This document shows, piece after piece, positions 1-64,000 of a stretch of DNA of 64,000 bases. Below the pieces are notes generated by a model. That model was not told the origin of the DNA. It saw nothing but the letters and a program-made list of their open reading frames with translations, and did not search any database. Source of the DNA: Cafeteria roenbergensis. Its lineage: Eukaryota; Sar; Bigyra; Bicosoecida; Cafeteriaceae. The DNA lies in assembly GCA_008330645.1 (NCBI GenBank), contig VLTN01000015.1:248001-312000 (forward strand). The letters are read 5' to 3'. Within the stretch, counting starts at the first letter, position 1; each line of letters starts with the position of its first letter. The position numbers and the translations under genes were made by a program.

Positions 1-3000
1 CCGAGTCCGAGAAGCAGGTGACTGCCGCCATGGCCCGCCTCCTGAGCGGCCCCGGCCGCGAGCTCACCTCCATCCTCGTCGCCCACCGTCTCTCGACCAT
101 CACCGGTGCCACCAAGATCGTCGTGCTGTCCCGGGGCCGCACCGTGGAGGTGGGCAACCACGCGTCGCTCATGGCCATGCGTGGCGTGTACCACACCCTC
201 GCCTCCGGGCAGGGCATCGCCGACGACGCAGGCGCTGCCGCTGGCGGCGCCGACGCTGCCGGGGACGCCGATGCCGAAGCCGCCGGCGACGACAGCGGTG
301 CCAGCTCCCCCTCTGGCCTCGCCCCCGCCGTCGGCGTCGCCGTGGAGCCCCAGCGCTCCCGCACCGCCTCCGTTGCGTCTGACGCCTCCGACGGCGTGCG
401 CGACAACGCCAAGGAGCGCCAGGACGACCTGTCCGTTATCGAGCGACGCGTGGCCAAGTTCCTCGCCAGCGGCTCCGGCCGCAGCGCCGTGGACCGCATC
501 TTCTTCGCAGTCCTGGACCGCGCCACCACCGCCCCCGACGCGGAAGCGGCCGGCGAAGCCCACAAGGAGTCCCCGCTGGCCGGATCGGAGGAGCTGCTCT
601 CCCGCTCGGAGCCCCGCGTCATCCTGTTCCAGTCCGCCTTCCTCGAGATGGCCATGTCGGAGAAGCGCTGGTTCCTGGCCTGGTGGCTCGGCGTCACGCC
701 CGAGGAGGTGGAGGCATTCGAGAAGGGCGTGGACAAGGACTCCACCGGCGGCCTCGCAGCCGCGATGGAGGCCCTCACCGCCCCCGCGTCGCCCCGCGTC
801 CTCGTGGAGTCTGCCGCCATGGCCACCAAGGCCGTGGAGAACAAGACCGCCATCTGGGACGCGCAGCCGGAGTGCGTGCCCAAGACCCGCACGCTCTACC
901 TCCCGCCCGCCCGCTCCCGGAACAAGCTCTTCCACGGCCTGCTGCTCGCCTCCCGCCCCCCCGCGCCCTCCTCCAAGACCTGGGGGTACTACAACGCCGC
1001 CGACTACCCCATCATCGCCGGCGCCATCATCGCCTCGGCGGTGGACGGGGCCGTCTTCCCCTCCTACGCCCTCGTCCTCGCCGAGATGCTGGCCGTGCTC
1101 TACAAGTCCGGCGAGGAGTTCGAGAACGGGGTCAGGGACTACTGCCTCGCCTTCGTCGGCATCGGCGTCATCGCCATGGTTGCCACCTGGGCCCGCGTCG
1201 CTCTGTTCGAGCTCATGGGCGCGCGCCTCACCGCCCGCCTCCGCAAGGCCACCTACGCCGCCCTCCTGCGCCAGGAGATTGCCTACTTCGACTACGAGCA
1301 CAACTCCAGCGGCCAGCTGACCGGCCGCCTCTCGTCTGACGCCGCCCTCGTGCGCGCCACCACGGGCGAGCGCGTCGGCCTGGTGCTGGCCAACGCCTCC
1401 TCGCTCCTCACCGGCCTCATCATCGCCTTCACCGCCTCGTGGCAGCTCTCGCTCGTCATGCTCGCCATCGTGCCCCTCCTCTTCGTCTCCTCGCTCATCC
1501 AGTTCAAGACCATGAGCGGTTTCGCCACTGCGTCCAAGCAGGCCCTCGAGGCCTCCGCCTCCATTGCCTCCGAGGCCATGGTGGGCATCCGCACCGTCAC
1601 CGGCCTCGGCCTCCAGCGCCACGTGTCGGCGGCCTTCGCCCGGTCCCTGGAGGGCCCTCGTCGAAACGCCTTCGCCGCTGGCCTCACCGGCGGCCTCGCC
1701 CTTGGCCTCTCCCAGGCGATCCTCTTCTGCGCGGGCTACAGCCTCATCTTCTGGGCCGGAAGCCGGTTCATCGCCGACGGGTCCATCGAGTTTGCCGACG
1801 TGTCCAAGGTCTTCTTCGCAATCACCTTTGCGGCGCAGGGCATGGCGCAGGCCAACAGCCTCGCGGGCGACAAGGCCAAGGCCGACGCCGCCACCCGCTC
1901 CATCTTCAGCATCATCGACCGCACGCCTCGCGTCAACTTCCACGAAGACGGCGACGTCGCCGAGGACAGCGCAGCCGTCACCGTCAGCGGCACCTCCCAC
2001 GCCGTCACGGCCGCTGCCCCCAGCGCCTCTGTCGCCGGCGTCGCCACCCCGGGCGCAGCAGCCGCTGGCACCTCCTCCTCGGCGAGCATGCGCGGCCGCG
2101 TGGAGTTCAAGAACGTCACCTTCTCGTACCCCGCCCGCCCCGACGCCGTTGCGTTGCGCGACTTCTCCACCGTGATCGAGGCAGGGCAGACGGTCGGCCT
2201 CGTCGGACCCTCCGGCAGCGGCAAGTCCACCATCGTGCAGCTCCTCATGCGCTTCTACGACCCCGACTCGGGCACCATCCTGCTCGACGGCAAGGACATC
2301 AAGGAGTACAACATCGGCGAGCTCCGCGACCGAATGGGCCTCGTCGGGCAGGAGCCCGCCCTCTTCAGCGACACCGTCCACTACAACATCGCCTACGGCC
2401 GCCGCGGCGGCCTCGCAACCAAGCCCCGTCCCGACCTCGGCCTCGCCACTGACTCCCACCCCTCCGTCACCGAGTGCAAGGCCCAAGTCGTGGAGGCCGC
2501 CACCGCCGCCTCAGCCCACGAGTTCATCACCAACCGGCTCCCCATCGGCTACTCCACGTTCTCCGGCATGCAGGGCTCCAGCCGCCTCTCGGGCGGGCAG
2601 AAGCAGCGCGTCGCCATCGCGCGCGCGCTCATCCGCAAGCCCGCCATCTTCATCGGCGACGAGGCCACCTCCGCGCTCGACACCCAGTCCGAGCGGGAGG
2701 TCCAGCGCGCGCTGGACGACCTGCTTGCCGAGGCCAAGCGCTCGTCGCTCACCCGCACCTCCGTGTTCGTGGCTCACCGCCTCTCGACCATTCGCGACGC
2801 CGACAAGATCATCGTTCTGGAGGACGGCCGGCTCGTGGAGGAGGGCCCCCACGCCGAGCTCGTGCGCCGCGGCGGGCTCTACGCCCGCCTGGCAACTGCG
2901 CAGCAGCTCGCAGGGGAGGGCGACATCCCCGCTGAAGGCGAGGCCGAGGCCAAGGCGCCTGCAGCAGCTGCTGCCGACGGAGCGGCAGCGGAGGCTGCGG

Positions 3001-3095
3001 CTGCCGGCACGGCCGCCGAGGCCGAGGGTGCCTCCTCGCCCCAGTCCGCGGAGGGCGCCGAGTCGAGCGCGTCGGCTCCGGGCGACGACGAGTGA
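1..3095 (+). CDS. ABCB/MDR-type ABC transporter, 3' part (5' end outside window)
   Basis: This is the C-terminal part of a full-size ABCB exporter, which moves hydrophobic substrates across a membrane using ATP. The frame is open from base 3 and the TGA is at 3093-3095. The first residues are the end of nucleotide-binding domain 1, including its H-loop VAHRLSTI near 80-105. An acidic, Ala-rich linker follows (about 220-900), then the second membrane domain (about 985-1900). NBD2 has Walker A GPSGSGKST near 2205-2232, a Q-loop near 2350, signature LSGGQKQR near 2585-2608, Walker B AIFIGDEATSALD near 2643-2680 and H-loop VAHRLSTI near 2768-2792. All ATPase motifs are present, so NBD2 should be active. 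The last 50 or so residues are an Ala/Glu-rich tail. No intron is seen in this part. The substrate cannot be told from sequence. Confidence 0.95.
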   Translation, partial: ESEKQVTAAMARLLSGPGRELTSILVAHRLSTITGATKIVVLSRGRTVEVGNHASLMAMRGVYHTLASGQGIADDAGAAAGGADAAGDADAEAAGDDSGASSPSGLAPAVGVAVEPQRSRTASVASDASDGVRDNAKERQDDLSVIERRVAKFLASGSGRSAVDRIFFAVLDRATTAPDAEAAGEAHKESPLAGSEELLSRSEPRVILFQSAFLEMAMSEKRWFLAWWLGVTPEEVEAFEKGVDKDSTGGLAAAMEALTAPASPRVLVESAAMATKAVENKTAIWDAQPECVPKTRTLYLPPARSRNKLFHGLLLASRPPAPSSKTWGYYNAADYPIIAGAIIASAVDGAVFPSYALVLAEMLAVLYKSGEEFENGVRDYCLAFVGIGVIAMVATWARVALFELMGARLTARLRKATYAALLRQEIAYFDYEHNSSGQLTGRLSSDAALVRATTGERVGLVLANASSLLTGLIIAFTASWQLSLVMLAIVPLLFVSSLIQFKTMSGFATASKQALEASASIASEAMVGIRTVTGLGLQRHVSAAFARSLEGPRRNAFAAGLTGGLALGLSQAILFCAGYSLIFWAGSRFIADGSIEFADVSKVFFAITFAAQGMAQANSLAGDKAKADAATRSIFSIIDRTPRVNFHEDGDVAEDSAAVTVSGTSHAVTAAAPSASVAGVATPGAAAAGTSSSASMRGRVEFKNVTFSYPARPDAVALRDFSTVIEAGQTVGLVGPSGSGKSTIVQLLMRFYDPDSGTILLDGKDIKEYNIGELRDRMGLVGQEPALFSDTVHYNIAYGRRGGLATKPRPDLGLATDSHPSVTECKAQVVEAATAASAHEFITNRLPIGYSTFSGMQGSSRLSGGQKQRVAIARALIRKPAIFIGDEATSALDTQSEREVQRALDDLLAEAKRSSLTRTSVFVAHRLSTIRDADKIIVLEDGRLVEEGPHAELVRRGGLYARLATAQQLAGEGDIPAEGEAEAKAPAAAAADGAAAEAAAAGTAAEAEGASSPQSAEGAESSASAPGDDE

Positions 3096-3443
3096 CCTGG
3101 TGGCCGGCCCTAGTCTGGCCGCAGCAAATTGCGATATTGGCGTTGCTTTCGTGTGTGTGTGCGGGCCCCGGCTGTGCTGGCACGATTTTCTCGGCCCAAC
3201 GCAGCCGCGTCCTGGTGACTGCGTCGCCCACTGCCACGCGAGAACTCCAGTCGACGCATTCAACAGGCCCCAGATAGGTTGAAAATTGGTGTTCTCTCGA
3301 TCGAGTGCCCGACAGAGCGCAACCCACTCGCAACCCCAGCGCACGGCGACGAGGCCAAGCGCGAGCCTCGTCAGCCGCGCTCATTGGGGCGCCCTGCCCA
3401 CCCCCGCTTTGCGACGCGCGGCCGCAAGCCACACGCTTGGGGC
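3096..3443. other. Intergenic, no gene seen
   Basis: This lies between the ABCB stop and the start of a small membrane protein gene. It holds a short TG-rich run near 3150-3163 and a few AT-richer patches (for example 3123-3137). Frames crossing it on both strands look like GC-rich shadow frames. No tRNA-like or other RNA structure was recognised. Confidence 0.5.
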
Positions 3444-3677
3444 ATGGAGGCCACTCGGCTAGCTGTTGGAATTGTCGTCATCGTCATCGGCACCCTCCTT
3501 GCGCTAGCCGGCGCTGTGCGGCCCTCTGTGTCGCTGTACGTGTGGATTTCATCCAGAGCAGCTGCGTGCTGGGGCGAGCAGCGGCGCCACGCCGCCATGA
3601 TCGCGTATGGGGCGCTGATGGCCACGTTTGGAGTCCTCATTCTTGCCGGCGTCATTCCCCTGGCCGGCAAGCGCTAG
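3444..3677 (+). CDS. Small two-helix membrane protein, 77 aa
   Basis: I do not recognise the family. From the ATG at 3444 the protein is 77 residues long with two clear hydrophobic helices: residues about 6-24 (AVGIVVIVIGTLLALAGAV) and about 50-72 (MIAYGALMATFGVLILAGVI). A short polar loop with several Arg separates them, and the C-terminus is basic (AGKR). The frame is open upstream to 3279, but that part is low-complexity and unlike protein, so 3444 is preferred. It reads in the same direction as the ABCB gene 350 bases upstream. It could be a small accessory subunit or an assembly factor of a membrane complex; that is only inference from size and topology. Confidence 0.55.
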   Translation: MEATRLAVGIVVIVIGTLLALAGAVRPSVSLYVWISSRAAACWGEQRRHAAMIAYGALMATFGVLILAGVIPLAGKR

Positions 3678-4059
3678 CACAGCCCCCCCCCGAGCTCCAG
3701 CCGGGGTGCGCGGGCTCCGAATTCAACGGCGTCGCTCGGGGCCTTGGCTTGGCAGGTGCGTGAGTGTTGTGGGGGTGGCCATGTGGGGGCTCGTCATCTG
3801 TCATCGAGACGGGGCGCGTCAGACCGAGGAAGAGCGCCCCCAGCGACCAGCTCGCCCCCGCTCCCGTGGCCAAGTGGGGTGGGCCAAGTGCTAGACGTGG
3901 CCTACAGTGTGGGGACTTGCGATGGGCTGTGTGACTCGCGAGGCAGGCGACAACGCCCGAGATGAGGGGGACGTGGCAACTGCATTTGCGGCAGAAAAAC
4001 GCCCCGTGCAACCACACGCCCACGCACACGCAGGTGTCGCCCCCAGCCTGGCTGGGCGC
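3678..4059. other. Intergenic between convergent small genes
   Basis: This separates two convergent small genes. It has a C-run at about 3683-3691 and G-rich patches near 3770-3795. I see no coding or RNA signal. Confidence 0.45.
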
Positions 4060-4362
4060 TCAGCCCTTGATTTCGTGCAAAAGGGTTCCGCCCTGGCTGA
4101 AGGGCATCCACAGGTTCTTCCCCTCGCCGCTCACGAAGCCCTTGGTGCCGGCCTGCTGCCACTCGGACACCTCCAGCCAGTCATCGCCCTTGATCTTCTT
4201 GTGAACCTTGCCGCGAAGCAGGCTGCCGTTCCGGGGCCAGTCCCTTCCGGCGGCGCCTGCGCCCGTGGTGGGGTTGCCCCGCCAAAACATGCCAGTGCAA
4301 GAGCCAGGGTGCCTGAGCTCAAACAGTTGCGTCACGCCTGAGCCTGCTCCTGCTGATGCCAT
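4060..4362 (-). CDS. Small SH3-like protein, 100 aa, unrecognised
   Basis: This single-exon frame on the minus strand runs from the ATG at 4362 to the TGA at 4062-4060 and gives 100 residues. Unlike the shadow frames around it, it reads like folded protein: a motif GMFWRGNPTTG, then DWPRNGSLLRGKVH, a core DDWLEVSEWQQAGTKGFV and an end WMPFSQGGTLLHEIKG. The pattern of a conserved Trp, a beta-strand with KWLEV-like sequence and a closing GG-LLH strand resembles the small SH3-like domains found in protist proteins, but I cannot name a family. An internal Met at 4290 would give a 76-residue form. No signal peptide or membrane segment is visible. Confidence 0.55.
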   Translation of the reverse strand: MASAGAGSGVTQLFELRHPGSCTGMFWRGNPTTGAGAAGRDWPRNGSLLRGKVHKKIKGDDWLEVSEWQQAGTKGFVSGEGKNLWMPFSQGGTLLHEIKG

Positions 4363-4954
4363 TGCTGAGCCGATGGTGTGGACGGCGAGGACGGGGTCCG
4401 AAATGCGCTCGGTGCCGACGGGAAGCTGTGAGGCTCTCGTCCGGTGGAGTGCGCCTGACTGCTTTGCCCGGGGGGTCCGTGGCCTCTGCGACATGGACAA
4501 TCGTCGCTCTCCGTAACCGGCGTTTCGGAGTGCGCCTGCAGAGCCGGCAAACGGATGCTCTCGCCAATCCGCGGCACCCATCGCTGCCCTCCGAGGCAAC
4601 GGCAACAGCCAAGAAGCAGCGGACGGCGCAGCGTCGTCTGGCGCAGGCCGGTTGCGCGCCCGGACGCGAACGCGTCGCAAGTTTTCTCGAGGTTTGGGCT
4701 CGTGGGGGGCGGGGATATTGCGGCGCGCCCCGTCGATACAGCAATGCATGCGCAGCAGCACAGCCGGTTGCAGCCATTGAGCTGCCCGAGCCGGCATGCT
4801 TGCCTGCGCGCTGGTGTTCTCGCGCGGCGAGCTCCGCAGGGCTCTGCCGGGTTCAACAAGCCCGCAGAGCCACGTGGGAGCGCCAGCCAGCAGCTCGCCG
4901 CGTGCCCTGGGCGGGCCAGCGCCCGGGCGGGCACTCCGCTGGGCTGCGGCATCG
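4363..4954. other. Intergenic between divergent genes
   Basis: This is about 590 bases between the minus-strand SH3-like gene and the lectin gene. Long frames cross it on both strands but are compositionally the usual GC shadows, rich in Arg, Ala and Pro. No convincing extra exon, RNA gene or repeat was found. It should carry the promoters of both flanking genes. Confidence 0.4.
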
Positions 4955-6688
4955 ATGTTGTCGCGTCTGGCTCTCCTTGCTGGGCTGGCCATCACGGCCT
5001 GTGCAGCTCCGGGCCCGGCGAGCAAGGGCGAGCGCGCCGCCGAGGTGGCCGTCCGCACGGATGTGGTGCCCGCGCTCACCTTCTCGCCGCCGTTCGAGAC
5101 CTTCGACTCCGAGGGCGCGCGCACTGCCGGAGATTTCATGCACGGCGGGGCGGCCGACATCAAGAAGAACTACGCGCGCCTGACGCCGGACCGCGGGGTG
5201 AGTGCCGGCTTGGCAGCGCCCGGAAAGCTGGCTTGCGCCCCGCCCACGCGAGGCCGGGGCTTGCGCGCCAATGGGATCGCTTGGGCGTGCCGTGCAGCGC
5301 AGCAGCTGCGCGGTGCGAGCTTGCGGACTTGACGCGTCCCATGCATTCCGCGGCGCGACCCTTGCGCTCGGCTCTCGCTGCCGCAGAGCAAGCGCGGGTG
5401 GCTCTGGAGCCGCGCGGCGACGGACATGGAGGAGTTCACGATGACGCTTCGCTTCCGCGTGAGCGGCCAGGGCAAGCGGCTGTTCGGCGACGGGTTCGCG
5501 CTCTGGGTGACCCAGGATGCCTACCACAAGGACGGTCCGCTCCACGGGTACACCGACACGTTCACCGGCTTCGGCGTGATCTTCGACACGTTTGTCAACA
5601 CTGAGCCCGGGCACGTCCACAAGGACGTGTCGCTCGTCACCAACGACGGCCAGCAGTCTCGCGCCGCGCCCCACGGCGGCGTGAACGACCCCCAGGCGCC
5701 CGGCTGCGACGCAGACTTTCGCTTCCACGAGGGCCGCGACGACTTCAACGCGGCCAAGGCCCGCTCTGCCGCGCGCATTCACTACGACTCCCGCTCCCGC
5801 TCCCTCACCGTCGAGATCGACGCGCGCAACACCGGGGAGTGGGTCAAGTGCATCGACAAGGCGGTTGTGGACCTGCCCGCCGACTGGCACCGCTCCGCCC
5901 ACGTGGGCATGACCGCCACCACGGGCCAGCTGGCCGACAACCACGACATCATCAGCCTGCAGATGCTCGAGGGGAACGGCGTGGTGGCCGACGCCGCCAA
6001 GGAGGCCAGCGAGAACGCCCCCGCAATGATCAGCACGGGGCAGCCCCGCTTCGACGTGGCCGCGCAGACGGCCGCCACGCGCGAGGCGGGCATCGTCAAG
6101 GCGGAGATGCTGGAGCTGCACCACGAGCTGGAGCACCACATGGACAAGATCTACGACGAGCTCAAGCACACCGTGAAGCGGCTGCAGGAGGCCGAGGCCA
6201 AGGTGGAGGAGCGCGTGCGCGAGATCGAGCTCAAGCTGGCCTCGTCCGTCCAGGACCAGGTCGAGCGCCACATGAACCACAACGTACAGAAGAAGGTAGA
6301 GGAGACGGTCAAGGACCGCCTCTCCGACACCGTGAAGCGCTCTCTCGACGGCGCCGTGGCCTCGGCCAAGCAGGGCGTCGAGAGCTCCCTCAACTCTGCC
6401 CGGGACCTCGGCTCCCGCGTCCAGGCGCAGCTGGAGGAGATGCGCACGCTCAGCCGCAACGCCGGCAGCGACGTCACCAACCCCGCGGCGTGGTCGGCCG
6501 GAACCTGGGCGGCAGCCATCTTCGTCGGCATCATCATCGTTGGCGCGCTGGTGTTCCTCTTCGTGCTCGCCCTGGGCGGGGGCGGCGGCAGCGGCGGCCG
6601 CGGCCGTGGACGCCGCGGAGGCGGGGGCGGCGGCATCGGGGGCATCCTTCCGGGCCTCGGCTCTGCCAAGAAGGACCACTTCGTGTGA
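4955..6688 (+). CDS. LMAN1: ERGIC-53/LMAN1-like L-type lectin cargo receptor
   Basis: This is a type I membrane lectin that carries high-mannose glycoproteins from ER to Golgi. There are two exons, 4955-5197 and 5387-6688; the 189-base intron is phase 0 (GTGAGT...CCGCAG). The spliced protein is 514 residues, close to the usual ERGIC-53 length. Residues 1-18 are a signal peptide (LSRLALLAGLAITACAA). The lectin domain spans about 40-270. The splice joins LTPDRG to SKRGWLWS, which matches the family start, and the hallmark GQLADNHDIISLQM is intact. A Glu/Lys-rich coiled coil (about 300-440) forms the stalk, as in ERGIC-53 rather than the short VIP36. One membrane helix lies at about 455-477. The cytosolic tail of about 37 residues is Gly/Arg-rich and ends KKDHFV. 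The two Lys are further from the end than in a classical KKxx signal, while the terminal hydrophobic pair fits an ER-exit signal. Confidence 0.93.
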
Positions 6689-7133
6689 TGGCGTGGCCAG
6701 TGCCAGCTTGCGCGCGGTCGCCGGGCGTCGTGTGGCCGCATCACGCGGCTCGCTCGCCCTCGTCCCCGCCGCTCTCCGCTCGCAAACGCGACAGACAGAG
6801 CTGTGCCCCGCATGTGTGCGGGCCAGCACCACGAAGGAAGTCGCGTGTGTTTGTATCGCCACCGCAGCAGCAGCAGCAGCGGCGGAGGCAGAACCAGAAG
6901 CAGAAGCAGTGGTTTGTGCCGCCTCGCGCCCGACTCGCACTCAGCCAATGCCACCCACACGACGATTCGGCCGTCACACGCCCGCCAGCGCAGGGCCGCG
7001 AGTTGCGAGCCAGCCTCCCCCCCATCCAGGGAACGTGGGCTACCTGTCCCCCGCCTTTCCCAATTCGTCACTCGTTGGTTCGATCATCCCCCCCCCTCCC
7101 ACACACACACACACAGAGAAATCCTCGACGCGC
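6689..7133. other. Intergenic with simple repeats between convergent 3' ends
   Basis: This lies between the lectin stop and the 3' end of the minus-strand coiled-coil gene. It holds a CAG run at about 6865-6880, a C-run at about 7088-7096 and a CA run at about 7100-7115. No gene is seen. Confidence 0.5.
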
Positions 7134-9488
7134 CTAGGTGCCACCGGCTGAATCGTAGTCGTCGGAGTAGCCGTCGTCCTCATCGGCCTCCTCAGCATCG
7201 CCGTCCGCCTGCTCGTCGTGGTGGTGCTGGGCAGCGTCGTCTCCTCGGTCGTCTTCAAACTCGCCCTCGTAGGGCGTCGCTGCCACGGCTGTGGAGGCGC
7301 TGGCGCCTCCCATCCCAACGCCGAGGCTCCCGCTCATCATCGCGTCGATGGCGTCTCTCACTTCGCCGCTCGCCCCGGCGCCCACGCCGCCTGAAGGCCC
7401 CGCTGCAAGGGATGGCTCGAGGGCTGACGTCTCGGCCATCCCGGGGGGCGGCAGCGAGCCCACAGCAAAGCTGGCGCCAGCGTCGTAGTCGCTGTACCCG
7501 GCCTCCGCCCCGGCGCTCCCGCCACGCCGGCCCACCGCGCCGGCACCCACGCTGGCAGCAGTGGCCTCCGCCTCGATGGCCGCCTCGTCGTGCCCCGGCC
7601 CGTCCAGGAACGGCCTGTACTCGGGAGGCAGCTTGCCTGCCTTCTCCAGCTCCTGCAGCGCGAACCAGCCCTCCTCCGTCTCCACGGGCACCGCGAAGCC
7701 AGTCTTGGGGTCCGTTACGAGTCCGTTTGCGAGCATCTTCTGCAGCCGCACCGTCTGCTGGCGCTGGCGCTGCAGGGCCGAGAACTTGTCCCGGCGGTAC
7801 TCGCGCTTGGCCCGGAGGCGCTGGCGCTCCGCTCTGATCGCTGCCTGCATGTCAGCCTTACGGTGCAGTTTGGCCTTTTCCAGCTCTAGCAGCGCCTTGA
7901 TGCGCTGCTCTTCCGACAAGATCGCCCGCTTCTCGGCCCGCAGCGCGTCGACGTCGCTCTCCTCGGCGAGCGCCTTCACGATGATCTCAGCCTTGACCTG
8001 CTCGCGCCGCCGGGCGAGGAGCCGCTCTCGGCGGGCACGCTCCTCCTGCCTCACGCGCTGTTCCTCGTCTGCGGGCGCAGCAGCAGGGGAGCGCGCAGCC
8101 GGGCAGCGGGAGGGCGCGGGCGGCGAAGGGTTGGCTCTCTCTAGGCGCAAGCGGGCGCTGGACGGACGGCGGGCGCGGCTCTCAACACGTGGCGTCACGA
8201 TGCGGCGGCGCGATGCGGCGGCACGATGCGGCGGCACGATGCGGCGGCGCGATGCGGCGGCGCGATGCGGCCTCTCACCCATCCGCTCGTGCTCCGCCAG
8301 CTGGTCCACCGCGAAGGGGCTTTTGCTGAGCTTTCGCCGCCATCGGTCGACCTGGGACACGCGGCCCGCCTGCTTGCGCCTCTCGTTGATCCGCCTCTGC
8401 CTCAGCATGCGCTGCTTGATCGCGTCGCGGCGCAGCGACTGGCGGGCGAGGATGCGCCTGCTCTCAGCGGTGAGCGCCCCCGCCCCCAGCGAGTGCTCCA
8501 CGCTGCGCCCGCCGCCCCTCGCCGAGCCATCCTCCCCGGAGTAGGCCGAGTGCCCAACGCTGCGCCCGCCGTCGTGGTCGCGGGGAGACAGGTCGTCTTC
8601 GTACCGCCCGCCGGCATCGGCCCCGTGGCCGCCGTAGCGCGCGTCCTCGTCTGCGGGCGGGCCTGACAGGTCGTCGTCGCCGTACCCGTCGTCGTCGCCG
8701 TCGTCGTACCCACCGCCGTCGCCGTACCCGCCCTCGTCGTCGTAGTCGGCGCCGTCCGCGCCGCCGCCGCCATCGGCCTCAGCGCCGTCTGCGCCGTACC
8801 CGCCCTCGTCCCCGTCCGGGTCCGCGCCGTCAAAGCCCTCGTCGTCGTACCCCTCGCCCTCGGCAGGCATGCCCGCCCCCGCCCCGGCCTTGCCCTCGGC
8901 CGGGAAGTCGTCGTCGTACTCGTCGCCCCCCTCGTCGCTGTAAGCGTAGTCCCCATCCCCCTGGCCGTCATCGTCCGTTCTGGTCGGAATCTCCTGCTCA
9001 AACTCCGCCTCGTAGTCACTGCGGGGCGGGCGGGCGATGGGCGGGCCGGGGCCGGGGGCGCGTCGACTGGCGCGCCGCGGGCGCCTGTGGGATCGCTTGG
9101 GATGCCGGGCACCACGCGCGCGTGGGCCAGCTGCTGGACCGCAAGCGCGCGCGTGTAGCTGCGCGTTTGGGCCCCAGCAGCCGGGGAGACAGGCGCTGCC
9201 CCGTCCGGTGCGCTTCCGGGCGCGGAGGCGGGGCCATCGCCGAGCGAACCCAGTGCCGGCAGAACAGCCTCCCGCGGCAGCGGACTGTGCGGTGCCCCTC
9301 GCATGCCGGACGCAGCATGCGGTGCCACGACGCCACACCCGCCCTCCCTGCAAGTCAGGGCTCTGGAATGGCGCTCTCCAGCGCGAGGAGCAGCGGGCCA
9401 ACGGGCGAGTGGGGCGAAAGCGGGAATTGCTGCCCCGCGCCGGAGGACCTCCCCCGCCAGCGTACCCTCACGCTTCAGCGTCGGCCAT
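7134..9488 (-). CDS. Charged coiled-coil protein, 563 aa, unknown role
   Basis: I do not recognise the family. Three exons on the minus strand are read: 9488-9472, 9018-8279 and 8068-7134. The introns are 453 bases (phase 2, GTGAGG...CGCAG) and 210 bases (phase 1, GTGAGA...CGCAG). The splices give the N-terminus MADAEADYEAEFEQEIP. An Asp/Gly/Tyr-rich acidic region follows (to about residue 150), then a basic helical segment (LARQSLRRDAIKQRMLRQRR). After the second splice comes a long Glu/Arg coiled coil (about 255-365), then a conserved-looking globular piece (DPKTGFAVPVETEEGWF). The C-terminus is acidic. The second intron is a multiple of three without stops, so a retained form would also be open. 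Such charged coiled-coil proteins are often cytoskeletal or centriolar, but that is a guess. It is divergent from the RING gene, 241 bases away. Confidence 0.7.
8199..8272. repeat. 13-base tandem repeat inside an intron
   Basis: The unit GATGCGGCGGCRC (plus strand) occurs about 5.7 times head to tail. The only variation is G or A at the twelfth base. The array lies wholly within the second intron of the coiled-coil gene and abuts its donor site (8278). Units are adjacent without spacers, so this is a minisatellite, not a CRISPR array. Confidence 0.85.
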
Positions 9489-9729
9489 TTCGTGGCCCCA
9501 GTCAGTCCCCGGGGCCTCTGCAGCCGTGCCCGGTGCTGGGTTGGCCAGATTGCGGTTGTGAGTCGGGCGAATCGCAACGCACTGATGCTCTGCCAAACTC
9601 GGCAAGTCGTGTTCAGCGCGCTGGGGCAAGTTTTCCCCGCGCCCCACACGCACGCCCCACCCCCTGCGCTGCAATTCACCTGCTACTACACTGGAGGACT
9701 GAAAGGCTTTCGACCGCCAGCCGCGCGCT

Positions 9730-10630
9730 GTGCCGCTCGGCGGGCGCACAATGCGCCCGGCAGCGGCCCACCACGACCGCATAACACAAATCGCCAAGGC
9801 TGCGTCAGCATCGTCGCAAGTGTGGCTGGAGCGCGCCCGGGAGCAAACCCGGGGCCGCAAAAGCGAATCAACGGGGAAATTTGACGACGAGAGCGCTTTG
9901 CCTTCCGAGGGCGCGTCGGAGCCGGCATCCGCTCCGTGGACCGCGGCCGCGACGGGCAGTGCGGCATTTGCGCTGCCGGCTCGCAGGCGCAGCGCTTCAG
10001 TTGGGAACACAGACGGCAGCACCTCGCGCTCCCCACCCCCAGGCCCGCAGCAAGGAGCACCTGCGAGCCACGCGTCGGCCAAGGACGGGCCCGCCTGGCG
10101 GCAGCCGGTGCCGCGCCGCGGCTCCGAGGAGCGAGTTCTGGCTTCGCGCGTTTCCCCGCCATCTCCCCTCGCAATTGGCGCGCCAATCTTCTTCAGCGCT
10201 GCGGCGACTTCGATGCAGACTTCTCCCAGCCAGCTTCCTGGCCCAGGCCTCCCAGCCGGGCCTGAGGCGGCGTGGAGCACGGGTCGCAAGCGTGCGCCGA
10301 GCGGGACCTCCGGCGCCGCGCTGCGCCCCAGCTCGTCGACTCTCGCCCTGCAAGCGGAATCAGAAGGGCTGCTTGGGGGCACAGTTCCTGTGCACCGGCA
10401 TCATGTCGCCGGAGTGGCGTTTGGGGCTCCCGGGTCGCCAGGCGGGCCAAAGCCCGTGCCGCGAAGCGCTGCCGGGCCGCTGGCAGCGACGCCGCACGGA
10501 GCGCCGGCGGCTCCACTCTTGGTGGGGGGCGAGCCTGGCACAGCCGAAGCAAGGCGTGGCGAGACGCGGGCAAGCGTCGGCGGGGGAGGGCTGCCGACGA
10601 GCCGTGCGAGAGACGATGCCAGCACGGGCA

Positions 10631-10666
<36 letters not shown>

Positions 10667-13137
10667 GCGACTCCGGCAACGGGACCAGAGCTCGTCCTGG
10701 CGAGGCAGCGCGCGCGTCCCCCAGTGCGGCTGGGCGCGACCAGGGCGGGCCGGCTCGTGCCGGGGCGGCGGAGGCAGGTGCAGGGGCCGCCGCGCAGCAG
10801 GGGGCGCCAGCCGCCGTGGCAGCTGGGGCCGCGGCAGGAGGGGGCCAGGGGCAAGGAAACGGCGACGACGGGGACGGCGGCGGTGGTGGGGGCGTTCGAG
10901 GCTGGGTTCTTCGGGCCGCGGCAGCAGTGCAAGCCCGGCGGGCGGGCCGCCCGGGCGCGCGCGCAGTGCCCTACGCGGCGCCGCTGGCACTCATCCTGGC
11001 CACAGTGGTGCTTGTGCGACACGCGCCTGCCCTGGCAGTGCTCCTCATCCTTGCGGCAAGCATATATACGCTCTCAAGGCAGGTGACCTTTGCGGCGCGG
11101 GACACTGGGGCCAGCTGGGACGCGCTCGACGATGGCTCGGCGCCCCCCGCTCGCCGGTCGGCTGCCCGCTCCGCTTGCTGCCGCGCCTCCCTGACGGCCA
11201 TCGGCCTGGCGCTGCTGGCCACAGTCCACGCCTCGCTGCTGGTGCTCTCGGTGGACCCCGGGGGCTGGATCACGCCGCTGCTGGCGCTCAAAGCCTGGCC
11301 GCGCCAGATGCCCTGGCTCGTCCAGCTGGTGGGAGTGGAGCCAGAGCCTGCGGTTTCGCGCGAAACCGGGATGCCGATCTCCCCGTTCAGCGACCAGGTG
11401 CCGCTTCCTCTGCCGCCCCCGGAGGCGACGGCATCGGTCTCGACCACCGAGTGGGCCGTGCTGGAGGTGCTTGCCTGTGGCCCGCTCTCTGAGACGTCTC
11501 TGTACTCTGCTGCGGGATCGGACGTCGTCACGGTTCAGCTCTGGGCAACGCTGTGGCGGACGGGGTTCGCGGACACGCTGGCTCGCCTGGCCCTGCTGGC
11601 GCTGAATGCGCTGCTGGTGGGCGTGGTCCCGCTCGGCGCGTGGAAGGGCCTGGCCTCGCTGGCGGTCGGTGACTGGGCCGGGGCGCGAGATGGCTGCGGC
11701 GAGGCGTGGTGGTGCTGCGGCTGCGGCTGCTGCTGCTGCGGTGGCCGGGGCCGGCCCGGGCGCCATCGGCGGCGCAGGTTCAGCGCAGGAGGAGGTCACG
11801 GCGGCGGCGGCAGCAGCGGCGGAGTGTATGCCGATGCTGCTGCCGGAGCTCGCGGTCGTGACACCGCCGGCTCCGGGAGCGCCAGTTCTCCTGGAATGCA
11901 TGCCGCCGCCGCGCGCGGCGCGTCTGCGTCTGCGACAGCGTTGAGGGCGGGCTCTATCGGGATCCCGGCCGGCGCGACGCAGCTCTCGGTCCCGGGCGGC
12001 GCATCTGCGCCAGAGGAGGAGTCCGACGACGAGGGCTGCGCCACCGCCTCGCTGGTGGCCGCGGGGCCCGGCGCTGGGCAGGTTCCCCTGCTAGGCCCGG
12101 GGTCGGACCCGGGGCCGGCCGGCCACGACGCCGATAGCCCACTCACTGGACCCACTCACCCGTCGGCTCAGCTACGCGGTGCGCCGGCAACGGCGAGCGA
12201 GCGATTGGGCGAGGGCGGCTCGGGGCCGTCTCCCTCGGCTGCTGCCACACCTGCTGCAGGCGCTGCGGCGAGGGCGGAGGCAGGGGCCGCAGCGCGGTCG
12301 GCCGCTGTGGAGAGCGGCGTGTCCCCGCGCCTGCACCCGAGCGCAGCTGGTGCAGCTGGCGCAGCTGGTGCAGCTGGTGCAGCTGGGGCTGCTGGCGCAG
12401 CTGGTGCAGCTGGGGCTGCGACGAATGCAGCCAGTGCAGCGGCGGGGATCTTGATGCCTGCTGGGGCGTCCGCAGCGAGGCGGGTGCGCTCAGTCGTGCT
12501 GGCCGCGTTGGGCAGAGCTGCCGCCGCTTACCGGGCGCTGGCCTGGCTTCCGCTGTGGTTTATGTTCTTGAGCAGCGCCAACTCGGCCCTGGATCCGCCA
12601 GCCGGGCCCAGCGGAGGCGACGCGGACGGCGGCGGCGGCAGCAGCGGCGGCGACGGGTTGGAACGCGCAGCCGCAATCGTGCCGTCGGTGCCGGCGATAG
12701 CGTACGTGCTGATCAAGCTCGTATATGTGCTCGACTGCGTGGTCCGGTGCGTCGCGCTGCTGCGCTATGGCATGCGGTGGCAGGTCGTGTGGGCGGTGCC
12801 AGCGCCAGCGCCGCCAACCGCCTTGGCCGACCGGCCCGCGGGCGGCGACGCTGGCGCAGCCCAGGGCGACCAAGCTGGCGACACGGCGGCGGCGGCGGCG
12901 GCAGGTGCTGCCCCGGACGCGGAAGAGGACAACTGCCCCATCTGCCAGGATGCCATGGCTGATGCTGTGGCACTGGTGCCGTGCGGACACAGGTTCTGCC
13001 GCGAGTGTGCGACGACGTGGATCGAAGGCCACCAGTCGAACTGCCCGGTGTGCCGCCAGCCAGTGGCCCAGGATGCCCACCCGCCGTGTATGGACGGCGG
13101 GAACGGGGCTGTCAGTTTCTGGCCGATGCTAATGTAG
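9730..13137 (+). CDS. Membrane RING-HC E3 ubiquitin ligase, RNFT1/2-like
   Basis: This is a membrane-embedded E3 ligase, by resemblance to the RNFT (RING finger and transmembrane) family that acts at the ER. The frame encodes up to 1,135 residues in one exon. The start is uncertain: ATG at 9730 or 9751. Residues 1 to about 400 are disordered, with a long Gly run near 10626-10665. Hydrophobic segments follow near 10970-11075, 11195-11250, 11580-11660, 12535-12580 and 12685-12775. A run of cysteines (WWCCGCGCCCC) at about 11706-11740 could be palmitoylated. An Ala/Gly repeat fills 12340-12425. The last helix pair (YVLIKLVYVLDCVVRCVALL) next to the RING is the RNFT pattern. The RING at about 12935-13065 has C3HC4 spacing: CPIC, CGHRFCREC and CPVC. 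RNFT proteins are usually under 450 residues, so this one is much extended at the N-terminus. Confidence 0.8.
12340..12425 (+). repeat. Coding GCAGCTGGN tandem repeat
   Basis: A nine-base unit (GCAGCTGGT and close variants) repeats about nine times and encodes Ala-Gly-Ala tripeptides within the linker of the RING protein. The length is a multiple of three, so copy changes would keep the frame. Confidence 0.8.
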
Positions 13138-13530
13138 CGCGGGATCTCATTGCGCTGTGGCCGCGAATTGATGGCGAAGCATGCATGTGTTGGGCATGCG
13201 CTGCGCACAGCTCCCGGTCCAGCGCGACTCCAGAGTGGGCCGATCAAGCCCCAGATGCTGCTGAGGGGAAGCCCCAGAGTCACACACCAATGCCTGCCAC
13301 TCGCCATGTGTCCTCCCAACATTTATGGGCATGCCAGTCTGCCTTATTGGAGAGTGAGTTGTCATGTTGAAATGCAACTCAGCCTTGAGTCTTGGACGTG
13401 TTTTTCCGCGCTCGTGCCCGAATGCCACACGCCACGCCTTGGCCGGTCCCCCCTCGCACTCGCCGCCGTCACAACTCAGCTCTTCCAGCCCACGCGCGTG
13501 TCATCTGGACCTCCCCGTGGCTCAGCGACC
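13138..13530. other. Intergenic, no gene seen
   Basis: This lies between the RING gene stop and the ABC ATPase start. It is a little less GC-rich than its flanks. Frames here are short and not protein-like. It should hold the 3' UTR of one gene and the promoter of the next. Confidence 0.45.
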
Positions 13531-14753
13531 ATGGCGGCCGTGTCGGCGGCCCCTGTGATCAGAGCAGACCTGTCGGAGGCGCATCCCAGGCCGTCGGGCG
13601 CCGCCACTGAGGGCGAGGCCCACGAGGTGGAGACAGACCGCCACGGGATGCCCATTCACCCTGGTGAGCTCAGCGGGCGTGCAGTGCGCCATGCGTCCCG
13701 GCACCGGTCGCCATGCGCCGGGACGCGCGCAGCAGCGTCAGGTGTGTTGAGCGCCCGCTGCCGCCGCCCGCTTCCCCGCAGGCAAGACGCTGGGCGAACC
13801 GGTGGTCGTGCTCAAGGATGTGCGCAAGGCCTACCTCCTTGACGGGGGCGCCAGCGTGGACGTGCTCAAGGGCATCAGCCTCAGCCTGGACACGGACCCT
13901 CGCGACGGCACTCCGTCTGAGTTTTACCCCATTCGCGAGGGCGAGTTCGTCCTGCTGCGCGGGGCATCCGGCCAGGGCAAGACAACTCTGTGCAACTGCA
14001 TCGGGGCGATCGACTCCGTCACTGGCGGCTCGATTGAGCTCTTTGGGGAGGTGCTGGACGCCAAAGCAGCAGACTCCGAGCGGACGCTGGCCGACCTGCG
14101 GCTGCGGAAAATCGGGTGGGTGTTTCAGTCGTTCCAGCTGCTCGGCGCGCTCAGCGCGTTTGAGAACGTGGAACTCCCCATGTCGGTGCTGGGCGAGCTG
14201 AGCAAGCAGGAGCGCACCGCGCGAGCAAAGATGCTGCTGGCGATGGTGGGTTTGGAGGACAGGATCAGCCACTTGCCGTCGGAGCTGTCCGGCGGCGAGC
14301 AGCAGCGCGTCGCAATCGCGCGCTCGCTTGCCAACGCACCCCGCCTGATGCTGCTGGACGAGGCAGTGGCTGACCTTGACACCCGCAACCAGGTTGCGGT
14401 CATGAACCTGCTGCTTCGAATCAACCTGGAGCGGAAGGTCACGATGATCATGGTCACGCAGTGAGACCTTGCCGCAGTGCGCGCTTCGGCTGCTGTCCAG
14501 CACTGCAGCGCCGCCCCCTCGCAACCCCCCGCGCGCTCGCACCAGCAAGTCTGGCTTCGCCTGCGAACGGCCCCTCTGTTTCGCGTGCGTTTCTCGGCCA
14601 ACGTTCCCTTCCCGCAGCGACCCGCACCTCGAGTGCTACGCCGACCGAATTCTCTACATCCGCGATGGGCGCATCGAGGCGCAGCAGATCAACGCGAAGC
14701 AGACGCCCCTCGATGCCGAGGCGCACGCTGCGTTTTTGGCGGCAGAGGGCTGA
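13531..14753 (+). CDS. Soluble ABC ATPase of prokaryotic LolD/MacB type
   Basis: There are three exons: 13531-13663, 13782-14460 and 14618-14753. The introns are 118 and 157 bases (phases 1 and 2) and the product has 315 residues. Residues 1-45 are a polar extension. The ATPase core has Walker A GASGQGKTT at about 105-113, Q-loop VFQSFQ, signature LSGGEQQRVAIARSL and Walker B RLMLLDEAVADLD. The second intron splits the H-loop: splicing joins VT-H-DPHLE and restores the catalytic His, which supports the gene model. The core with its LFGEVLD and ENVELPM segments is closest in style to bacterial LolD/MacB/FtsE ATPases, which pair with separate permeases. No permease gene is next to it. Its role (lipid or lipoprotein transport in an organelle, or a soluble non-transport ABC) is unknown. 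Bacterial ancestry is inference. Confidence 0.85.
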
Positions 14754-14877
14754 TGTGGCGCCGACTACGCAAATGCGCGCCTGAATATGAGCTCGAACAT
14801 CGCGGCCTTGAATCGGGCGGTTTGCGGCCAACCACACAGCACTCCACGCCTGCTTGCCGCCTGGCCAACGGCCCGGC

Positions 14878-17800
14878 ATGGCGAGCGGGGAGCACATTTC
14901 GATCGATGTGGACCAGCTGCACGCTCTCAAGGCCGAGTTTGACAACGTGCGCCGAGGGACCGCTGGTCGCAGACGGGCAGCCGTTGCGCTGCGGCCTCGC
15001 CAGGCGCGCGTTCGTGGCTCACGGCGGCATCCGTGGCAGCTCAAGAGTGCAGCCTTGTGGCGTGGCCAGCCAATGCAGTGCGCGCGTGCTTTGCCATCCT
15101 CGCGCCCCTGCTCGCTTGCCCGCGGCGCTGCTCGCTCGCAGGTGGACGGCGGCCTGAGCGAGGAGGCGTTTGTGCGCAAGTTCTCGCACATCCTGAAGCA
15201 GCCCCCCTCCGAGCTGACGAGGCTCTTCCTCAAGGTGCGCGTCTTGTGCAGGGCGGCGCCGGCGCGGCGCAGCGCTTGCGCGTCCCGGACCGGCTTGTTG
15301 GCCAAAGGCCTCCTTGAGCAACTGCAGCGACCCCGCCTCGCGCCCGCCCGCGAGCCGCCCGCTCGCCGCCGCCGCAGATCGATGCCAACTCGGACGGTAC
15401 TGTGGACTGGTCGGAGCTCAGCACGTTCCTGTTCCTGTCCGGGTCAGGGGCGCCCTCGGACGTGCGGGCGGACGGCGACGGCGGCGCCGGCCTGAACGGC
15501 CAGGTCGTTTTCGGCGCCTCCACGTCCCAAAGCAGCCAAGGAGGGGGCGACGAGCGTGGAGCTACTGGCGGCGCTCGCCGCGCCGCGCGGCTCGCGGCGG
15601 CGCAGAGCGGGGCCGGCGCCGGCCGCGCGCGCGCCAGGCAGCTGCTCGGCGGCGGCGACGGCATGAGCTCTGCCCGAGAGCAGGCCGAGGCGGCCAGGCT
15701 GGGCAAGGCGGTCACGCTGGCGGGGCTGCAGCTCACGGCCGTGTTCGACGCAATGGCTCGGGACACTGTCGCTCAGGCTGCCGCAGCGTCGCTCGGCGCG
15801 GCGGGCACAGCCGGCGGCTTCGCCGGGCTGACGTCGCCGCGCGGCGGCCCGTCGTCGACCGCCCTGGTAGCCGGGGGCGCGGGGCCGACCACGGCCGTGG
15901 CCCGCTCTTCGAGGCTTCAGTCGGAGAGCGCTGCGCAGGCGGAGCGGCGGCGAGCAGCGGTCCAGGCGGCCATCGCGTCCAAGCTCCCGCTCACCACTGC
16001 CACCCTCCGCATGGCGGTGGTGGGGGGATCCGGCGTGATGTCCACCCGGGCAGTGACGGGCCGCGGCTCTGCCGGCAGCGGCGACGGGCTCGTTCCCTCG
16101 GTGGCGCAGTGCAACTCCAGCGGTTTCGTGGCGCGCCTTCCGGAGGGCTCGGGCCACAGGGACCTCGTCTCTCGGCATATCTTTGTGCCGGGCTCCCGGC
16201 AGGGCCGCGGTTCCGCGCTGATGGGCGTCGGCGCAGGCATCCGGCACGCGGGGGGCGGAGCCGTGGGTTCCGGCGAACCCGCGACAGAGATGGCAGATGC
16301 CGATGACACCGGCATTGCTCGCGCGTCGTCGGCCGATCGCTACATCACGTCTGCGGACGACGGCACGGTGTGCGTGTGGGACGTGTCGGCGACGTCGGGG
16401 GCGCTGTCCAGGGCGCTGGCCTTCTCGTCCGGCAGAGCTGGCCCGGTGGGCCTCGCCTGGCTGCACCGCTCGGCTCTGCTGGCGGTCGCCACTTCGCGGT
16501 CTGTGTCGCTGTACGAGCTGAGCCCGTCAGTGGGGGGTGCGCTGCTTCGCGGGCGCATCTCGGCATCGCACTTTAGCAGCGCCGCTCTCACATGCCTCGC
16601 TGCGTATGTGCGGCGGGTGCCGGAGAGCGCCCCCCCGGCCGGAAGCGACAACTGGAGACATAAGCACAAGCAACAGCGCAAGCAGCAGCAGCGGCAGCGG
16701 CAGCAGGCAGCGGCGGCGGCGGCGGCAGGCCAGCGGCCACTGTCGCCGAGCGCCGGCGGGGATGCTGACGCTGCCACTGTCGGCTCGCGGGTCGGTGCTG
16801 TCGCGGCAGCGACTGGCCCCGCATCGCCGAGCGGCCGTCGGCGCAGCGTGGGATCAGGCAGCGTTCACGCGCAGCGCAGGCCGCTGTCTCCAATGTCTCG
16901 CGCGTCGTCGACCAACACCGGCAGAGCACCTGGGGCCGATGCCAGGGCCGACCACCCCCACGCCGACACCCAAGCCAAGTCTGACTTGGAGGAATCAGCA
17001 TCCATCATCAGCGAGTCTCTGGACGGTCGCACAGCGGCGCAGGTTGCCGCAGAGGCCGTGGAGGCAGCGAAGCGAACGGCGTTGGCCATGGCCACGCAGC
17101 AGCAGCAGCAGCAGCAGCAGCGGCAGCAGCGGCAAGCGGGAGGCGCTCTGGGGGCATTCCCCCAAGACGGTGGCAGCGGCATGGGGGGCGGCTCGGGCGA
17201 CCCTCACGAACGAGCCACCGGCGGCGCTGGTGCTGGCGCCGCCTCTGCCGCAGCTGCAGCAGGAGTCAGGGGCGGCGAGGGCGGGCAGGGCGACTTCGCT
17301 CCTGGGCCCAACGCGCACGCTGCGGTTTCGCCGCCCCCGCGGCGGACGCGCGGAGGCCGGCTGTCAGACCAGCGCAGCGTGTGGGAGGAGGTGCTGCTGG
17401 TGGGGACGTCGGCGGGGGACCTGTGGAGGGTGGTGCTGCGGCCGGGCTGGCACATCATCACGCTGGCAGAGGAGCCGAGCGAATCGGCTGAGCGCGAAAC
17501 AGAGCATGCGATCGACCAAGAAATGGCGAAGCGGTCAGCTGACCGGCAGCGGGCGGCCCACGAGGCTGCTGGCCTCGTGCGAAGGGGGCGGCTGCAGGCG
17601 CAGGCCTCGCGAGCCACGCGAAACCGTGCGGGCGGGTCCTCGGACGATGTTCGTGAAACTGCGCTTCAGGCGTCGCCGATACGCTCTGGAGGGATCGCGG
17701 ATCCTTCCGCCAGGGTATCCGGCAGAGCTGCTTCGTCCCGCCGTGCGCTGGTGCCGTCGGCCACGCCGATGCGGAAGCCGTCCCGCCCTGGCGTGCCCCG

Positions 17801-20800
17801 TTCAACGCACGGCGCAGGGCCCCTTCGCGGCCAGGCGGGCAGAGCCGTCGACCCCGCGGGCCGCGGTGCCTCGCCAGCACGTGCCTCGCTCACGGACGTC
17901 CCTCCAGAGGGCGCGACGGTATCCGGCGCCGCTGCGGGCGCCGCCTCCGCCGCCGCCACGGCCGCCGCCGAGGACGCGGACGTGGAGGCTGCCTGGGCGG
18001 ACACCGACCTTCGCTCCGCCGACGACATCCGGCGTGCTGACGAGCGAAGCCGCAGCGCGGAGGCCGCGGCTGTCGCGAAGGTGGTTGCGGACGCAGAGGT
18101 GGCAGAGCTTCACCCAGAAGAGACCGGCAGAGCCGACGCGATCATCGCCGCGGCGGTGGAGCGCGCGCGCGAGACGCTGGAGGGCCGGGCGCTCCGGACG
18201 CAGCAAGCGACGGCGGAGATGCGCAGCCGCGCGCAGAGCGACGAGGCGGCGACGCGACAGCGCCCCGGCGGCAAGAGGGGGCGGGGCAAGAGCGAGGACG
18301 ACTCGGGCGGAGGGAGCGACCGGGACTGGGACCCGGAGGCGGGGAGAGGCGCGGACGGGGGCAGCGGGGCCGCCGAGGGCGGCGGGTCGCCGTTGCCTGG
18401 GGAGACGAGCGCCGGCGGTCGCGGGCGCGCGGGGCGGCTGAGCAGGGTGCAGGGCCGCCGGCCGGCGGAGGAGACGCTGGCGCAGGGGCTGGGCGCGCGT
18501 GCGGGGGCGCGCGTTGGTCGGCAGCACATTGAGAACGTGTGGTTCGAGCGAGTGGCAACGCACAGGGCTGGCTCTGCCGTGAACCCGAGGCTGCTGTTCG
18601 ACGGGGACGACGCGCTGGGGGGGTCGGGCTCCGGCCCGGCGGTCAGCGGGATGGGCGCTCCCCGGGCCACGGGTGCCGGCGACGGCGGCGGGGGCGGCGG
18701 GCGCGGGGGCGGCGCCAGCAGCAGCAGACGGGGACGCGGGCATCGGCGGCGCAGCGGCGACGACGACCACGCTGGCAGCGGGGCCGATAAGTCGGACAGG
18801 AGCGTTACGGCCGTGGCGGTGTTGCGGGGCGCCGGCGGCATCGCCGTGGCCGGTGACAACGGCGTGGTGGTGGTGCTGGAGGAGGAGCGGCTCAAGCCGG
18901 CGTCGCACCTCCTGCTGACGGGGCCGGTGTCGTCGCTGGAGTGGAGCCCCCTGCAGCGCCTCCTTGCTGTCAGCGGGGCGTCGCGCGACGTGGTGCTGTG
19001 GTCGCCGTGGGACAGGCAGCCGCCCACGGCGCTGCAGGGCCATGCGGCCCGAGTGACCCACACCGTGTTCGCGGACCCCCTGCCCGTGGCCGTCTCTCTC
19101 AGCAGGGACCTCACTGCCTGCGTCTGGGACCTTCGATCCTTCCGCCGCCTTCAGACCATTTCAACCGCAGCCATCATCGGAACCGCCGTCGCTTCCGCAG
19201 CCTCGGGCGCCGGCGGATCGCACGAGAACGACTCAAAGGATCCTTCCGCCGCTCCAAGGGCAGAGCTACTTCGTGCTCTCGACGTCTTGGCAGAGCGATG
19301 GCTCCCCTTCGTCCACGTGAACACCCGGGCAGAGCCACCGTTCCTCATGGCAGCCGGCAGAGCCATCGTACAGTGGCCGCTGCGACCGGCAGCGGCGGTG
19401 TCGCTGTCCACGTCTGCGGCTTTGGGCGGAACTCCAGCTGCAGCGGCGGCCGCAGCGGCGGCGGCGGCGGCGGCAGCAGCGGCGGCGGGCGACGCGGCGG
19501 CAACGTTCCGCTCAGCGCTCTCCAGCGCAGCCAACGCCTCGGCGATTCCACCCAAGGTGCGCGCCCTCGCAGCGGCCGGCCTCACAGGCGGCAGAGCCCT
19601 CGGGGACCCGGACGAAGTGGCCGCAGCGGCGGCGGCAGGGGTGCTCTCGGAATGGTCGATTCGCGGCGCAAGAGAGCCTCTGCCGGCAGAGCTTCCCGGC
19701 TACGTTGGAAGGTCCGGCAGAGCGCGATCGCCGCGTGCGCAGAGCCCGCGGGCAGAGCTGGAGACAAGGCAGCTGTCAACCCGTGCCAGCTCACGAAACG
19801 CCAACACATTGCGGCGCGGAGCCAGCCGTCTCGGTGCGGTTTCACCGGAGACCGTCAGCCGATCAGGCACGGCGGGGAGCCGGGCCGGGCATGGCTCCAG
19901 AGCGCATGGAGGCGGTGACGTGGCCGGCGGCGCGTCGGACGCAGCCGCGGATGCCACCGCAAGCGTCGAGGTCGCTGCCCCGACCGACCCTGCGGCTCCC
20001 CCCGGCGTTGTGGGGGCGACGCCGCCCCTGTCGCTGGGGCCGCTCGCGCCGGTGGGTTCGGCGATTTACAACCCCGCCTTTCACGAGATTACCGTTGCGG
20101 AGCGGGACGGGGTGGTGGTCACCCTGTGGCAGGCTTCAAGCGGCAGCGCCACGTCGGCGTTCGCGGCGCGAGGAACGGCCTTCGGGGCCGCGACCACTGC
20201 CGCCGCAAGGGCCGGCCTGGGCTTCGTCCCCGGCACGCGGCACAGGACCAGGGGCGGAATCGGGGCTGTGATGTCGAGCTCAAGCGGCGGCGGCAGGGCT
20301 GGCGGCGGCGGCGGGGCCGGCGGTGGTGGCGGGGCCGGCGGCGGCGGCGGGGCGCTGGTGGGCGGGGCCTGGGACACGCAGCGCCGCGTCACGGCATCGA
20401 GTGGGTTCACCGAGCAGAGCCGCGCGGCACAGCTGCTTGCCAGCTCTGCCGCTTCGTCCACGCTGACGGCGGTTGCGCTGGACAACGAGGGGCGGCGCCT
20501 CGTGGTGGGAGGCTCCGACGGGCTCACCGTCGCGCTGATCAACCCGAGCAACGGGGCGTTGCTCGGCGAGGGGCTGCTGGTGGGAGATGCGCGCGGCTCC
20601 GCCATGCTGGACGGGAAACCGCTTGACCGCGTCGCGGCCGCGCAGGCGGACCCGGTGGGCGCTGTGCTGTGCGTCACCCGCGTGACGGAGTGCTCTGCCG
20701 GGGGCTCTGCCGCCGGGGGCAGCGGGTCGGGGCCGTCGTCGGTGTCGAAGCTGCTTTGCGTCGCCGTGGGCCGCCGCGTGTTCGTGTTCGACGACAGCGG

Positions 20801-23800
20801 CGGGGACTCTGCCGACGGCTGCGTCATCTCGACCATCGACGACGCCCTCTCCAACGGGCGCTTGGGCCTGGGCATGGTGGGCCGTGCCGGAGGGGGCGAG
20901 AACTTTGCGACCGGTCACGCTGGGGCGGCGGCAGAGCCGGAGGACGGACCTGATGCGGCGGTCGAGAGGGTTCAGTGGGAGGCCTCGGAGGGGGCCCTTG
21001 TCCGCGCCGCTGCAGCGCAGGGCGTCACCCCTGCGGAGTTGCAGCGGACTTGGCAAGCGGCAAGGGTCCGTCGGGGAAACTACCTCCGAAGCCAGTCGCT
21101 CGTGGAACAGGCCCAGGCAGCCAGGGCGGAGCGGGGCGCGAGGGACGCTCAGAAGCGGCGCCGGCGCCAGCAGCGCAGCCGCGCAGGGAGGAGCGACCTG
21201 TACGATCCCGCTGCTGGCTCGGAGCACGGCGAGGCAGACCGTGACGGTGACGGTGACGGCGACGGCGACGGCGGGCTGCGGCTGGAAGGCGGCGGCGGCG
21301 GCGGCGGCTTGCACAGCGTGCTGTCGGTGGGGGACGACACAGAGTTTGGCGACGACGCCGGGGACGTGGGCGACGCCGCCCGGGGTGACCTTGGCGACGG
21401 CGTGATCCGTCGCCGGCCCATCAGAGTGGCGCCGGCGGGGGGGCTGCAGACGGGCCCCGCCTCCAGGGGCGGGCGCGACGACGCTGCCTCAGGGGCCGCC
21501 GGCCGCCGCCCCCGCGTGGCCGGCCACCTCCCGGGCTCGCGAATTACCTGCATGGTGATGCTGGACAGCGTTTGCGTCGCAACGGGCGGCACCGATGGCG
21601 CCATTCACCTCTGGAGCACTGCAACGGGCAGGCACGAGCGGGCAATCTTTGTTCCGCCTGGGCCGGCTTCACGAGGACTCGGCGGGGACGCCGACCTGAC
21701 CGGAGCGGCTGACCGCCCTGCCGTGCCGGGCGGCGTCGCTCCAATGCTCTTGGAGTCGTCGCCGCCAGCCGTCACGGCGCTGTGCGTCCTGACGTCTCAC
21801 AACGCGCTGGTGGCAGGGTTCGAGGCGGAAGGGTCGGGAGGCGACGACGTCGGCCTCGCAGGCACACCAGCGGGGCGCAGGGCCTGGGGCCGAACGCTGG
21901 CCCCGGGACTCGTCAGCTCTGCCGCCGACGGGAGGGCGCCCCTGCAGGCGGCGGCTCTGCGCCTGTGGTCCATCGACGACTTGACGCAGTGGATCGCGCT
22001 GCCCAGCGCGCCGCCCGTGCTGCTGGTCCCGTCGGCAGGGCGCGGCGCCGGCGGGCAGAGCCCGTATCGGCAGAGCGACACCGAGGCGGACGAGGCCGGC
22101 GCGCGGCCCGTGGTGTCGTGGCGCTGCGCGGGGGTGACGTGCCTGGCCGCAGCCGACGGAGGCAGCGGCCTCTGGGTGGCCCTCTCTGACGGCACGGTGA
22201 CGCTGTGGGAGCCGGCGGTTTCGTCGCCGGCGACGGCTTCGTCTCGGTCATCGCAGGTGTCCGCTGCGGCCGGCGCCGCGAGCGGCAATGCAGCGGGCTC
22301 TGCCGTGGCCACGCTGGTGCGGGAGGGCGTGCTGCCTCTGGCACACCCGCTGTCGGTGGCGCTGGCCACGCTGTCGAGCGTCGAGGACGACCACGAGGCC
22401 GCGGCTGCGAGCGCTGCTGCTGCAGCGGCGGGGGCCGAGGGAGGGCAGAGCAGCTTCCGGAGCGCAGGCGCGGGGGATGCTGTGCCGGGCGCTGGGCGGC
22501 GGGGGGCCAGGCGCAGGCGGGCGTCCGCGCTGCTGCTGGAGGGGGGCGCCGCGGCGGCTGCTGGGCTGGCCAGCGCGGGGGCGAGCGGGACTGGGCCAGG
22601 CGCCGGGGGCAGCGCCGCCACGGCCGGGGCGGCCGGCGGTCCGAGGAGGGGCTCCGTGCCGCCGCTGCTGCGGCCGTCGGTTTGGCGAGGCGCCCAGTCT
22701 CCGAGGTCGACCGACGCAAAGTTCGCGCCACAGGGCTTTGGAGCGGCGCGTGGCTCTGCCGCGGAGGCGTCCGCCCGGCCGCAGTCGGCGTCGCCGCGCG
22801 GCTCCGCCGGCCGCCCAGGGTTCGAGGACGAGGACCACCACCAGGCGCCGCTCCTCCCGCTGGCCAGCTGGATCGCCCACCACGGCGCAGTCAACTCCGT
22901 GTCGCCTGTGTCCGGCCCCATGCTGCTGGACACGTTCGTGCTCACGGCGGGGGAGGACAGACGGGTGATCCTGTGGTCGGAGAGCGGCCTCGCCGTCGGC
23001 TGCCTCGGCACCAACCACTCTTGGCGCCTCGAGCGACCGTCCTCCTGGCTCCAGCCGCCCGCCTACCACTCTGGCTTCTTCGTCAGCCCGCTCCGTGCGT
23101 CGCTCTGCGGCCCCGTGGCCGTGGCCGACGACTTCAGCGGTGCTGTTGGCTCTGCTGGCAGAGCCGCAGCGGGGGCGCAGCAGCAGGGGACGGCCGGAGG
23201 CGCTGGGGGGGCGATGGTGCCTTCGCGGCCGGGCAGGAGCAGGACCCGCCGTGCCAGCGTGGCCGATGCTGCCGGCCGCTTGCTGGTCGTGGGGTCGGAC
23301 GACGGGTGGGCTGCCGGCGCCGTCGCCTACCCGTCAGCTGACGCGTCTTCGGGCGCGGTCGTTGCTGCCGGAGGAGGCAGCGCTGTGGCCGCCTCCATGC
23401 CCCCGCCCGGCCCCGCCGGAGGCGGAGGAGGCCGGTCCAGCCGGGCGACGTGGGCGCGCGTGCCCGCCCCGGGGCAGGTGTGGGCGCGGCGGCGCGTGGC
23501 GGGCGGGCCCATGCAGCGCAGAGCCTACGCCGCCGCCGTGTCAACGAGCGTGGGCGCCCAGGACGCGTCGGACGCGGGGGGGTCTCCGCGCGCGGCCGGG
23601 GCGAGTGGCGCCTCTGGTGCACCGGCTGGCTGGGCTGCGGGCGCGGGTGCCGGCGGGGCTGCTCCTGGCAGCACCACGGCGCTCTCCGCGTCCTCATCGT
23701 CAACGTCCTCGGGTCCGGCACCGGCCGGCGCTGGCGCTGGCAGCGACGGGGCTGGTGCAGACGAGGGCTCTGCCGTGGAAGTGCTGCTTCGACAGCGGGG

Positions 23801-26800
23801 CCTGCTGGGCGGTGCGGTCGACGACCCGCTGGCGAGCTCGACGGAGCAGCGTTGGCGGCAGCTGCAGCCGCTGGAGCAAGGCGTGTGGGCGGCGGGCGGC
23901 ACCAGCGCCTTCGACGTGGCGGCCATCACCCGGCTTGTCACCGTGCTGCGGGTGACGCGCGACGACGTCGTGGTGCTGGACGGCAGCCCCGGGTGCGGGT
24001 GCGAGGGTGGGCTGCGCACGGTGTTCATCCCGCTGTCCGAGTTCACGCAGCCCGACCCGACGCGCGTCGACCCATGGATGGAGATCCCGTCGCTCACTGC
24101 GAGGGTGGCTTGCATATTCCGGGTTCTGCTGTCAGAGGAGGAGAGCAGGGCGGCGATGGCGGCGGCGGTGGCGGCAGCGGCGGCGGAGGGGGAGCAGCAG
24201 CAGCGCGGCGAGGGCGTTGCGGGGGCAGCGGGGGGGTCCCGGTCGGGCGCGCCTGCTGCCGCGGCCGGTGCCTCTGCCACTGCTGCTGGCGACAGCCGGA
24301 GCGCGCTGTTCGCCGGGTTCTACGGCTTGTCCCCACAGGAGCGGCTGAGCACGCCGTTCAAGGTGCTGTCGGTGGCCGTGGGCACGGCGGCGGATATGGA
24401 GGCAGAGGTGTCCATCACGTCCATCGGCGCGCTGGCTGGCGTGGCAGCAGGGGCGGGCGTTGATGAGTACGACGATGACGATGAGGAGGAGGAGCTGGGA
24501 GCGGCGGCTGGCGGTGTGGCGGGTGGAGGCAGCGCGGGGGCGTCGGCAGCCGGCCCGTCTGTCAACGACGAGGACGACTCGGCGTCGCACGTCGACCACA
24601 CTGCCGGCTTTGGCTCTGATCGCGACCACGATCACGGCGATGACGACGACGACGAGGGTGCTGGCAGCGTCGCAGGCCGAGGCGGCAGGCGAGCTGGCCG
24701 CCACGGCAGGCTGAGAGCCGGCGCGGACGAAACCGCACGGCGCACAGGCGCGAGCCCAGATGCCCGGGAGCGAAGGGACCGTTCATCTCCCGACCATCAC
24801 GCATCCATCACGGCGGCAAGTCCCCGCGGCAGAGGAGCCGACGTCGCTTCGCCCGGGGCAGCGTTTCCCATCGCGGTGTGCGGCCGGACAGGGCCCAGCG
24901 GCCCGCCCAGCATCGTCTCTCATTCCTCGCGGCGCACCTCAGTCGCCTCCCAGGCCACGACTGTCAGCAACAGCGCGGGCCGCTCAAGCCGCGCGGGCAA
25001 GGGCAAGAGGCGGCGGCGCGGCCGCCTCGCAAGCATTGTGGCCCTTGACGGGGCGGCGACGTCGGCCGAGCTGCGCGGCCAGCTGATGCGAGCAGAGGCC
25101 AGAGCGGCATCGGTCGGCCTGCTGGCTGACTACGCAGACGAGAGCGCCGAGAGCAAGGCGGGCGCCGCGGAGGGCAACGCTCGCGCCGGAGAGGCCGGCA
25201 GAGCGGCCAATGGGGCCCTGAGGCGGGCCCCGACCACGAGCGGCGGCGCTGCCAGCGGCGGGCCCGGCAACGGCAGCAGCAGAGCCGCCGGTGGCCCCGG
25301 CCGGCGCACCCCTTCTCGCCCCCGCCAGCACGGCCCAGCGGCCAAGCCGCCCCCCCGGAACATGTTTGGTTCCGCGCAAACATCCACGACGAGGCCAGGC
25401 ATCGCGGCGCCCCCCCGCCGGCCCGCCCCGCCCGCCCACCGTGGCTCCACAGCGTCAACCGCCGTTGGCGGTTTCGCGCCCTCGGCGGGCCAGCTCCCGG
25501 CCGGCCGCCGGCCGGACCGCGCCCCTCGCAGCCAGGATTCGGCCTGGCTCCGCTCACAGCTCCGCATCTTCGTCAGGGACACCCAGGGCAGAGCCTTCCC
25601 GCTGCCGCGCCTCCATGGCCCGCCGGCGGAGCCGCGGGTGGAGATGCCGCCTGGCCTGGCCAAGCTGGCCGACGCCGCTGTAGCCGCCTTGGAGAGGGCG
25701 GTCGAGGCCGCGACCAAGGCCTCCGCCGCGCCTGCAGGCGGTTCCGCAGCCGCTGGCGACGCGGGACCTGACGCGGGGCTCGCGAGCACGGATGCGGAGA
25801 GCGGTGGTCCACGGGCCGGGGCGGCGGCGGACAGGCCGCGGCGCGGCGTGACGACGGACCTTGCGTCGACCTCGCCTGTCGGCGCAGGGGGTTCCACCGG
25901 CCGCACCGCAGCCGGGGGCGCGAGTGGCGCAGGGGCGGAGGACGCGCACGGGTCCGTCGGGGCCCGCGCGGCGCGCATTGGAGGTCACTGGAAGCCCTCG
26001 GCGCGGGGACTGAGGCCGGCGGGGCATGCGGCCGTCCTCGCGAACCGGCTGAGCAAGGCGCGACGGGTGCGGCATAGCGACGAGGACGGGGACGGGGACG
26101 AGGACGAGGACGCCGAGGAGGACGCCGAGGTCAGCGGGGCAGGTGCCGACGGGGCGGGCGCTTTCGCCGGCGCTGGTGGTGCTGCCGGTGGCGGGGGCGG
26201 CACTGGCGGGCGCCGAAGGCGCAAGGCCCCTGTGCGCACTCGGGCTGTAGTGGCCCTCGAGAAGGCGGTCCCAGGCTTTGCTGAGGTGTGGTGGGATGAG
26301 CTGAGCGCGCGCTCGCAGCGGCATCGCGCGACGGTCGCCGCAGCAGCACCACCCCAGGTTGCGCGTGGCTCTGCCGCCGCTGCAGCTGCTGCAGCTGCAG
26401 CGGCGGCGGCTGCGACCCCGCCTCGGCTCGTTGGGGTGGTTCCACCTTTGATTCTTCCGCCCCCGCTGCCGTACGTGCCCCGCCGGGGCATCAGCGTGTT
26501 CCGTCACGACGAGCGGATGCGGGCCGAGTACCGCCTCACCTGTCAGCGTCGCATCACTGCGTGGATTGCGTCGCTCGAGGACGCGCTGGAAGGCAGAGCC
26601 GGCGGCAGCAGAGCCGGTAGGCAGGCTGCAGACGACCCTTCCAGGCCCAAGCTTGAGGCCCGACTGTCCGCTTCGCAGGCTGCTGGAGCTGGGCCGGCCG
26701 GCGCAGGCCGGTCCGACGGGGCGGCCGGATCTGGCGCGGCCGCCGCCTTGGCGCTCGCCGCTTCGAGGCAGCGCCGGTCGGCAATGGAGGAGGACTCGTC

Positions 26801-28292
26801 GCGGAGGGGATCGGCCTCCTCCTTCTCCACGGCAGGGCCCTTCGTCGCGGGCGACGGGGCCCTCGACCACGCGGTCGGGTCGCCAGGCCGGTCGCCAGGC
26901 CGGCCGACGGACGGTGATCGGCGTGGCTCCAGCTCCGCGGCGTCGGTCGGAGGCGCCTCGCTCGCGTCGCGCCACGGGCGCGCGCCAGTGCCTCAGCTGC
27001 GCCTGGGAGGCGTGTCTTCCGCCTCCAAGGCCAGGGCCGCTCCGCGCGCCGGCGACGGCGGGTCGCTCTCGGCCCGGCTCGGCCTGCCCCTGTCGGAGGC
27101 GGCGCTGGCGGGGTTCGCAGACGGGGCCTGGATCGACGCGCTGGCAGAGCGACACGCGCAGGACGTCGCAGCGGCAGAGCTAGACGAGCAGAAGGCCGAG
27201 GTGCTGAACAAGCGCCTCACGGAGGCAGAAAAGGCAGCCGTGTCGCTGGTGCTGGGCGGGGAGCTCGGAGACAGGGTGCAGGCCGTGGCAGCGCCGGCAG
27301 CCTTCCTCGGCTACTCGGCGGCGGTGGGCATGTCCACGGGCCGGGAGAGGACGCCGGCGGGACGGGGGCGCGGGGGCAACGCGCCGGGATCGGCGAGAAG
27401 CGAAACCGCCGCCCGGGGAGGGGGAGGGGCCGCCGGGAGCACCGGTGGCGCCGGCGTGGGCTGCGGCAGCCAGGTGGCACGAGAGCTGACGCTGGCCGCG
27501 GCGGACGCCCTGTCGGCTCGGGCTCCGTTCGCGAGCCAAGCGATGCGGCGTCAGGCAGGCGAGGGGGCTGGCGCGTGGCAGAGCTGGGACCTGGGAGCAA
27601 CGGGCAGAGCCGGCGCGGGCGGATCTGGGGCTCTGTCGGCGCGGGCGCAGCTCGGAGGCAGCAAGCGCGGAGCCGGCGGCGGTGGCGGAGCGGCGGAGGA
27701 CTCGTCGCTGCTGCCGCCCCGCGCGCTGCGGTGGACAGCCCAGCAGGCCCTGAGCGCGAAGCTGCGCCGCCAGCGGGAGGACGCTGCGGCGGCGGGGACC
27801 AGCGCGCCGGGCTGGGGAAGGGTCCTCGGGGGACGGGGCGGCGGCCGCTCGGCAGAGCAGCGGCTGGTGGATGACGTCCCCGTGCAGAGCTTGAACGCGA
27901 CCGCGGTGCCGGCAGTGCCTCGAGACTGGAGAATGACCCTGCCGTCGGCAGGCATCGTCACGACGGACATGTCAGCGGCAGCTGCGACGGCGGCAGCTGC
28001 AACGACTGCGACGTCGGCTGGAGGCGGCGGCGGTCCCGACAGGGGCGGCGACCAGACCGGGGGCCTGCGCAAGGCCCGTGACGGGGCCAAGAGGGCCTCC
28101 GAACGGGGCCGAACGGGCCGCGTAGGGGGTCGAGCGGGCGGCTCTGCCAGCTCTGCCGGCTCTGCCAGAGCCGAGGAGGGAGAAGGGGAGCCCGAGGCGC
28201 CGCGACACGTTCCCCACCGCATGCTCGCGCTGGACGAGGCGCTGAGATCGGAGGTGGCTGCCGAGATCGAGGCGCGCCAAGGCGGCTACTGA
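14878..28292 (+). CDS. Giant EF-hand/WD40-repeat protein, WDR49/WDR64-like, 4,358 aa
   Basis: There are three exons: 14878-14946, 15142-15234 and 15378-28292. Both introns are phase 0 and use GTGCGC donors (195 and 143 bases). The splices assemble an N-terminal EF-hand pair. The second loop, DANSDGTVDWSE at residues 56-67, has every calcium ligand; the first is degenerate. WD40 repeats are scattered along the protein: near 16340-16385 (DGTVCVWDVS), 18805-19025 (DVVLWSPWD), 19085-19150 (DLTACVWDL), 21540-21630 (DGAIHLWSTATG), 22135-22215 (DGTVTLWEP) and 22875-22980 (DRRVILWSE). Long disordered Ala/Gly/Ser/Arg segments lie between, with a Gln run at 17097-17130 and acidic stretches near 24465-24490 and 26080-26135. 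EF-hand plus WD40 is the layout of WDR49/WDR64-type proteins (often axonemal), but those are about 700-1,100 residues. The last exon, 12.9 kb, has no stop. It carries an extreme density of the octamer GGCAGAGC (see findings). Confidence 0.85.
17095..17132 (+). repeat. CAG run encoding polyglutamine
   Basis: About ten CAG codons, with some CGG interruptions, lie in the giant WD40 gene and encode a Gln-rich stretch. A shorter CAG run lies near 16680-16710. Confidence 0.85.
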
Positions 28293-28396
28293 ATGCTGCA
28301 GCCGTTGGCGTGATTGCACTGCGTGGCCGTGACTCTGCAATTGAGCTATGGATGCGGTGTGCCGGTGAACGCAATGTGCGGTGCTCGGTTCGCCAC

Positions 28397-29674
28397 TCAG
28401 TCACGCTTCTTGGCCTTGGCTCCCGCCCCGAAAATCACTCCCAGGCCCTGCACCGCCTCGTACCCTGGCTTTCCCATGCGCAGCCCCTCCACGCGCGCCG
28501 GGCCGACCTTTGTGGCGCCGACCCAGCTGGCAAACGTGGGAGCGATCTGGTAGAGAACGGTGAAGAGGAGGATGGGCTGGGGACTCACCCAGATCTCGTA
28601 CAGCTTGGAGTTGTGCAGAGCTCGGGCCATGAGCTCGGCGCAACGTTCCGCCGTCATGCGCTTGGACTTGTCCTCCTTGAACCCAGCGTCGGCGGCCTTG
28701 ACACCGGCCTCGGCAGTGAAGGCTGCATGGGAGTGCGGGGCGGAACACGGCCGGGGCAGCAGACGGCAGGCAGCGGCCGGTCGGCAGCGGCTCGGGGACA
28801 GGCAGCAGACGGCAGGCAGCGGCGGGGGTGAGGCCCGCACTCACCGTGCTTTGTGATCTCGCTCTCAACAGGGCCAGGGCAAACCAGCGTGACGTCCACT
28901 CCGCGGTAGGACACCTCGTTCCGCAGCGCGCTGTAGTATCCCTGGACGGCGTGCTTGGTCGCCGCGTAGGACGACGAGCAGGGGGCCCCCACCTTGCCAG
29001 CCACGGAGGAGGTGACCATGATGTGCCCGCTTCCGCGGTCCAGCATGGCTGGGAGGAAGGCCTTGGTCACTGAGATGTTGCCGATGACGTTCAGCTGCAT
29101 CATGTCAGCCGTCACCTTGATGTCCGTGTCCTCGGCCAGCGAACGCTGGGACCGGCCAGCGTTGTTCACCAACACATCGATTGGGCCACCCATGAGGGCG
29201 GCAAGGTCGGCGCCGAGGGAGGCGTGCGAATCGAGATCGAGAACGTCGACGACGTGTGCGACCGCCTTGGGGGCTCCCGCTGCCAGGCACTCCGCGGCCA
29301 GTTCACGGAGCTTTGCTTCGCTACGAGAGCACACGGCAATGGAAGCGCCGTCCCTGGAGAGGCGAAGGGCGAGAGCGCGCCCGACTGCGGAAACGAGGCG
29401 ATCAGAACGAGCAGCGAGGCGGTCACGAACGGCGTCTTGTCCGGCGAGCTGACCTCCAGCGGAAAGCCTGCTGCAGCATGCGCAAGAGCACGCGCTCACT
29501 TCCAGTGCTCGCTCCGATGATGACCACGCGCTTGCCCCGGAAGGCTCCGGCGGGCACGCTGGTCATGAGCACTGGCAAGTCGGCATCCGCCAGCAAGTAC
29601 CAAGCCGAGAAAGCTGCCAGAGCCAGCCCAGTGGCCGCGCCGACGACGGGAGCGACATTGGAGAAAATGTCCAT
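28397..29674 (-). CDS. DHRS7-like membrane-anchored short-chain dehydrogenase
   Basis: This is an NAD(P)-dependent oxidoreductase of the classical SDR family, probably anchored in the ER membrane. Three exons on the minus strand are read: 29674-29500, 29384-28845 and 28722-28397. Both introns are phase 1 (115 and 122 bases) and the product has 346 residues. Residues about 8-28 form an N-terminal helix (VVGAATGLALAAFSAWYLLA), followed by an ADADLPVL stretch like the one after the anchor in DHRS7. The first splice completes the cofactor motif, GAST-GIGRALAL. NNAG and the YxxxK pair (Tyr198, Lys202, in SYAATKHA) with an upstream Ser (VTSSVAG) are present, so it should be active. The C-terminus has another hydrophobic stretch (ILLFTVLYQIA) and ends AKKRD. 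The substrate (steroid, retinoid or sphingoid) cannot be told. Its start is 341 bases from the divergent PH-domain gene. Confidence 0.88.
28756..28822. repeat. 22-base direct repeat inside an SDR intron
   Basis: The string GCAGCAGACGGCAGGCAGCG occurs twice, about 44 bases apart, in the second intron of the dehydrogenase gene. Related CGGCAGCGG pieces lie between the copies. Confidence 0.7.
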
Positions 29675-30015
29675 GCGGCTAGTCGGCGGCTTGCGGCGCG
29701 GTGGCAGGCGATCTTGTTCGGCCAGACGCGGTGCTCTGCATGCATCATGACTAGTCTCGCGACTCGGTCCCCCCCGAGCACTCTCACTCCGCCGCTCCAC
29801 CGCGACCGCCGCTCCCCGCCAGTTGCGCCAATGGTGAGCTTTGTGCTCCTGTCGGGAAGGTTTTGCCCCTTTCGCCCGAACTTGCGGACGGCATGGTCGC
29901 GCGCCAGCTCAACGCAGTCACTCGTCCCGTCCCTGCCCGCACTCGCTCGGCTTCGCGCCCGCAGGCAACTACCGCCACGCTCCGCGCCCGTGACCTCCGG
30001 GTATATGAGGGCGTG
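29675..30015. promoter_or_regulatory. Shared promoter region, SDR (-) and PH gene (+)
   Basis: This 341-base gap separates two divergent start codons, so both promoters must lie here or within the first exons. A TATA-like GTATATGA lies at 30001-30008, 15 bases before the PH-gene ATG, which is unusually close. No other motif was recognised. Confidence 0.4.
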
Positions 30016-31102
30016 ATGGAAAAGCAAGGCGGCGGGACTTCGTTCCTCGGCTCGCGCGGGTGGAAGCGGAGGTGAGGTGCATTGCAATCCGGTAGTGAAC
30101 CTTGGCGCGCAGCCGCCCCAGGGTCACGGCCCCACGGCCCTGCTGCTCGCATAGGCTTCGGCGTACCCATGCGCTTTGACCGGCCAAAAGCTTGGCCCGG
30201 GGGGACTCACGTTGTGCTGCGCCTCGTCCCGTCGGTTGTCGCTCCTCAGGTACGTGGTCATCAAGGACAGAAAGTGGTCTGTCTTCGAAGCCGACCCGAT
30301 CGGCGGCAAGGGCAAGCCCCTTTCCAAGAAGGGATACGACGACATGCCTTGCCGCGACTTTGAGGCAAGCAGCGACGAGCTGACCGTGCTGCTTCACCCG
30401 CGTGATGGGGGCAAGGACTTCAAGTTCCGCGTTGGGGCCGGCGAAGGCGCCTCCGTCGCCAGCGAGTGGGTGCGCGCCTTCCGCCTCAACGGCGCCACCG
30501 CCCCTGGCGCCCCTGCTCCGGAGCCCGAGCCCGAGCCTGAGCCCGCTGCCACGGAGGAGCCTGCAGCCGCCGCGGCAGCGGCAGCTACTGCCACGGAGGA
30601 GCCCGCCGCTGTCACGGAGGAGCCTGTCGCTGCCGCTGCCACGGAGGAGCCCGCCGCTGCCACCGAGGAGCCCGCCGCTGCCACGGAGGAGCCCGCCGCT
30701 GCCACGGAGGAGCCTGTCGCTGCCGCTGCCACCGAGGAGCCCGCCGCTGCCACGGAGGAGCCCGTCGCTGCCGCTGCCACGGAGGAGCCCGTCGCTGCCG
30801 CTGCCACGGAGGAGCCCGTCGCTGCCGCTGCCACGGAGGAGCCCGCCGCTGCCACGGAGGAGCCCGCCGCTGCCACGGAGGAGCCCGCCGCTGCCACGGA
30901 GGAGCCCGCCGCTGCCACGGAGGAGCCCGCCGCTGCCACGGAGGAGCCTGTCGCTGCCGCTGCCACCGAGGAGCCCGCCGCTGCCACGGAGGAGCCCGCC
31001 GCTGCCACGGAGGAGCCCGTCGCTGCCGCTGCCACGGAGGAGCCCGCAATGGACGCTGCAACCGAAGAGTCTGCTGCAGATGCCGCCGAGGCCACTGGCT
31101 GA
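30016..31102 (+). CDS. PH-domain protein with (ATEEPA)n tail, 302 aa
   Basis: This small protein has an N-terminal pleckstrin-homology domain, which normally binds phosphoinositides or a protein partner at membranes. There are two exons, 30016-30071 and 30250-31102, with a 178-base phase 2 intron (GTGAGG...CTCAG, the only acceptor here lacking GCAG). The splice joins GWKRR to YVVIKDRKW, the classic first strands of a PH domain. The domain runs to about residue 100 and ends with a helix carrying the invariant Trp (SEWVRAFRLNG). The rest is a low-complexity tail, first EPEPEPEP and then many near-perfect copies of ATEEPA separated by AAA or V. The tail is probably a disordered acidic spacer. 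No catalytic domain is seen. The closest comparisons are small one-domain PH proteins, which do not predict a specific role. Confidence 0.85.
30547..31062 (+). repeat. Coding tandem repeat, 21- and 30-base units
   Basis: Units of GCCACGGAGGAGCCCGCCGCT (21 bases shown as 20 plus the final T) alternate with a 30-base form that carries an extra GTCGCTGCCGCT piece. Copies are nearly identical at the DNA level, with only ACG/ACC and GCC/GTC changes. This points to recent expansion by slippage or unequal exchange. Confidence 0.85.
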
Positions 31103-32170
31103 GTGCTGCGGCCTGAGCTTGTGTCCTGAACTCGTGTGTTGGCTTCATTGCATTGTCACGCAAAAAGCACGTGGCTCGGTTCCGGCGTACCCTATTGGGT
31201 GCGCTCACACTTGACGTTTGCGAAAGCAGCTGCGTTTGCCATACTTGGACATGCGCGGCAAGCCTCCCGGAACGGACAGCAGCACGCACGTCACTGGGCA
31301 TGATCACAACACTCTAATGAACAGCAATTTTGACATTTTTCACTGGATCCGACCGTACCAGCGCGTGTGCCAACCGCTCAAATGTCGACACGTCCATCGG
31401 AGTCGGCCTTCCCATCATCCAGTCCCGCTCAACAATTTTCAACCGGTCGGCGTCTACTTGGCGTAGCGCCACCGGGTTGAATACCAGACGAAGTGGCTGT
31501 AACGTGTGCGGGTGCTCCGATGCCTGATCAGTCGCATATGGCACGTGCCCGTGCTGCGGTGCGCGCGCCTTGTCCGCAGAGTTGCCGCTTACCAGATACC
31601 GACTCTCGCCAGCTGGCGACGCTGTGACGGGAGACCACGTCCCTGAGGGGAGCGCAGACGGCCTGGGCGGACACCTGCGACCCGGCGAACGTAGATGAGC
31701 TGCTCCAGGAGGTTTTGCACGCGAATGGGATTGGTCGGTTTCGAAGCTCTCCCCAAGCCTCCGACTTCGCGTCTTGGCCGAGGCGCCCCGCCGAAGCGGT
31801 GCAGCACGCGCCCATGCCCTGGACGACGGTCGGGCCGAGCTGCCGTTCCGCTGCTCCAATTGCCCCGCAGCTGGCAGGCTCATAAGGCGTTCCGACAGAG
31901 TCATCCTGGAAGGCCTGGCCACCGGAGGAAACTTGAGCTCCATAGCAGCCCGCAGGAGCCAGATGGGCAAGCGCACAACCCGCCCGAGGGGCTTGTGAGA
32001 AGAGCAGGAGGGGGGGTATCGGCTTGTGTGCTCCTCGGAGGCCCCCGCCGAGGAGTCGGCCGCAGGCTGGCGGGCAGAGCCAGTCGGTGGACGACGAGCG
32101 AACTTGCGCCGCTGCCGCCACCCAGGCACCCTGCACCCCGCAAGGCGCCGAGAGGGGGACGGGGGAGGAG
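31103..32170. other. Lower-GC stretch with unresolved minus-strand coding signal
   Basis: This stretch of about 1.07 kb is visibly poorer in GC than its flanks. On the minus strand between about 31960 and 31314, protein-like segments appear in two frames. One begins MELKFPPVARPSRMTL near 31941. Another, near 31730-31670, reads PIRVQNLLEQLIYVRRVAG. A C-terminal piece ending in a stop at 31314 reads LKIVERDWMMGRPTPMDVS and continues about 25 residues. A GTAAGC donor-like site lies near 31593. I could not join these with consistent splice phases. It may be a short multi-exon gene with introns I have misread, or the remains of a gene. No family was recognised. Confidence 0.35.
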
Positions 32171-35100
32171 ATGCTTCGCGAGGATGCTCTCGCCGTGATC
32201 CGGAGCCAGGCCGCCCAGCAAGGCGTCATCTCATGGGCGCGGGTGGAGCAGCTGGCGTGGTCGGGATCGACGCCGCCTCCCATCACTGCCCGCATGGCAC
32301 TCGTGCGCATCGTCCGGGCAACCGGCAGTGATTTAGTACTCTGCGCATCTATGGAGCCGGGGGCACCTGCGGTGAGAGCCTGCAGCGCACCTGGCCACGG
32401 AAGCCAAGGCCCGACAGTTGCCCTTAGCCCAACCTGCGGCCCGGATGCGCTTCTCACCGAGCGATCCAGTCCCTTCCCGGTGTCAAGTGGGCTAACATCT
32501 CGCAGGTTTCGTCGGGTGCGCGTCGCCCACAGCCATGGGCTTCCCCGGAAACTCGTGAGTGCGTGACTCGTCAACCGTGCATGCAGCGCCCCGGCGTCGC
32601 AAGCAGCCCAGCCCCCAAGCCCAACCTCTGCGGGCGTTGTCTCACACCCGCAGACTCTGTGCAATGCCAGTCGCTGGCCCGCTTCCTCAAGGAGCTAGGC
32701 GCCTCAAACCAGGTTGACAAGCAGCTCATCGCCTTGTTTGCGAGTTCCGGCACGAACTCTTCACTGACATCGCGAAAGCTCTTCCTGCCGGCGCTGCGAA
32801 TCATTGCCCGGAGGGGCGCTTGGCGGCCCTCCCTGAGGTACACGCACATGCCTGAGGGCATGGCGGAGCTAGAACGAGCCGCCGCCCTCAACGCAAGCCT
32901 TTTCCGTGACGGAATGCTGGCCGCCGCAGCCAAGCTGCCGGAGGTGCATGCTGGGCTTGCCGACTGCAGCACCCAAGTCGCAGACGCGGCCAGGTTCTTC
33001 GAGCAGCACGCGCGCTCAACTGGCCGCCATTCGAAGCCTCGGGCAGGGACGGCCAGCGCCAAGTGGACAGACGCACTCCTCTTGCTGGAGCACACGAGGA
33101 AGGTTCTCGCAGCGGTCGTGAGTCTCGAGGCGCCCGCTCGCGGCACTGCTTGGGCGTTGGACTGCAGCGCCCCGCTCATTTTGATGGCCCAGCGGCGTCT
33201 CATTTGCCGTCCGCTTTGCTTGCCTCGCAGCCGGAACAGCTGCTCGGTCTGGATGGAGGCTTCACGGAGCGGCTTCAGGCCGGGCGCAAGGTGGCCGAAC
33301 ATGACGCTCGCGACGGCCGGACGGGCCGCTCATCGGATACCATTGACACTGCTGAGCCTGACGCAGACGCGACTATCGGGTCGTTCTCGCAGCCGGTCAG
33401 GCTGCTCAAGTGAGCCCACCAAGGCCATTGTAGCCGCGCATGACTAGCAGCCCCAGTCTCCGGGCATGCTGCGTCGCCATGGGGCGCCGCAGAACGCCTT
33501 CACAGGGCTTTGTCTCGGACCACGTGCAGGACGCCTTCGAAGCCGAGACCCCTCGTTTGCTGCTCGTTTATCCACTTCCCTCCCCCCCGCTCCCCTCCGC
33601 TCCCCCGGCCTCCCTACCCCTTCCGCTTCCTGCAATCGTTGCAGGCACGTCCGCATGGTCCCAGCGCGAAATCACCGGGTTAGTGGCCGTCGCATCACCT
33701 CAACGCTGGCTGCCGCTGCAATCAGCAGCGTTCTTGGGCCAGGTGACCAGCTGCTTGGGCCGAGGCGAGCCTGGACCACCGACCTGCTGGAGGCAACCCG
33801 CGTCACCGAAGTGAGCTCCGCGAGTCGGACGGTGTCGCAGTCGCTGCCCAAAATGCTGGATCCTGCGACGGCCGAGTTTGGCTCCGTGTTCCGGCTGCGC
33901 CAAGTGGGAGGCGGGATCCCGACAGACGCCTTCGTCAAGGTTGGTGGGTCGCCCGCCGCGAGCCTGGGAGGGCTATCCCCGGGAATTATCGGCCCTGCAA
34001 TTGCCCGTTTGGGCCTGCAAAGCAAACGCGTCGGACGAAAGGGCCGAGACCGCGCGTGGCTGGCTGCTGTCGTCATCCCGGTGGGGTGCTTCACAGGCGC
34101 GCATGACCTTGATGCCGTGGACCCCCGCCTTCCCGGCATCCTCGGTGCGCGGGCCGGGAACGCGCTGCTGCCGCCAGCCATCGCACAAGCGCCGCTCGTC
34201 GGCGAGCTCGGCGCCGGCTGCCATTCGCAAATCAGCCTTCAGCGCCACAGTCCCTCATGGAACGACGCTGCGGTCGCACTGCACGCTGTAGCAGCCATGC
34301 GGGCGGCTGCCAGCACTCGGCTCGGCCTCTCCCCGGGGTGGGCGGCGCATGCCCTGGCCCCTCACTGCGCGGCTGCCCCCACACCGCCAAGGGCTCCGTC
34401 TCGCGCTGGTGTGGGCTCGACTGCCGTGTCTGGTCTCGTTCACTGGTCTGCCGACGCCCTGCTAGTCGGGCTCAGCCATGGTTGCAATCTTGGGCCTGCC
34501 GAGCTGTGCCGTGGGGTCGGAAGCATCCGCCACAGCAAGGACTTGACCCAGTTTGACCCGGTGCGGCGCGCCCTTGCCGCCACCGCTGCCAAACGGCCGA
34601 CATCTCAACCCTGGAGCTCAGCTGCGCAGCATGAAAGGCTGGCCCTTCTTCTGGCTCAGCCGTTCTCGCCAGCCGCCCTAGCAGCGTTTGTCTCGGGGGC
34701 CTCCGCCGCTGGCACAGGCGTGGCGGCTTGTGCGGGCAGGTGGCCGACCCACCTCGACCCCCGGCCAGTTCCAGTGCCGCCTGTGTCCTCGGCGTCATGG
34801 CTTTCGGCGCTCAGCGCGCCCGCCTTGGCTGATGGCGCTGCGGGCCTGGAGACTGCGAGCACGAGTACGTCGACACCTGCCGCATCCGAAGTCCCGGCGC
34901 TGAGCCCGCTGACACAAGATGTGGTCACCTTCGCAGCAAGAGCAAGAGCATCTTGTGCATCGCACCGGCTGCCTCGCAACTTGTGGCGGCTGGCAGCTGC
35001 CGGTGCTGCCCTGGCACGATACGGCGCCTTGTGCCTGACCAACATCGCCCGATTGGTCCAGCCGCCGGCAGACTCGCCAGTTAGCCAGTTCATGTCAAAC

Positions 35101-38100
35101 TTTGCTGCTTCGATGCAATGGAATGGCCTGGCCGAATGCTGGGAGCAGGAGCTGTCGTTCAAGCCTCGGAAGGCGAGCGGCTTGGCAGCAGAGGCTCGCG
35201 CAGGCGGGCGAGATCAAGCGAGCGTTATGGTTTTGTGCCGGGGACCAGACTGCCGTCCTGGCAGCGTCAGCTTTGGGGCCGCAGTCTTGGCAGGCAAGGC
35301 GAGGCACGGCCGCAAAGGCTTGGACGTTGGACGCCTTGTCGATGTGGTCTTTGGAAAGGCAACCCGCTTGTCTGCTTCGGCCAGCTTCGAGAAGCAGGCC
35401 AGCCCTGGCCTCTCGCGGAGTGAGGCCGACGCCGCAAGCAAGCCTTGGGCAGGGTGGCTGCGCGAGATCGCGGACAAGGTCAAGGCAGGGATCATTGGAG
35501 CCGACGGAAAGCCGGTGCCTGCCAAAACTCTGCAGCTGGTGGATATGCAGCAATTTCCGTTGCGCGTGCGGGCGATGAGTGCCAAGCTACTGGCAGCGAC
35601 GTCGGATGGGCAGGGTGACTCCGCGCTCTTGGCTCGTGGCGCTGGCCGAGGCGTGCAGACGCGCCCCCAAGCTCTCGAGCAGCTGCTGCGTGTGCTGCTG
35701 AGCGCGCCTGCTTCGCTGTCGCTTGGGGCAGGTTCGTCGCCTCCTTCGTTGCTGCGCGCCTTGCTGACTCGAGGCCTTCGAGTGTCGGATCTTGGCTCCG
35801 AGTTGAAGGCACGTCTTGGTGCGCTGGCGGAGCCGATTCCGCTTGGAATGGTCTCCTTGTTTCAGGGCCGCTCGGTAGATGCAACAAAGCCTTGGATTAG
35901 CAGCCGCTCGGCCAAGGACCTGCTTCGCTTCGGATCAGTTGCCAAAGCCAAGACACTGTTCAGATTCGCGCTGCTCGCAAGGCAGCTGGCCGGCCTTGCG
36001 GAAGCCACAGACCCCCAGATTGCGCGCGAGTTCGTGGGCAGCATCCCCGAGGCAAGCCCAGGCATGCCCACCGGCTATGGCAGAGCCGACGTCGTCGCTT
36101 TTCTTGCAGAGTTCAAGCGCCTGGCGCAGGAGAAGGGCTCTGTCTCGTTCCGCGACGTGATTCGTCTGATGCCGGTCGGGCAGGTGTTTGCGTTGCTCGG
36201 TCTGCCCGGGCTGCAGTCCAGTGGTCGCACACTGCCACTCCTGGCCTCTTCAGCGAGGGCGCTCGTCAAGGAGCTGGAAGCTGTCTTCCCGGGGTACAAC
36301 CGGCCCAGACCAATTCGCTCGGGGTTCGTTCACGCTGGGCCGCCCCTTGGCCTAGTGGCAGACAGGTGCGACCAGCGAATCGGTCGCACTGCTGCGCTTC
36401 GGCAAACGGGAGGCGCTGGCACCGGTGGCAGCGGCGCCGCAGCCGGCGAGCTTGCAGACTCCGATGCCGACAGCAACGACGACGAAGGCAGCGAAGCTGA
36501 TGAGGTTGACGACGACGACGAGGACGTCGTTGACGACGAGCAAGAAGACGGCGTTCAAGATGAGCAAGAGGACGAGTTTGACGACGACGATGAGGACGAG
36601 GGTCCTGAGGAAGACGACGGTGGCCACGAGGAGGACTTCGGCGATGATGATGACGATGCTGGCAGCCAGGCTTCTTTTCGGCCAGGCTCGGACGGGTCGA
36701 GCGACGACGACGACGACGACGACGAAGAAGAAGTCGATGGCGACCGTGCGCATGCCACGCCCAGTCGAACAGGCGCAGGCGGTGGCTGCAAGGCGTCACC
36801 CGCTAGCACTGGCGGCAGCAACCTCACCGATGTGCTTTGTCAGTTTGCTGAGCCGGCAGTGTCGCTCCTGGCACGAACGGGCCTTGTGAAGCTTGGCGGG
36901 TGCTCTTCAGAGCCCAGGGCCATGGAAGGCCTGGCGCGCAAACCGATTTGCAAGGTCCGCGCCGTGCCAGACGTGTGCTCAGCCATTGGACTCGCGCAGC
37001 AGGACCTTCAAGCGCTGTTTGGCGATGCGTGGAAGCGCGGCTCGAGCCGGGCCGGGGACGGCGCCGCCGGGGGCGCGGGCGCAGCTCCAGTCGAGGTTCC
37101 GGCGGAGCTGCAGCTTGACTGGAGTGGCAGCTGCCACCCGCCAGTTCTGTCGGAGGATCTCCTCCAAGCTCTCGGCGCGGCACCAGCACCAGCGGCCGAC
37201 GACAAGCGCCCGCACCGGGACGACGATGATGTCTCGTGCTCCCAGGACAACCCTGACGCAGTGGATTGCCTGTTCGGGCGTTTCGCAGACATCCTCTGCG
37301 TGGCTTCGGGCACATTCGAGTGGCAGATGCCGTACTTGCGCGGGTCCCTGAACGCCTTGCTTGTCGAAGGGCGGCAGGCCGCCTCCACCCAGCCAAAGTC
37401 CTCGCCAGACGTGCGAGAGTTGCAGGATCGGCAGAGGGACAAGTCGTTCTTCGAGGCAGCCGTGCACCAGATCGCTTCCAGGGAGCCGCTGTCCGGTGCC
37501 GTGCGCCTCAAGGACGGGGTGACGCTCCTGGGCCTGAGCAGCTTTGTGCCAGGCACTGACGTGGAGGTGGCGGCAGCAATGACGTGCGGGCCCGTTGCGC
37601 CGTCGCGGAGCGACTTGGCTCACCTCAGGCGTGGGCGCGGCCTATCGCCGCGAGTCGCGTTGGCCCGCAGCATCCCGAGGGGTGACCGCGTCACCGGCGG
37701 CCTGGTTTGCCGGTTCGGCTTGACTGCCAGGGAATTTGTTCGCGGTCTCGCCCTGCCCATCATCCTGGGGCCACTGAGGCTCGTCTCCAGCAGCAGTGAC
37801 TTTCGGGGTCTCTTCGCTGTTCACATCGGAGCAGCCACTGCTGAGGCTGGCCGGTTTATGCAGTGGCGCGCAGCCAACACCCGCAAGTTCCTCTCGTCCG
37901 CCACCGCGGCGCTGCCTCGGGCGTGGGAGCGCGCTCTCCGGGTCACTCACCGGCGACTCACGGCTGGGCGTGTTCCAGCCGATGACTCGGCTGAAACGCG
38001 CAAGCGCTTTGACGCCGGGGTGCGAGAGCTGGACAGCCGGCTGCAAGAGGCGCTGGAGCGCACCGAGGGCAGGGTCGTGCTGAGGCAACTGGTCCCGGAG

Positions 38101-40784
38101 GTGGCGTGGGACCCTGTGCTCCAGTCTGTGACGCTTCGCACGCGTGCGGGCTTCGAGGAAGAGACCAAGGCGAACCCCTTTTGGCTGTTCCTGGAGATTC
38201 GCGCGCAAGCTCTCATCGGGAGAGCCTGCAACCCGCTTGCGGATTGCTCGAGCGACGCAGCACGAGCTGGCGGGGCCCGGCGAGCCAGCAAGCGATCGCG
38301 GGCCAAGCTTTGCAGCCTCGTCATGGCAAGCCAGCAGAGTGTCGAGTGGTTCGGATGGCGGCTTGAGCGGCACGGCGGGACAGCGCTGCGTTTCTTGTTT
38401 GCGGGTGTGCCACAATCAGAACTGCAGTCAGCTGCAAGGGCGCTGGCGACTGGGGACAGCCGGTTCGTGTTTCGGCTCTCCAAAGGATTCAACAACATCT
38501 GTCGCGCTGTCCTTGGGCCCAGCTCCGTGTCTGGTGCCCCTGCGATTGCCACTGCAATGCGGATGGCCGCAGCTGACCTGGCCGCCATCTACGCGCGGTT
38601 TGCGCTGCGGGAGGAAGGCATTGAGGTCGTCGGACAGGAGGCGTGGCCGTTTGAGCCCAAGCCTGACGTGGCGGAGTTCGAAGCAGCGCTGCCGGCGTGT
38701 CTGCACCCGTCACAGCTGCCGAACCAGCCGTTGGAGTGCGCAATCGAAGGCTGCGGGTCGCAGGAGGGGCGGGCCACGCTCGCAGTTCCTCGGACGTGTG
38801 GCGCTCGCCAGATCGCCATGCTCAAGGCCCAGGGCCCAGGTGCAGCAGACTTGGCGATCCAGGGACTGCAAGAGCTCGGAGTCGGATGGGCAGGGGCCAA
38901 GGAAGCTGCAACAGCTGCTGCTGCTGCTGCCAGCGCCGCGGGCATTGAGGGGCTCGTGGTGCACGGCTACGGCGGCGCGGCGCGTGGGGGACGTCCCCGG
39001 CCGTCAACTGGACACACGTTCGACCCGACCGTGCACAGGTCTGTGCGCCTGTGGCCGTCGCGTGCCGCCACAGCGCTGCATATGGCCCTTGTCTTGCTCT
39101 CTGACAAGCACCCTGCAAGCAGGGCAAGGTACGCAGCGCTAGTGCATTGGTTTGGCACCGGCAAGGCGCCCGGGGCATCCGAAGCTGAGCGTGCCACAGC
39201 AATTCACGCCAGTGACCTCCCCACTTCCTCGTTCAAGGGAGCCCAGCTGGAGCCTCGCCTTGCGTCGATGCTGAGCAAAGTTATGTCCAGGGGTGTCTTT
39301 GTTGCCAGGCAGCCGCCATCACAGGCCTCCTTCGAGGCGGCAACTGGACGGGCCATCAAGGCCTTGGCTGCGAAGAGGGCCCAGGCTGCCCCTGGCACGG
39401 CGATCGCGCTGCCCGTTCTGCCTGGGCTGATTCCCTACGCCTCGGTGCCGCCCGGGTCGAAGCACGGCGCCCTGGGGTTCACCACACCCCCAGGGGAGGC
39501 CTACGCTGCGGACGACGGTCGTGCGTCTGCCTCGGGCTGGTGGTGCCCCTTCTCGCGCCGCCTGGCAGAGCTACTTTCCAAGCGGGTCGCGTCCGCCATC
39601 GTGGCCCACTTCGGTCCGAGTCATGTCCAGCCGTGGCGTCAGGCCCGGATGGACGGTCCAGGTCGAAAGCGATGGAACGCTGACGCGCCGCACGAGTCGT
39701 GGGGCCTCTTGCACGAGAGTCAGGGCAGGGAGCCTTTGCCGCTGGCACACGTCCTGGCGCCGCCATCTGCCGATTCGTCGACGTTCCCTGGTGCGGTCGC
39801 AGGCGGGCTCAAGTGCCCCGAGCCACGGGTCTTTGTGCCCGAGGCCATGGTCGAGGAACTGGGCAAGTGCCTGTCGTACAGGAGTCGCATCATGCCCCAG
39901 ACACTGGAAAAGCTGCAGACTCCCCGCCGCACCTCCTTGGAGCTGCTGTCGGATGCAGTTGTCCACCCCTCGGTGCTCACGCCTGCCTACGTCAAAACAG
40001 GATTCTCGATCACGGGCGAGAGAGCTGCGGCCAGGGGGGCGATTCCCCGGGCCGTGCGGCGTCGCTCAAGCAGAGGCGGAGGCGCGGGGTCCCTGGCCGG
40101 AGACCCAGGCGCAGGAGTGGTGGCTCGCGACTTGCGCGCTACGGTGGCAGCAGCGTCCCAAGTCTGGAAGGTCCGCGACGCCGACTCGCTCGTGTGGATG
40201 CGCGCGAAGCCGTCCAAGCCATGGCTTGCTTGGCTGCCGCCAGACCTTTTGCCTGCAGCGCGCGCCGCAGCGTCGGCGGCTGCCAAAGCCAAGCCTCCGC
40301 CCGCAGAACGGCCGACTTCCCCGCGAGACGTGGAGGCGGCCCTGCTTGGCAGCGTGTGGGAGGCGCTGCGTCGCGCGGCAGCGCATGCTTGCGTTTCAGC
40401 GGGCGAGTCGTTCGACCGTTGCGACGCCGACCCCTTGCCCGGCGCCCAAGGCTTTGGTCCCCGTGTCCCAGCCGACGAGGTCGTTCACAGCCTCCCTGAC
40501 GAGCCGTGGGACGTAGTCGCTGCCCGCGTGAGCGCCCGCCTTGGGGACATCGTGGGCGACGCGGAGGCCGGTGAGAGAGTGCAGCCAGCTGTGGAGGCTC
40601 TGCCGCAAGCTGACCCGCGACTGGTCGACGTTGCATCGCTCGGGGTCGCAGGCCTCGGTGCACTTCGCCGGCTCGCTGGTGTCGTTAGGGCGCAAGATGC
40701 GAAGCATACTCGCGCGGTGTCTGCCTTGCGCCAGCGTGTGTTGGCGAGTCTGCTCGCCACTCGCTTGAGCGACCCCGCTCCGGG

Positions 40785-40821
<37 letters not shown>

Positions 40822-43710
40822 CTGGCAGAGACGGAGGCAGCTGCCGCTGCTCCAGTGGGGGCTGCACGGGTGCGCCTCGCAGTCGCTCCATCGTCGCGGT
40901 TCTGCCGGCCGGGTGCTGGCCAGGTGTGTGTCAATGTTCACGGCGCCTGGCTGGACGCTGCAAGTGGGGAAGCCGTGGCTGCAACAGCTGCGCGTCTCTT
41001 GGCAGTGCTCGTGCAGAGGGCGTGCAGCGCAGCTGACGAAGACTCTGGCACGGGAGCAGAGAGTTGGAGGCATGCCGCGCTGGCCCCCGCCATGTCGGGA
41101 GCAGGCTTGGAGGTGTCTGAGGGGCTGCGCCGTGCCGGTGTAGCCATGACGTTGCTCGAGGCATGCGGTCTCATCGCCCCGTGTCCAGCGAAGAGCGAAG
41201 GCGCCTCCACTGCGCTCCGCCGCTGGCTTAATGCCGTGCCGTCAGGCAGGGTGCCGCCCCAAGCTGAGCCTGCAGGTGTCGATGGCGGAGACGCTGAGGT
41301 GCAGTGCGAGCCCGAGCTGGTTCTAGGCAGGCTTGCGGCAGCTCGCCTGCTTCGCCTTGAAGCAGCCGCCTCCGTGCGGCTGCCGCTGCGTGCCTTTGCC
41401 TCCGTTGCGGCGGGGTTCTTTCCGGACACGAGCCACCTTGGCATTCCCGCTGCTGGCAGGGCTCCAAAGGCCCCCACTGGCCACGCCAGCGTTGCGCCTG
41501 CCGATGCGTCGGTGGGGCGCGAGGAGGGCGTTCCCGAAGCCGATGCAGAGCTCGACGCGCTCCTGGCCATGACAGGCGCCACCCTGGATGACCTGTCGAG
41601 TCCAGGGTCTCCCGCGCTGCGTGGTGATGCCCCCAGCAGTGCGGCAACACAGGCGGGCAGTGGAAAGCGTGCCCGCGACGACAGAGACGTCCAAGGCGAC
41701 CATTCTCTGCATGCGGACGCAAGGCCAGCAACGGCTGCAGCACCACTGGCGCCCGCGGCGAAGCGAGCTCGCTTGGCGAGAGAGCCGACAAAGCACGCGG
41801 CCATTGTTGCCCAAGACGAAGCCGCGCTGCAGGGGCTTTGGGAGCGCGCTGGATGCCCCGGAGGGCACACGGCGGTCGCTTGGGCGCGGGGGCTGACTGA
41901 GGCAGCTCTTGCCATGCCCAGAGCTCGCGAGCACGGCGTGTATGTGGCGGAGCTGGCTGCAGACCTGCTTCGCCACGACCCTAGGGGTGAAATTGCTGTG
42001 CCTCTTGGAGATTCGGCTGACTCTTCGTCTGCCTCAGCAGCAGCGGCGGCCACAGCTCGAAGCAGCTTGGGGCATGGCGCCACGCCGTTGCAACGTGACC
42101 GCACAGGGGCCCGCCTCGTGGCCTGCTTCGCGGGCAGAGCCGGGGTGGCTCTGGGCGCCGTGCGTGCCGCCTGTCGCAGCCTCTGCCAGGACGGGAGTGC
42201 GCTTGTGGCGCAAGGCCCCCTCGGGGCGTGCTTGGTGAGGCCTGCGCACTGGCTCGCATCGCCGGCAGCCGCTCGGCTGCTTGTTGGCCGGCCAGCAGCC
42301 GAAGCCCTCGACAGAGCGACCAGTGCTCGCGCACAGGGCCGCGTCGGGGCCGAGGCGGGTGACGACGGGGCAGCGTCCGCGAATAGCTCGCTTGAGGCCG
42401 GTGGCGATGGAGCTCAGCCTGTGCTCCCCGACGAGGACTTGGGCTGCGCTCGAGGCACAGCGGAAGTGCGCGTTTCGCTCGCTGCGTCGGCAACCACCAC
42501 CTTGCCCGGGAGCGCGGAAGCCGAAGCCGCCGACACAGACGTTGCAGCCCAGATTGCGCGAGCCGCAGCGGGGGCTGGTGTTGGAGAACGCCGGCCCGAG
42601 GGGAGCAGTGGCCGCATTGAAATCAGCATGCTTCGAGGCACACCAGCGCTGGCGCCCGCACAACTGTGGACTGGTCTTGGATCCGGGAAGCCCGTTGGCA
42701 CCCTGCTGCTGCGTCTGGCTGTCGCTGCCACCGCTCTCTGCTCCGGGACAGCCTCTACCCACAGCACCGGCCTCAGCGCTGCAGCCGCCGCGCGCGGGCT
42801 CGGTGTGGGGTCGGCCGCGGATGCGCTGGCCCTCCTGAGCGTGCTTCACTCCCTGGGGCTCGTGTGCCCGGTCGTCGTCTCCGCAACGAGCGGCACGCTG
42901 GCTGCGGCACCGCCGGCTGCTGCTCCTTCGAGCGCGAGAGGGTTCATGGCGGACCTCCTGGCAGAAGGCCTTCCGGTTCCCACCCTCACTGTGGACGCTG
43001 CGGCGCCGGACCGCGTCGCAGATGCAGTGTCGCTCGAGCATGGGCAGGCCATCCTGGCTGGGTCGTGCGGCCTGTGGCAGGCCGCGTGCCTGGAGCAAGT
43101 CGACGCTCGACTCTCTGACGCGGCTGGTCGGAGGTGGCGCCCGGCTGTGTCAGACGAGGCGGCCGTGGGATTGCTGGCGTCCTTGGCGAGACGCTTGGGA
43201 CTCGCTTGTGCGGAGGTCAAGCAGGTCCACGCCCGGCTGTGCACATTGAGGACAGGTATCACATCCCACGTGAGCCTGTCTCCGCAGGAGCGGAACGCGC
43301 GGGACAGCGACCTCGAAAGCAACCTTGACGACGCGCGATCTTCTTCCGACGCAGCTTCAGATGGAGCAGAGGCCCAGGAGGACCGTGTCGACGACGACTT
43401 TGACAGCCACGGCCACGACACAGACGCCAGTGGCTCCGAAGCGGGTGACGAGGGGAGCGAGCTGCACGCGGTTTTGGCTGCCTTGTCGGCCGACCTGCGC
43501 AACGCCCTCGAGGAGGGAAAACAGGCTTCAAGCCAAGCAAGGCGAGCGCCGGAGTTGGGGGGCAGCAGGATTGGCGAAGGCGTGGCAAGTGACAGCGATG
43601 GTGACTTCGCCGTCGCTGCGGACGACAGCCAAGACAGCGGGGACAGCGACAGCGACAGCGACGCCAGTTCGTGGTCGACTGACGGGCCTGATCATGCCAG
43701 CTCGCACTAG
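32171..43710 (+). CDS. Giant nuclear-type protein, about 3,652 aa, possibly TFIIIC largest subunit-like
   Basis: Five exons are read: 32171-32371, 32506-32554, 32654-33117, 33231-33409 and 33645-43710. Introns are 134, 99, 113 and 235 bases with phases 0, 1, 0 and 2. The lengths close in frame and give 3,652 residues, which supports the model. The N-terminus resembles a winged-helix start (REDALAVIRSQAAQQG). A strongly acidic Asp/Glu tract lies at about 36455-36670, a Ser run at 40785-40825, a basic KRARDDRD-type patch near 41660-41785 and another acidic tail near 43300-43690. Further helical winged-helix-like pieces occur near 41090-41180 and 42690-42890. Repeated winged helices, acidic tracts and great length are features of the B-block-binding TFIIIC subunit (GTF3C1), but no diagnostic motif was recognised and that name is a weak guess. 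Codon use is less GC-extreme than in most neighbours. Confidence 0.6.
40785..40825 (+). repeat. TCCTCG repeat encoding polyserine
   Basis: A hexamer TCCTCG repeats about seven times within the last exon of the giant gene and encodes about a dozen serines. Confidence 0.85.
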
Positions 43711-44466
43711 TCGGCAAGAATCGCCGTCAGTGCTCGCTAGGGGTGCGAGTTTGCGTGCGCGGTGCGCATTGCGCATACGGCTTGAGCGCGCACGAAGCCG
43801 AGAGGCGGCAAGTTGGATATGACTTGTTGGCCCCGCACATTCTCCGCTTTGGTTGCGCACGCAGTGGCAGCGAGCGGCTGACACAGAGCCGAGCTCGTCT
43901 AAACTTTCGGGGCTCGGAAAGCTGGCCACCTTCAGCCTCACATCAACTCCACACCCACTCAGTGCGCGTGGCGTTCCGTCACGGGAGCTGCCCGTCCCGG
44001 GGGCGAGCGACAAGGCGAGCAGCGCACGCAAAGTCGCGCTCGTTCCCGTCGCCGCTGGGCTCGCTTCCCGCTTGGCGATAGGCCACATGGAAATCCTTCA
44101 TCAGCAGCGCGTCCAGCGCCTCGTGAGTGCGACTCTTCTGTGCGTGCATGGCGGAACTGCGGAGCTCAACACCAGCAATTGCTCCACTCTGGCTTCCTCG
44201 GGTCTTGCTCAGTTTGCCAGCCCCAACGCACAACTTAGGCGTCACTGCATCCGCCACTCTTCCTCGCAACGCAAGCTTGCACGACGCTTCCATGTCGATG
44301 AGAGCGTGCCAGAGCAGAGCACAGTCTCCAGACGCCGGCGGCACCCCAATCGCGCCGCAAAGCCACACTCCCCCAAAGAACACGCCCCTGGGGCTGCTGC
44401 AGGAAGGCACGGAGAAAGGGGCCGGTATCGCCTCGCGCCCGCGGCCTGGGCGGCGTTGCGAGCTTC
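43711..44466. other. Intergenic, possible upstream exon at 44089-44124
   Basis: This is about 750 bases between two plus-strand genes. An ATG at 44089 opens MEILHQQRVQRL and runs straight into a good donor (GTGAGT at 44125). This could be a short first exon of the downstream gene, but no acceptor joined it in the right phase by my reading. Otherwise nothing is seen. Confidence 0.35.
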
Positions 44467-46518
44467 ATGTGCGTTGCCACGGCCGAGGCCATCCGCGCCG
44501 AGCTCATCAGCGCCCTGGCAGGCGAGCTGGACTCCGCAGTTGAGCAGCTTTCTCGAGCCCAAGGGCGGATTGTGGGGATGGCTGAGCCACAGCCGCCGGA
44601 GCGACCGCTTGCAGTCAGCTTCGGCTTCGTGGTCGCAAACCTGAGCTGGACCGCGCAGCAAAGCCACACGGACCCATCTGCGCTGGACTGGGCCTTGAGC
44701 ATGACGTTGCTGCACCGCTCTCCGTCGCAGCCCGAAGCGCCCCGCCTCTCGAACCATGCTGCGGCGGCCGTGGAGGCGGCCTGCGCGTTGGGGGGCGATG
44801 CTGAGCGCTGGATGGCAGTCAGCTCAAGCGGCAGGCCCTTGCGCCGCGTGGAGCTCGATTGCGTTGACGTGCTGACTGAGGGCACTGGCGGCGCGGAGTG
44901 GGCGGCGCTGCCGTCGCACGGGGTGGAGCTGCCCGCTGGCGATGGGCCGCAGGACGCCGCCGCGAGTCCTGACTCCTCAGCTTCTGGAAGCAGCCCCGCT
45001 GAGCTCCGAGGGCATGCTGCTCGCACTGTGCGGCTCGGGGCCCCTCCCTTCGCGTTGCGCGGTAGGGCGTGGCCGGGCGACGCTGTCGCCCCTGCGCTGC
45101 AGTTTCGAGCCATCGTTGGCCTCGTTGACGCGGTGACAGGCGTCACCCTGGGACCAGTCTTTGTGGACCTGCGGGCAAACTTGGCCCCGGGCCAGCAGCC
45201 GAGCGCGAAGCACGGGGCCAGGCATGGCGTGGCTCAGCCGGCACCGCGAGCTGCGAGCGTGCTCGACGCTGGCGGCTTGTCTTGCAGCAGCACGGTCTCT
45301 GTTGCGGTGCCGGTGCCAGCGCCGTCCTCTCTGCGGGGCCGGGTGCCCGGGTCAGCCTCGGATGCCGACGAGGCAGGGGCGGCTTGCGTCAGCGCCATGG
45401 GATCCGTTGCATCGTGGCGCACCTTCGCTGCATGGAATCAGGCCGCAGACGGGCAGGGGGCGGCGGGGTCAGCTGGCGCCGGCGGCCGGGCCGGAGAGTC
45501 TCGGGGCAAATCCGTCTCACACGATGCTGAGCTGAGGGCATCGCGTGCTGACACAGGCGCGGCGGCGCTGCATGGCCATGGCGGCGACAGCATTCACGAT
45601 GGCGACGCTCACAGAGCAGGGGGGGCTTCGGACGGCGTAGGCGGGGGAGGCGCTGCCGGTGGCAGACTGGAGGGTGCGCTCGCAGGCGGGTCTGGAGCGC
45701 GGACACAGCGGGCGCACGCTCGTGTTGAAGGGGCCAGCGGCCTCTGCGCTCCGGCGCGCGATGCGAATGGCGCTTTGAAGCCGAATCGTGCCCGCAAGCG
45801 GTCGGCAAGCAGCAGCTGCAGCAACAGCAGCTCCGGCGCGCCCGAAGGGCTTCCAAAGCGCAGCCGAGCTGCCGCTGGCCGCCCTTCGCAGGACTCGGGC
45901 TCAGCCGCAGCAGCTTCCCCTCAGGCCACAGGCGCAGCCGCGGGCGCGCACGCTTCGGTGCGCTCCCCAACCGCCCGGCCGGGGACCGACGCCGCTGCTG
46001 CCAGGGACGATCGGACTGGGGCGCAGGACCGCCTGCCAAGTCTGGGCCTTCTCCCTGGCATCGTCTGGGGCCGGCTGCCGCCAGCCTCCCGACGCGAGCG
46101 GCTGGCTGAAGCGGAGGAGCACTTGACGGCGTCAGGAATCGACGTCGCCGACGGGCCGAGGCACAGACGAGTGCCAGTGTGGGACCCCATCCGAAGCCGG
46201 GTGATTGCCGGCGACGGGGCGCCCAAAGTGAAGGACGCCGTTCGATTCTTCGCCCGGTTTCCGTACCTGTCGGTGCACCCCGCGGCGGCCGCAGAGGTGG
46301 CTGGAAAGGCCCAAGCAGCCGTCCCGGCGCCACTGCCTCGCGGGCGCGCGGCCGGCGTGTCGGCCGACCAGCTGCTGTCCGAGGCCGACGCAGCGGCGAG
46401 CAAACGGTCCCGGGGAGTCCTGTTGCGCGTGACCAAGGTCAAGTCGTCTGCACGCGGGCTTGACGACGAGGGCGAGGCCGAAGCCATCGAAGTTGTGCAG
46501 CGATTTCTGCAAGCCTGA
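44467..46518 (+). CDS. Unrecognised protein with C-terminal BRK-like motif, up to 683 aa
   Basis: One long frame runs from the ATG at 44467 to TGA at 46516-46518. The N-terminus is uncertain because a short upstream exon at 44089 is possible. Residues 1 to about 260 look globular (ELISALAGELDSAVEQLSRA; a beta-rich part around VSFGFVVANLSW). The middle (about 260-510) is disordered, with a Ser run and basic KR patches that could be nuclear localisation signals. Near 46080-46290 a conserved-looking block reads RRERLAEAEEHL, then VPVWDPIRSRVIAGDGAPK and KDAVRFFARFPYLSV. The pattern 'hPV-x5-R-x-I-x-G-x-x-APK-x(K)D-x3-F(L)-x3-P' resembles the BRK motif of CHD/Brahma chromatin remodelers. No helicase is present. 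A chromatin-associated role is inference. Confidence 0.6.
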   Translation: MCVATAEAIRAELISALAGELDSAVEQLSRAQGRIVGMAEPQPPERPLAVSFGFVVANLSWTAQQSHTDPSALDWALSMTLLHRSPSQPEAPRLSNHAAAAVEAACALGGDAERWMAVSSSGRPLRRVELDCVDVLTEGTGGAEWAALPSHGVELPAGDGPQDAAASPDSSASGSSPAELRGHAARTVRLGAPPFALRGRAWPGDAVAPALQFRAIVGLVDAVTGVTLGPVFVDLRANLAPGQQPSAKHGARHGVAQPAPRAASVLDAGGLSCSSTVSVAVPVPAPSSLRGRVPGSASDADEAGAACVSAMGSVASWRTFAAWNQAADGQGAAGSAGAGGRAGESRGKSVSHDAELRASRADTGAAALHGHGGDSIHDGDAHRAGGASDGVGGGGAAGGRLEGALAGGSGARTQRAHARVEGASGLCAPARDANGALKPNRARKRSASSSCSNSSSGAPEGLPKRSRAAAGRPSQDSGSAAAASPQATGAAAGAHASVRSPTARPGTDAAAARDDRTGAQDRLPSLGLLPGIVWGRLPPASRRERLAEAEEHLTASGIDVADGPRHRRVPVWDPIRSRVIAGDGAPKVKDAVRFFARFPYLSVHPAAAAEVAGKAQAAVPAPLPRGRAAGVSADQLLSEADAAASKRSRGVLLRVTKVKSSARGLDDEGEAEAIEVVQRFLQA

Positions 46519-46770
46519 CCCGATGCCTTGAAGCGGTATTGCAGCGCCCGTTGTGGTCAAATGTGTGGACTTGGGTGCGCAAACAACGTCCCGAGCGAGA
46601 GCAATTCAGCGAATGTTGCGCGCGAGGGTGGTATTCGCGCAAGTCCCCGAAAGCTGCAAGCTGCCTCCTCTGCGGGCGCTGGCGTGGGGGCGCGCCCGTC
46701 CGGGCACGAGGCTGCTGCGCCGCGTAGCCAGATCCCATGCAGCCGCGCGCTGTAAGCTGGCGATGCCATT

Positions 46771-49700
46771 CTACGCCTGCTCGGCTTCCGCAGCGGCGGA
46801 TGCTGCCGCCGCTGCCCTCGCCTCGACTGCCGCAACGAGCGCTGCTGCCTCCCGCCGCAGCACCGCGAAGAATCCAGCTGAAGGCGGCGAGGGCAGGAGC
46901 TTGGCAAGGCAGGCGGCGTCGGCAGCGCCTGCATCGCCCACTGTGCTGGGAGCAGTCGCCGCTGCAGCGGTCGCCTCTGCGGCAGCAGCGGCCTCAGTGT
47001 CTGCCGGCGCTCCCTCCGGAGCGCCCGCCCCGCTGGAGGCCCTGGCGCCAACGCCCGGACTAGCCGCGGAAGCCGACCCCCCAGTGCTAGCCGTGCTCGC
47101 GGAAACCGTGCGGGAAGCTTGAAGCGCCACCTGCATCGCCGCAACGCGAGGGGCGATGGCCGTCATGTGCAAGGCGCAAAGCCTCCCTGCGCCTCCCGCG
47201 GGCGGGTTGACCAGCTGCAGCCGCGCCGCCCGGAGCGAAAGCAAGTGCGCGTTCTCGTTGTAGTCCTTGGCGCGCTTGTCCGTGTCCGGGGCGCCGCGCA
47301 GCTCTTCGGTGCCGGGCTCGTTGAAATACGGGTCCGGCCTGTTGAGCACGAACGCCTGCAGCGAGACGACGAGCTGCAGGAGGGTGGAGGTGCCTGGCTG
47401 CCACGCCTCCGATGCCGCCTCCCCCTCCCACGTGCCCAGCAGCGAGAGGCACACCTTGCCCTCCGCGTACAGGTTCGGGTTGAGGCGCTGGCCGATGCGG
47501 CACTGGAAGTGCACGTGGGGCGGCTTGGCTGGGTATGTCTCCGGCAGCACGATGTCGAAGACGAACATGCCGTGCATGTAGGGGGTGTTGGGGAAACCCG
47601 CCAGGACCAGGCGGAGGGCCAGCGGGTCGTCCTCAAACCGAAACAGCGCCGAGCCGGGCGGGAGCCCCGCAGACAGCGAGCGCGCCTCCCCCATGAGGCG
47701 GCGGAGCAAGGAGGCGCCAGGCCGTGCCGCCGGCCCGGCAGAGCCGGCGGCACAGCCGCTGGCGCCGCTGCGGACAAAGTCCGCGGGTGCGGGGCCGGGC
47801 TCGGTGACCATGCCGCTGAAGCCCCACGTGCTCCACGCTGCCTTCACGGCCGCAGTCCAGTCGTCCTCGGATACGGCGCGGGCCAGGGCCGAGCCCACCT
47901 CCTCGTGCGACGCAGACGGCGCGGCGGCGCGCGCAGCAGCGCCCCTTGTCGGCTCCTCGGAGCTTGCCTCCGAAGCCGCCCCCGCGGTGGAACCAGCCGC
48001 CGCGGCATCGGTGGGGGGCGCGCCTGTCGCTGTTGCCTCAGCTGCTGGCTCTGCCGCACTGACGGGCTCTGCAGCCGTGGCGAACCCGCCGTCGACAGCG
48101 GCATTGCCCTCAGGCGCTGCCGCTGCAGGGCTTGCGGCTGCCGGCGCGTCCGAGGGCTCAGCGGCTGGCTCTACAAGCGACGATGCCTCCGCCGCCGGCG
48201 CGCTCGCGTCGGAAGGCTCCGTCGCGGCCTGCGTGCCGGCTACGCCAGCGGCATCGGGGAGCTGGGAACTCGGGGCAGCCCCAGCGCCGGCGCCCACGGC
48301 GGGTGCGGCGGCCGCGGCCTCCTCCTGCTCCTTGGTCAGCGGCGACGCGAAGATGATGTCGAAGGACGAGGCGCCGTCCATGGAGTGCGACATCTCGCCG
48401 TCCTGGTCGGCAACGAGCGACACGATGTCCAGCGGGTGTTCTGCCGAGAAGGAGAGGTCTGGCCAGCGGATGAGAACGTGGCCGGATGGGAGCACAGCGT
48501 AGACAACGCCAGCGCAGACGGCGAAGGGGGACCCTGGCTCGAGGGGGGAGAACGGGCATTGGGGCAGCGACGCGTGCTGCATGCCGCCCAAGCGGTGGCG
48601 GGCCCAGGCGCCGGCCACTGGGAAGACGGTGGGTGGCCCGACGGTGGCCGTCAAGGGGGCACCGCCAGTGCCGGCACCAAGGAGCGTGCTTGGAGGTTGC
48701 TGCGCCAGCGCGCCTGCGAAAGGCGGCGGGCCCGCGCCCGGGGCCACCGGAGGAGCGGCGCCCGGGGCCACCGGAGGAGCGGCGCCAATGGCCGCCTGGA
48801 CGCTTGCCGTGTGCGGCGTCGCGGGGCTTCCGAGGGCGGCCTGGGTGACGGTCAACTTGGCCCCGGGGGCTCCCATCACGATGTCCGTTGCTCGCGGCGA
48901 AAGCAGCGCGAACTCGCGAATGTCAAAGACGGGCACCCACTCGCAGTTCGTGGAGGACTTGGAGCCGTCTGTGGGGGTGCGGGCTACTGCGTCGTGGAAG
49001 AGGCCCGAGAGCATCTTGCCGATGCCCATGGTGTCGATGCAGCGCCGGAGCGCCTCGGGGGATGGCGGGGCGAGCGAGCCCTCCGCTGCGGCCCCCGCCT
49101 GGCGGCCCGGCAGCCAGTGCACGCACGCCATCTTGCCCTTGCGATCGCAGGCGAGCACCAGGCCGATGCGGGGGGGCACGTTGGCTGTATCCGCGGCGGC
49201 CCTGAGCCTGGCGGACAGGCGCTCCAGGGCGGAGACGAGGCCGTTGACGAGAGCGGCACGAGCCGCCTTGGTGTCGAGCGTCCAGAGAGTTTGCAGCGCG
49301 CTGGCGCTTCTGGCCACTGAGCGCATGGCGGGAGGCAGCACGGACAAGTTCGGCACCGGGTCGGGGTGGTCGGGGTGAGGCAGCGTGATGAGGTCAGGCA
49401 AGTCACGGATGGCCTGGTGGTGGGGCGGAGGAACCCACTCCTCCTCGTCGGACAAGCTGTGGCCGCCGGTTGAGCCAGGGCCGGCGATGGGGACGCTATT
49501 CGCCGTCGCTCCAACCTGCTGGACCTCCTCCTCCTCGTCTTCTTCTTCTGCTTCGTCGTACTCCTCCTCCTCTTCTTCATCTTCTTCGTCGTCATCGTCA
49601 GACTCGGACTCGGATTCGTCCTCGTTGTGCTGGCTGTATTCGTCGCCCTCGCCATAATAACCGGCACCCAGCTCCATGAGACGGAAAACTGTTGGCAGCG

Positions 49701-52205
49701 GCACCAAGTCCGAAGTTGGTCCGACCCACAGGCTGATGCTAGGCGCGCCGGACGTGGAGCAAGTGTGCAGACGCAGACTGAAGAGCTGCTGGATCATGCT
49801 GCCCGCGGCGGGCACAGTGCCGGAGACGGCGAGGATCGCCTTCACCACCCCAGCTGGCACACCCGCGACAGGCGCAAGGTTTGCCGTGTCATCCGCTGGG
49901 GTTGCCTTGCCTTCGCCGTAGCGCCTCAGCCACGCCGCGCACTCGTCTGCCGACGCAGCAAGCGCTGCGGCCCTGCCTGCAACCGAAACACCCTCCGCTG
50001 GCGCGGCCTCAGCGGCCGCAGCACCCTTTTCGCCTGGAACGCCGTCGGCCGCAGCTGGCGAGGAGGTAGCAGCGGCCGTCGCCGCCTCTGGCGCCTCGCA
50101 CTTTGCAGGCGCCGCGGTCTCCGCAAGTGAGGCTGCCTCCACGACAAACTGCCCTGGGAGAAACTCAGAGGGCATGTAGTCGTGGCAAGGGTTCAGGTGG
50201 ATCGCCTCCTCGCGCGTCACGGTCCCGTCTTGCCACTGAACCTCCGCGAACGTCTTGGTGCGCTGGACCGTCACGAGGCGCCAGCGGTCGTCTTCGACAC
50301 CCTGGGGAGGGCGCCGGCCCATTGTGGGCGGGGTGGCCCACATTGACATGCGCCCGGTGATCGACATGCTGAGGTGGGAGGAGCTGTCGGAATCGCTGTC
50401 ACCCTCCTCGTCATCATCCTCCTCGTCATCATCCTCCTCGTCATCATCCTCCTCGTCCTCCTCGTCCTCGTTGTTCTCGCCCCCCCCTCCGATGCCGCCA
50501 ACACCCCCAACGTTGCCGCCCGCAGTTGCATGCGCCGAGATGCTTGGGTCCTCCATCAGGCCCGCGCCAGGGCCCAGCGACTCCACAGTGATCCCGCTTG
50601 TCTCAAGGAACTTGGGGTCCATGCTGGGGCCGGCCACCTCCACGTCCGAAGCGCACAGTCCAGTGGTAACGGTCTTGGGAAGGTTCCCCAGCGCGCCGGC
50701 GCAGGACTCGGCCGCGAGCAGAGACGAGAGCGGCGTAGGCTCGCCAACGCCCACTGGGGTGACTCGGCCGGGCGGCGCTGCGCCACCGCCGAAATGGGCT
50801 GCGGCCCTGGCAGCGGCCACGGGGGCGGAGGACGCTGCGGCCGCGGCGGCGGCTGGCCGACTTGCGGTGCTAGCTGCACGCCTGGCAGCAACCTCTGCCT
50901 CCGCAGCCGCCGCCGCCGCCTCGATGGCGGCCACCTCCTTGTCCACCGGTGACTCTGCAACCGCCCCTGCAGCGGCGGCGCCCCCGTCGCGGGCAGGAGC
51001 AACTGGCGTGTCGTCTGTCGCGAAGAGCAGCGCGGGGCGATTGAGCTGCCAGGCGCCGAAGTCGGAACGGCGTGGGTAGGCCAGGAGGCGGCCAGCAGCG
51101 GCGGGGATGAGAGTTGACTGCTCCCGCAGCGCAGGGCCCGAGCCCCAGACTACCTCAACCTCCTCTGCCCGCATCGACACGACCGTCCCCACGCGGGTGC
51201 GGCTGCTGCAGGAGCCGCGCACCCACTTGGCTTCCCGCCAGACTCGCCGCGGGGCCCTGACGTTCATCCCCGGCTCGAGCTCTGAGTCGCGGTCATCATC
51301 CGAGCGCAGTTCGGTCGCCGCGTTGGAGTTAACGATGCAGACTCCGCCGTCGGGGAAGGCCACAGTGACGCGCTCCCACTTGCTTTCCATGCCGCCAACG
51401 TCCTCGTCGAGTACAACCCAGTCCTCGTCGTGCAGCCCGCACACGGGCGCTAGTCGTCCGTGAGGGACGCCAAGAAGGCGGGCGCCGGTGGCGCAGCGCT
51501 CCACGTCCAGAAGCTGCTCCAGCCTCATCACCATGCCAAAGGGGCGGCCTGTCCCCTCCTCGTCAGTGGAGCGCTGCACTAGGTCGCCCTCCTCGACGGC
51601 GCGGTCAACGACCCGCATGGCCACGGCGCCGGGCGCGAGGCTTCCCGGGGCTTCAAGGTCCGCCACAGCTGCGGCAGCGGCCACGGCCTCCGCGCTGTCG
51701 GTCAGAGTTTCAAGGGGCAGAGCCAGCTGGTGGCCCTCGCGCACGGTAACGACCAAGGCGAAGCGCCCGGAGGCGCCAGCTTCCGCAGAGTTCAACTCCT
51801 GCGGTCCAGCCAAAGCGGGAACCGACCCGGCAAGAGCAAAGAGTGAAAGGGCAGGACCGACAAGCGCGCGTGTGTGCGCAGTGCCTGAGCGCTGCACTCC
51901 CGGCTGCTGTACGCCCGCACCATGCCAACGCCTTGCCATTGCCGTCTTGCGCCGACGCGCAGGCCGGCCCGCGGGCGCTTCCTCGGGACCGTGCCTGGGG
52001 CTGCACATCCGTGGCTGCCCGAGCCCCTTTCGCCTTGGCTCACCATCTCCGACTGCTCGCCAACTTGCTCGACCAGAGCCAGGCCCATGTGTGTGTCGAC
52101 CAAGTCGCCAGCTCGAAGCTGCAAGCGCGAAGCGTCAGCGCTGGCGGCAGCCGCGGCCGGGGCTGGCTCGGCGGCCAACGCGCCGCTTTGAGAAGCGTCC
52201 GCCAT
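46771..52205 (-). CDS. UBE2O: UBE2O, E2/E3 hybrid ubiquitin-conjugating enzyme, 1,729 aa
   Basis: This large ubiquitin enzyme acts as both E2 and E3; in animals it marks orphan ribosomal proteins and other unassembled basic proteins. Two exons on the minus strand are read, 52205-52044 and 51798-46771, with a 245-base phase 0 intron. The N-terminal conserved region begins LQLRAGDLVDTHMGLALVE and continues across the intron. Later SH3-like regions include DEDWVVLDEDVGGMESKW, RTRVGTVVSMRAEEVEVVWG and TKTFAEVQWQDGTVTREE, as in UBE2O. Several acidic Asp/Glu runs follow (50380-50480 and 49510-49620). The UBC domain spans about residues 1435-1590, with the active-site Cys1504 in KVCLSLLGTW and the family's HVHFQCRIGQRLNPNLY. 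Human UBE2O is about 1,290 residues; the excess here is Ala-rich linker. It is head to head with OGFOD1, 389 bases away. Confidence 0.93.
50385..50480. repeat. Coding acidic repeat in UBE2O
   Basis: On the plus strand the unit CCTCGTCATCAT repeats several times and grades into CTCGTC. On the coding (minus) strand it encodes an alternating Asp/Glu run. A similar but less regular run lies at about 49510-49620. Confidence 0.8.
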
Positions 52206-52594
52206 GGGTCCAAGGCCGCTTCTGCGGTCGGCGACCCTGCAGCTCGCTTGAAAGCGGGCCGAAAGCCTTCGCGCGGGACTGTCCGAGCGCCGGCGAGCTG
52301 TGGCCCGCGCTCGCCCGCCTGGTCGTTCCCGCCAGAATTGGGATGGACCGTCGCGAAAATACTGGGCCTCTGCCTGCAGAGCCGCCAGCAGATTTCGTCG
52401 ATTGGGGGTCGTCGGCCTCGTGCGGCGGCGCTCACGCGCTCGGCCCGCAAGCATGGCACCCGCGCCCGCCCGGCACCTCTTGGCCAGCGAGCCCAACAGC
52501 ACCAGCCTTTGGAGTTTCCCATCTGCTAGCCCCGGATAGGCGTTCCGGGCGCGCTCGCAATCCCCAGGCGCTGCTCGTGCCCATCTCGGTTGGC
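52206..52594. promoter_or_regulatory. Shared upstream region, UBE2O (-) and OGFOD1 (+)
   Basis: These 389 bases separate two divergent starts and should hold both promoters. Frames cross it but give Arg/Pro-rich shadow translations. No TATA box or other known motif was recognised. Confidence 0.4.
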
Positions 52595-55372
52595 ATGCCG
52601 AGCAAATCCAAGGCCGCCAAGCCGGCGGCGCGCAAGCCCCGGAGCAAGCGCCCGCGCCCGCCTTCCGCGGCCTCGGCTAGCGCTGCAGCCGGACCGGCAG
52701 TGGCGGCGGTGTTCAAGCCGGAGCTCCTGGGTCCTGCCAGCTCCACTTCGGCGCTCGCCGCGCTCTTTGCGGAGGCCAAGCCGTACCCGCACCTCTTTGT
52801 CGAGGGGGTCTTCGACGATGACGTGCTCCGACAAGCCAAGGAGGAGCTGCTGGGGGGGGAGTGGTTCCGGAAGCGGGTCGACCTCTACGATTTCCTGCAG
52901 ACCGATCACCTGCGCCACGCCGGAGCCTCAGGTGCAGTGGCGCGCATCCAGAATGCCCTGTATGGCCCAGACTTCAGACGATGGATCGAGGTGAGTGCTT
53001 TCGCAGCAAACTGGGCCCACTGCGTTGGGGAGAACGCCCGGCTCCGACCGCGCAGTCCAGCTCAAGGGCTGCCTGCTCTGTGACGCCGCTGCTCGCAGGG
53101 AGTGACCGGCCTTCGCACTCTTGCGGAGCCACTGGACACGTCCGCGGCACAGTATGCCAAGGGAGGGCACCTGCTTTGCCACGACGACGACCTCAGCGGG
53201 CGCGTGATTGCGTTCATCGTGTACCTTGTGGACGAGGACTGGACCGCTGAGGTGAGCCGCGGCGACGTATGTGTCGGCCCCGCCATTTGTGCCGGCCCTG
53301 TGGCCCCATGGGACATGATGAGACCTATTCTCAGCCGGACGCAGGCCCCTCGGGGCTTGCAATGGCGGCTTACTTCAAAGCTCTCTGATCCCCATCAAGC
53401 GAGGCCCAGCGCCGCCGCGCATTCGAGCCCATCCGTCTGCAAGCCTGCCCGCCTGTATTCGTGCGGCATGTGCACCCCCGGGACATGATGAGACCTATTC
53501 TCAGCCGGACGCGGGCCCCTCGGGGCTTGCAATGGCGGTTTACTTCAAAGTTCTCTGATCCCCATCAAGCGAGGCCCAGCGCCGCCGCGCATTCGAGCCC
53601 ATCCGTCTGCAAGCCTGCCCGCCTGTATTCGTGCGGCATGTGCACCCCCGGGACATGATGAGACCTATTCTCAGCCGGACGCAGGCCCCTCGGGGCTTGC
53701 AATGGCGGTTTACTTCAAAGTTCTCTGATCCCCAGCGCCGGGCAGCCAACCCCCTGGCACAACACGCCACGGGTTCAGCAGCTGCGTTTGTGTGCGCCCT
53801 CCCCGAGGAGTGCTGCTTGTCTATCATCCGATGTCCCCCCTCCCCTCCCGCCTCCCCCGCCCCTGCCCACGGCTGCCACCGTTCCTCGCGCAGGACGGAG
53901 GAGCGCTCGACCTGTACGATTGCGACCCTGCCACCGGTTTCCCCTGCGCGGTCAGCAAGTCGCTTGTACCCAAGTGGAACTCTCTGGCATTCTTTGCCGT
54001 CACGCCTGGATCCTTCCATCAGGTGGCAGAAGTTCTCACATCCACCAAGGGATCCCGGATGTCGATCAGCGGCTGGTTCCACGGCAAGGCTCCGCCCCGC
54101 CCTGGTCCTCTGCCCCTCCCTGTCCCTACGTTTCGGGTGCCGTCTCGGGTCCGCTCACGCCTCGCCCCTGGCCTGCTGCTCGCCGATGGGGCGGCAGCCA
54201 CCACTTCTGCAGGAAGCGATGACGAAGGGGGCGACGAGGACGACGAGAGCGAGGAGGTCACGCTGGACTTGGAGCTCCTGAGCCGCTGGGTCGAGCCGAA
54301 GTGGCTGGCCATCGCAGTGTCTGGGGTTCAGATGCAGGAGCACTTTGCCGAGCATGGCTCCATTGAGCTTGCTCCCTTCCTCAAGGAGACGGCCTACGGT
54401 GCCGCCCTCAAAGCCATGCGCGTGCAGTCTTGGATCGCGGTCGGTCCACCGCACCTTCGCCAGTACCGCGTCGCAGCCAGCTGCAACAGCGAGGCAGCAT
54501 CGCTCCTCGCCGGCACCGAATCCTCCTCCTCCTCGTCCGCCGCCGTTGCGGCAGCCTCGGCCGCCCCCTCGCATGCCGCTCGGGTGCCTGTCGCGGCAGC
54601 CCCTGCCCCGCCCCAGGTCGCGTCAGCCCTCAGTCTCGCTGCAGTGGCAGCGGCGCAGGCAAGCGACGACGCCTCCTCGCCGCTCGCCGCGTCGTCCAAG
54701 GCATCGGCCGCCGCGGCTGACGCCGTCAGCGAGTATGCTCACGCCAACAGGCTTGCTGGGGGACCCGGCACGCGCTGGCGCGAGCAGAGCGCCGCCGTCC
54801 CGGACGCTGCAACGCTTCTTTGGCAGATGCTCGACAGCCGCGAGTTCGCAGACTTCCTCGCCGTGCTGACAGGCGCAGGCACGGTCGCGACGTGGGCTGT
54901 GGAGGCACGTGCCATCGGCCAGGGCTCGTACACCCTTGTCACCGACCCGGAGCTCAAGCGCGCCCGGCGGCGCAAAGGAGCGCCCGAGGACTCGTCGGAG
55001 GAGCCTGCTGCCAAGCGGGGCGCTGCTTCAGCCGGCACCGTCGTTGCACCTGCGCTGACTCCGGACGGGTCTAGAGAGAGCAGCGTGGCCGGGGAGTCCG
55101 ACGAGGAGGAGGACGACCCGCTCCGCATCGAGGCCTGCTTCTGCATGCTCGACCCCTTCCCGGGGGTTGACGCCGACGAGCCCTGGCCCGAAGAGGCTGG
55201 AGGCTACACTGTGATGCTTACATCCGACGAAGAGCTCTGCACGGTCGAGCCCACGAGCAACTCGCTCAGTGTGCTGGGGGTGCCTCCAGGGGCAACCACT
55301 TTTGTCAAGTTCGTCACGGCGAGCGCGCCTGGCGTGCGGTACGACGTGTGCATGCGTGCGAATATTGAGTAG
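52595..55372 (+). CDS. OGFOD1: OGFOD1/Tpa1, ribosomal uS12 prolyl hydroxylase, 675 aa
   Basis: This is a 2-oxoglutarate/Fe(II) oxygenase that hydroxylates a proline of ribosomal protein uS12 (RPS23), affecting translation accuracy. There are three exons, 52595-52990, 53099-53251 and 53894-55372, with phase 0 introns of 108 and 642 bases. A Lys/Arg/Pro-rich N-terminus (KSKAAKPAARKPRSKRPRP) may be a nuclear signal. The catalytic domain has Fe ligands His160 and Asp162 (CHDDDLSG), distal His225 (PGSFHQV) and the 2-oxoglutarate Arg238 in SRMSISGWFHG, all as in OGFOD1. The second, degenerate oxygenase-like domain follows, ending at VKFVTASAPGVRYDVC. Between and within the domains are disordered Ala/Ser inserts, so the protein is longer than the human one (542 residues). 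Intron 2 carries a 170-base tandem repeat. Confidence 0.94.
53311..53734. repeat. 170-base tandem repeat in OGFOD1 intron 2
   Basis: Two full units (53311-53480 and 53481-53650) and a half unit (53651-53734) follow each other with an exact 170-base period. Copies differ at only a few positions, so expansion is recent. The unit is less GC-rich than the surrounding exons. It begins GGACATGATGAGACC and contains CTTGCAATGGCGG and CATCAAGCGAGGCCCAG. Frames through it are open in places but end arbitrarily, and the array sits between well-supported splice sites, so I do not call it coding. I saw no other copy in the window. Confidence 0.93.
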
Positions 55373-55521
55373 CCTGGGCGCGTGTGCCCGCAGCGAAGGC
55401 GTTGTTGAACCAGGTCGTGCATTGGTGCGCAGACTCACTCTTGCACGCATGCAGCCAGCCACGCAAGGGCGACCCGAATCGACGAATGAGGCCTCGCTGA
55501 CGCAGACGCGCCGCACCCGCT
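55373..55521. other. Short gap between convergent 3' ends
   Basis: Only 149 bases separate the OGFOD1 stop from the stop of the minus-strand BUD31 gene, so their 3' UTRs probably overlap. Confidence 0.5.
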
Positions 55522-57282
55522 TCACTCGGCCTCCGCTGCTAGCCTCGACCTCTTGGCCTCGGAGTCCGCGGCCTCGCCCTCTGCGGCCTCAGCAGGCTCT
55601 TCGCTGTCGCGTGGGCGCTTGGCAGCTGCGCCAGGGTCCGCCGTCGCTGCTTCTGCTTTGTCGGCGTTCGCCGCCGCCTCAGCAGCCGCCGCCGCCTCGT
55701 CCTCCGCCGCCTCTGCAGCCTCCTGCGCCGCCGCCTCTGCAGCTTCGCGCTCCGAGTCCTGCTTCGCTCGCATGATGGCGCTGTAGCCGCCCATCGTCGG
55801 CACCGGGCCCGCGGGTGCCGCCGCTGCAGCCGGACGCCCTCGGTGAAGGTGTTGCCACTGCCACTGCTGCGGCATGCCCGTGGTCGGGTCGAGCGGCGCA
55901 CCAGCGTAACCCTGAGGCGGGCCTCCTCCGTAGTAGCCGGGCGGAGGTGGGCCTCCGAAGTAGCCGGGGGGAGGAGGGCCTCCCGGATGGCCGTGTGGGG
56001 GAGGGCCTCCGAAGTAGCCGGGGGGAGGAGGGCCTCCCGGATGGCCGTGCGGGGGAGGGCCGCCGTGGAAGCCCGGGGGCGGCCCCGTGGGCGCAAAGGA
56101 CGGCGTGGCGGCTGGCCCAGCAGGGGCGGCAGCAGCGCCGGCAGCCGTAGCGCCAGCTGCGGCGGCCGCCTCGTGCGCGCGCCGCTGCGCGTCCGCCTCT
56201 GCTTCTGCCGCCTCCTGCTCCGCCTTGGAGAGCTCTGCTGCGGAGGGCAGCCCCTTCCTGGCCCGGAGCATCTCCTTCTCCTCCTCCTCCGTCGCCCAAA
56301 CCTCCCCGTTGGGCTCAAGCGCCAGCAGCTCCAGTCTGTTCTGACGCTTGCCGCCGCCTGCGCCCCCGCCGCCCCGCGCCTCCAGCTCTGCCCTAGCCTC
56401 CTCCTCGCTCCACTTCCCCATGTCCCGCAGCAGCCCTCGCTCGCGGCACATCTGGACGTCAGCCAGGTGCTGCCCGTACTTGTTGCCGAAAATGTTGTGG
56501 AACCCACCCGCGCCGCTGGCGCAGCCGAGGCACCCGGTGTCGTTGCCCACGATCACCCGCCCATCGGCGGCAAGCTTCTGACGCGGCACACGGCAGATAG
56601 ACGTCGACCCGTAGTTGAAGTTCTTGGGGTTGATGACGTAGGTAGAGCAGAGCCGCTCGTACCCAGGCTTCTTCCACTTGGCGATGAGCGGAGCGTCGAC
56701 GAGCTTGTGGCGCACGCACCAGTCGTACAGCCTGCGGTCGATGCGCTTGTAGCGGGAGTACATGTCCCACACGTACCGGCTGCGCAAGGCGGGCGGCGAG
56801 AGGGGCAACGACGCTCGATAGAAGGCAACGGGGAACGCCTGGGCGCGCGCGTCGACAGCTGGCACGGCGAACACACGGCGCCCGGGGCCCGCACTCACCT
56901 GCGCTGGTTGTTCAGCTGGTGCACTGGCCACATGGTCTCGACCTTGCGCTTTCCGAGGTGCGATTCGGCCAGCACTGCACGCACAAGGAAGGTGGGGGGG
57001 GGGGGCGAGGCGGCATGGAGATGGCGAGCAAACGGCAAGCAGCACGGTGCAGGTGGGGCAGCAAGGACACAGCTCGGGCTCCGGGCAGGCCAGCAGGCGC
57101 CAACCTGCGCGCGCTGCGCGCGCATCACGCTGAGCTGCCGGCGAAGCAGCCGCCATCGCCCGCGCGCGCCCTGGTGCGGCAGGCAGCTCACCTTCGCGGC
57201 CCTCGGCATCCAAGGCGAGGATGACCTTTTCAATTTCCTCCCACCCCGCCGGGGGCTTTTGCCTGCGCCAGGGGGCAGCCAT
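55522..57282 (-). CDS. BUD31: BUD31/G10 splicing factor homologue with long C-terminal extension, 474 aa
   Basis: BUD31 is a small core protein of the activated spliceosome. Three exons on the minus strand are read: 57282-57192, 56974-56899 and 56779-55522. Introns are 217 and 119 bases (phases 1 and 2). The splices give the family order: KPPAGWEEIEKVI, then GKRKVETMWPVHQLNNQ, then SRYVWDMYSRYKRIDRRLYD, then LIAKWKKPGYERLC and ICRVPRQKL. All match BUD31. Two things are odd. First, the cysteine-rich zinc cluster is reduced: I count four Cys (LC, IC, GCLGC) where human BUD31 has nine in the same stretch. Second, BUD31 usually ends soon after this (144 residues), but here about 330 more residues follow, with a helical charged part, a Pro/Gly/Tyr-rich repeat (GGPPPPGYFGGPPPHGHP), and an Ala/Glu-rich end with KRPRDSEE and AKRSRL. 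Confidence 0.9.
   Translation of the reverse strand: MAAPWRRQKPPAGWEEIEKVILALDAEGREGELPAAPGRARAMAAASPAAQRDARAARAGWRLLACPEPELCPCCPTCTVLLAVCSPSPCRLAPPPHLPCACSAGRIAPRKAQGRDHVASAPAEQPAQVSAGPGRRVFAVPAVDARAQAFPVAFYRASLPLSPPALRSRYVWDMYSRYKRIDRRLYDWCVRHKLVDAPLIAKWKKPGYERLCSTYVINPKNFNYGSTSICRVPRQKLAADGRVIVGNDTGCLGCASGAGGFHNIFGNKYGQHLADVQMCRERGLLRDMGKWSEEEARAELEARGGGGAGGGKRQNRLELLALEPNGEVWATEEEEKEMLRARKGLPSAAELSKAEQEAAEAEADAQRRAHEAAAAAGATAAGAAAAPAGPAATPSFAPTGPPPGFHGGPPPHGHPGGPPPPGYFGGPPPHGHPGGPPPPGYFGGPPPPGYYGGGPPQGYAGAPLDPTTGMPQQWQWQHLHRGRPAAAAAPAGPVPTMGGYSAIMRAKQDSEREAAEAAAQEAAEAAEDEAAAAAEAAANADKAEAATADPGAAAKRPRDSEEPAEAAEGEAADSEAKRSRLAAEAE
55905..56085. repeat. Coding Pro-Gly-Tyr repeat in BUD31 tail
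   Basis: A unit of about 54 bases is repeated; on the minus strand it encodes GGPPPPGYFGGPPPHGHP, with partial copies either side. The two long copies are almost identical in DNA sequence. Confidence 0.85.
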
Positions 57283-57431
57283 CGCGGACCTCCCGACCGC
57301 TGCGCCGGTGTGCCACTCCGGGCCGCGCGAGCCGAGGCGCCCCGGAACCCGAGGCGCCGAGCGCCGGCTCTGCCGAGCCGGCCAGCAGCCCAAGCGAGGT
57401 CTCGCCACCCCTGCCTGCGCTCCAGGCCGCC
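57283..57431. promoter_or_regulatory. Very short shared promoter, BUD31 (-) and bS16m (+)
   Basis: Only 149 bases lie between the two divergent start codons. Both promoters and 5' UTRs must fit here or extend into the opposite gene. No motif was recognised. Confidence 0.45.
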
Positions 57432-58209
57432 ATGCCGACCCGGCTGCGGCTCGCTCGCTTCGGGTGCAAGAGGCGCCCGTTCTACCGCATCGTGGCGACC
57501 GACTCGCGCAAGTGGCGCGACGGCAAGCCCACGGAGTACGTGAGTTGTGGGGCGGCCTGCCTGACTGCTGGACGACGACTGGGCCAGGGGCGCATTGTGC
57601 GGAACGCCCCGGCGCCCGGCGGCCGCGCGAGTGGCCACGGTCATGCCAGGCCGTGTCTTTCGCTCCCAAGCTGCTCCGGCCGTCCGCGGCCACGCCTGGG
57701 CGCCGCGGCCAAGCGCCCGCGCCGCGGGAAAGAGTCAGCCGGCCCGCCTCCGGGCCGCCCCCTCCGACGCAGCCATGCCGTGCCGCCCCCGCTGAGCCTC
57801 GCAGGTTGGAACGTACGACCCCATGCCGCGCAAGTCGGACGGGTTCAAGGAGATCCGCCTCAAGGTCGACCGCGTCAAGTACTGGCTGAGCACCGGCGCG
57901 CAGCCCACCGAGACCGTCGCCAAGCTCCTCTGGCGCGCGGGCCTGGCGCCCCCCCCTCCCATCGCCTTCACCACCAAGCGCCACATCAAGCGCTCCGAGC
58001 GCGAGTTCCACACCAGCACCGGAGCCGGTGCCGGAGAGCGCGCACCCCCGACCGTGCTCGTGGCCCCCGCCGCTGGCATCGCCCTCTCCAGCCGCGCAGG
58101 CGTTGCCGGCGCCCGCACCGCAGGTGTGGTGATGAGGGCAAGCCTTTCAGTCGCTCCGGGCCGCGGTCTCTCCACTGCGGCCGCCTGGGAGGCCGGTGAG
58201 CGCGCCTGA
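57432..58209 (+). CDS. MRPS16: Mitochondrial (organellar) ribosomal protein bS16m, 170 aa
   Basis: This is the small-subunit protein bS16 of the bacterial-type organellar ribosome. There are two exons, 57432-57539 and 57805-58209, with a 265-base phase 0 intron. The first exon starts at once with the bS16 core (TRLRLARFGCKRRPFYRIV, then DSRKWRDGKPTEY). The splice joins TEY to VGTYDPMPRKSDG, which matches the family loop, followed by RVKYWLSTGAQPTETVAKLL. The core ends at about residue 90. The remaining 80 residues are an Ala/Arg/Gly-rich extension without a recognised domain. There is no long presequence before the core; in mitochondrial S16 the N-terminus itself can act in import. A plastid version cannot be excluded from this alone. 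Confidence 0.94.
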
Positions 58210-58697
58210 GGTTCCTGCCCCCTCCGGCTGTCGCCCCCCCTCCCCCCTCCCCCCCCTCTCGCCGCTTATGGAGCGCGTGTCCCCGTCGCGGCGCCCCCGT
58301 CGCGGACCTCCCCGGCTGTGGTCGCTGGCGGGCCTCGGGCCATCAGCGGCGAGTGTGTGTGTGTGTGTGTTTGTGAGTGTGTGTCCTGCTCGTGGTCCGG
58401 CCACCAGCGTCCGCCGCGTCGTGCTGCGGTCGCGGAGCTCACCCCCCTCTGCCCCGCGGTTTCCGCACCAAAGGTCACGATGTCATTCCGGACGCTGCCT
58501 GCGCACGCGCTCACTCCTGGCGGCCCATCGCGAGCCGAGCCCAGCGGAGCGGATCCTCAAGGCGTCTGCGCACGTTGCTGTGACCACGACGCAAGCTGCC
58601 GCAGCCCTCGCTCCCCCCCCTCCACCCACCTCCACCTCCACCACCACCACCACTGTCCCTTCCAGGGCAGCTTGCTGCCTCGCCCGGCTTGCAAGGC
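58210..58697. repeat. Intergenic with simple-sequence runs
   Basis: This is 488 bases between convergent genes (bS16m and the endomannosidase). It contains a C/T-rich run at about 58233-58260, a TG run at about 58352-58384 broken by a few other bases, and a CCACCT/CCACCA run at about 58618-58662. No gene is seen. Confidence 0.6.
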
Positions 58698-60038
58698 CTA
58701 GAGCTCCTCCTTCACGGTCCCGCCCGGAGCAGCGCGCCCCCGCGGCGGCCCGCCGCCCCCCTGCTCGGACGGCGGCGCGGCCAGCCGGATGGCGAAGGTG
58801 CGAGTGACTGCGAGGTAGTGGAAGGGCCCCGCCTCGCCGTAGTCCTCGGACTTGCGCTTCCCAGGCTCGCCGAGGGCGTCCCGCATGGAGTTGGGGATGC
58901 CCTCGCCGTCCTTGACCGTGTGGGGAATGCAAGGCTCGATTTGCGTGCCCTCCCCAAACTCGTTCCAACTCGTCACGGTCACGAAGCCGCCCTCCCGCAC
59001 CGCGGCCAGGGCGGCGCGCCACATGGAGCTGTAGTATCCGCCGCTGGCACGGGGCCGCCACGCGCGGAGGTTCCACGGGCGGATGCGCCGGTCGTCGTAC
59101 CCGGGCGCCACGCTGGGCGAAAACACCATGCCGTCCTCCCGCGCCTTGGTCGCGATGCCGCGCCAGTGGGTGGTGGTGGAGCCGAAGCTAAAGCCGTTGG
59201 TCGCAAAGTACGAGTAGAGCCCGTCGAACGCGCCGCGGGCGAGGTCGCCTTGGTCCTGGTGCCTCAGCACGAGGCCGAAGAAGACGCCCTTCCTGTGCAG
59301 CGCGCCCCCCGCGTTGAGGTGGAGCGCCCAGTCTTCCGCGGGGATGTGGTAGCTGTCGTAGACGAAGAAGAGGGGGACGCCGCCCTCGTCGCTGGGCACC
59401 TCGAGCGGGGTGCTGGGGCGCGCGCCGAGCGCCGCGCGAGTGGTGCGCAGCACGGCGCGGTGGGCGCCGTAGCGGTTGCGGATGTACTCGACGTCCTTGA
59501 CAACCGAGGCGGCAGTGCGGCCCTCATAGGGCTCAAGGTGGAAGGCCACGCGCATGTTCTCCTTGGCTGCGGCAGCCAGCACCGCGGGAACCACGGCGTC
59601 TGTGTTCACTCCCTGCGAGTCGTGGGTGCCCGGCACGTCCGGCCGCCCCCACCACGAGACCACGGCCACGCCGATGCCGGCCGCGCGCATCTCGCGCATC
59701 TGCTCCTCCAAGACCACGGGGTCGGAGCTGCTGTAGAGCCCGCGGCGGGGCCAGAACGGCGCGTGGATCTCCTCCGGAGGCGCGAACCGGCGTCCAGTCG
59801 CGTGCTTGAACGCCAGGCCGTCGATGGGACGCCAGTGCGGCAGCACTGCGTGGTTCCAGTGCGTGTAGTTGCCAGCTTCGTCGCCGTACCACAGGTACAT
59901 AAAGGTCATCACGCGCCGGGAGTCCGACGCGGTTGCTGCTTCCGCCGGAACCTCAATCGGCGAGGCCGCGCACGTCGCCAGCAGCGCCGCTGCCGCCGCG
60001 CCCCCCACGCCAAAGAGCCCGAACTGGCGGCGGGTCAT
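58698..60038 (-). CDS. MANEA: GH99 endo-alpha-1,2-mannosidase (MANEA-like), 446 aa
   Basis: This is a glycoside hydrolase family 99 enzyme, which in eukaryotes trims glucosylated mannose from N-glycans in the Golgi. It is a single exon on the minus strand. The ATG at 60038 is preferred: it gives 446 residues (human MANEA has 462) and puts a hydrophobic segment at the N-terminus (RRQFGLFGVGGAAAAALLAT). The frame continues upstream to 60242, but that part is a GC shadow lying over the divergent gene's promoter. Family motifs include YLWYGDEAG, VVSWWG, FHLEPYEGR and the catalytic pair Glu360/Glu363 in SWNEFGEGTQIEP. The end (about 25 residues) is Gly/Pro-rich. The N-terminus looks like a signal peptide or type II anchor and, oddly, also like a bacterial Tat lipoprotein signal (RR, then LLATC). 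It acts in the same N-glycan/secretory pathway as the lectin at 5.0 kb. Confidence 0.92.
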   Translation of the reverse strand: MTRRQFGLFGVGGAAAAALLATCAASPIEVPAEAATASDSRRVMTFMYLWYGDEAGNYTHWNHAVLPHWRPIDGLAFKHATGRRFAPPEEIHAPFWPRRGLYSSSDPVVLEEQMREMRAAGIGVAVVSWWGRPDVPGTHDSQGVNTDAVVPAVLAAAAKENMRVAFHLEPYEGRTAASVVKDVEYIRNRYGAHRAVLRTTRAALGARPSTPLEVPSDEGGVPLFFVYDSYHIPAEDWALHLNAGGALHRKGVFFGLVLRHQDQGDLARGAFDGLYSYFATNGFSFGSTTTHWRGIATKAREDGMVFSPSVAPGYDDRRIRPWNLRAWRPRASGGYYSSMWRAALAAVREGGFVTVTSWNEFGEGTQIEPCIPHTVKDGEGIPNSMRDALGEPGKRKSEDYGEAGPFHYLAVTRTFAIRLAAPPSEQGGGGPPRGRAAPGGTVKEEL

Positions 60039-60241
60039 GTCGCGTGCCACGAGCACTTTTGCCCGCTTGTGCGCGCGGGGCCTCCCGCGGGCGCCGGCGG
60101 CCAGTTGTCCACGTGGGGTTGCAAAACGGCTGCAGAGCCAGTCGCCGCCGGCAGTGTTGAGTTGGGTGGCCCGCTGGCGCGCTCCGCCGCGCCGCACGCG
60201 CGCGGCCCGTCCCCAGCCGCGGCGCCCGCGAGGCGGCCGCA
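60039..60241. promoter_or_regulatory. Shared promoter region, MANEA (-) and MetX (+)
   Basis: These 203 bases separate two divergent starts. No TATA box or repeat was recognised. Confidence 0.4.
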
Positions 60242-61867
60242 ATGGCCTCCGGTATCCCTGGCGACCACATGTCCAAGGCCACCGTGGGGGCGCCTCCGGG
60301 CACGTCGCAGGTACGCATTGGCCGGCTGGAACTGGAGTGTGGGCGGGTCATAGAGGACGCGGTGCTCGCGGCCTCGACGTACGGGACGCTCAACGCCGCG
60401 GGGACGAACGCCGTTATTGTGGGACACTCCTTGACGTCCGATTCCCATGTCCACCAGTGGTGGTCGAAGCTGCTGAGCGCGACTGGCACGGGCAGCGACG
60501 GGTCACATGCGGAAGCGCCTGGCCACGGCAAGTGCCTGGACACGGGGCGCTTCTTCGTGGTGTGCTTCAACTACTTGGGATCTTGCTACGGTTCGAGCTC
60601 TCCGCTTACCGAGGGCGGGTTCGCAGAGTTCCCCGTGCCCGTGACGATGCGCGACCAGGCGCGGGCAATGCTGCGGGCGGCGCGCATGCTCGGGGTCAAC
60701 CAGGTCGCTCTCGCGATCGGCGGCTCCATGGGCGCGATGCTCGCGCTCGAGATCGGCCTGGAGGGCGGCCCCACCATGGTCCGGTCTGTGTGCGCCGTGG
60801 CAGGGTGCGCCCGACACACGTGAGCCTGCACGCTTCGTCTGCATCGCAGCAGCCCCCACTGCTGAGCACCTCCCCCCCAAAAAAGAAGTGGGCGCAAGGA
60901 GGGGGTGCGCAGCAGGCATGTGGCCCCGGGCCCGCAGTGGCTTCGGCACGGCTTGTGGCCGAGATGCGGGGCACGTGGCGCGCTGGGCGGGACGCCGCTG
61001 CAAGCGGTTGCGAGCAGGTGGGCGAGGCAGCGCGCCGGGGGGATGCACGACCGACCCGCCTCCTGCACCCCGCGCTCTGTCGACACGTCCGCCCGCAGTG
61101 ACTGGGCAACGGGCCACAGCGAGGTCCAACGGAGGGCCATATTCGCGGACCCGCTCTGGAGGGGGGGCGCGTACCCCGCCGACAGGCCCCCGAGAGAGGG
61201 CCTCGGCCTCGCCCGCATGGCTGCCATGCTAACCTACCGCACCGCCGCGAGCTTCGAGTCAAAGTTCGCCCGGCAAGGCGCCCACCGGCCGTGCCCGTCT
61301 GAGCTGGAGGCGCAGGCGGGGGACTGGTCCACGTCGGCCCGCGGCACCGCTCCCGACGGGGCATCCGTCGACACCACGGGGGGCATCGCGCAGGCGCCCC
61401 CAGCGCGCAAACCGCGAGCGGGGGCGGTTGCGGCGGATGCACGCACCGGCAGCCCGGAGCCGACTCCCGCCAGAACGACCGGCCAAGGCGCCTCTGGCGT
61501 CTCGCTTCCGTACTGGTCCGTGGAGAGCTACCTGCACCACCAGGGGGGGAAGTTCCCCGCGAGATTCGATCCGGGCTGCTACGTTGCCCTCACGTACACG
61601 CTGGACACGCACGACGTGGGCCGCGGCCGAGGCGGCGTTGAGGCAGCGCTGGCGAGGCTGGAGGTGCCGCTGCTGGTTGTGGGCGTGGACAGCGACGGGC
61701 TGTACCCGCTCGGGCTGCAGCAGCGAATGGCTCGGGCCGCTCGGTTCTCGACGCTGGCAGTGCTGTCGTCGCCGCACGGCCACGACGGCTTCCTTGTTGA
61801 GATTGACAGGCTGAACGAGGTCATCGTAGAGTGGATGAGCGCGTCGGGGCCGCGCTCCAGGCTGTAG
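60242..61867 (+). CDS. Homoserine O-acetyltransferase (MetX/Met2), 448 aa
   Basis: This alpha/beta-hydrolase-fold enzyme transfers acetyl from acetyl-CoA to homoserine, the first committed step of methionine synthesis by direct sulfhydrylation. There are two exons, 60242-60819 and 61099-61867, with a 279-base phase 2 intron. The fold is clear: strand and oxyanion region NAVIVGHSLTSDSHV, nucleophile Ser162 in AIGGSMGAM, then WRGGAYP and the YLHHQGGKFPARFD motif. The acid is Asp392 (GVDSDGLYP) and the catalytic base His421 (GHDGFL). All three are present. Bacterial enzymes are about 370 residues; the extra length is a Gly/Ala/Thr/Pro-rich insert at about residues 245-305, in the lid region. Serine or homoserine succinyl variants share the fold, so the acyl donor is inferred from overall similarity. 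Animals lack this enzyme; fungi and many protists have it. Confidence 0.9.
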
Positions 61868-62506
61868 GCGCCGCCCAAGGCGCGCACGCCTGCCTTCAGA
61901 GCTGGGCCGCGTTGCGATGCGTGAGTGAACGCCGCTGTTTCGCCGGCCGCATGTGCGTGCTTGCAAGGCTTGGAGCGAACCTCGCGAACCAAGCGCGGCG
62001 AAACGCGCGGGTCTGCTTGTGGGTCTGGCGGACTGAGTCTGGCGACCAGCGGGCATGCAGCCAAAGGCTGTTGCGGGTCACCACCTGCTGCTGCTGCGCT
62101 CCGTCCCCCGCTGCAGCGCTCTGTCGGGCAGCGTCGCCTCGCCAGGCCGCCGCGGCGCGCGAGGCCTCCATCCAGCAGCGACGAAGCCGGGCGCCTGCCC
62201 GGCCGCGGACCGGCTGCGCGGTTGTTGAAGCGCGAGCGCTGGTGTTGCAACAAACAAGCATCTTGGCCGCGCCGCCAGCAGGCTCTGCCGGCGAGCCCTG
62301 CGCAGCTTGAGCAAAGGCCGTCCCGCCCCGGACTCGGCGGCCGCACCTCGACCTCTCGCACCGCCTGCGCCCCGGAGAGCCACGACGCCGAGTCGTGCTG
62401 CCCTCGCGGTTGTCAGGTCCCGCGCCGCTTCAGCGCCTACAGGGCCGACTCTCGAGGTCTCCGAACCCGAAGCGGTTCAACAACCGCCTTGGCGCCGACA
62501 GCAGCG
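61868..62506. other. Intergenic, no gene seen
   Basis: This is about 640 bases between the MetX stop and the next start. Frames are open across it in the same frame as the following gene, but their translation is Arg/Pro/Ala-rich and unlike the membrane protein that follows, so I do not extend that gene upstream. No RNA gene or repeat was seen. Confidence 0.45.
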
Positions 62507-64000
62507 ATGCAGTCCTCCATGTACCATCCCGGGGAGGACCCGCAGCGCACCATGTACCGCGTGATGTTCTGGCTGACCATCATGATGAACTCGGGCCTGT
62601 TCATCTGGGGGCTGGCAGCCACCTACTTTGCCTACAACGCGTCTTGGACTCCGTTCCCGCTGGCGCTGCTCGGGCTGTTTTCCGTCTTGAACGTCGGCTT
62701 CTACGGCGACTACGCCATGAACCGCCGCGTCAAGAGCGACATGTACCGGTTTCTCACCATCCAGTATTTCCTGAGCGCCTTCACCCTCATCATCGCGGCC
62801 TTCGCCTTCGTGCAAATCGACCAGGTGAGAGGATCGGAGTCATCTGGCCTCGCGCCACCCCGCCCGGCCTCCCCGCGCCCGTCGGCAGCGCGCAATCAAG
62901 TCCGGGCATCGGTGTGGCCCGTGTCCGGGTTGAGCCGTGGGCGTCCGGGGCGCTGGTTCGAGTGCCGGCTGGACGCGCAAAACATGGGCTTTGTTTTTCC
63001 GGGCTCCCGCATGACACGTCGCCGCTCGCGAACCTCGGGCAGCGGGACGCGGCCGCTTGTGCGCGCCCGTTGTCCTGCCTGCCCCGAGTCGCTTTCCCTG
63101 GCCCGATGGGCAGGGTCGCGGGCCGACCGCAGCTTGGCTGTGCGACCCCAAGTGGCGCCGTTGCCTCAGCTGCAGTTGTTGAACCTCAGCGCGACTGCTC
63201 CGCGCTGCCTGCCCGAAGCCCGCCCGCCCCCCACCGCTGCTTCCTGCCGACGACTGTGGCGACAACCCCTCGCAGGGAAAGGCGTACATCGCTGACAACT
63301 GGCCCATCATGTCCCAGCAGGTGATCCCCTTCACCACGCAGCTCAACCAGCAGCGTCTCTTCGCGTCGCTGCAGAACACGCTGTCGTGGCTCGGCTGGTT
63401 CTCCGCGCTGGTGGCTCTGCCGCAGATGCAGCGCGCCTTCGAGCTCCTCGACGAGAAGTTCGCTCGCTTCGCCCTCAACCCGTTCCGCGTGCTGGTGCCC
63501 CAGCTCTCGCTCATCTTCGTCATCGCCGTGATCACGGCCACCGTCGGTGCTGACGCCTCCATCGTGTCCACCTACGGCAACGACGACGACGAGTCCGCGC
63601 TCATCTTCACCATCGTGACGGCCTACCTGTTCATCATCGCCATCCCCATCGCCATCGCGGCCGCGTGGATCCTCGGAACGCACCACACCACCTACACCAT
63701 CGTCTGGATCCTCTTCTCCGTCCTCACCGTCTTCGCCCTCTTCGGCGGCTCCATCCTGTCCGCCCAGGCCGCCGACATTGAGGTCTTCACCGTGCCGCGG
63801 TGGGACTACATCCGCATCTTCGTGCCCAACTCCTACCAGCAGAAGCCAGTGCAGGTGTACGTGCGGGACGCCGAGACGCTCCTCCGCGGGGCGGGCCTCG
63901 GCGGCGTGATGCTCTTCATCTTCGGCCTCATCCTGGTCCTCACCTCCATGCACTCTGCCTTCCTCATCGCCGCCCTCGCCCCGTCCGTGGGCGCCGGGCC
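62507..64000 (+). CDS. Multi-pass membrane protein, 3' end outside window
   Basis: I do not recognise the family. Exon 1 is 62507-62824 and exon 2 runs from 63276 past the window end; the 451-base intron is phase 0 (GTGAGA...CGCAG). The start MQSSMYHPGEDPQR is polar, then the protein is dominated by membrane helices. Three lie in exon 1 (around FWLTIMMNSGLFIWGLA, FPLALLGLFSVLNVGFY and FLTIQYFLSAFTLIIAAF). At least five lie in exon 2 (including LVPQLSLIFVIAVITATV, FTIVTAYLFIIAIPIAIA, IVWILFSVLTVFALFGG and VMLFIFGLILVLTSMHS). A loop contains YGNDDDES. Codon use is the most GC-ending and most C-ending of the window, like that of a highly expressed gene. The even spacing of helices suggests a transporter-like or tetraspan-duplicated protein, but no signature was found. 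Confidence 0.8.

Follow-up and report, generated by a model that had tools for sequence, protein, structure and literature searches.

The window, the whole 64-kb stretch of eukaryotic, probably Cafeteria-like DNA that was analysed, contains a giant WD40 gene (14878-28292) whose exon structure was inferred from the sequence alone. Its long last exon carries WD40 repeats that score above the Pfam cut-off, alongside long low-complexity linkers. Judged by eye only, this exon has an EF-hand-like beginning, and EF-hand was not among its Pfam matches. The protein is abundant in A, G, S and R, and the exon has a GC content of 75%, above most other coding segments in the window. Rfam at gathering thresholds returned zero matches within the window. 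The features discussed below, including the octamer GGCAGAGC and its reverse complement GCTCTGCC, are as follows.

14878-14946, + strand: inferred exon 1 of the giant WD40 gene, with ATG, MASGEHISIDVDQLHALKAEFDN and a gt donor at 14947
15142-15234, + strand: inferred exon 2, 31 codons, with ag/gt borders
15378-28292, + strand: inferred long last exon, about 12.9 kb uninterrupted (ORF 15318-28292; coding segmentation 15364-28289)
15667-28166, both orientations: array of 41 exact octamers
GGCAGAGC on the + strand (n=27): 16431, 16920, 17721, 17838, 18101, 18126, 19259, 19289, 19328, 19356, 19590, 19685, 19716, 19751, 20930, 22054, 22069, 22444, 23157, 25197, 25587, 26592, 27143, 27173, 27577, 27603, 27851
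GCTCTGCC read on the + strand, word on the - strand (n=14): 15667, 16066, 18571, 20443, 20692, 20704, 21916, 22297, 22753, 23767, 26368, 28141, 28150, 28159
19259-19758, + strand: densest cluster, eight copies, all GGCAGAGC, the first four spaced 30, 39 and 28
28141-28166, - strand: three copies 9 bp apart, the best example of local duplication
16120-27409: second, weaker dispersed octamer GAAACCGC/GCGGTTTC, 8 copies where 0.5 are expected (16120, 17322, 19836, 20615, 22215, 24729, 25468, 27402)

The WD40 gene holds 41 copies of the octamer (27 GGCAGAGC and 14 GCTCTGCC), all of them in the long last exon, and the rest of the 64-kb window holds 17, so that 41 of the 58 copies in the window lie in this one gene. 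These counts agree with the original prediction, which had estimated about 41 copies inside the gene and about 16 outside. Three clusters that it named were also recovered, at 19259-19758 (8 copies), 20692/20704 and 22054/22069. An inverted pair had been placed near 23149-23165; the copy at 23157 is exact, whereas its partner, GCTCTGCT, is mismatched at the last base. The triple copy thought to close the gene does exist, but the array stops at 28166, 123 bp ahead of the stop codon. The copies are spread along the whole exon, occupying 28 of its 43 bins of 300 bp. No octamer lies in the gene's introns or in its non-coding flanks, which are too short to decide, and the non-coding segments of the whole window contain 3 in 13.3 kb.

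The enrichment survived the codon-preserving shuffle that had been named beforehand as its refutation test. When protein and codon use were both preserved, 1000 shuffles gave 2.9 ± 1.7 copies with a maximum of 9, against the 41 observed. Confining the codon shuffling to blocks of 60 codons raised the count to 6.8 (maximum 12, 300 shuffles), and blocks of 20 codons raised it to 14.4 (maximum 23, 300 shuffles). Dinucleotide shuffles of the whole window gave 10.9 ± 3.5 copies (largest 20, n=100) compared with 58 observed. Among the sense-strand 8-mers of the WD40 gene, GGCAGAGC ranks first and its exact reverse complement GCTCTGCC second. The enrichment thus goes far beyond what protein or codon use can explain, which suggests a second, DNA-level signal in the coding sequence. 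An artefactual origin, whether through amino-acid composition, codon preference or local composition or through a foreign gene, is scarcely credible: a protein of this composition makes compatible peptides common, and the GC content of the exon points the same way, but the global and block shuffles all fall far below 41 and rule out a peptide repeat combined with codon bias. The codon usage of the WD40 gene is also ordinary for the window, its distances to eight other ORFs (0.058-0.126) lying inside the range among those ORFs (0.054-0.184), and a foreign gene carrying its own word is unsupported by codon usage and dinucleotides.

At sites where the peptide permits it, the octamer is used in 41 of 84 cases, with odds multipliers of about 50 and 40 for the two strands. 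Along six bins of the exon, these odds are 32, 71, 33, 52, 15 and 68. The compatible peptides are themselves over-abundant (84 observed against 59 ± 7 in shuffled proteins, an excess of about 25), so synonymous choice is only part of the story. One-mismatch forms of the octamer number 56 against 41 expected, a slight excess with no overall depletion.

The original prediction had described both orientations and all codon phases. Both strands are indeed used, but the phases extend to four of the six strand/phase classes: GRA (13/21), QS (4/4) and AE (10/17) for the word on the + strand, and SA (14/41) for the word on the - strand. The ALP and LC classes are empty, which says little because the protein offers just 1 and 0 compatible peptides, respectively; every compatible class having more than one site shows octamer use. 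A peptide repeat built from similar codons, in one frame and one orientation, can therefore be rejected, as the original prediction had argued, on the use of four classes together with codon shuffles far below 41. Its placing of the signal at the DNA or RNA level also withstood the null models run and can be narrowed, with double-stranded DNA preferred to RNA: the signal is strand-symmetric, and wobble-pairing variants are not particularly in excess. A single-strand RNA signal, such as a miRNA seed site, an RNA-binding-protein site or a splicing enhancer, was rejected because the reverse complement ranks second and the odds are 40 versus 50. Pairing between the two complementary words within the mRNA (27 x 14 possible 8-bp duplexes), compacting the giant transcript, would account for the enrichment of both words and for the exon location of the array, and the native exon does fold slightly more stably, at -7442 kcal/mol compared with -7385 ± 30 kcal/mol (1434-nt chunks summed, 12 codon shuffles). 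However, this gain is below 2 sd, and G-U-compatible forms (13 vs 9.0) are no more enriched than other single-mismatch forms (43 vs 32.1). Inverted pairs make up 0 of 12 exact neighbours closer than 50 bp, with 23157 having an adjoining inverted near-copy, and we consider transcript pairing unlikely.

The edges of the octamer are sharp at 8 bp. Flanks of different copies match at 6.10 of 20 positions compared with 6.44 expected, and the flanking bases are near the codon-null expectation, indicating an exact site rather than a decayed longer repeat. The flank preference reported earlier, [CG] before and [CT] after the word, is likewise near what amino acids and codon use yield. No second half-site at a fixed distance within 40 bp was found among 3- to 5-mers with at least 5 copies. 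At any distance within 40 bp, the best words were CCCCCTA (3 vs 0.01) and CCCCTTC (6 vs 0.48), scores in which the overlapping flanks of the copies at 28141-28159 count one stretch three times.

These flanks bear on the proposal that the octamer spread by short insertions or local duplications, through a micro-mobile element or slippage, with selection keeping the frame-preserving copies. The original prediction had offered a mobile-repeat remnant or a gene-expanding repeat, which is poorly supported because flanking sequence is not common to the copies; of its other proposals, a binding site, or a motif for recombination or repair, may still account for the array. For the same reason we rejected the octamer as the core of a longer or dispersed repeat family, allowing for possible exceptions in the tight groups at 20692, 22054 and 28141. 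It is possible that these groups (20692/20704, 22054/22069 and 28141-28159), which alone resemble local duplications, did arise in this way: the last has its three copies 9 bp apart, and neighbours closer than 50 bp share orientation in 12 of 12 cases (5.5 expected, p 0.0008). That compatible peptides are over-abundant would also fit. On the other hand, the number of close neighbours is not significant (12 vs 8.2, p 0.10), nothing is common to the copies beyond 8 bp, 8 is not divisible by three, and Tandem Repeats Finder reported no array of the octamer. Pure insertion moreover predicts about 59 compatible peptides without the octamer and 100 in total, whereas 43 and 84 were observed. As a source of the whole array, such spreading seems improbable.

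Outside the WD40 gene the signal is far weaker. Pooled, the nine other ORFs of the window use the octamer at 12 of 106 compatible sites (odds 3.5; 12 copies vs 4.0 expected). In small samples, UBE2O uses it at 3 of 13 sites (odds 12) and the ORF at 5426-6688 at 2 of 3 (odds 30). When the best 8-mers of six other window genes were compared with 60 shuffles of each gene, three (g3414, UBE2O and g1025) passed the 5% quantile, none of the six passed the shuffle extreme, and none was comparable to GGCAGAGC. Protein searches with the WD40 region found no relative in viral contigs or prokaryote genomes, and a UBE2O-like protein search of viral contigs found none either. Pattern scans covered close direct pairs and triples in viral contigs and triples in prokaryote genomes, with at least 120 stretches each; among the matches listed (349 distinct loci), the best locus has the octamer in 6 bins of 300 bp, compared with 28 of 43 here. 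In the literature text that was searchable, the sole match to the octamer and its complement as a whole word concerned asporin in breast cancer. Titles and abstract beginnings among the best literature matches listed describe no similar array, which does not establish that such arrays are unpublished.

The closest known counterpart is HIP1, the highly iterated palindrome GCGATCGC of cyanobacteria. HIP1 lies largely within genes. Like the octamer here, it is an exact word of eight bases far above expectation (PMC4390886). HIP1 is palindromic, bacterial and counted genome-wide, whereas GGCAGAGC lies in eukaryotic DNA, has most of its copies in the window within a single gene and is not palindromic, its reverse complement being GCTCTGCC. 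The main rival to an array of binding sites is a HIP1- or uptake-like mutational or repair drive that makes and protects the octamer, which would then have no local function, the gene being just the most permissive or exposed target. For HIP1, a methyltransferase with biased mismatch repair has been proposed, and biased repair is modelled in PMC4390886; for uptake sequences, the proposed drive is biased uptake. The array resembles HIP1 in being an exact octamer found on both strands and in more than one phase; a force that alters amino acids as well is consistent with the over-abundance of compatible peptides, and the other ORFs show their own excess. However, such a drive, working in trans, would be expected to reach all genes, and the odds are about 45 in the exon against 3.5 in the nine pooled ORFs despite similar codon use; one-mismatch forms are also undepleted overall. 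We therefore rate a repair drive as rather unlikely.

Other known systems share single traits with the array. DNA uptake sequences (DUS/USS) are not palindromic. Those of Neisseriaceae and Pasteurellaceae are likewise short intragenic words in both orientations with one commoner in the reading frame (PMC2346458; PMC1939737), but they number hundreds to thousands per genome and are tied to natural competence (PMC2346458), unlike the gene-focused eukaryotic word described here. Recombination-guiding oligomers such as Chi, a class that PMC4390886 names, are short, exact and over-represented as well; Chi is bacterial and needed for RecBCD-mediated recombination. Nematode pairing-centre repeats and yeast gene-recruitment sequences are clustered locus-specific motifs of eukaryotes, in which a single locus is likewise marked by repeated short motifs. 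They lie mostly outside coding sequence and have known factors, while the octamer array lies within a coding exon.

Our preferred reading, to which we give a probability of roughly 0.4, is an array of exact 8-bp sites for a putative sequence-specific factor that binds double-stranded DNA, overlaid on the coding sequence. We infer both the protein binding and its service to the gene body. The putative factor would read the octamer in either orientation along the long exon. At G-R-A, x-A-E-x, G-Q-S and G/S-S-A, otherwise less-used codons (AGA, TCT, GCA) would be chosen to spell GGCAGAGC, and some copies probably arrived through amino-acid changes in tolerant linkers. Candidate roles in the gene body include chromatin state, transcription through the 12.9-kb exon, and tethering or pairing of the locus. 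The local strength of the signal favours local selection, since trans-acting repair should touch all genes; if selection maintains the octamer, then under mutation-selection balance the odds ratio of about 45 translates into a scaled coefficient of about 3.8 per site. Some observations count against binding sites. Eukaryotic binding sites are usually degenerate, and one-mismatch forms are only slightly in excess here (56 vs 41); the non-coding segments of the window, in which sites would escape coding constraint, hold 3 in 13.3 kb; and the excess in other ORFs, including UBE2O and 5426-6688, is what a genome-wide process would give, which weighs against a gene-specific reading. It is a more doubtful idea that a eukaryote marks a single giant gene by an address in its coding DNA, with a non-palindromic octamer that codon choice maintains at about half of the permitted positions, a dedicated putative factor reading it in both orientations, and GAAACCGC overlaid on this exon.

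Bacteria are known to carry exact short words in excess, linked to repair, recombination or DNA uptake. A eukaryotic exon like this one, where the octamer has about 45-fold odds at permitted sites of both strands and far lower odds in neighbouring genes, would amount to a gene-focused DNA-level code layered on the protein code. The array offers a clean means of measuring selection at synonymous sites. Should the octamer turn out to be enriched in long genes across the genome, HIP1 would have a counterpart in eukaryotes, in which the question of drive versus function could be tested.

The octamer GGCAGAGC (reverse complement GCTCTGCC) was counted 58 times in the window, 34 times as GGCAGAGC on the + strand and 24 times as GCTCTGCC, whereas dinucleotide-preserving shuffles of the whole window gave 10.9 ± 3.5 copies and none of 100 reached 58. 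The giant WD40 gene (14878-28292) holds 41 copies, 27 of GGCAGAGC and 14 of GCTCTGCC, which is exactly the approximate figure of the original prediction. The codon-preserving shuffle proposed there as a refuting test left the excess standing, as synonymous-codon permutation with the gene's protein and codons kept yielded only 2.9 ± 1.7 copies (maximum 9 in 1000). Block-wise permutation, in blocks of 300, 120, 60, 40 and 20 codons, gave 3.8, 4.4, 6.8, 8.2 and 14.4 copies, the small-block expectation being overstated because each block offers few alternatives and the motif's own codons tend to stay put. In a ranking of the gene's 8-mers on the sense strand alone, GGCAGAGC came top, followed directly by its exact reverse complement. 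With both strands counted, the octamer reached log10 P -30.7, against -3.6 (median) and -6.0 (minimum) for the best 8-mer of fresh shuffles of this gene (n=150), and -3.3 to -5.0 for the best 8-mers in six other window genes; with 60 shuffles made per gene, three of these six lay beyond the 5% quantile, but all six stayed within the shuffle extreme.

The 64-kb window has a GC content of 70.3%, and its DNA is eukaryotic, given its introns and a UBE2O-type ubiquitin-conjugating enzyme. The flagellate Cafeteria is described as having about 70% GC and 1.67-1.89 introns per gene (PMC6972860), and the window is alike in GC content and intron-bearing genes, which suggests a Cafeteria-like source without identifying it. 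Protein searches found no relatives in viral contigs or prokaryote genomes, as expected from a eukaryotic source. The features are as follows.

14878-14946, +, short exon of the WD40 gene inferred from sequence reading, gt..ag borders
15142-15234, +, short exon, inferred likewise, gt..ag borders
from 15378, +, long last exon, inferred likewise, gt..ag border
16120-27409, both orientations, second dispersed octamer GAAACCGC/GCGGTTTC, 8 copies in more than one phase
30543-31027, tandem array, periods 21 to 90 bp, unit like CCGCTGCCACGGAGGAGCCCG, within a segment called coding
33466-43710, second giant uninterrupted ORF, 3414 aa, acidic stretches; best 8-mer CGAAGCAG, 9 vs 1.3, past its shuffles' 5% quantile and within their extreme
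46771-52008, UBE2O-type ubiquitin-conjugating enzyme (Pfam)
53310-53734, tandem repeat, 170-bp unit x2.5, 98% match

The WD40 gene's open frame spans 15318-28292 without interruption, and 15364-28289 was called coding by a segmentation for which four window genes, this one included, served as the training set. WD40 scored over the Pfam cut-off, and all six matches to solved structures were of WD40-propeller type. By eye, the long exon seems to open with an EF-hand-like stretch; the Pfam listing contains no EF-hand there.

At sites where the WD40 protein permits the octamer through codon choice (compatible sites), it was present in 41 of 84: GRA 13/21, [GWR]QS 4/4, xAEx 10/17, [GSCR]SA 14/41, ALP 0/1 and LC 0/0. 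The noted use of both orientations held. The statement that all codon phases are used goes too far: the GRA, QS, AE and SA classes are used, four of six, and with only 1 and 0 compatible sites the absence of ALP and LC says little. Relative to codon frequencies drawn from sequence outside the copies, the odds of octamer use were raised 50-fold on the + strand (27/42 sites) and 40-fold on the - strand (14/42), so the seeming bias to one orientation is what protein and codon use permit. Along the exon, six bins gave odds of 32, 71, 33, 52, 15 and 68. Nine other window ORFs, delimited mechanically rather than taken from verified gene models, together used the octamer at 12 of 106 compatible sites (expected 4.0, odds 3.5): g3414 4/40, UBE2O 3/13, g1135 1/12, g829 2/13, ORF 5426-6688 2/3 and the remaining four 0/25. 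Non-coding segments held 3 copies in 13.3 kb; the excess is therefore mild elsewhere and very strong in the WD40 exon. The 2/3 of the small ORF 5426-6688 hints at enrichment in further genes, in a sample too small to judge.

A sense-strand RNA signal is disfavoured, as it would be expected to leave the complement at its background level. If octamer and complement paired inside the mRNA, both words could be enriched, and the native exon did fold 1.9 sd better than codon shuffles (n=12), a weak effect; but wobble-pairing forms were no more favoured than the rest (13 vs 9.0, with 43 vs 32.1 for other mismatch forms, as sums over single-mismatch forms), and neighbouring exact copies within 50 bp included no inverted pair. 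The simplest reading is that the octamer is read as double-stranded DNA. Short perfect inverted repeats of the octamer and an adjoining near-complement occur at 23148-23165 and 28158-28172.

The word is sharply bounded, an exact match over 8 bp. Single-mismatch octamers numbered 56 against 41 expected, a slight excess far below that of the perfect word. By eye, flanking bases stayed close to the codon null, given the protein, at 7 of 8 positions (four per side), the deviating one being the second base downstream (A 10 times vs 3.8). Comparing the flanks of different copies gave 6.10 matches per 20 bases, with 6.44 expected, and among 3- to 5-mers no partner stood out at any constant spacing up to 40 bp.

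As to the origin of the copies, 84 compatible peptides compare with 59 ± 7 in shuffled proteins, an excess that holds in global and block shuffles and falls between the predictions for purely synonymous choice (~59) and pure insertion (~100). It is not to be pressed, since GRA is ordinary among its residue permutations (AGR 22, GRA 21, RAG 20, RGA 12, GAR 8, ARG 7). Twelve neighbours lay less than 50 bp apart, all 12 in the same orientation, whereas simulations with the observed odds led to 8.2 neighbours at such range (p 0.10), of which 5.5 agreed in orientation (p 0.0008). Local duplication accounts for part of this pattern (28141/28150/28159 and 20692/20704), perhaps also for the pair 22054/22069.

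With the first word masked, the second word occurred 8 times in the exon against 0.5 expected (log10 P -7.1, past all 150 shuffles); at 8 copies its evidential weight is below that of the first. Two of its gaps measure exactly 2514 bp (17322-19836 and 22215-24729).

The nearest known kinds are HIP1, the highly iterated cyanobacterial palindrome (PMC4390886), and the uptake sequences of Neisseriaceae and Pasteurellaceae (PMC1939737, PMC2346458). Both share the trait of an over-represented exact oligomer; the octamer here is eukaryotic and focused on one gene within the window, unlike either, and unlike HIP1 it is non-palindromic. We describe it as an over-represented exact oligomer and claim membership in neither family. 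The findings fit an array of putative sites, each bound by exact match by a factor that would read DNA, and the sites would be maintained within coding sequence through codon choice plus some amino-acid change. Alternatively, a HIP1-like drive may make the octamer, but its concentration in one exon would still need explaining, because that exon's codon usage is ordinary for the window.
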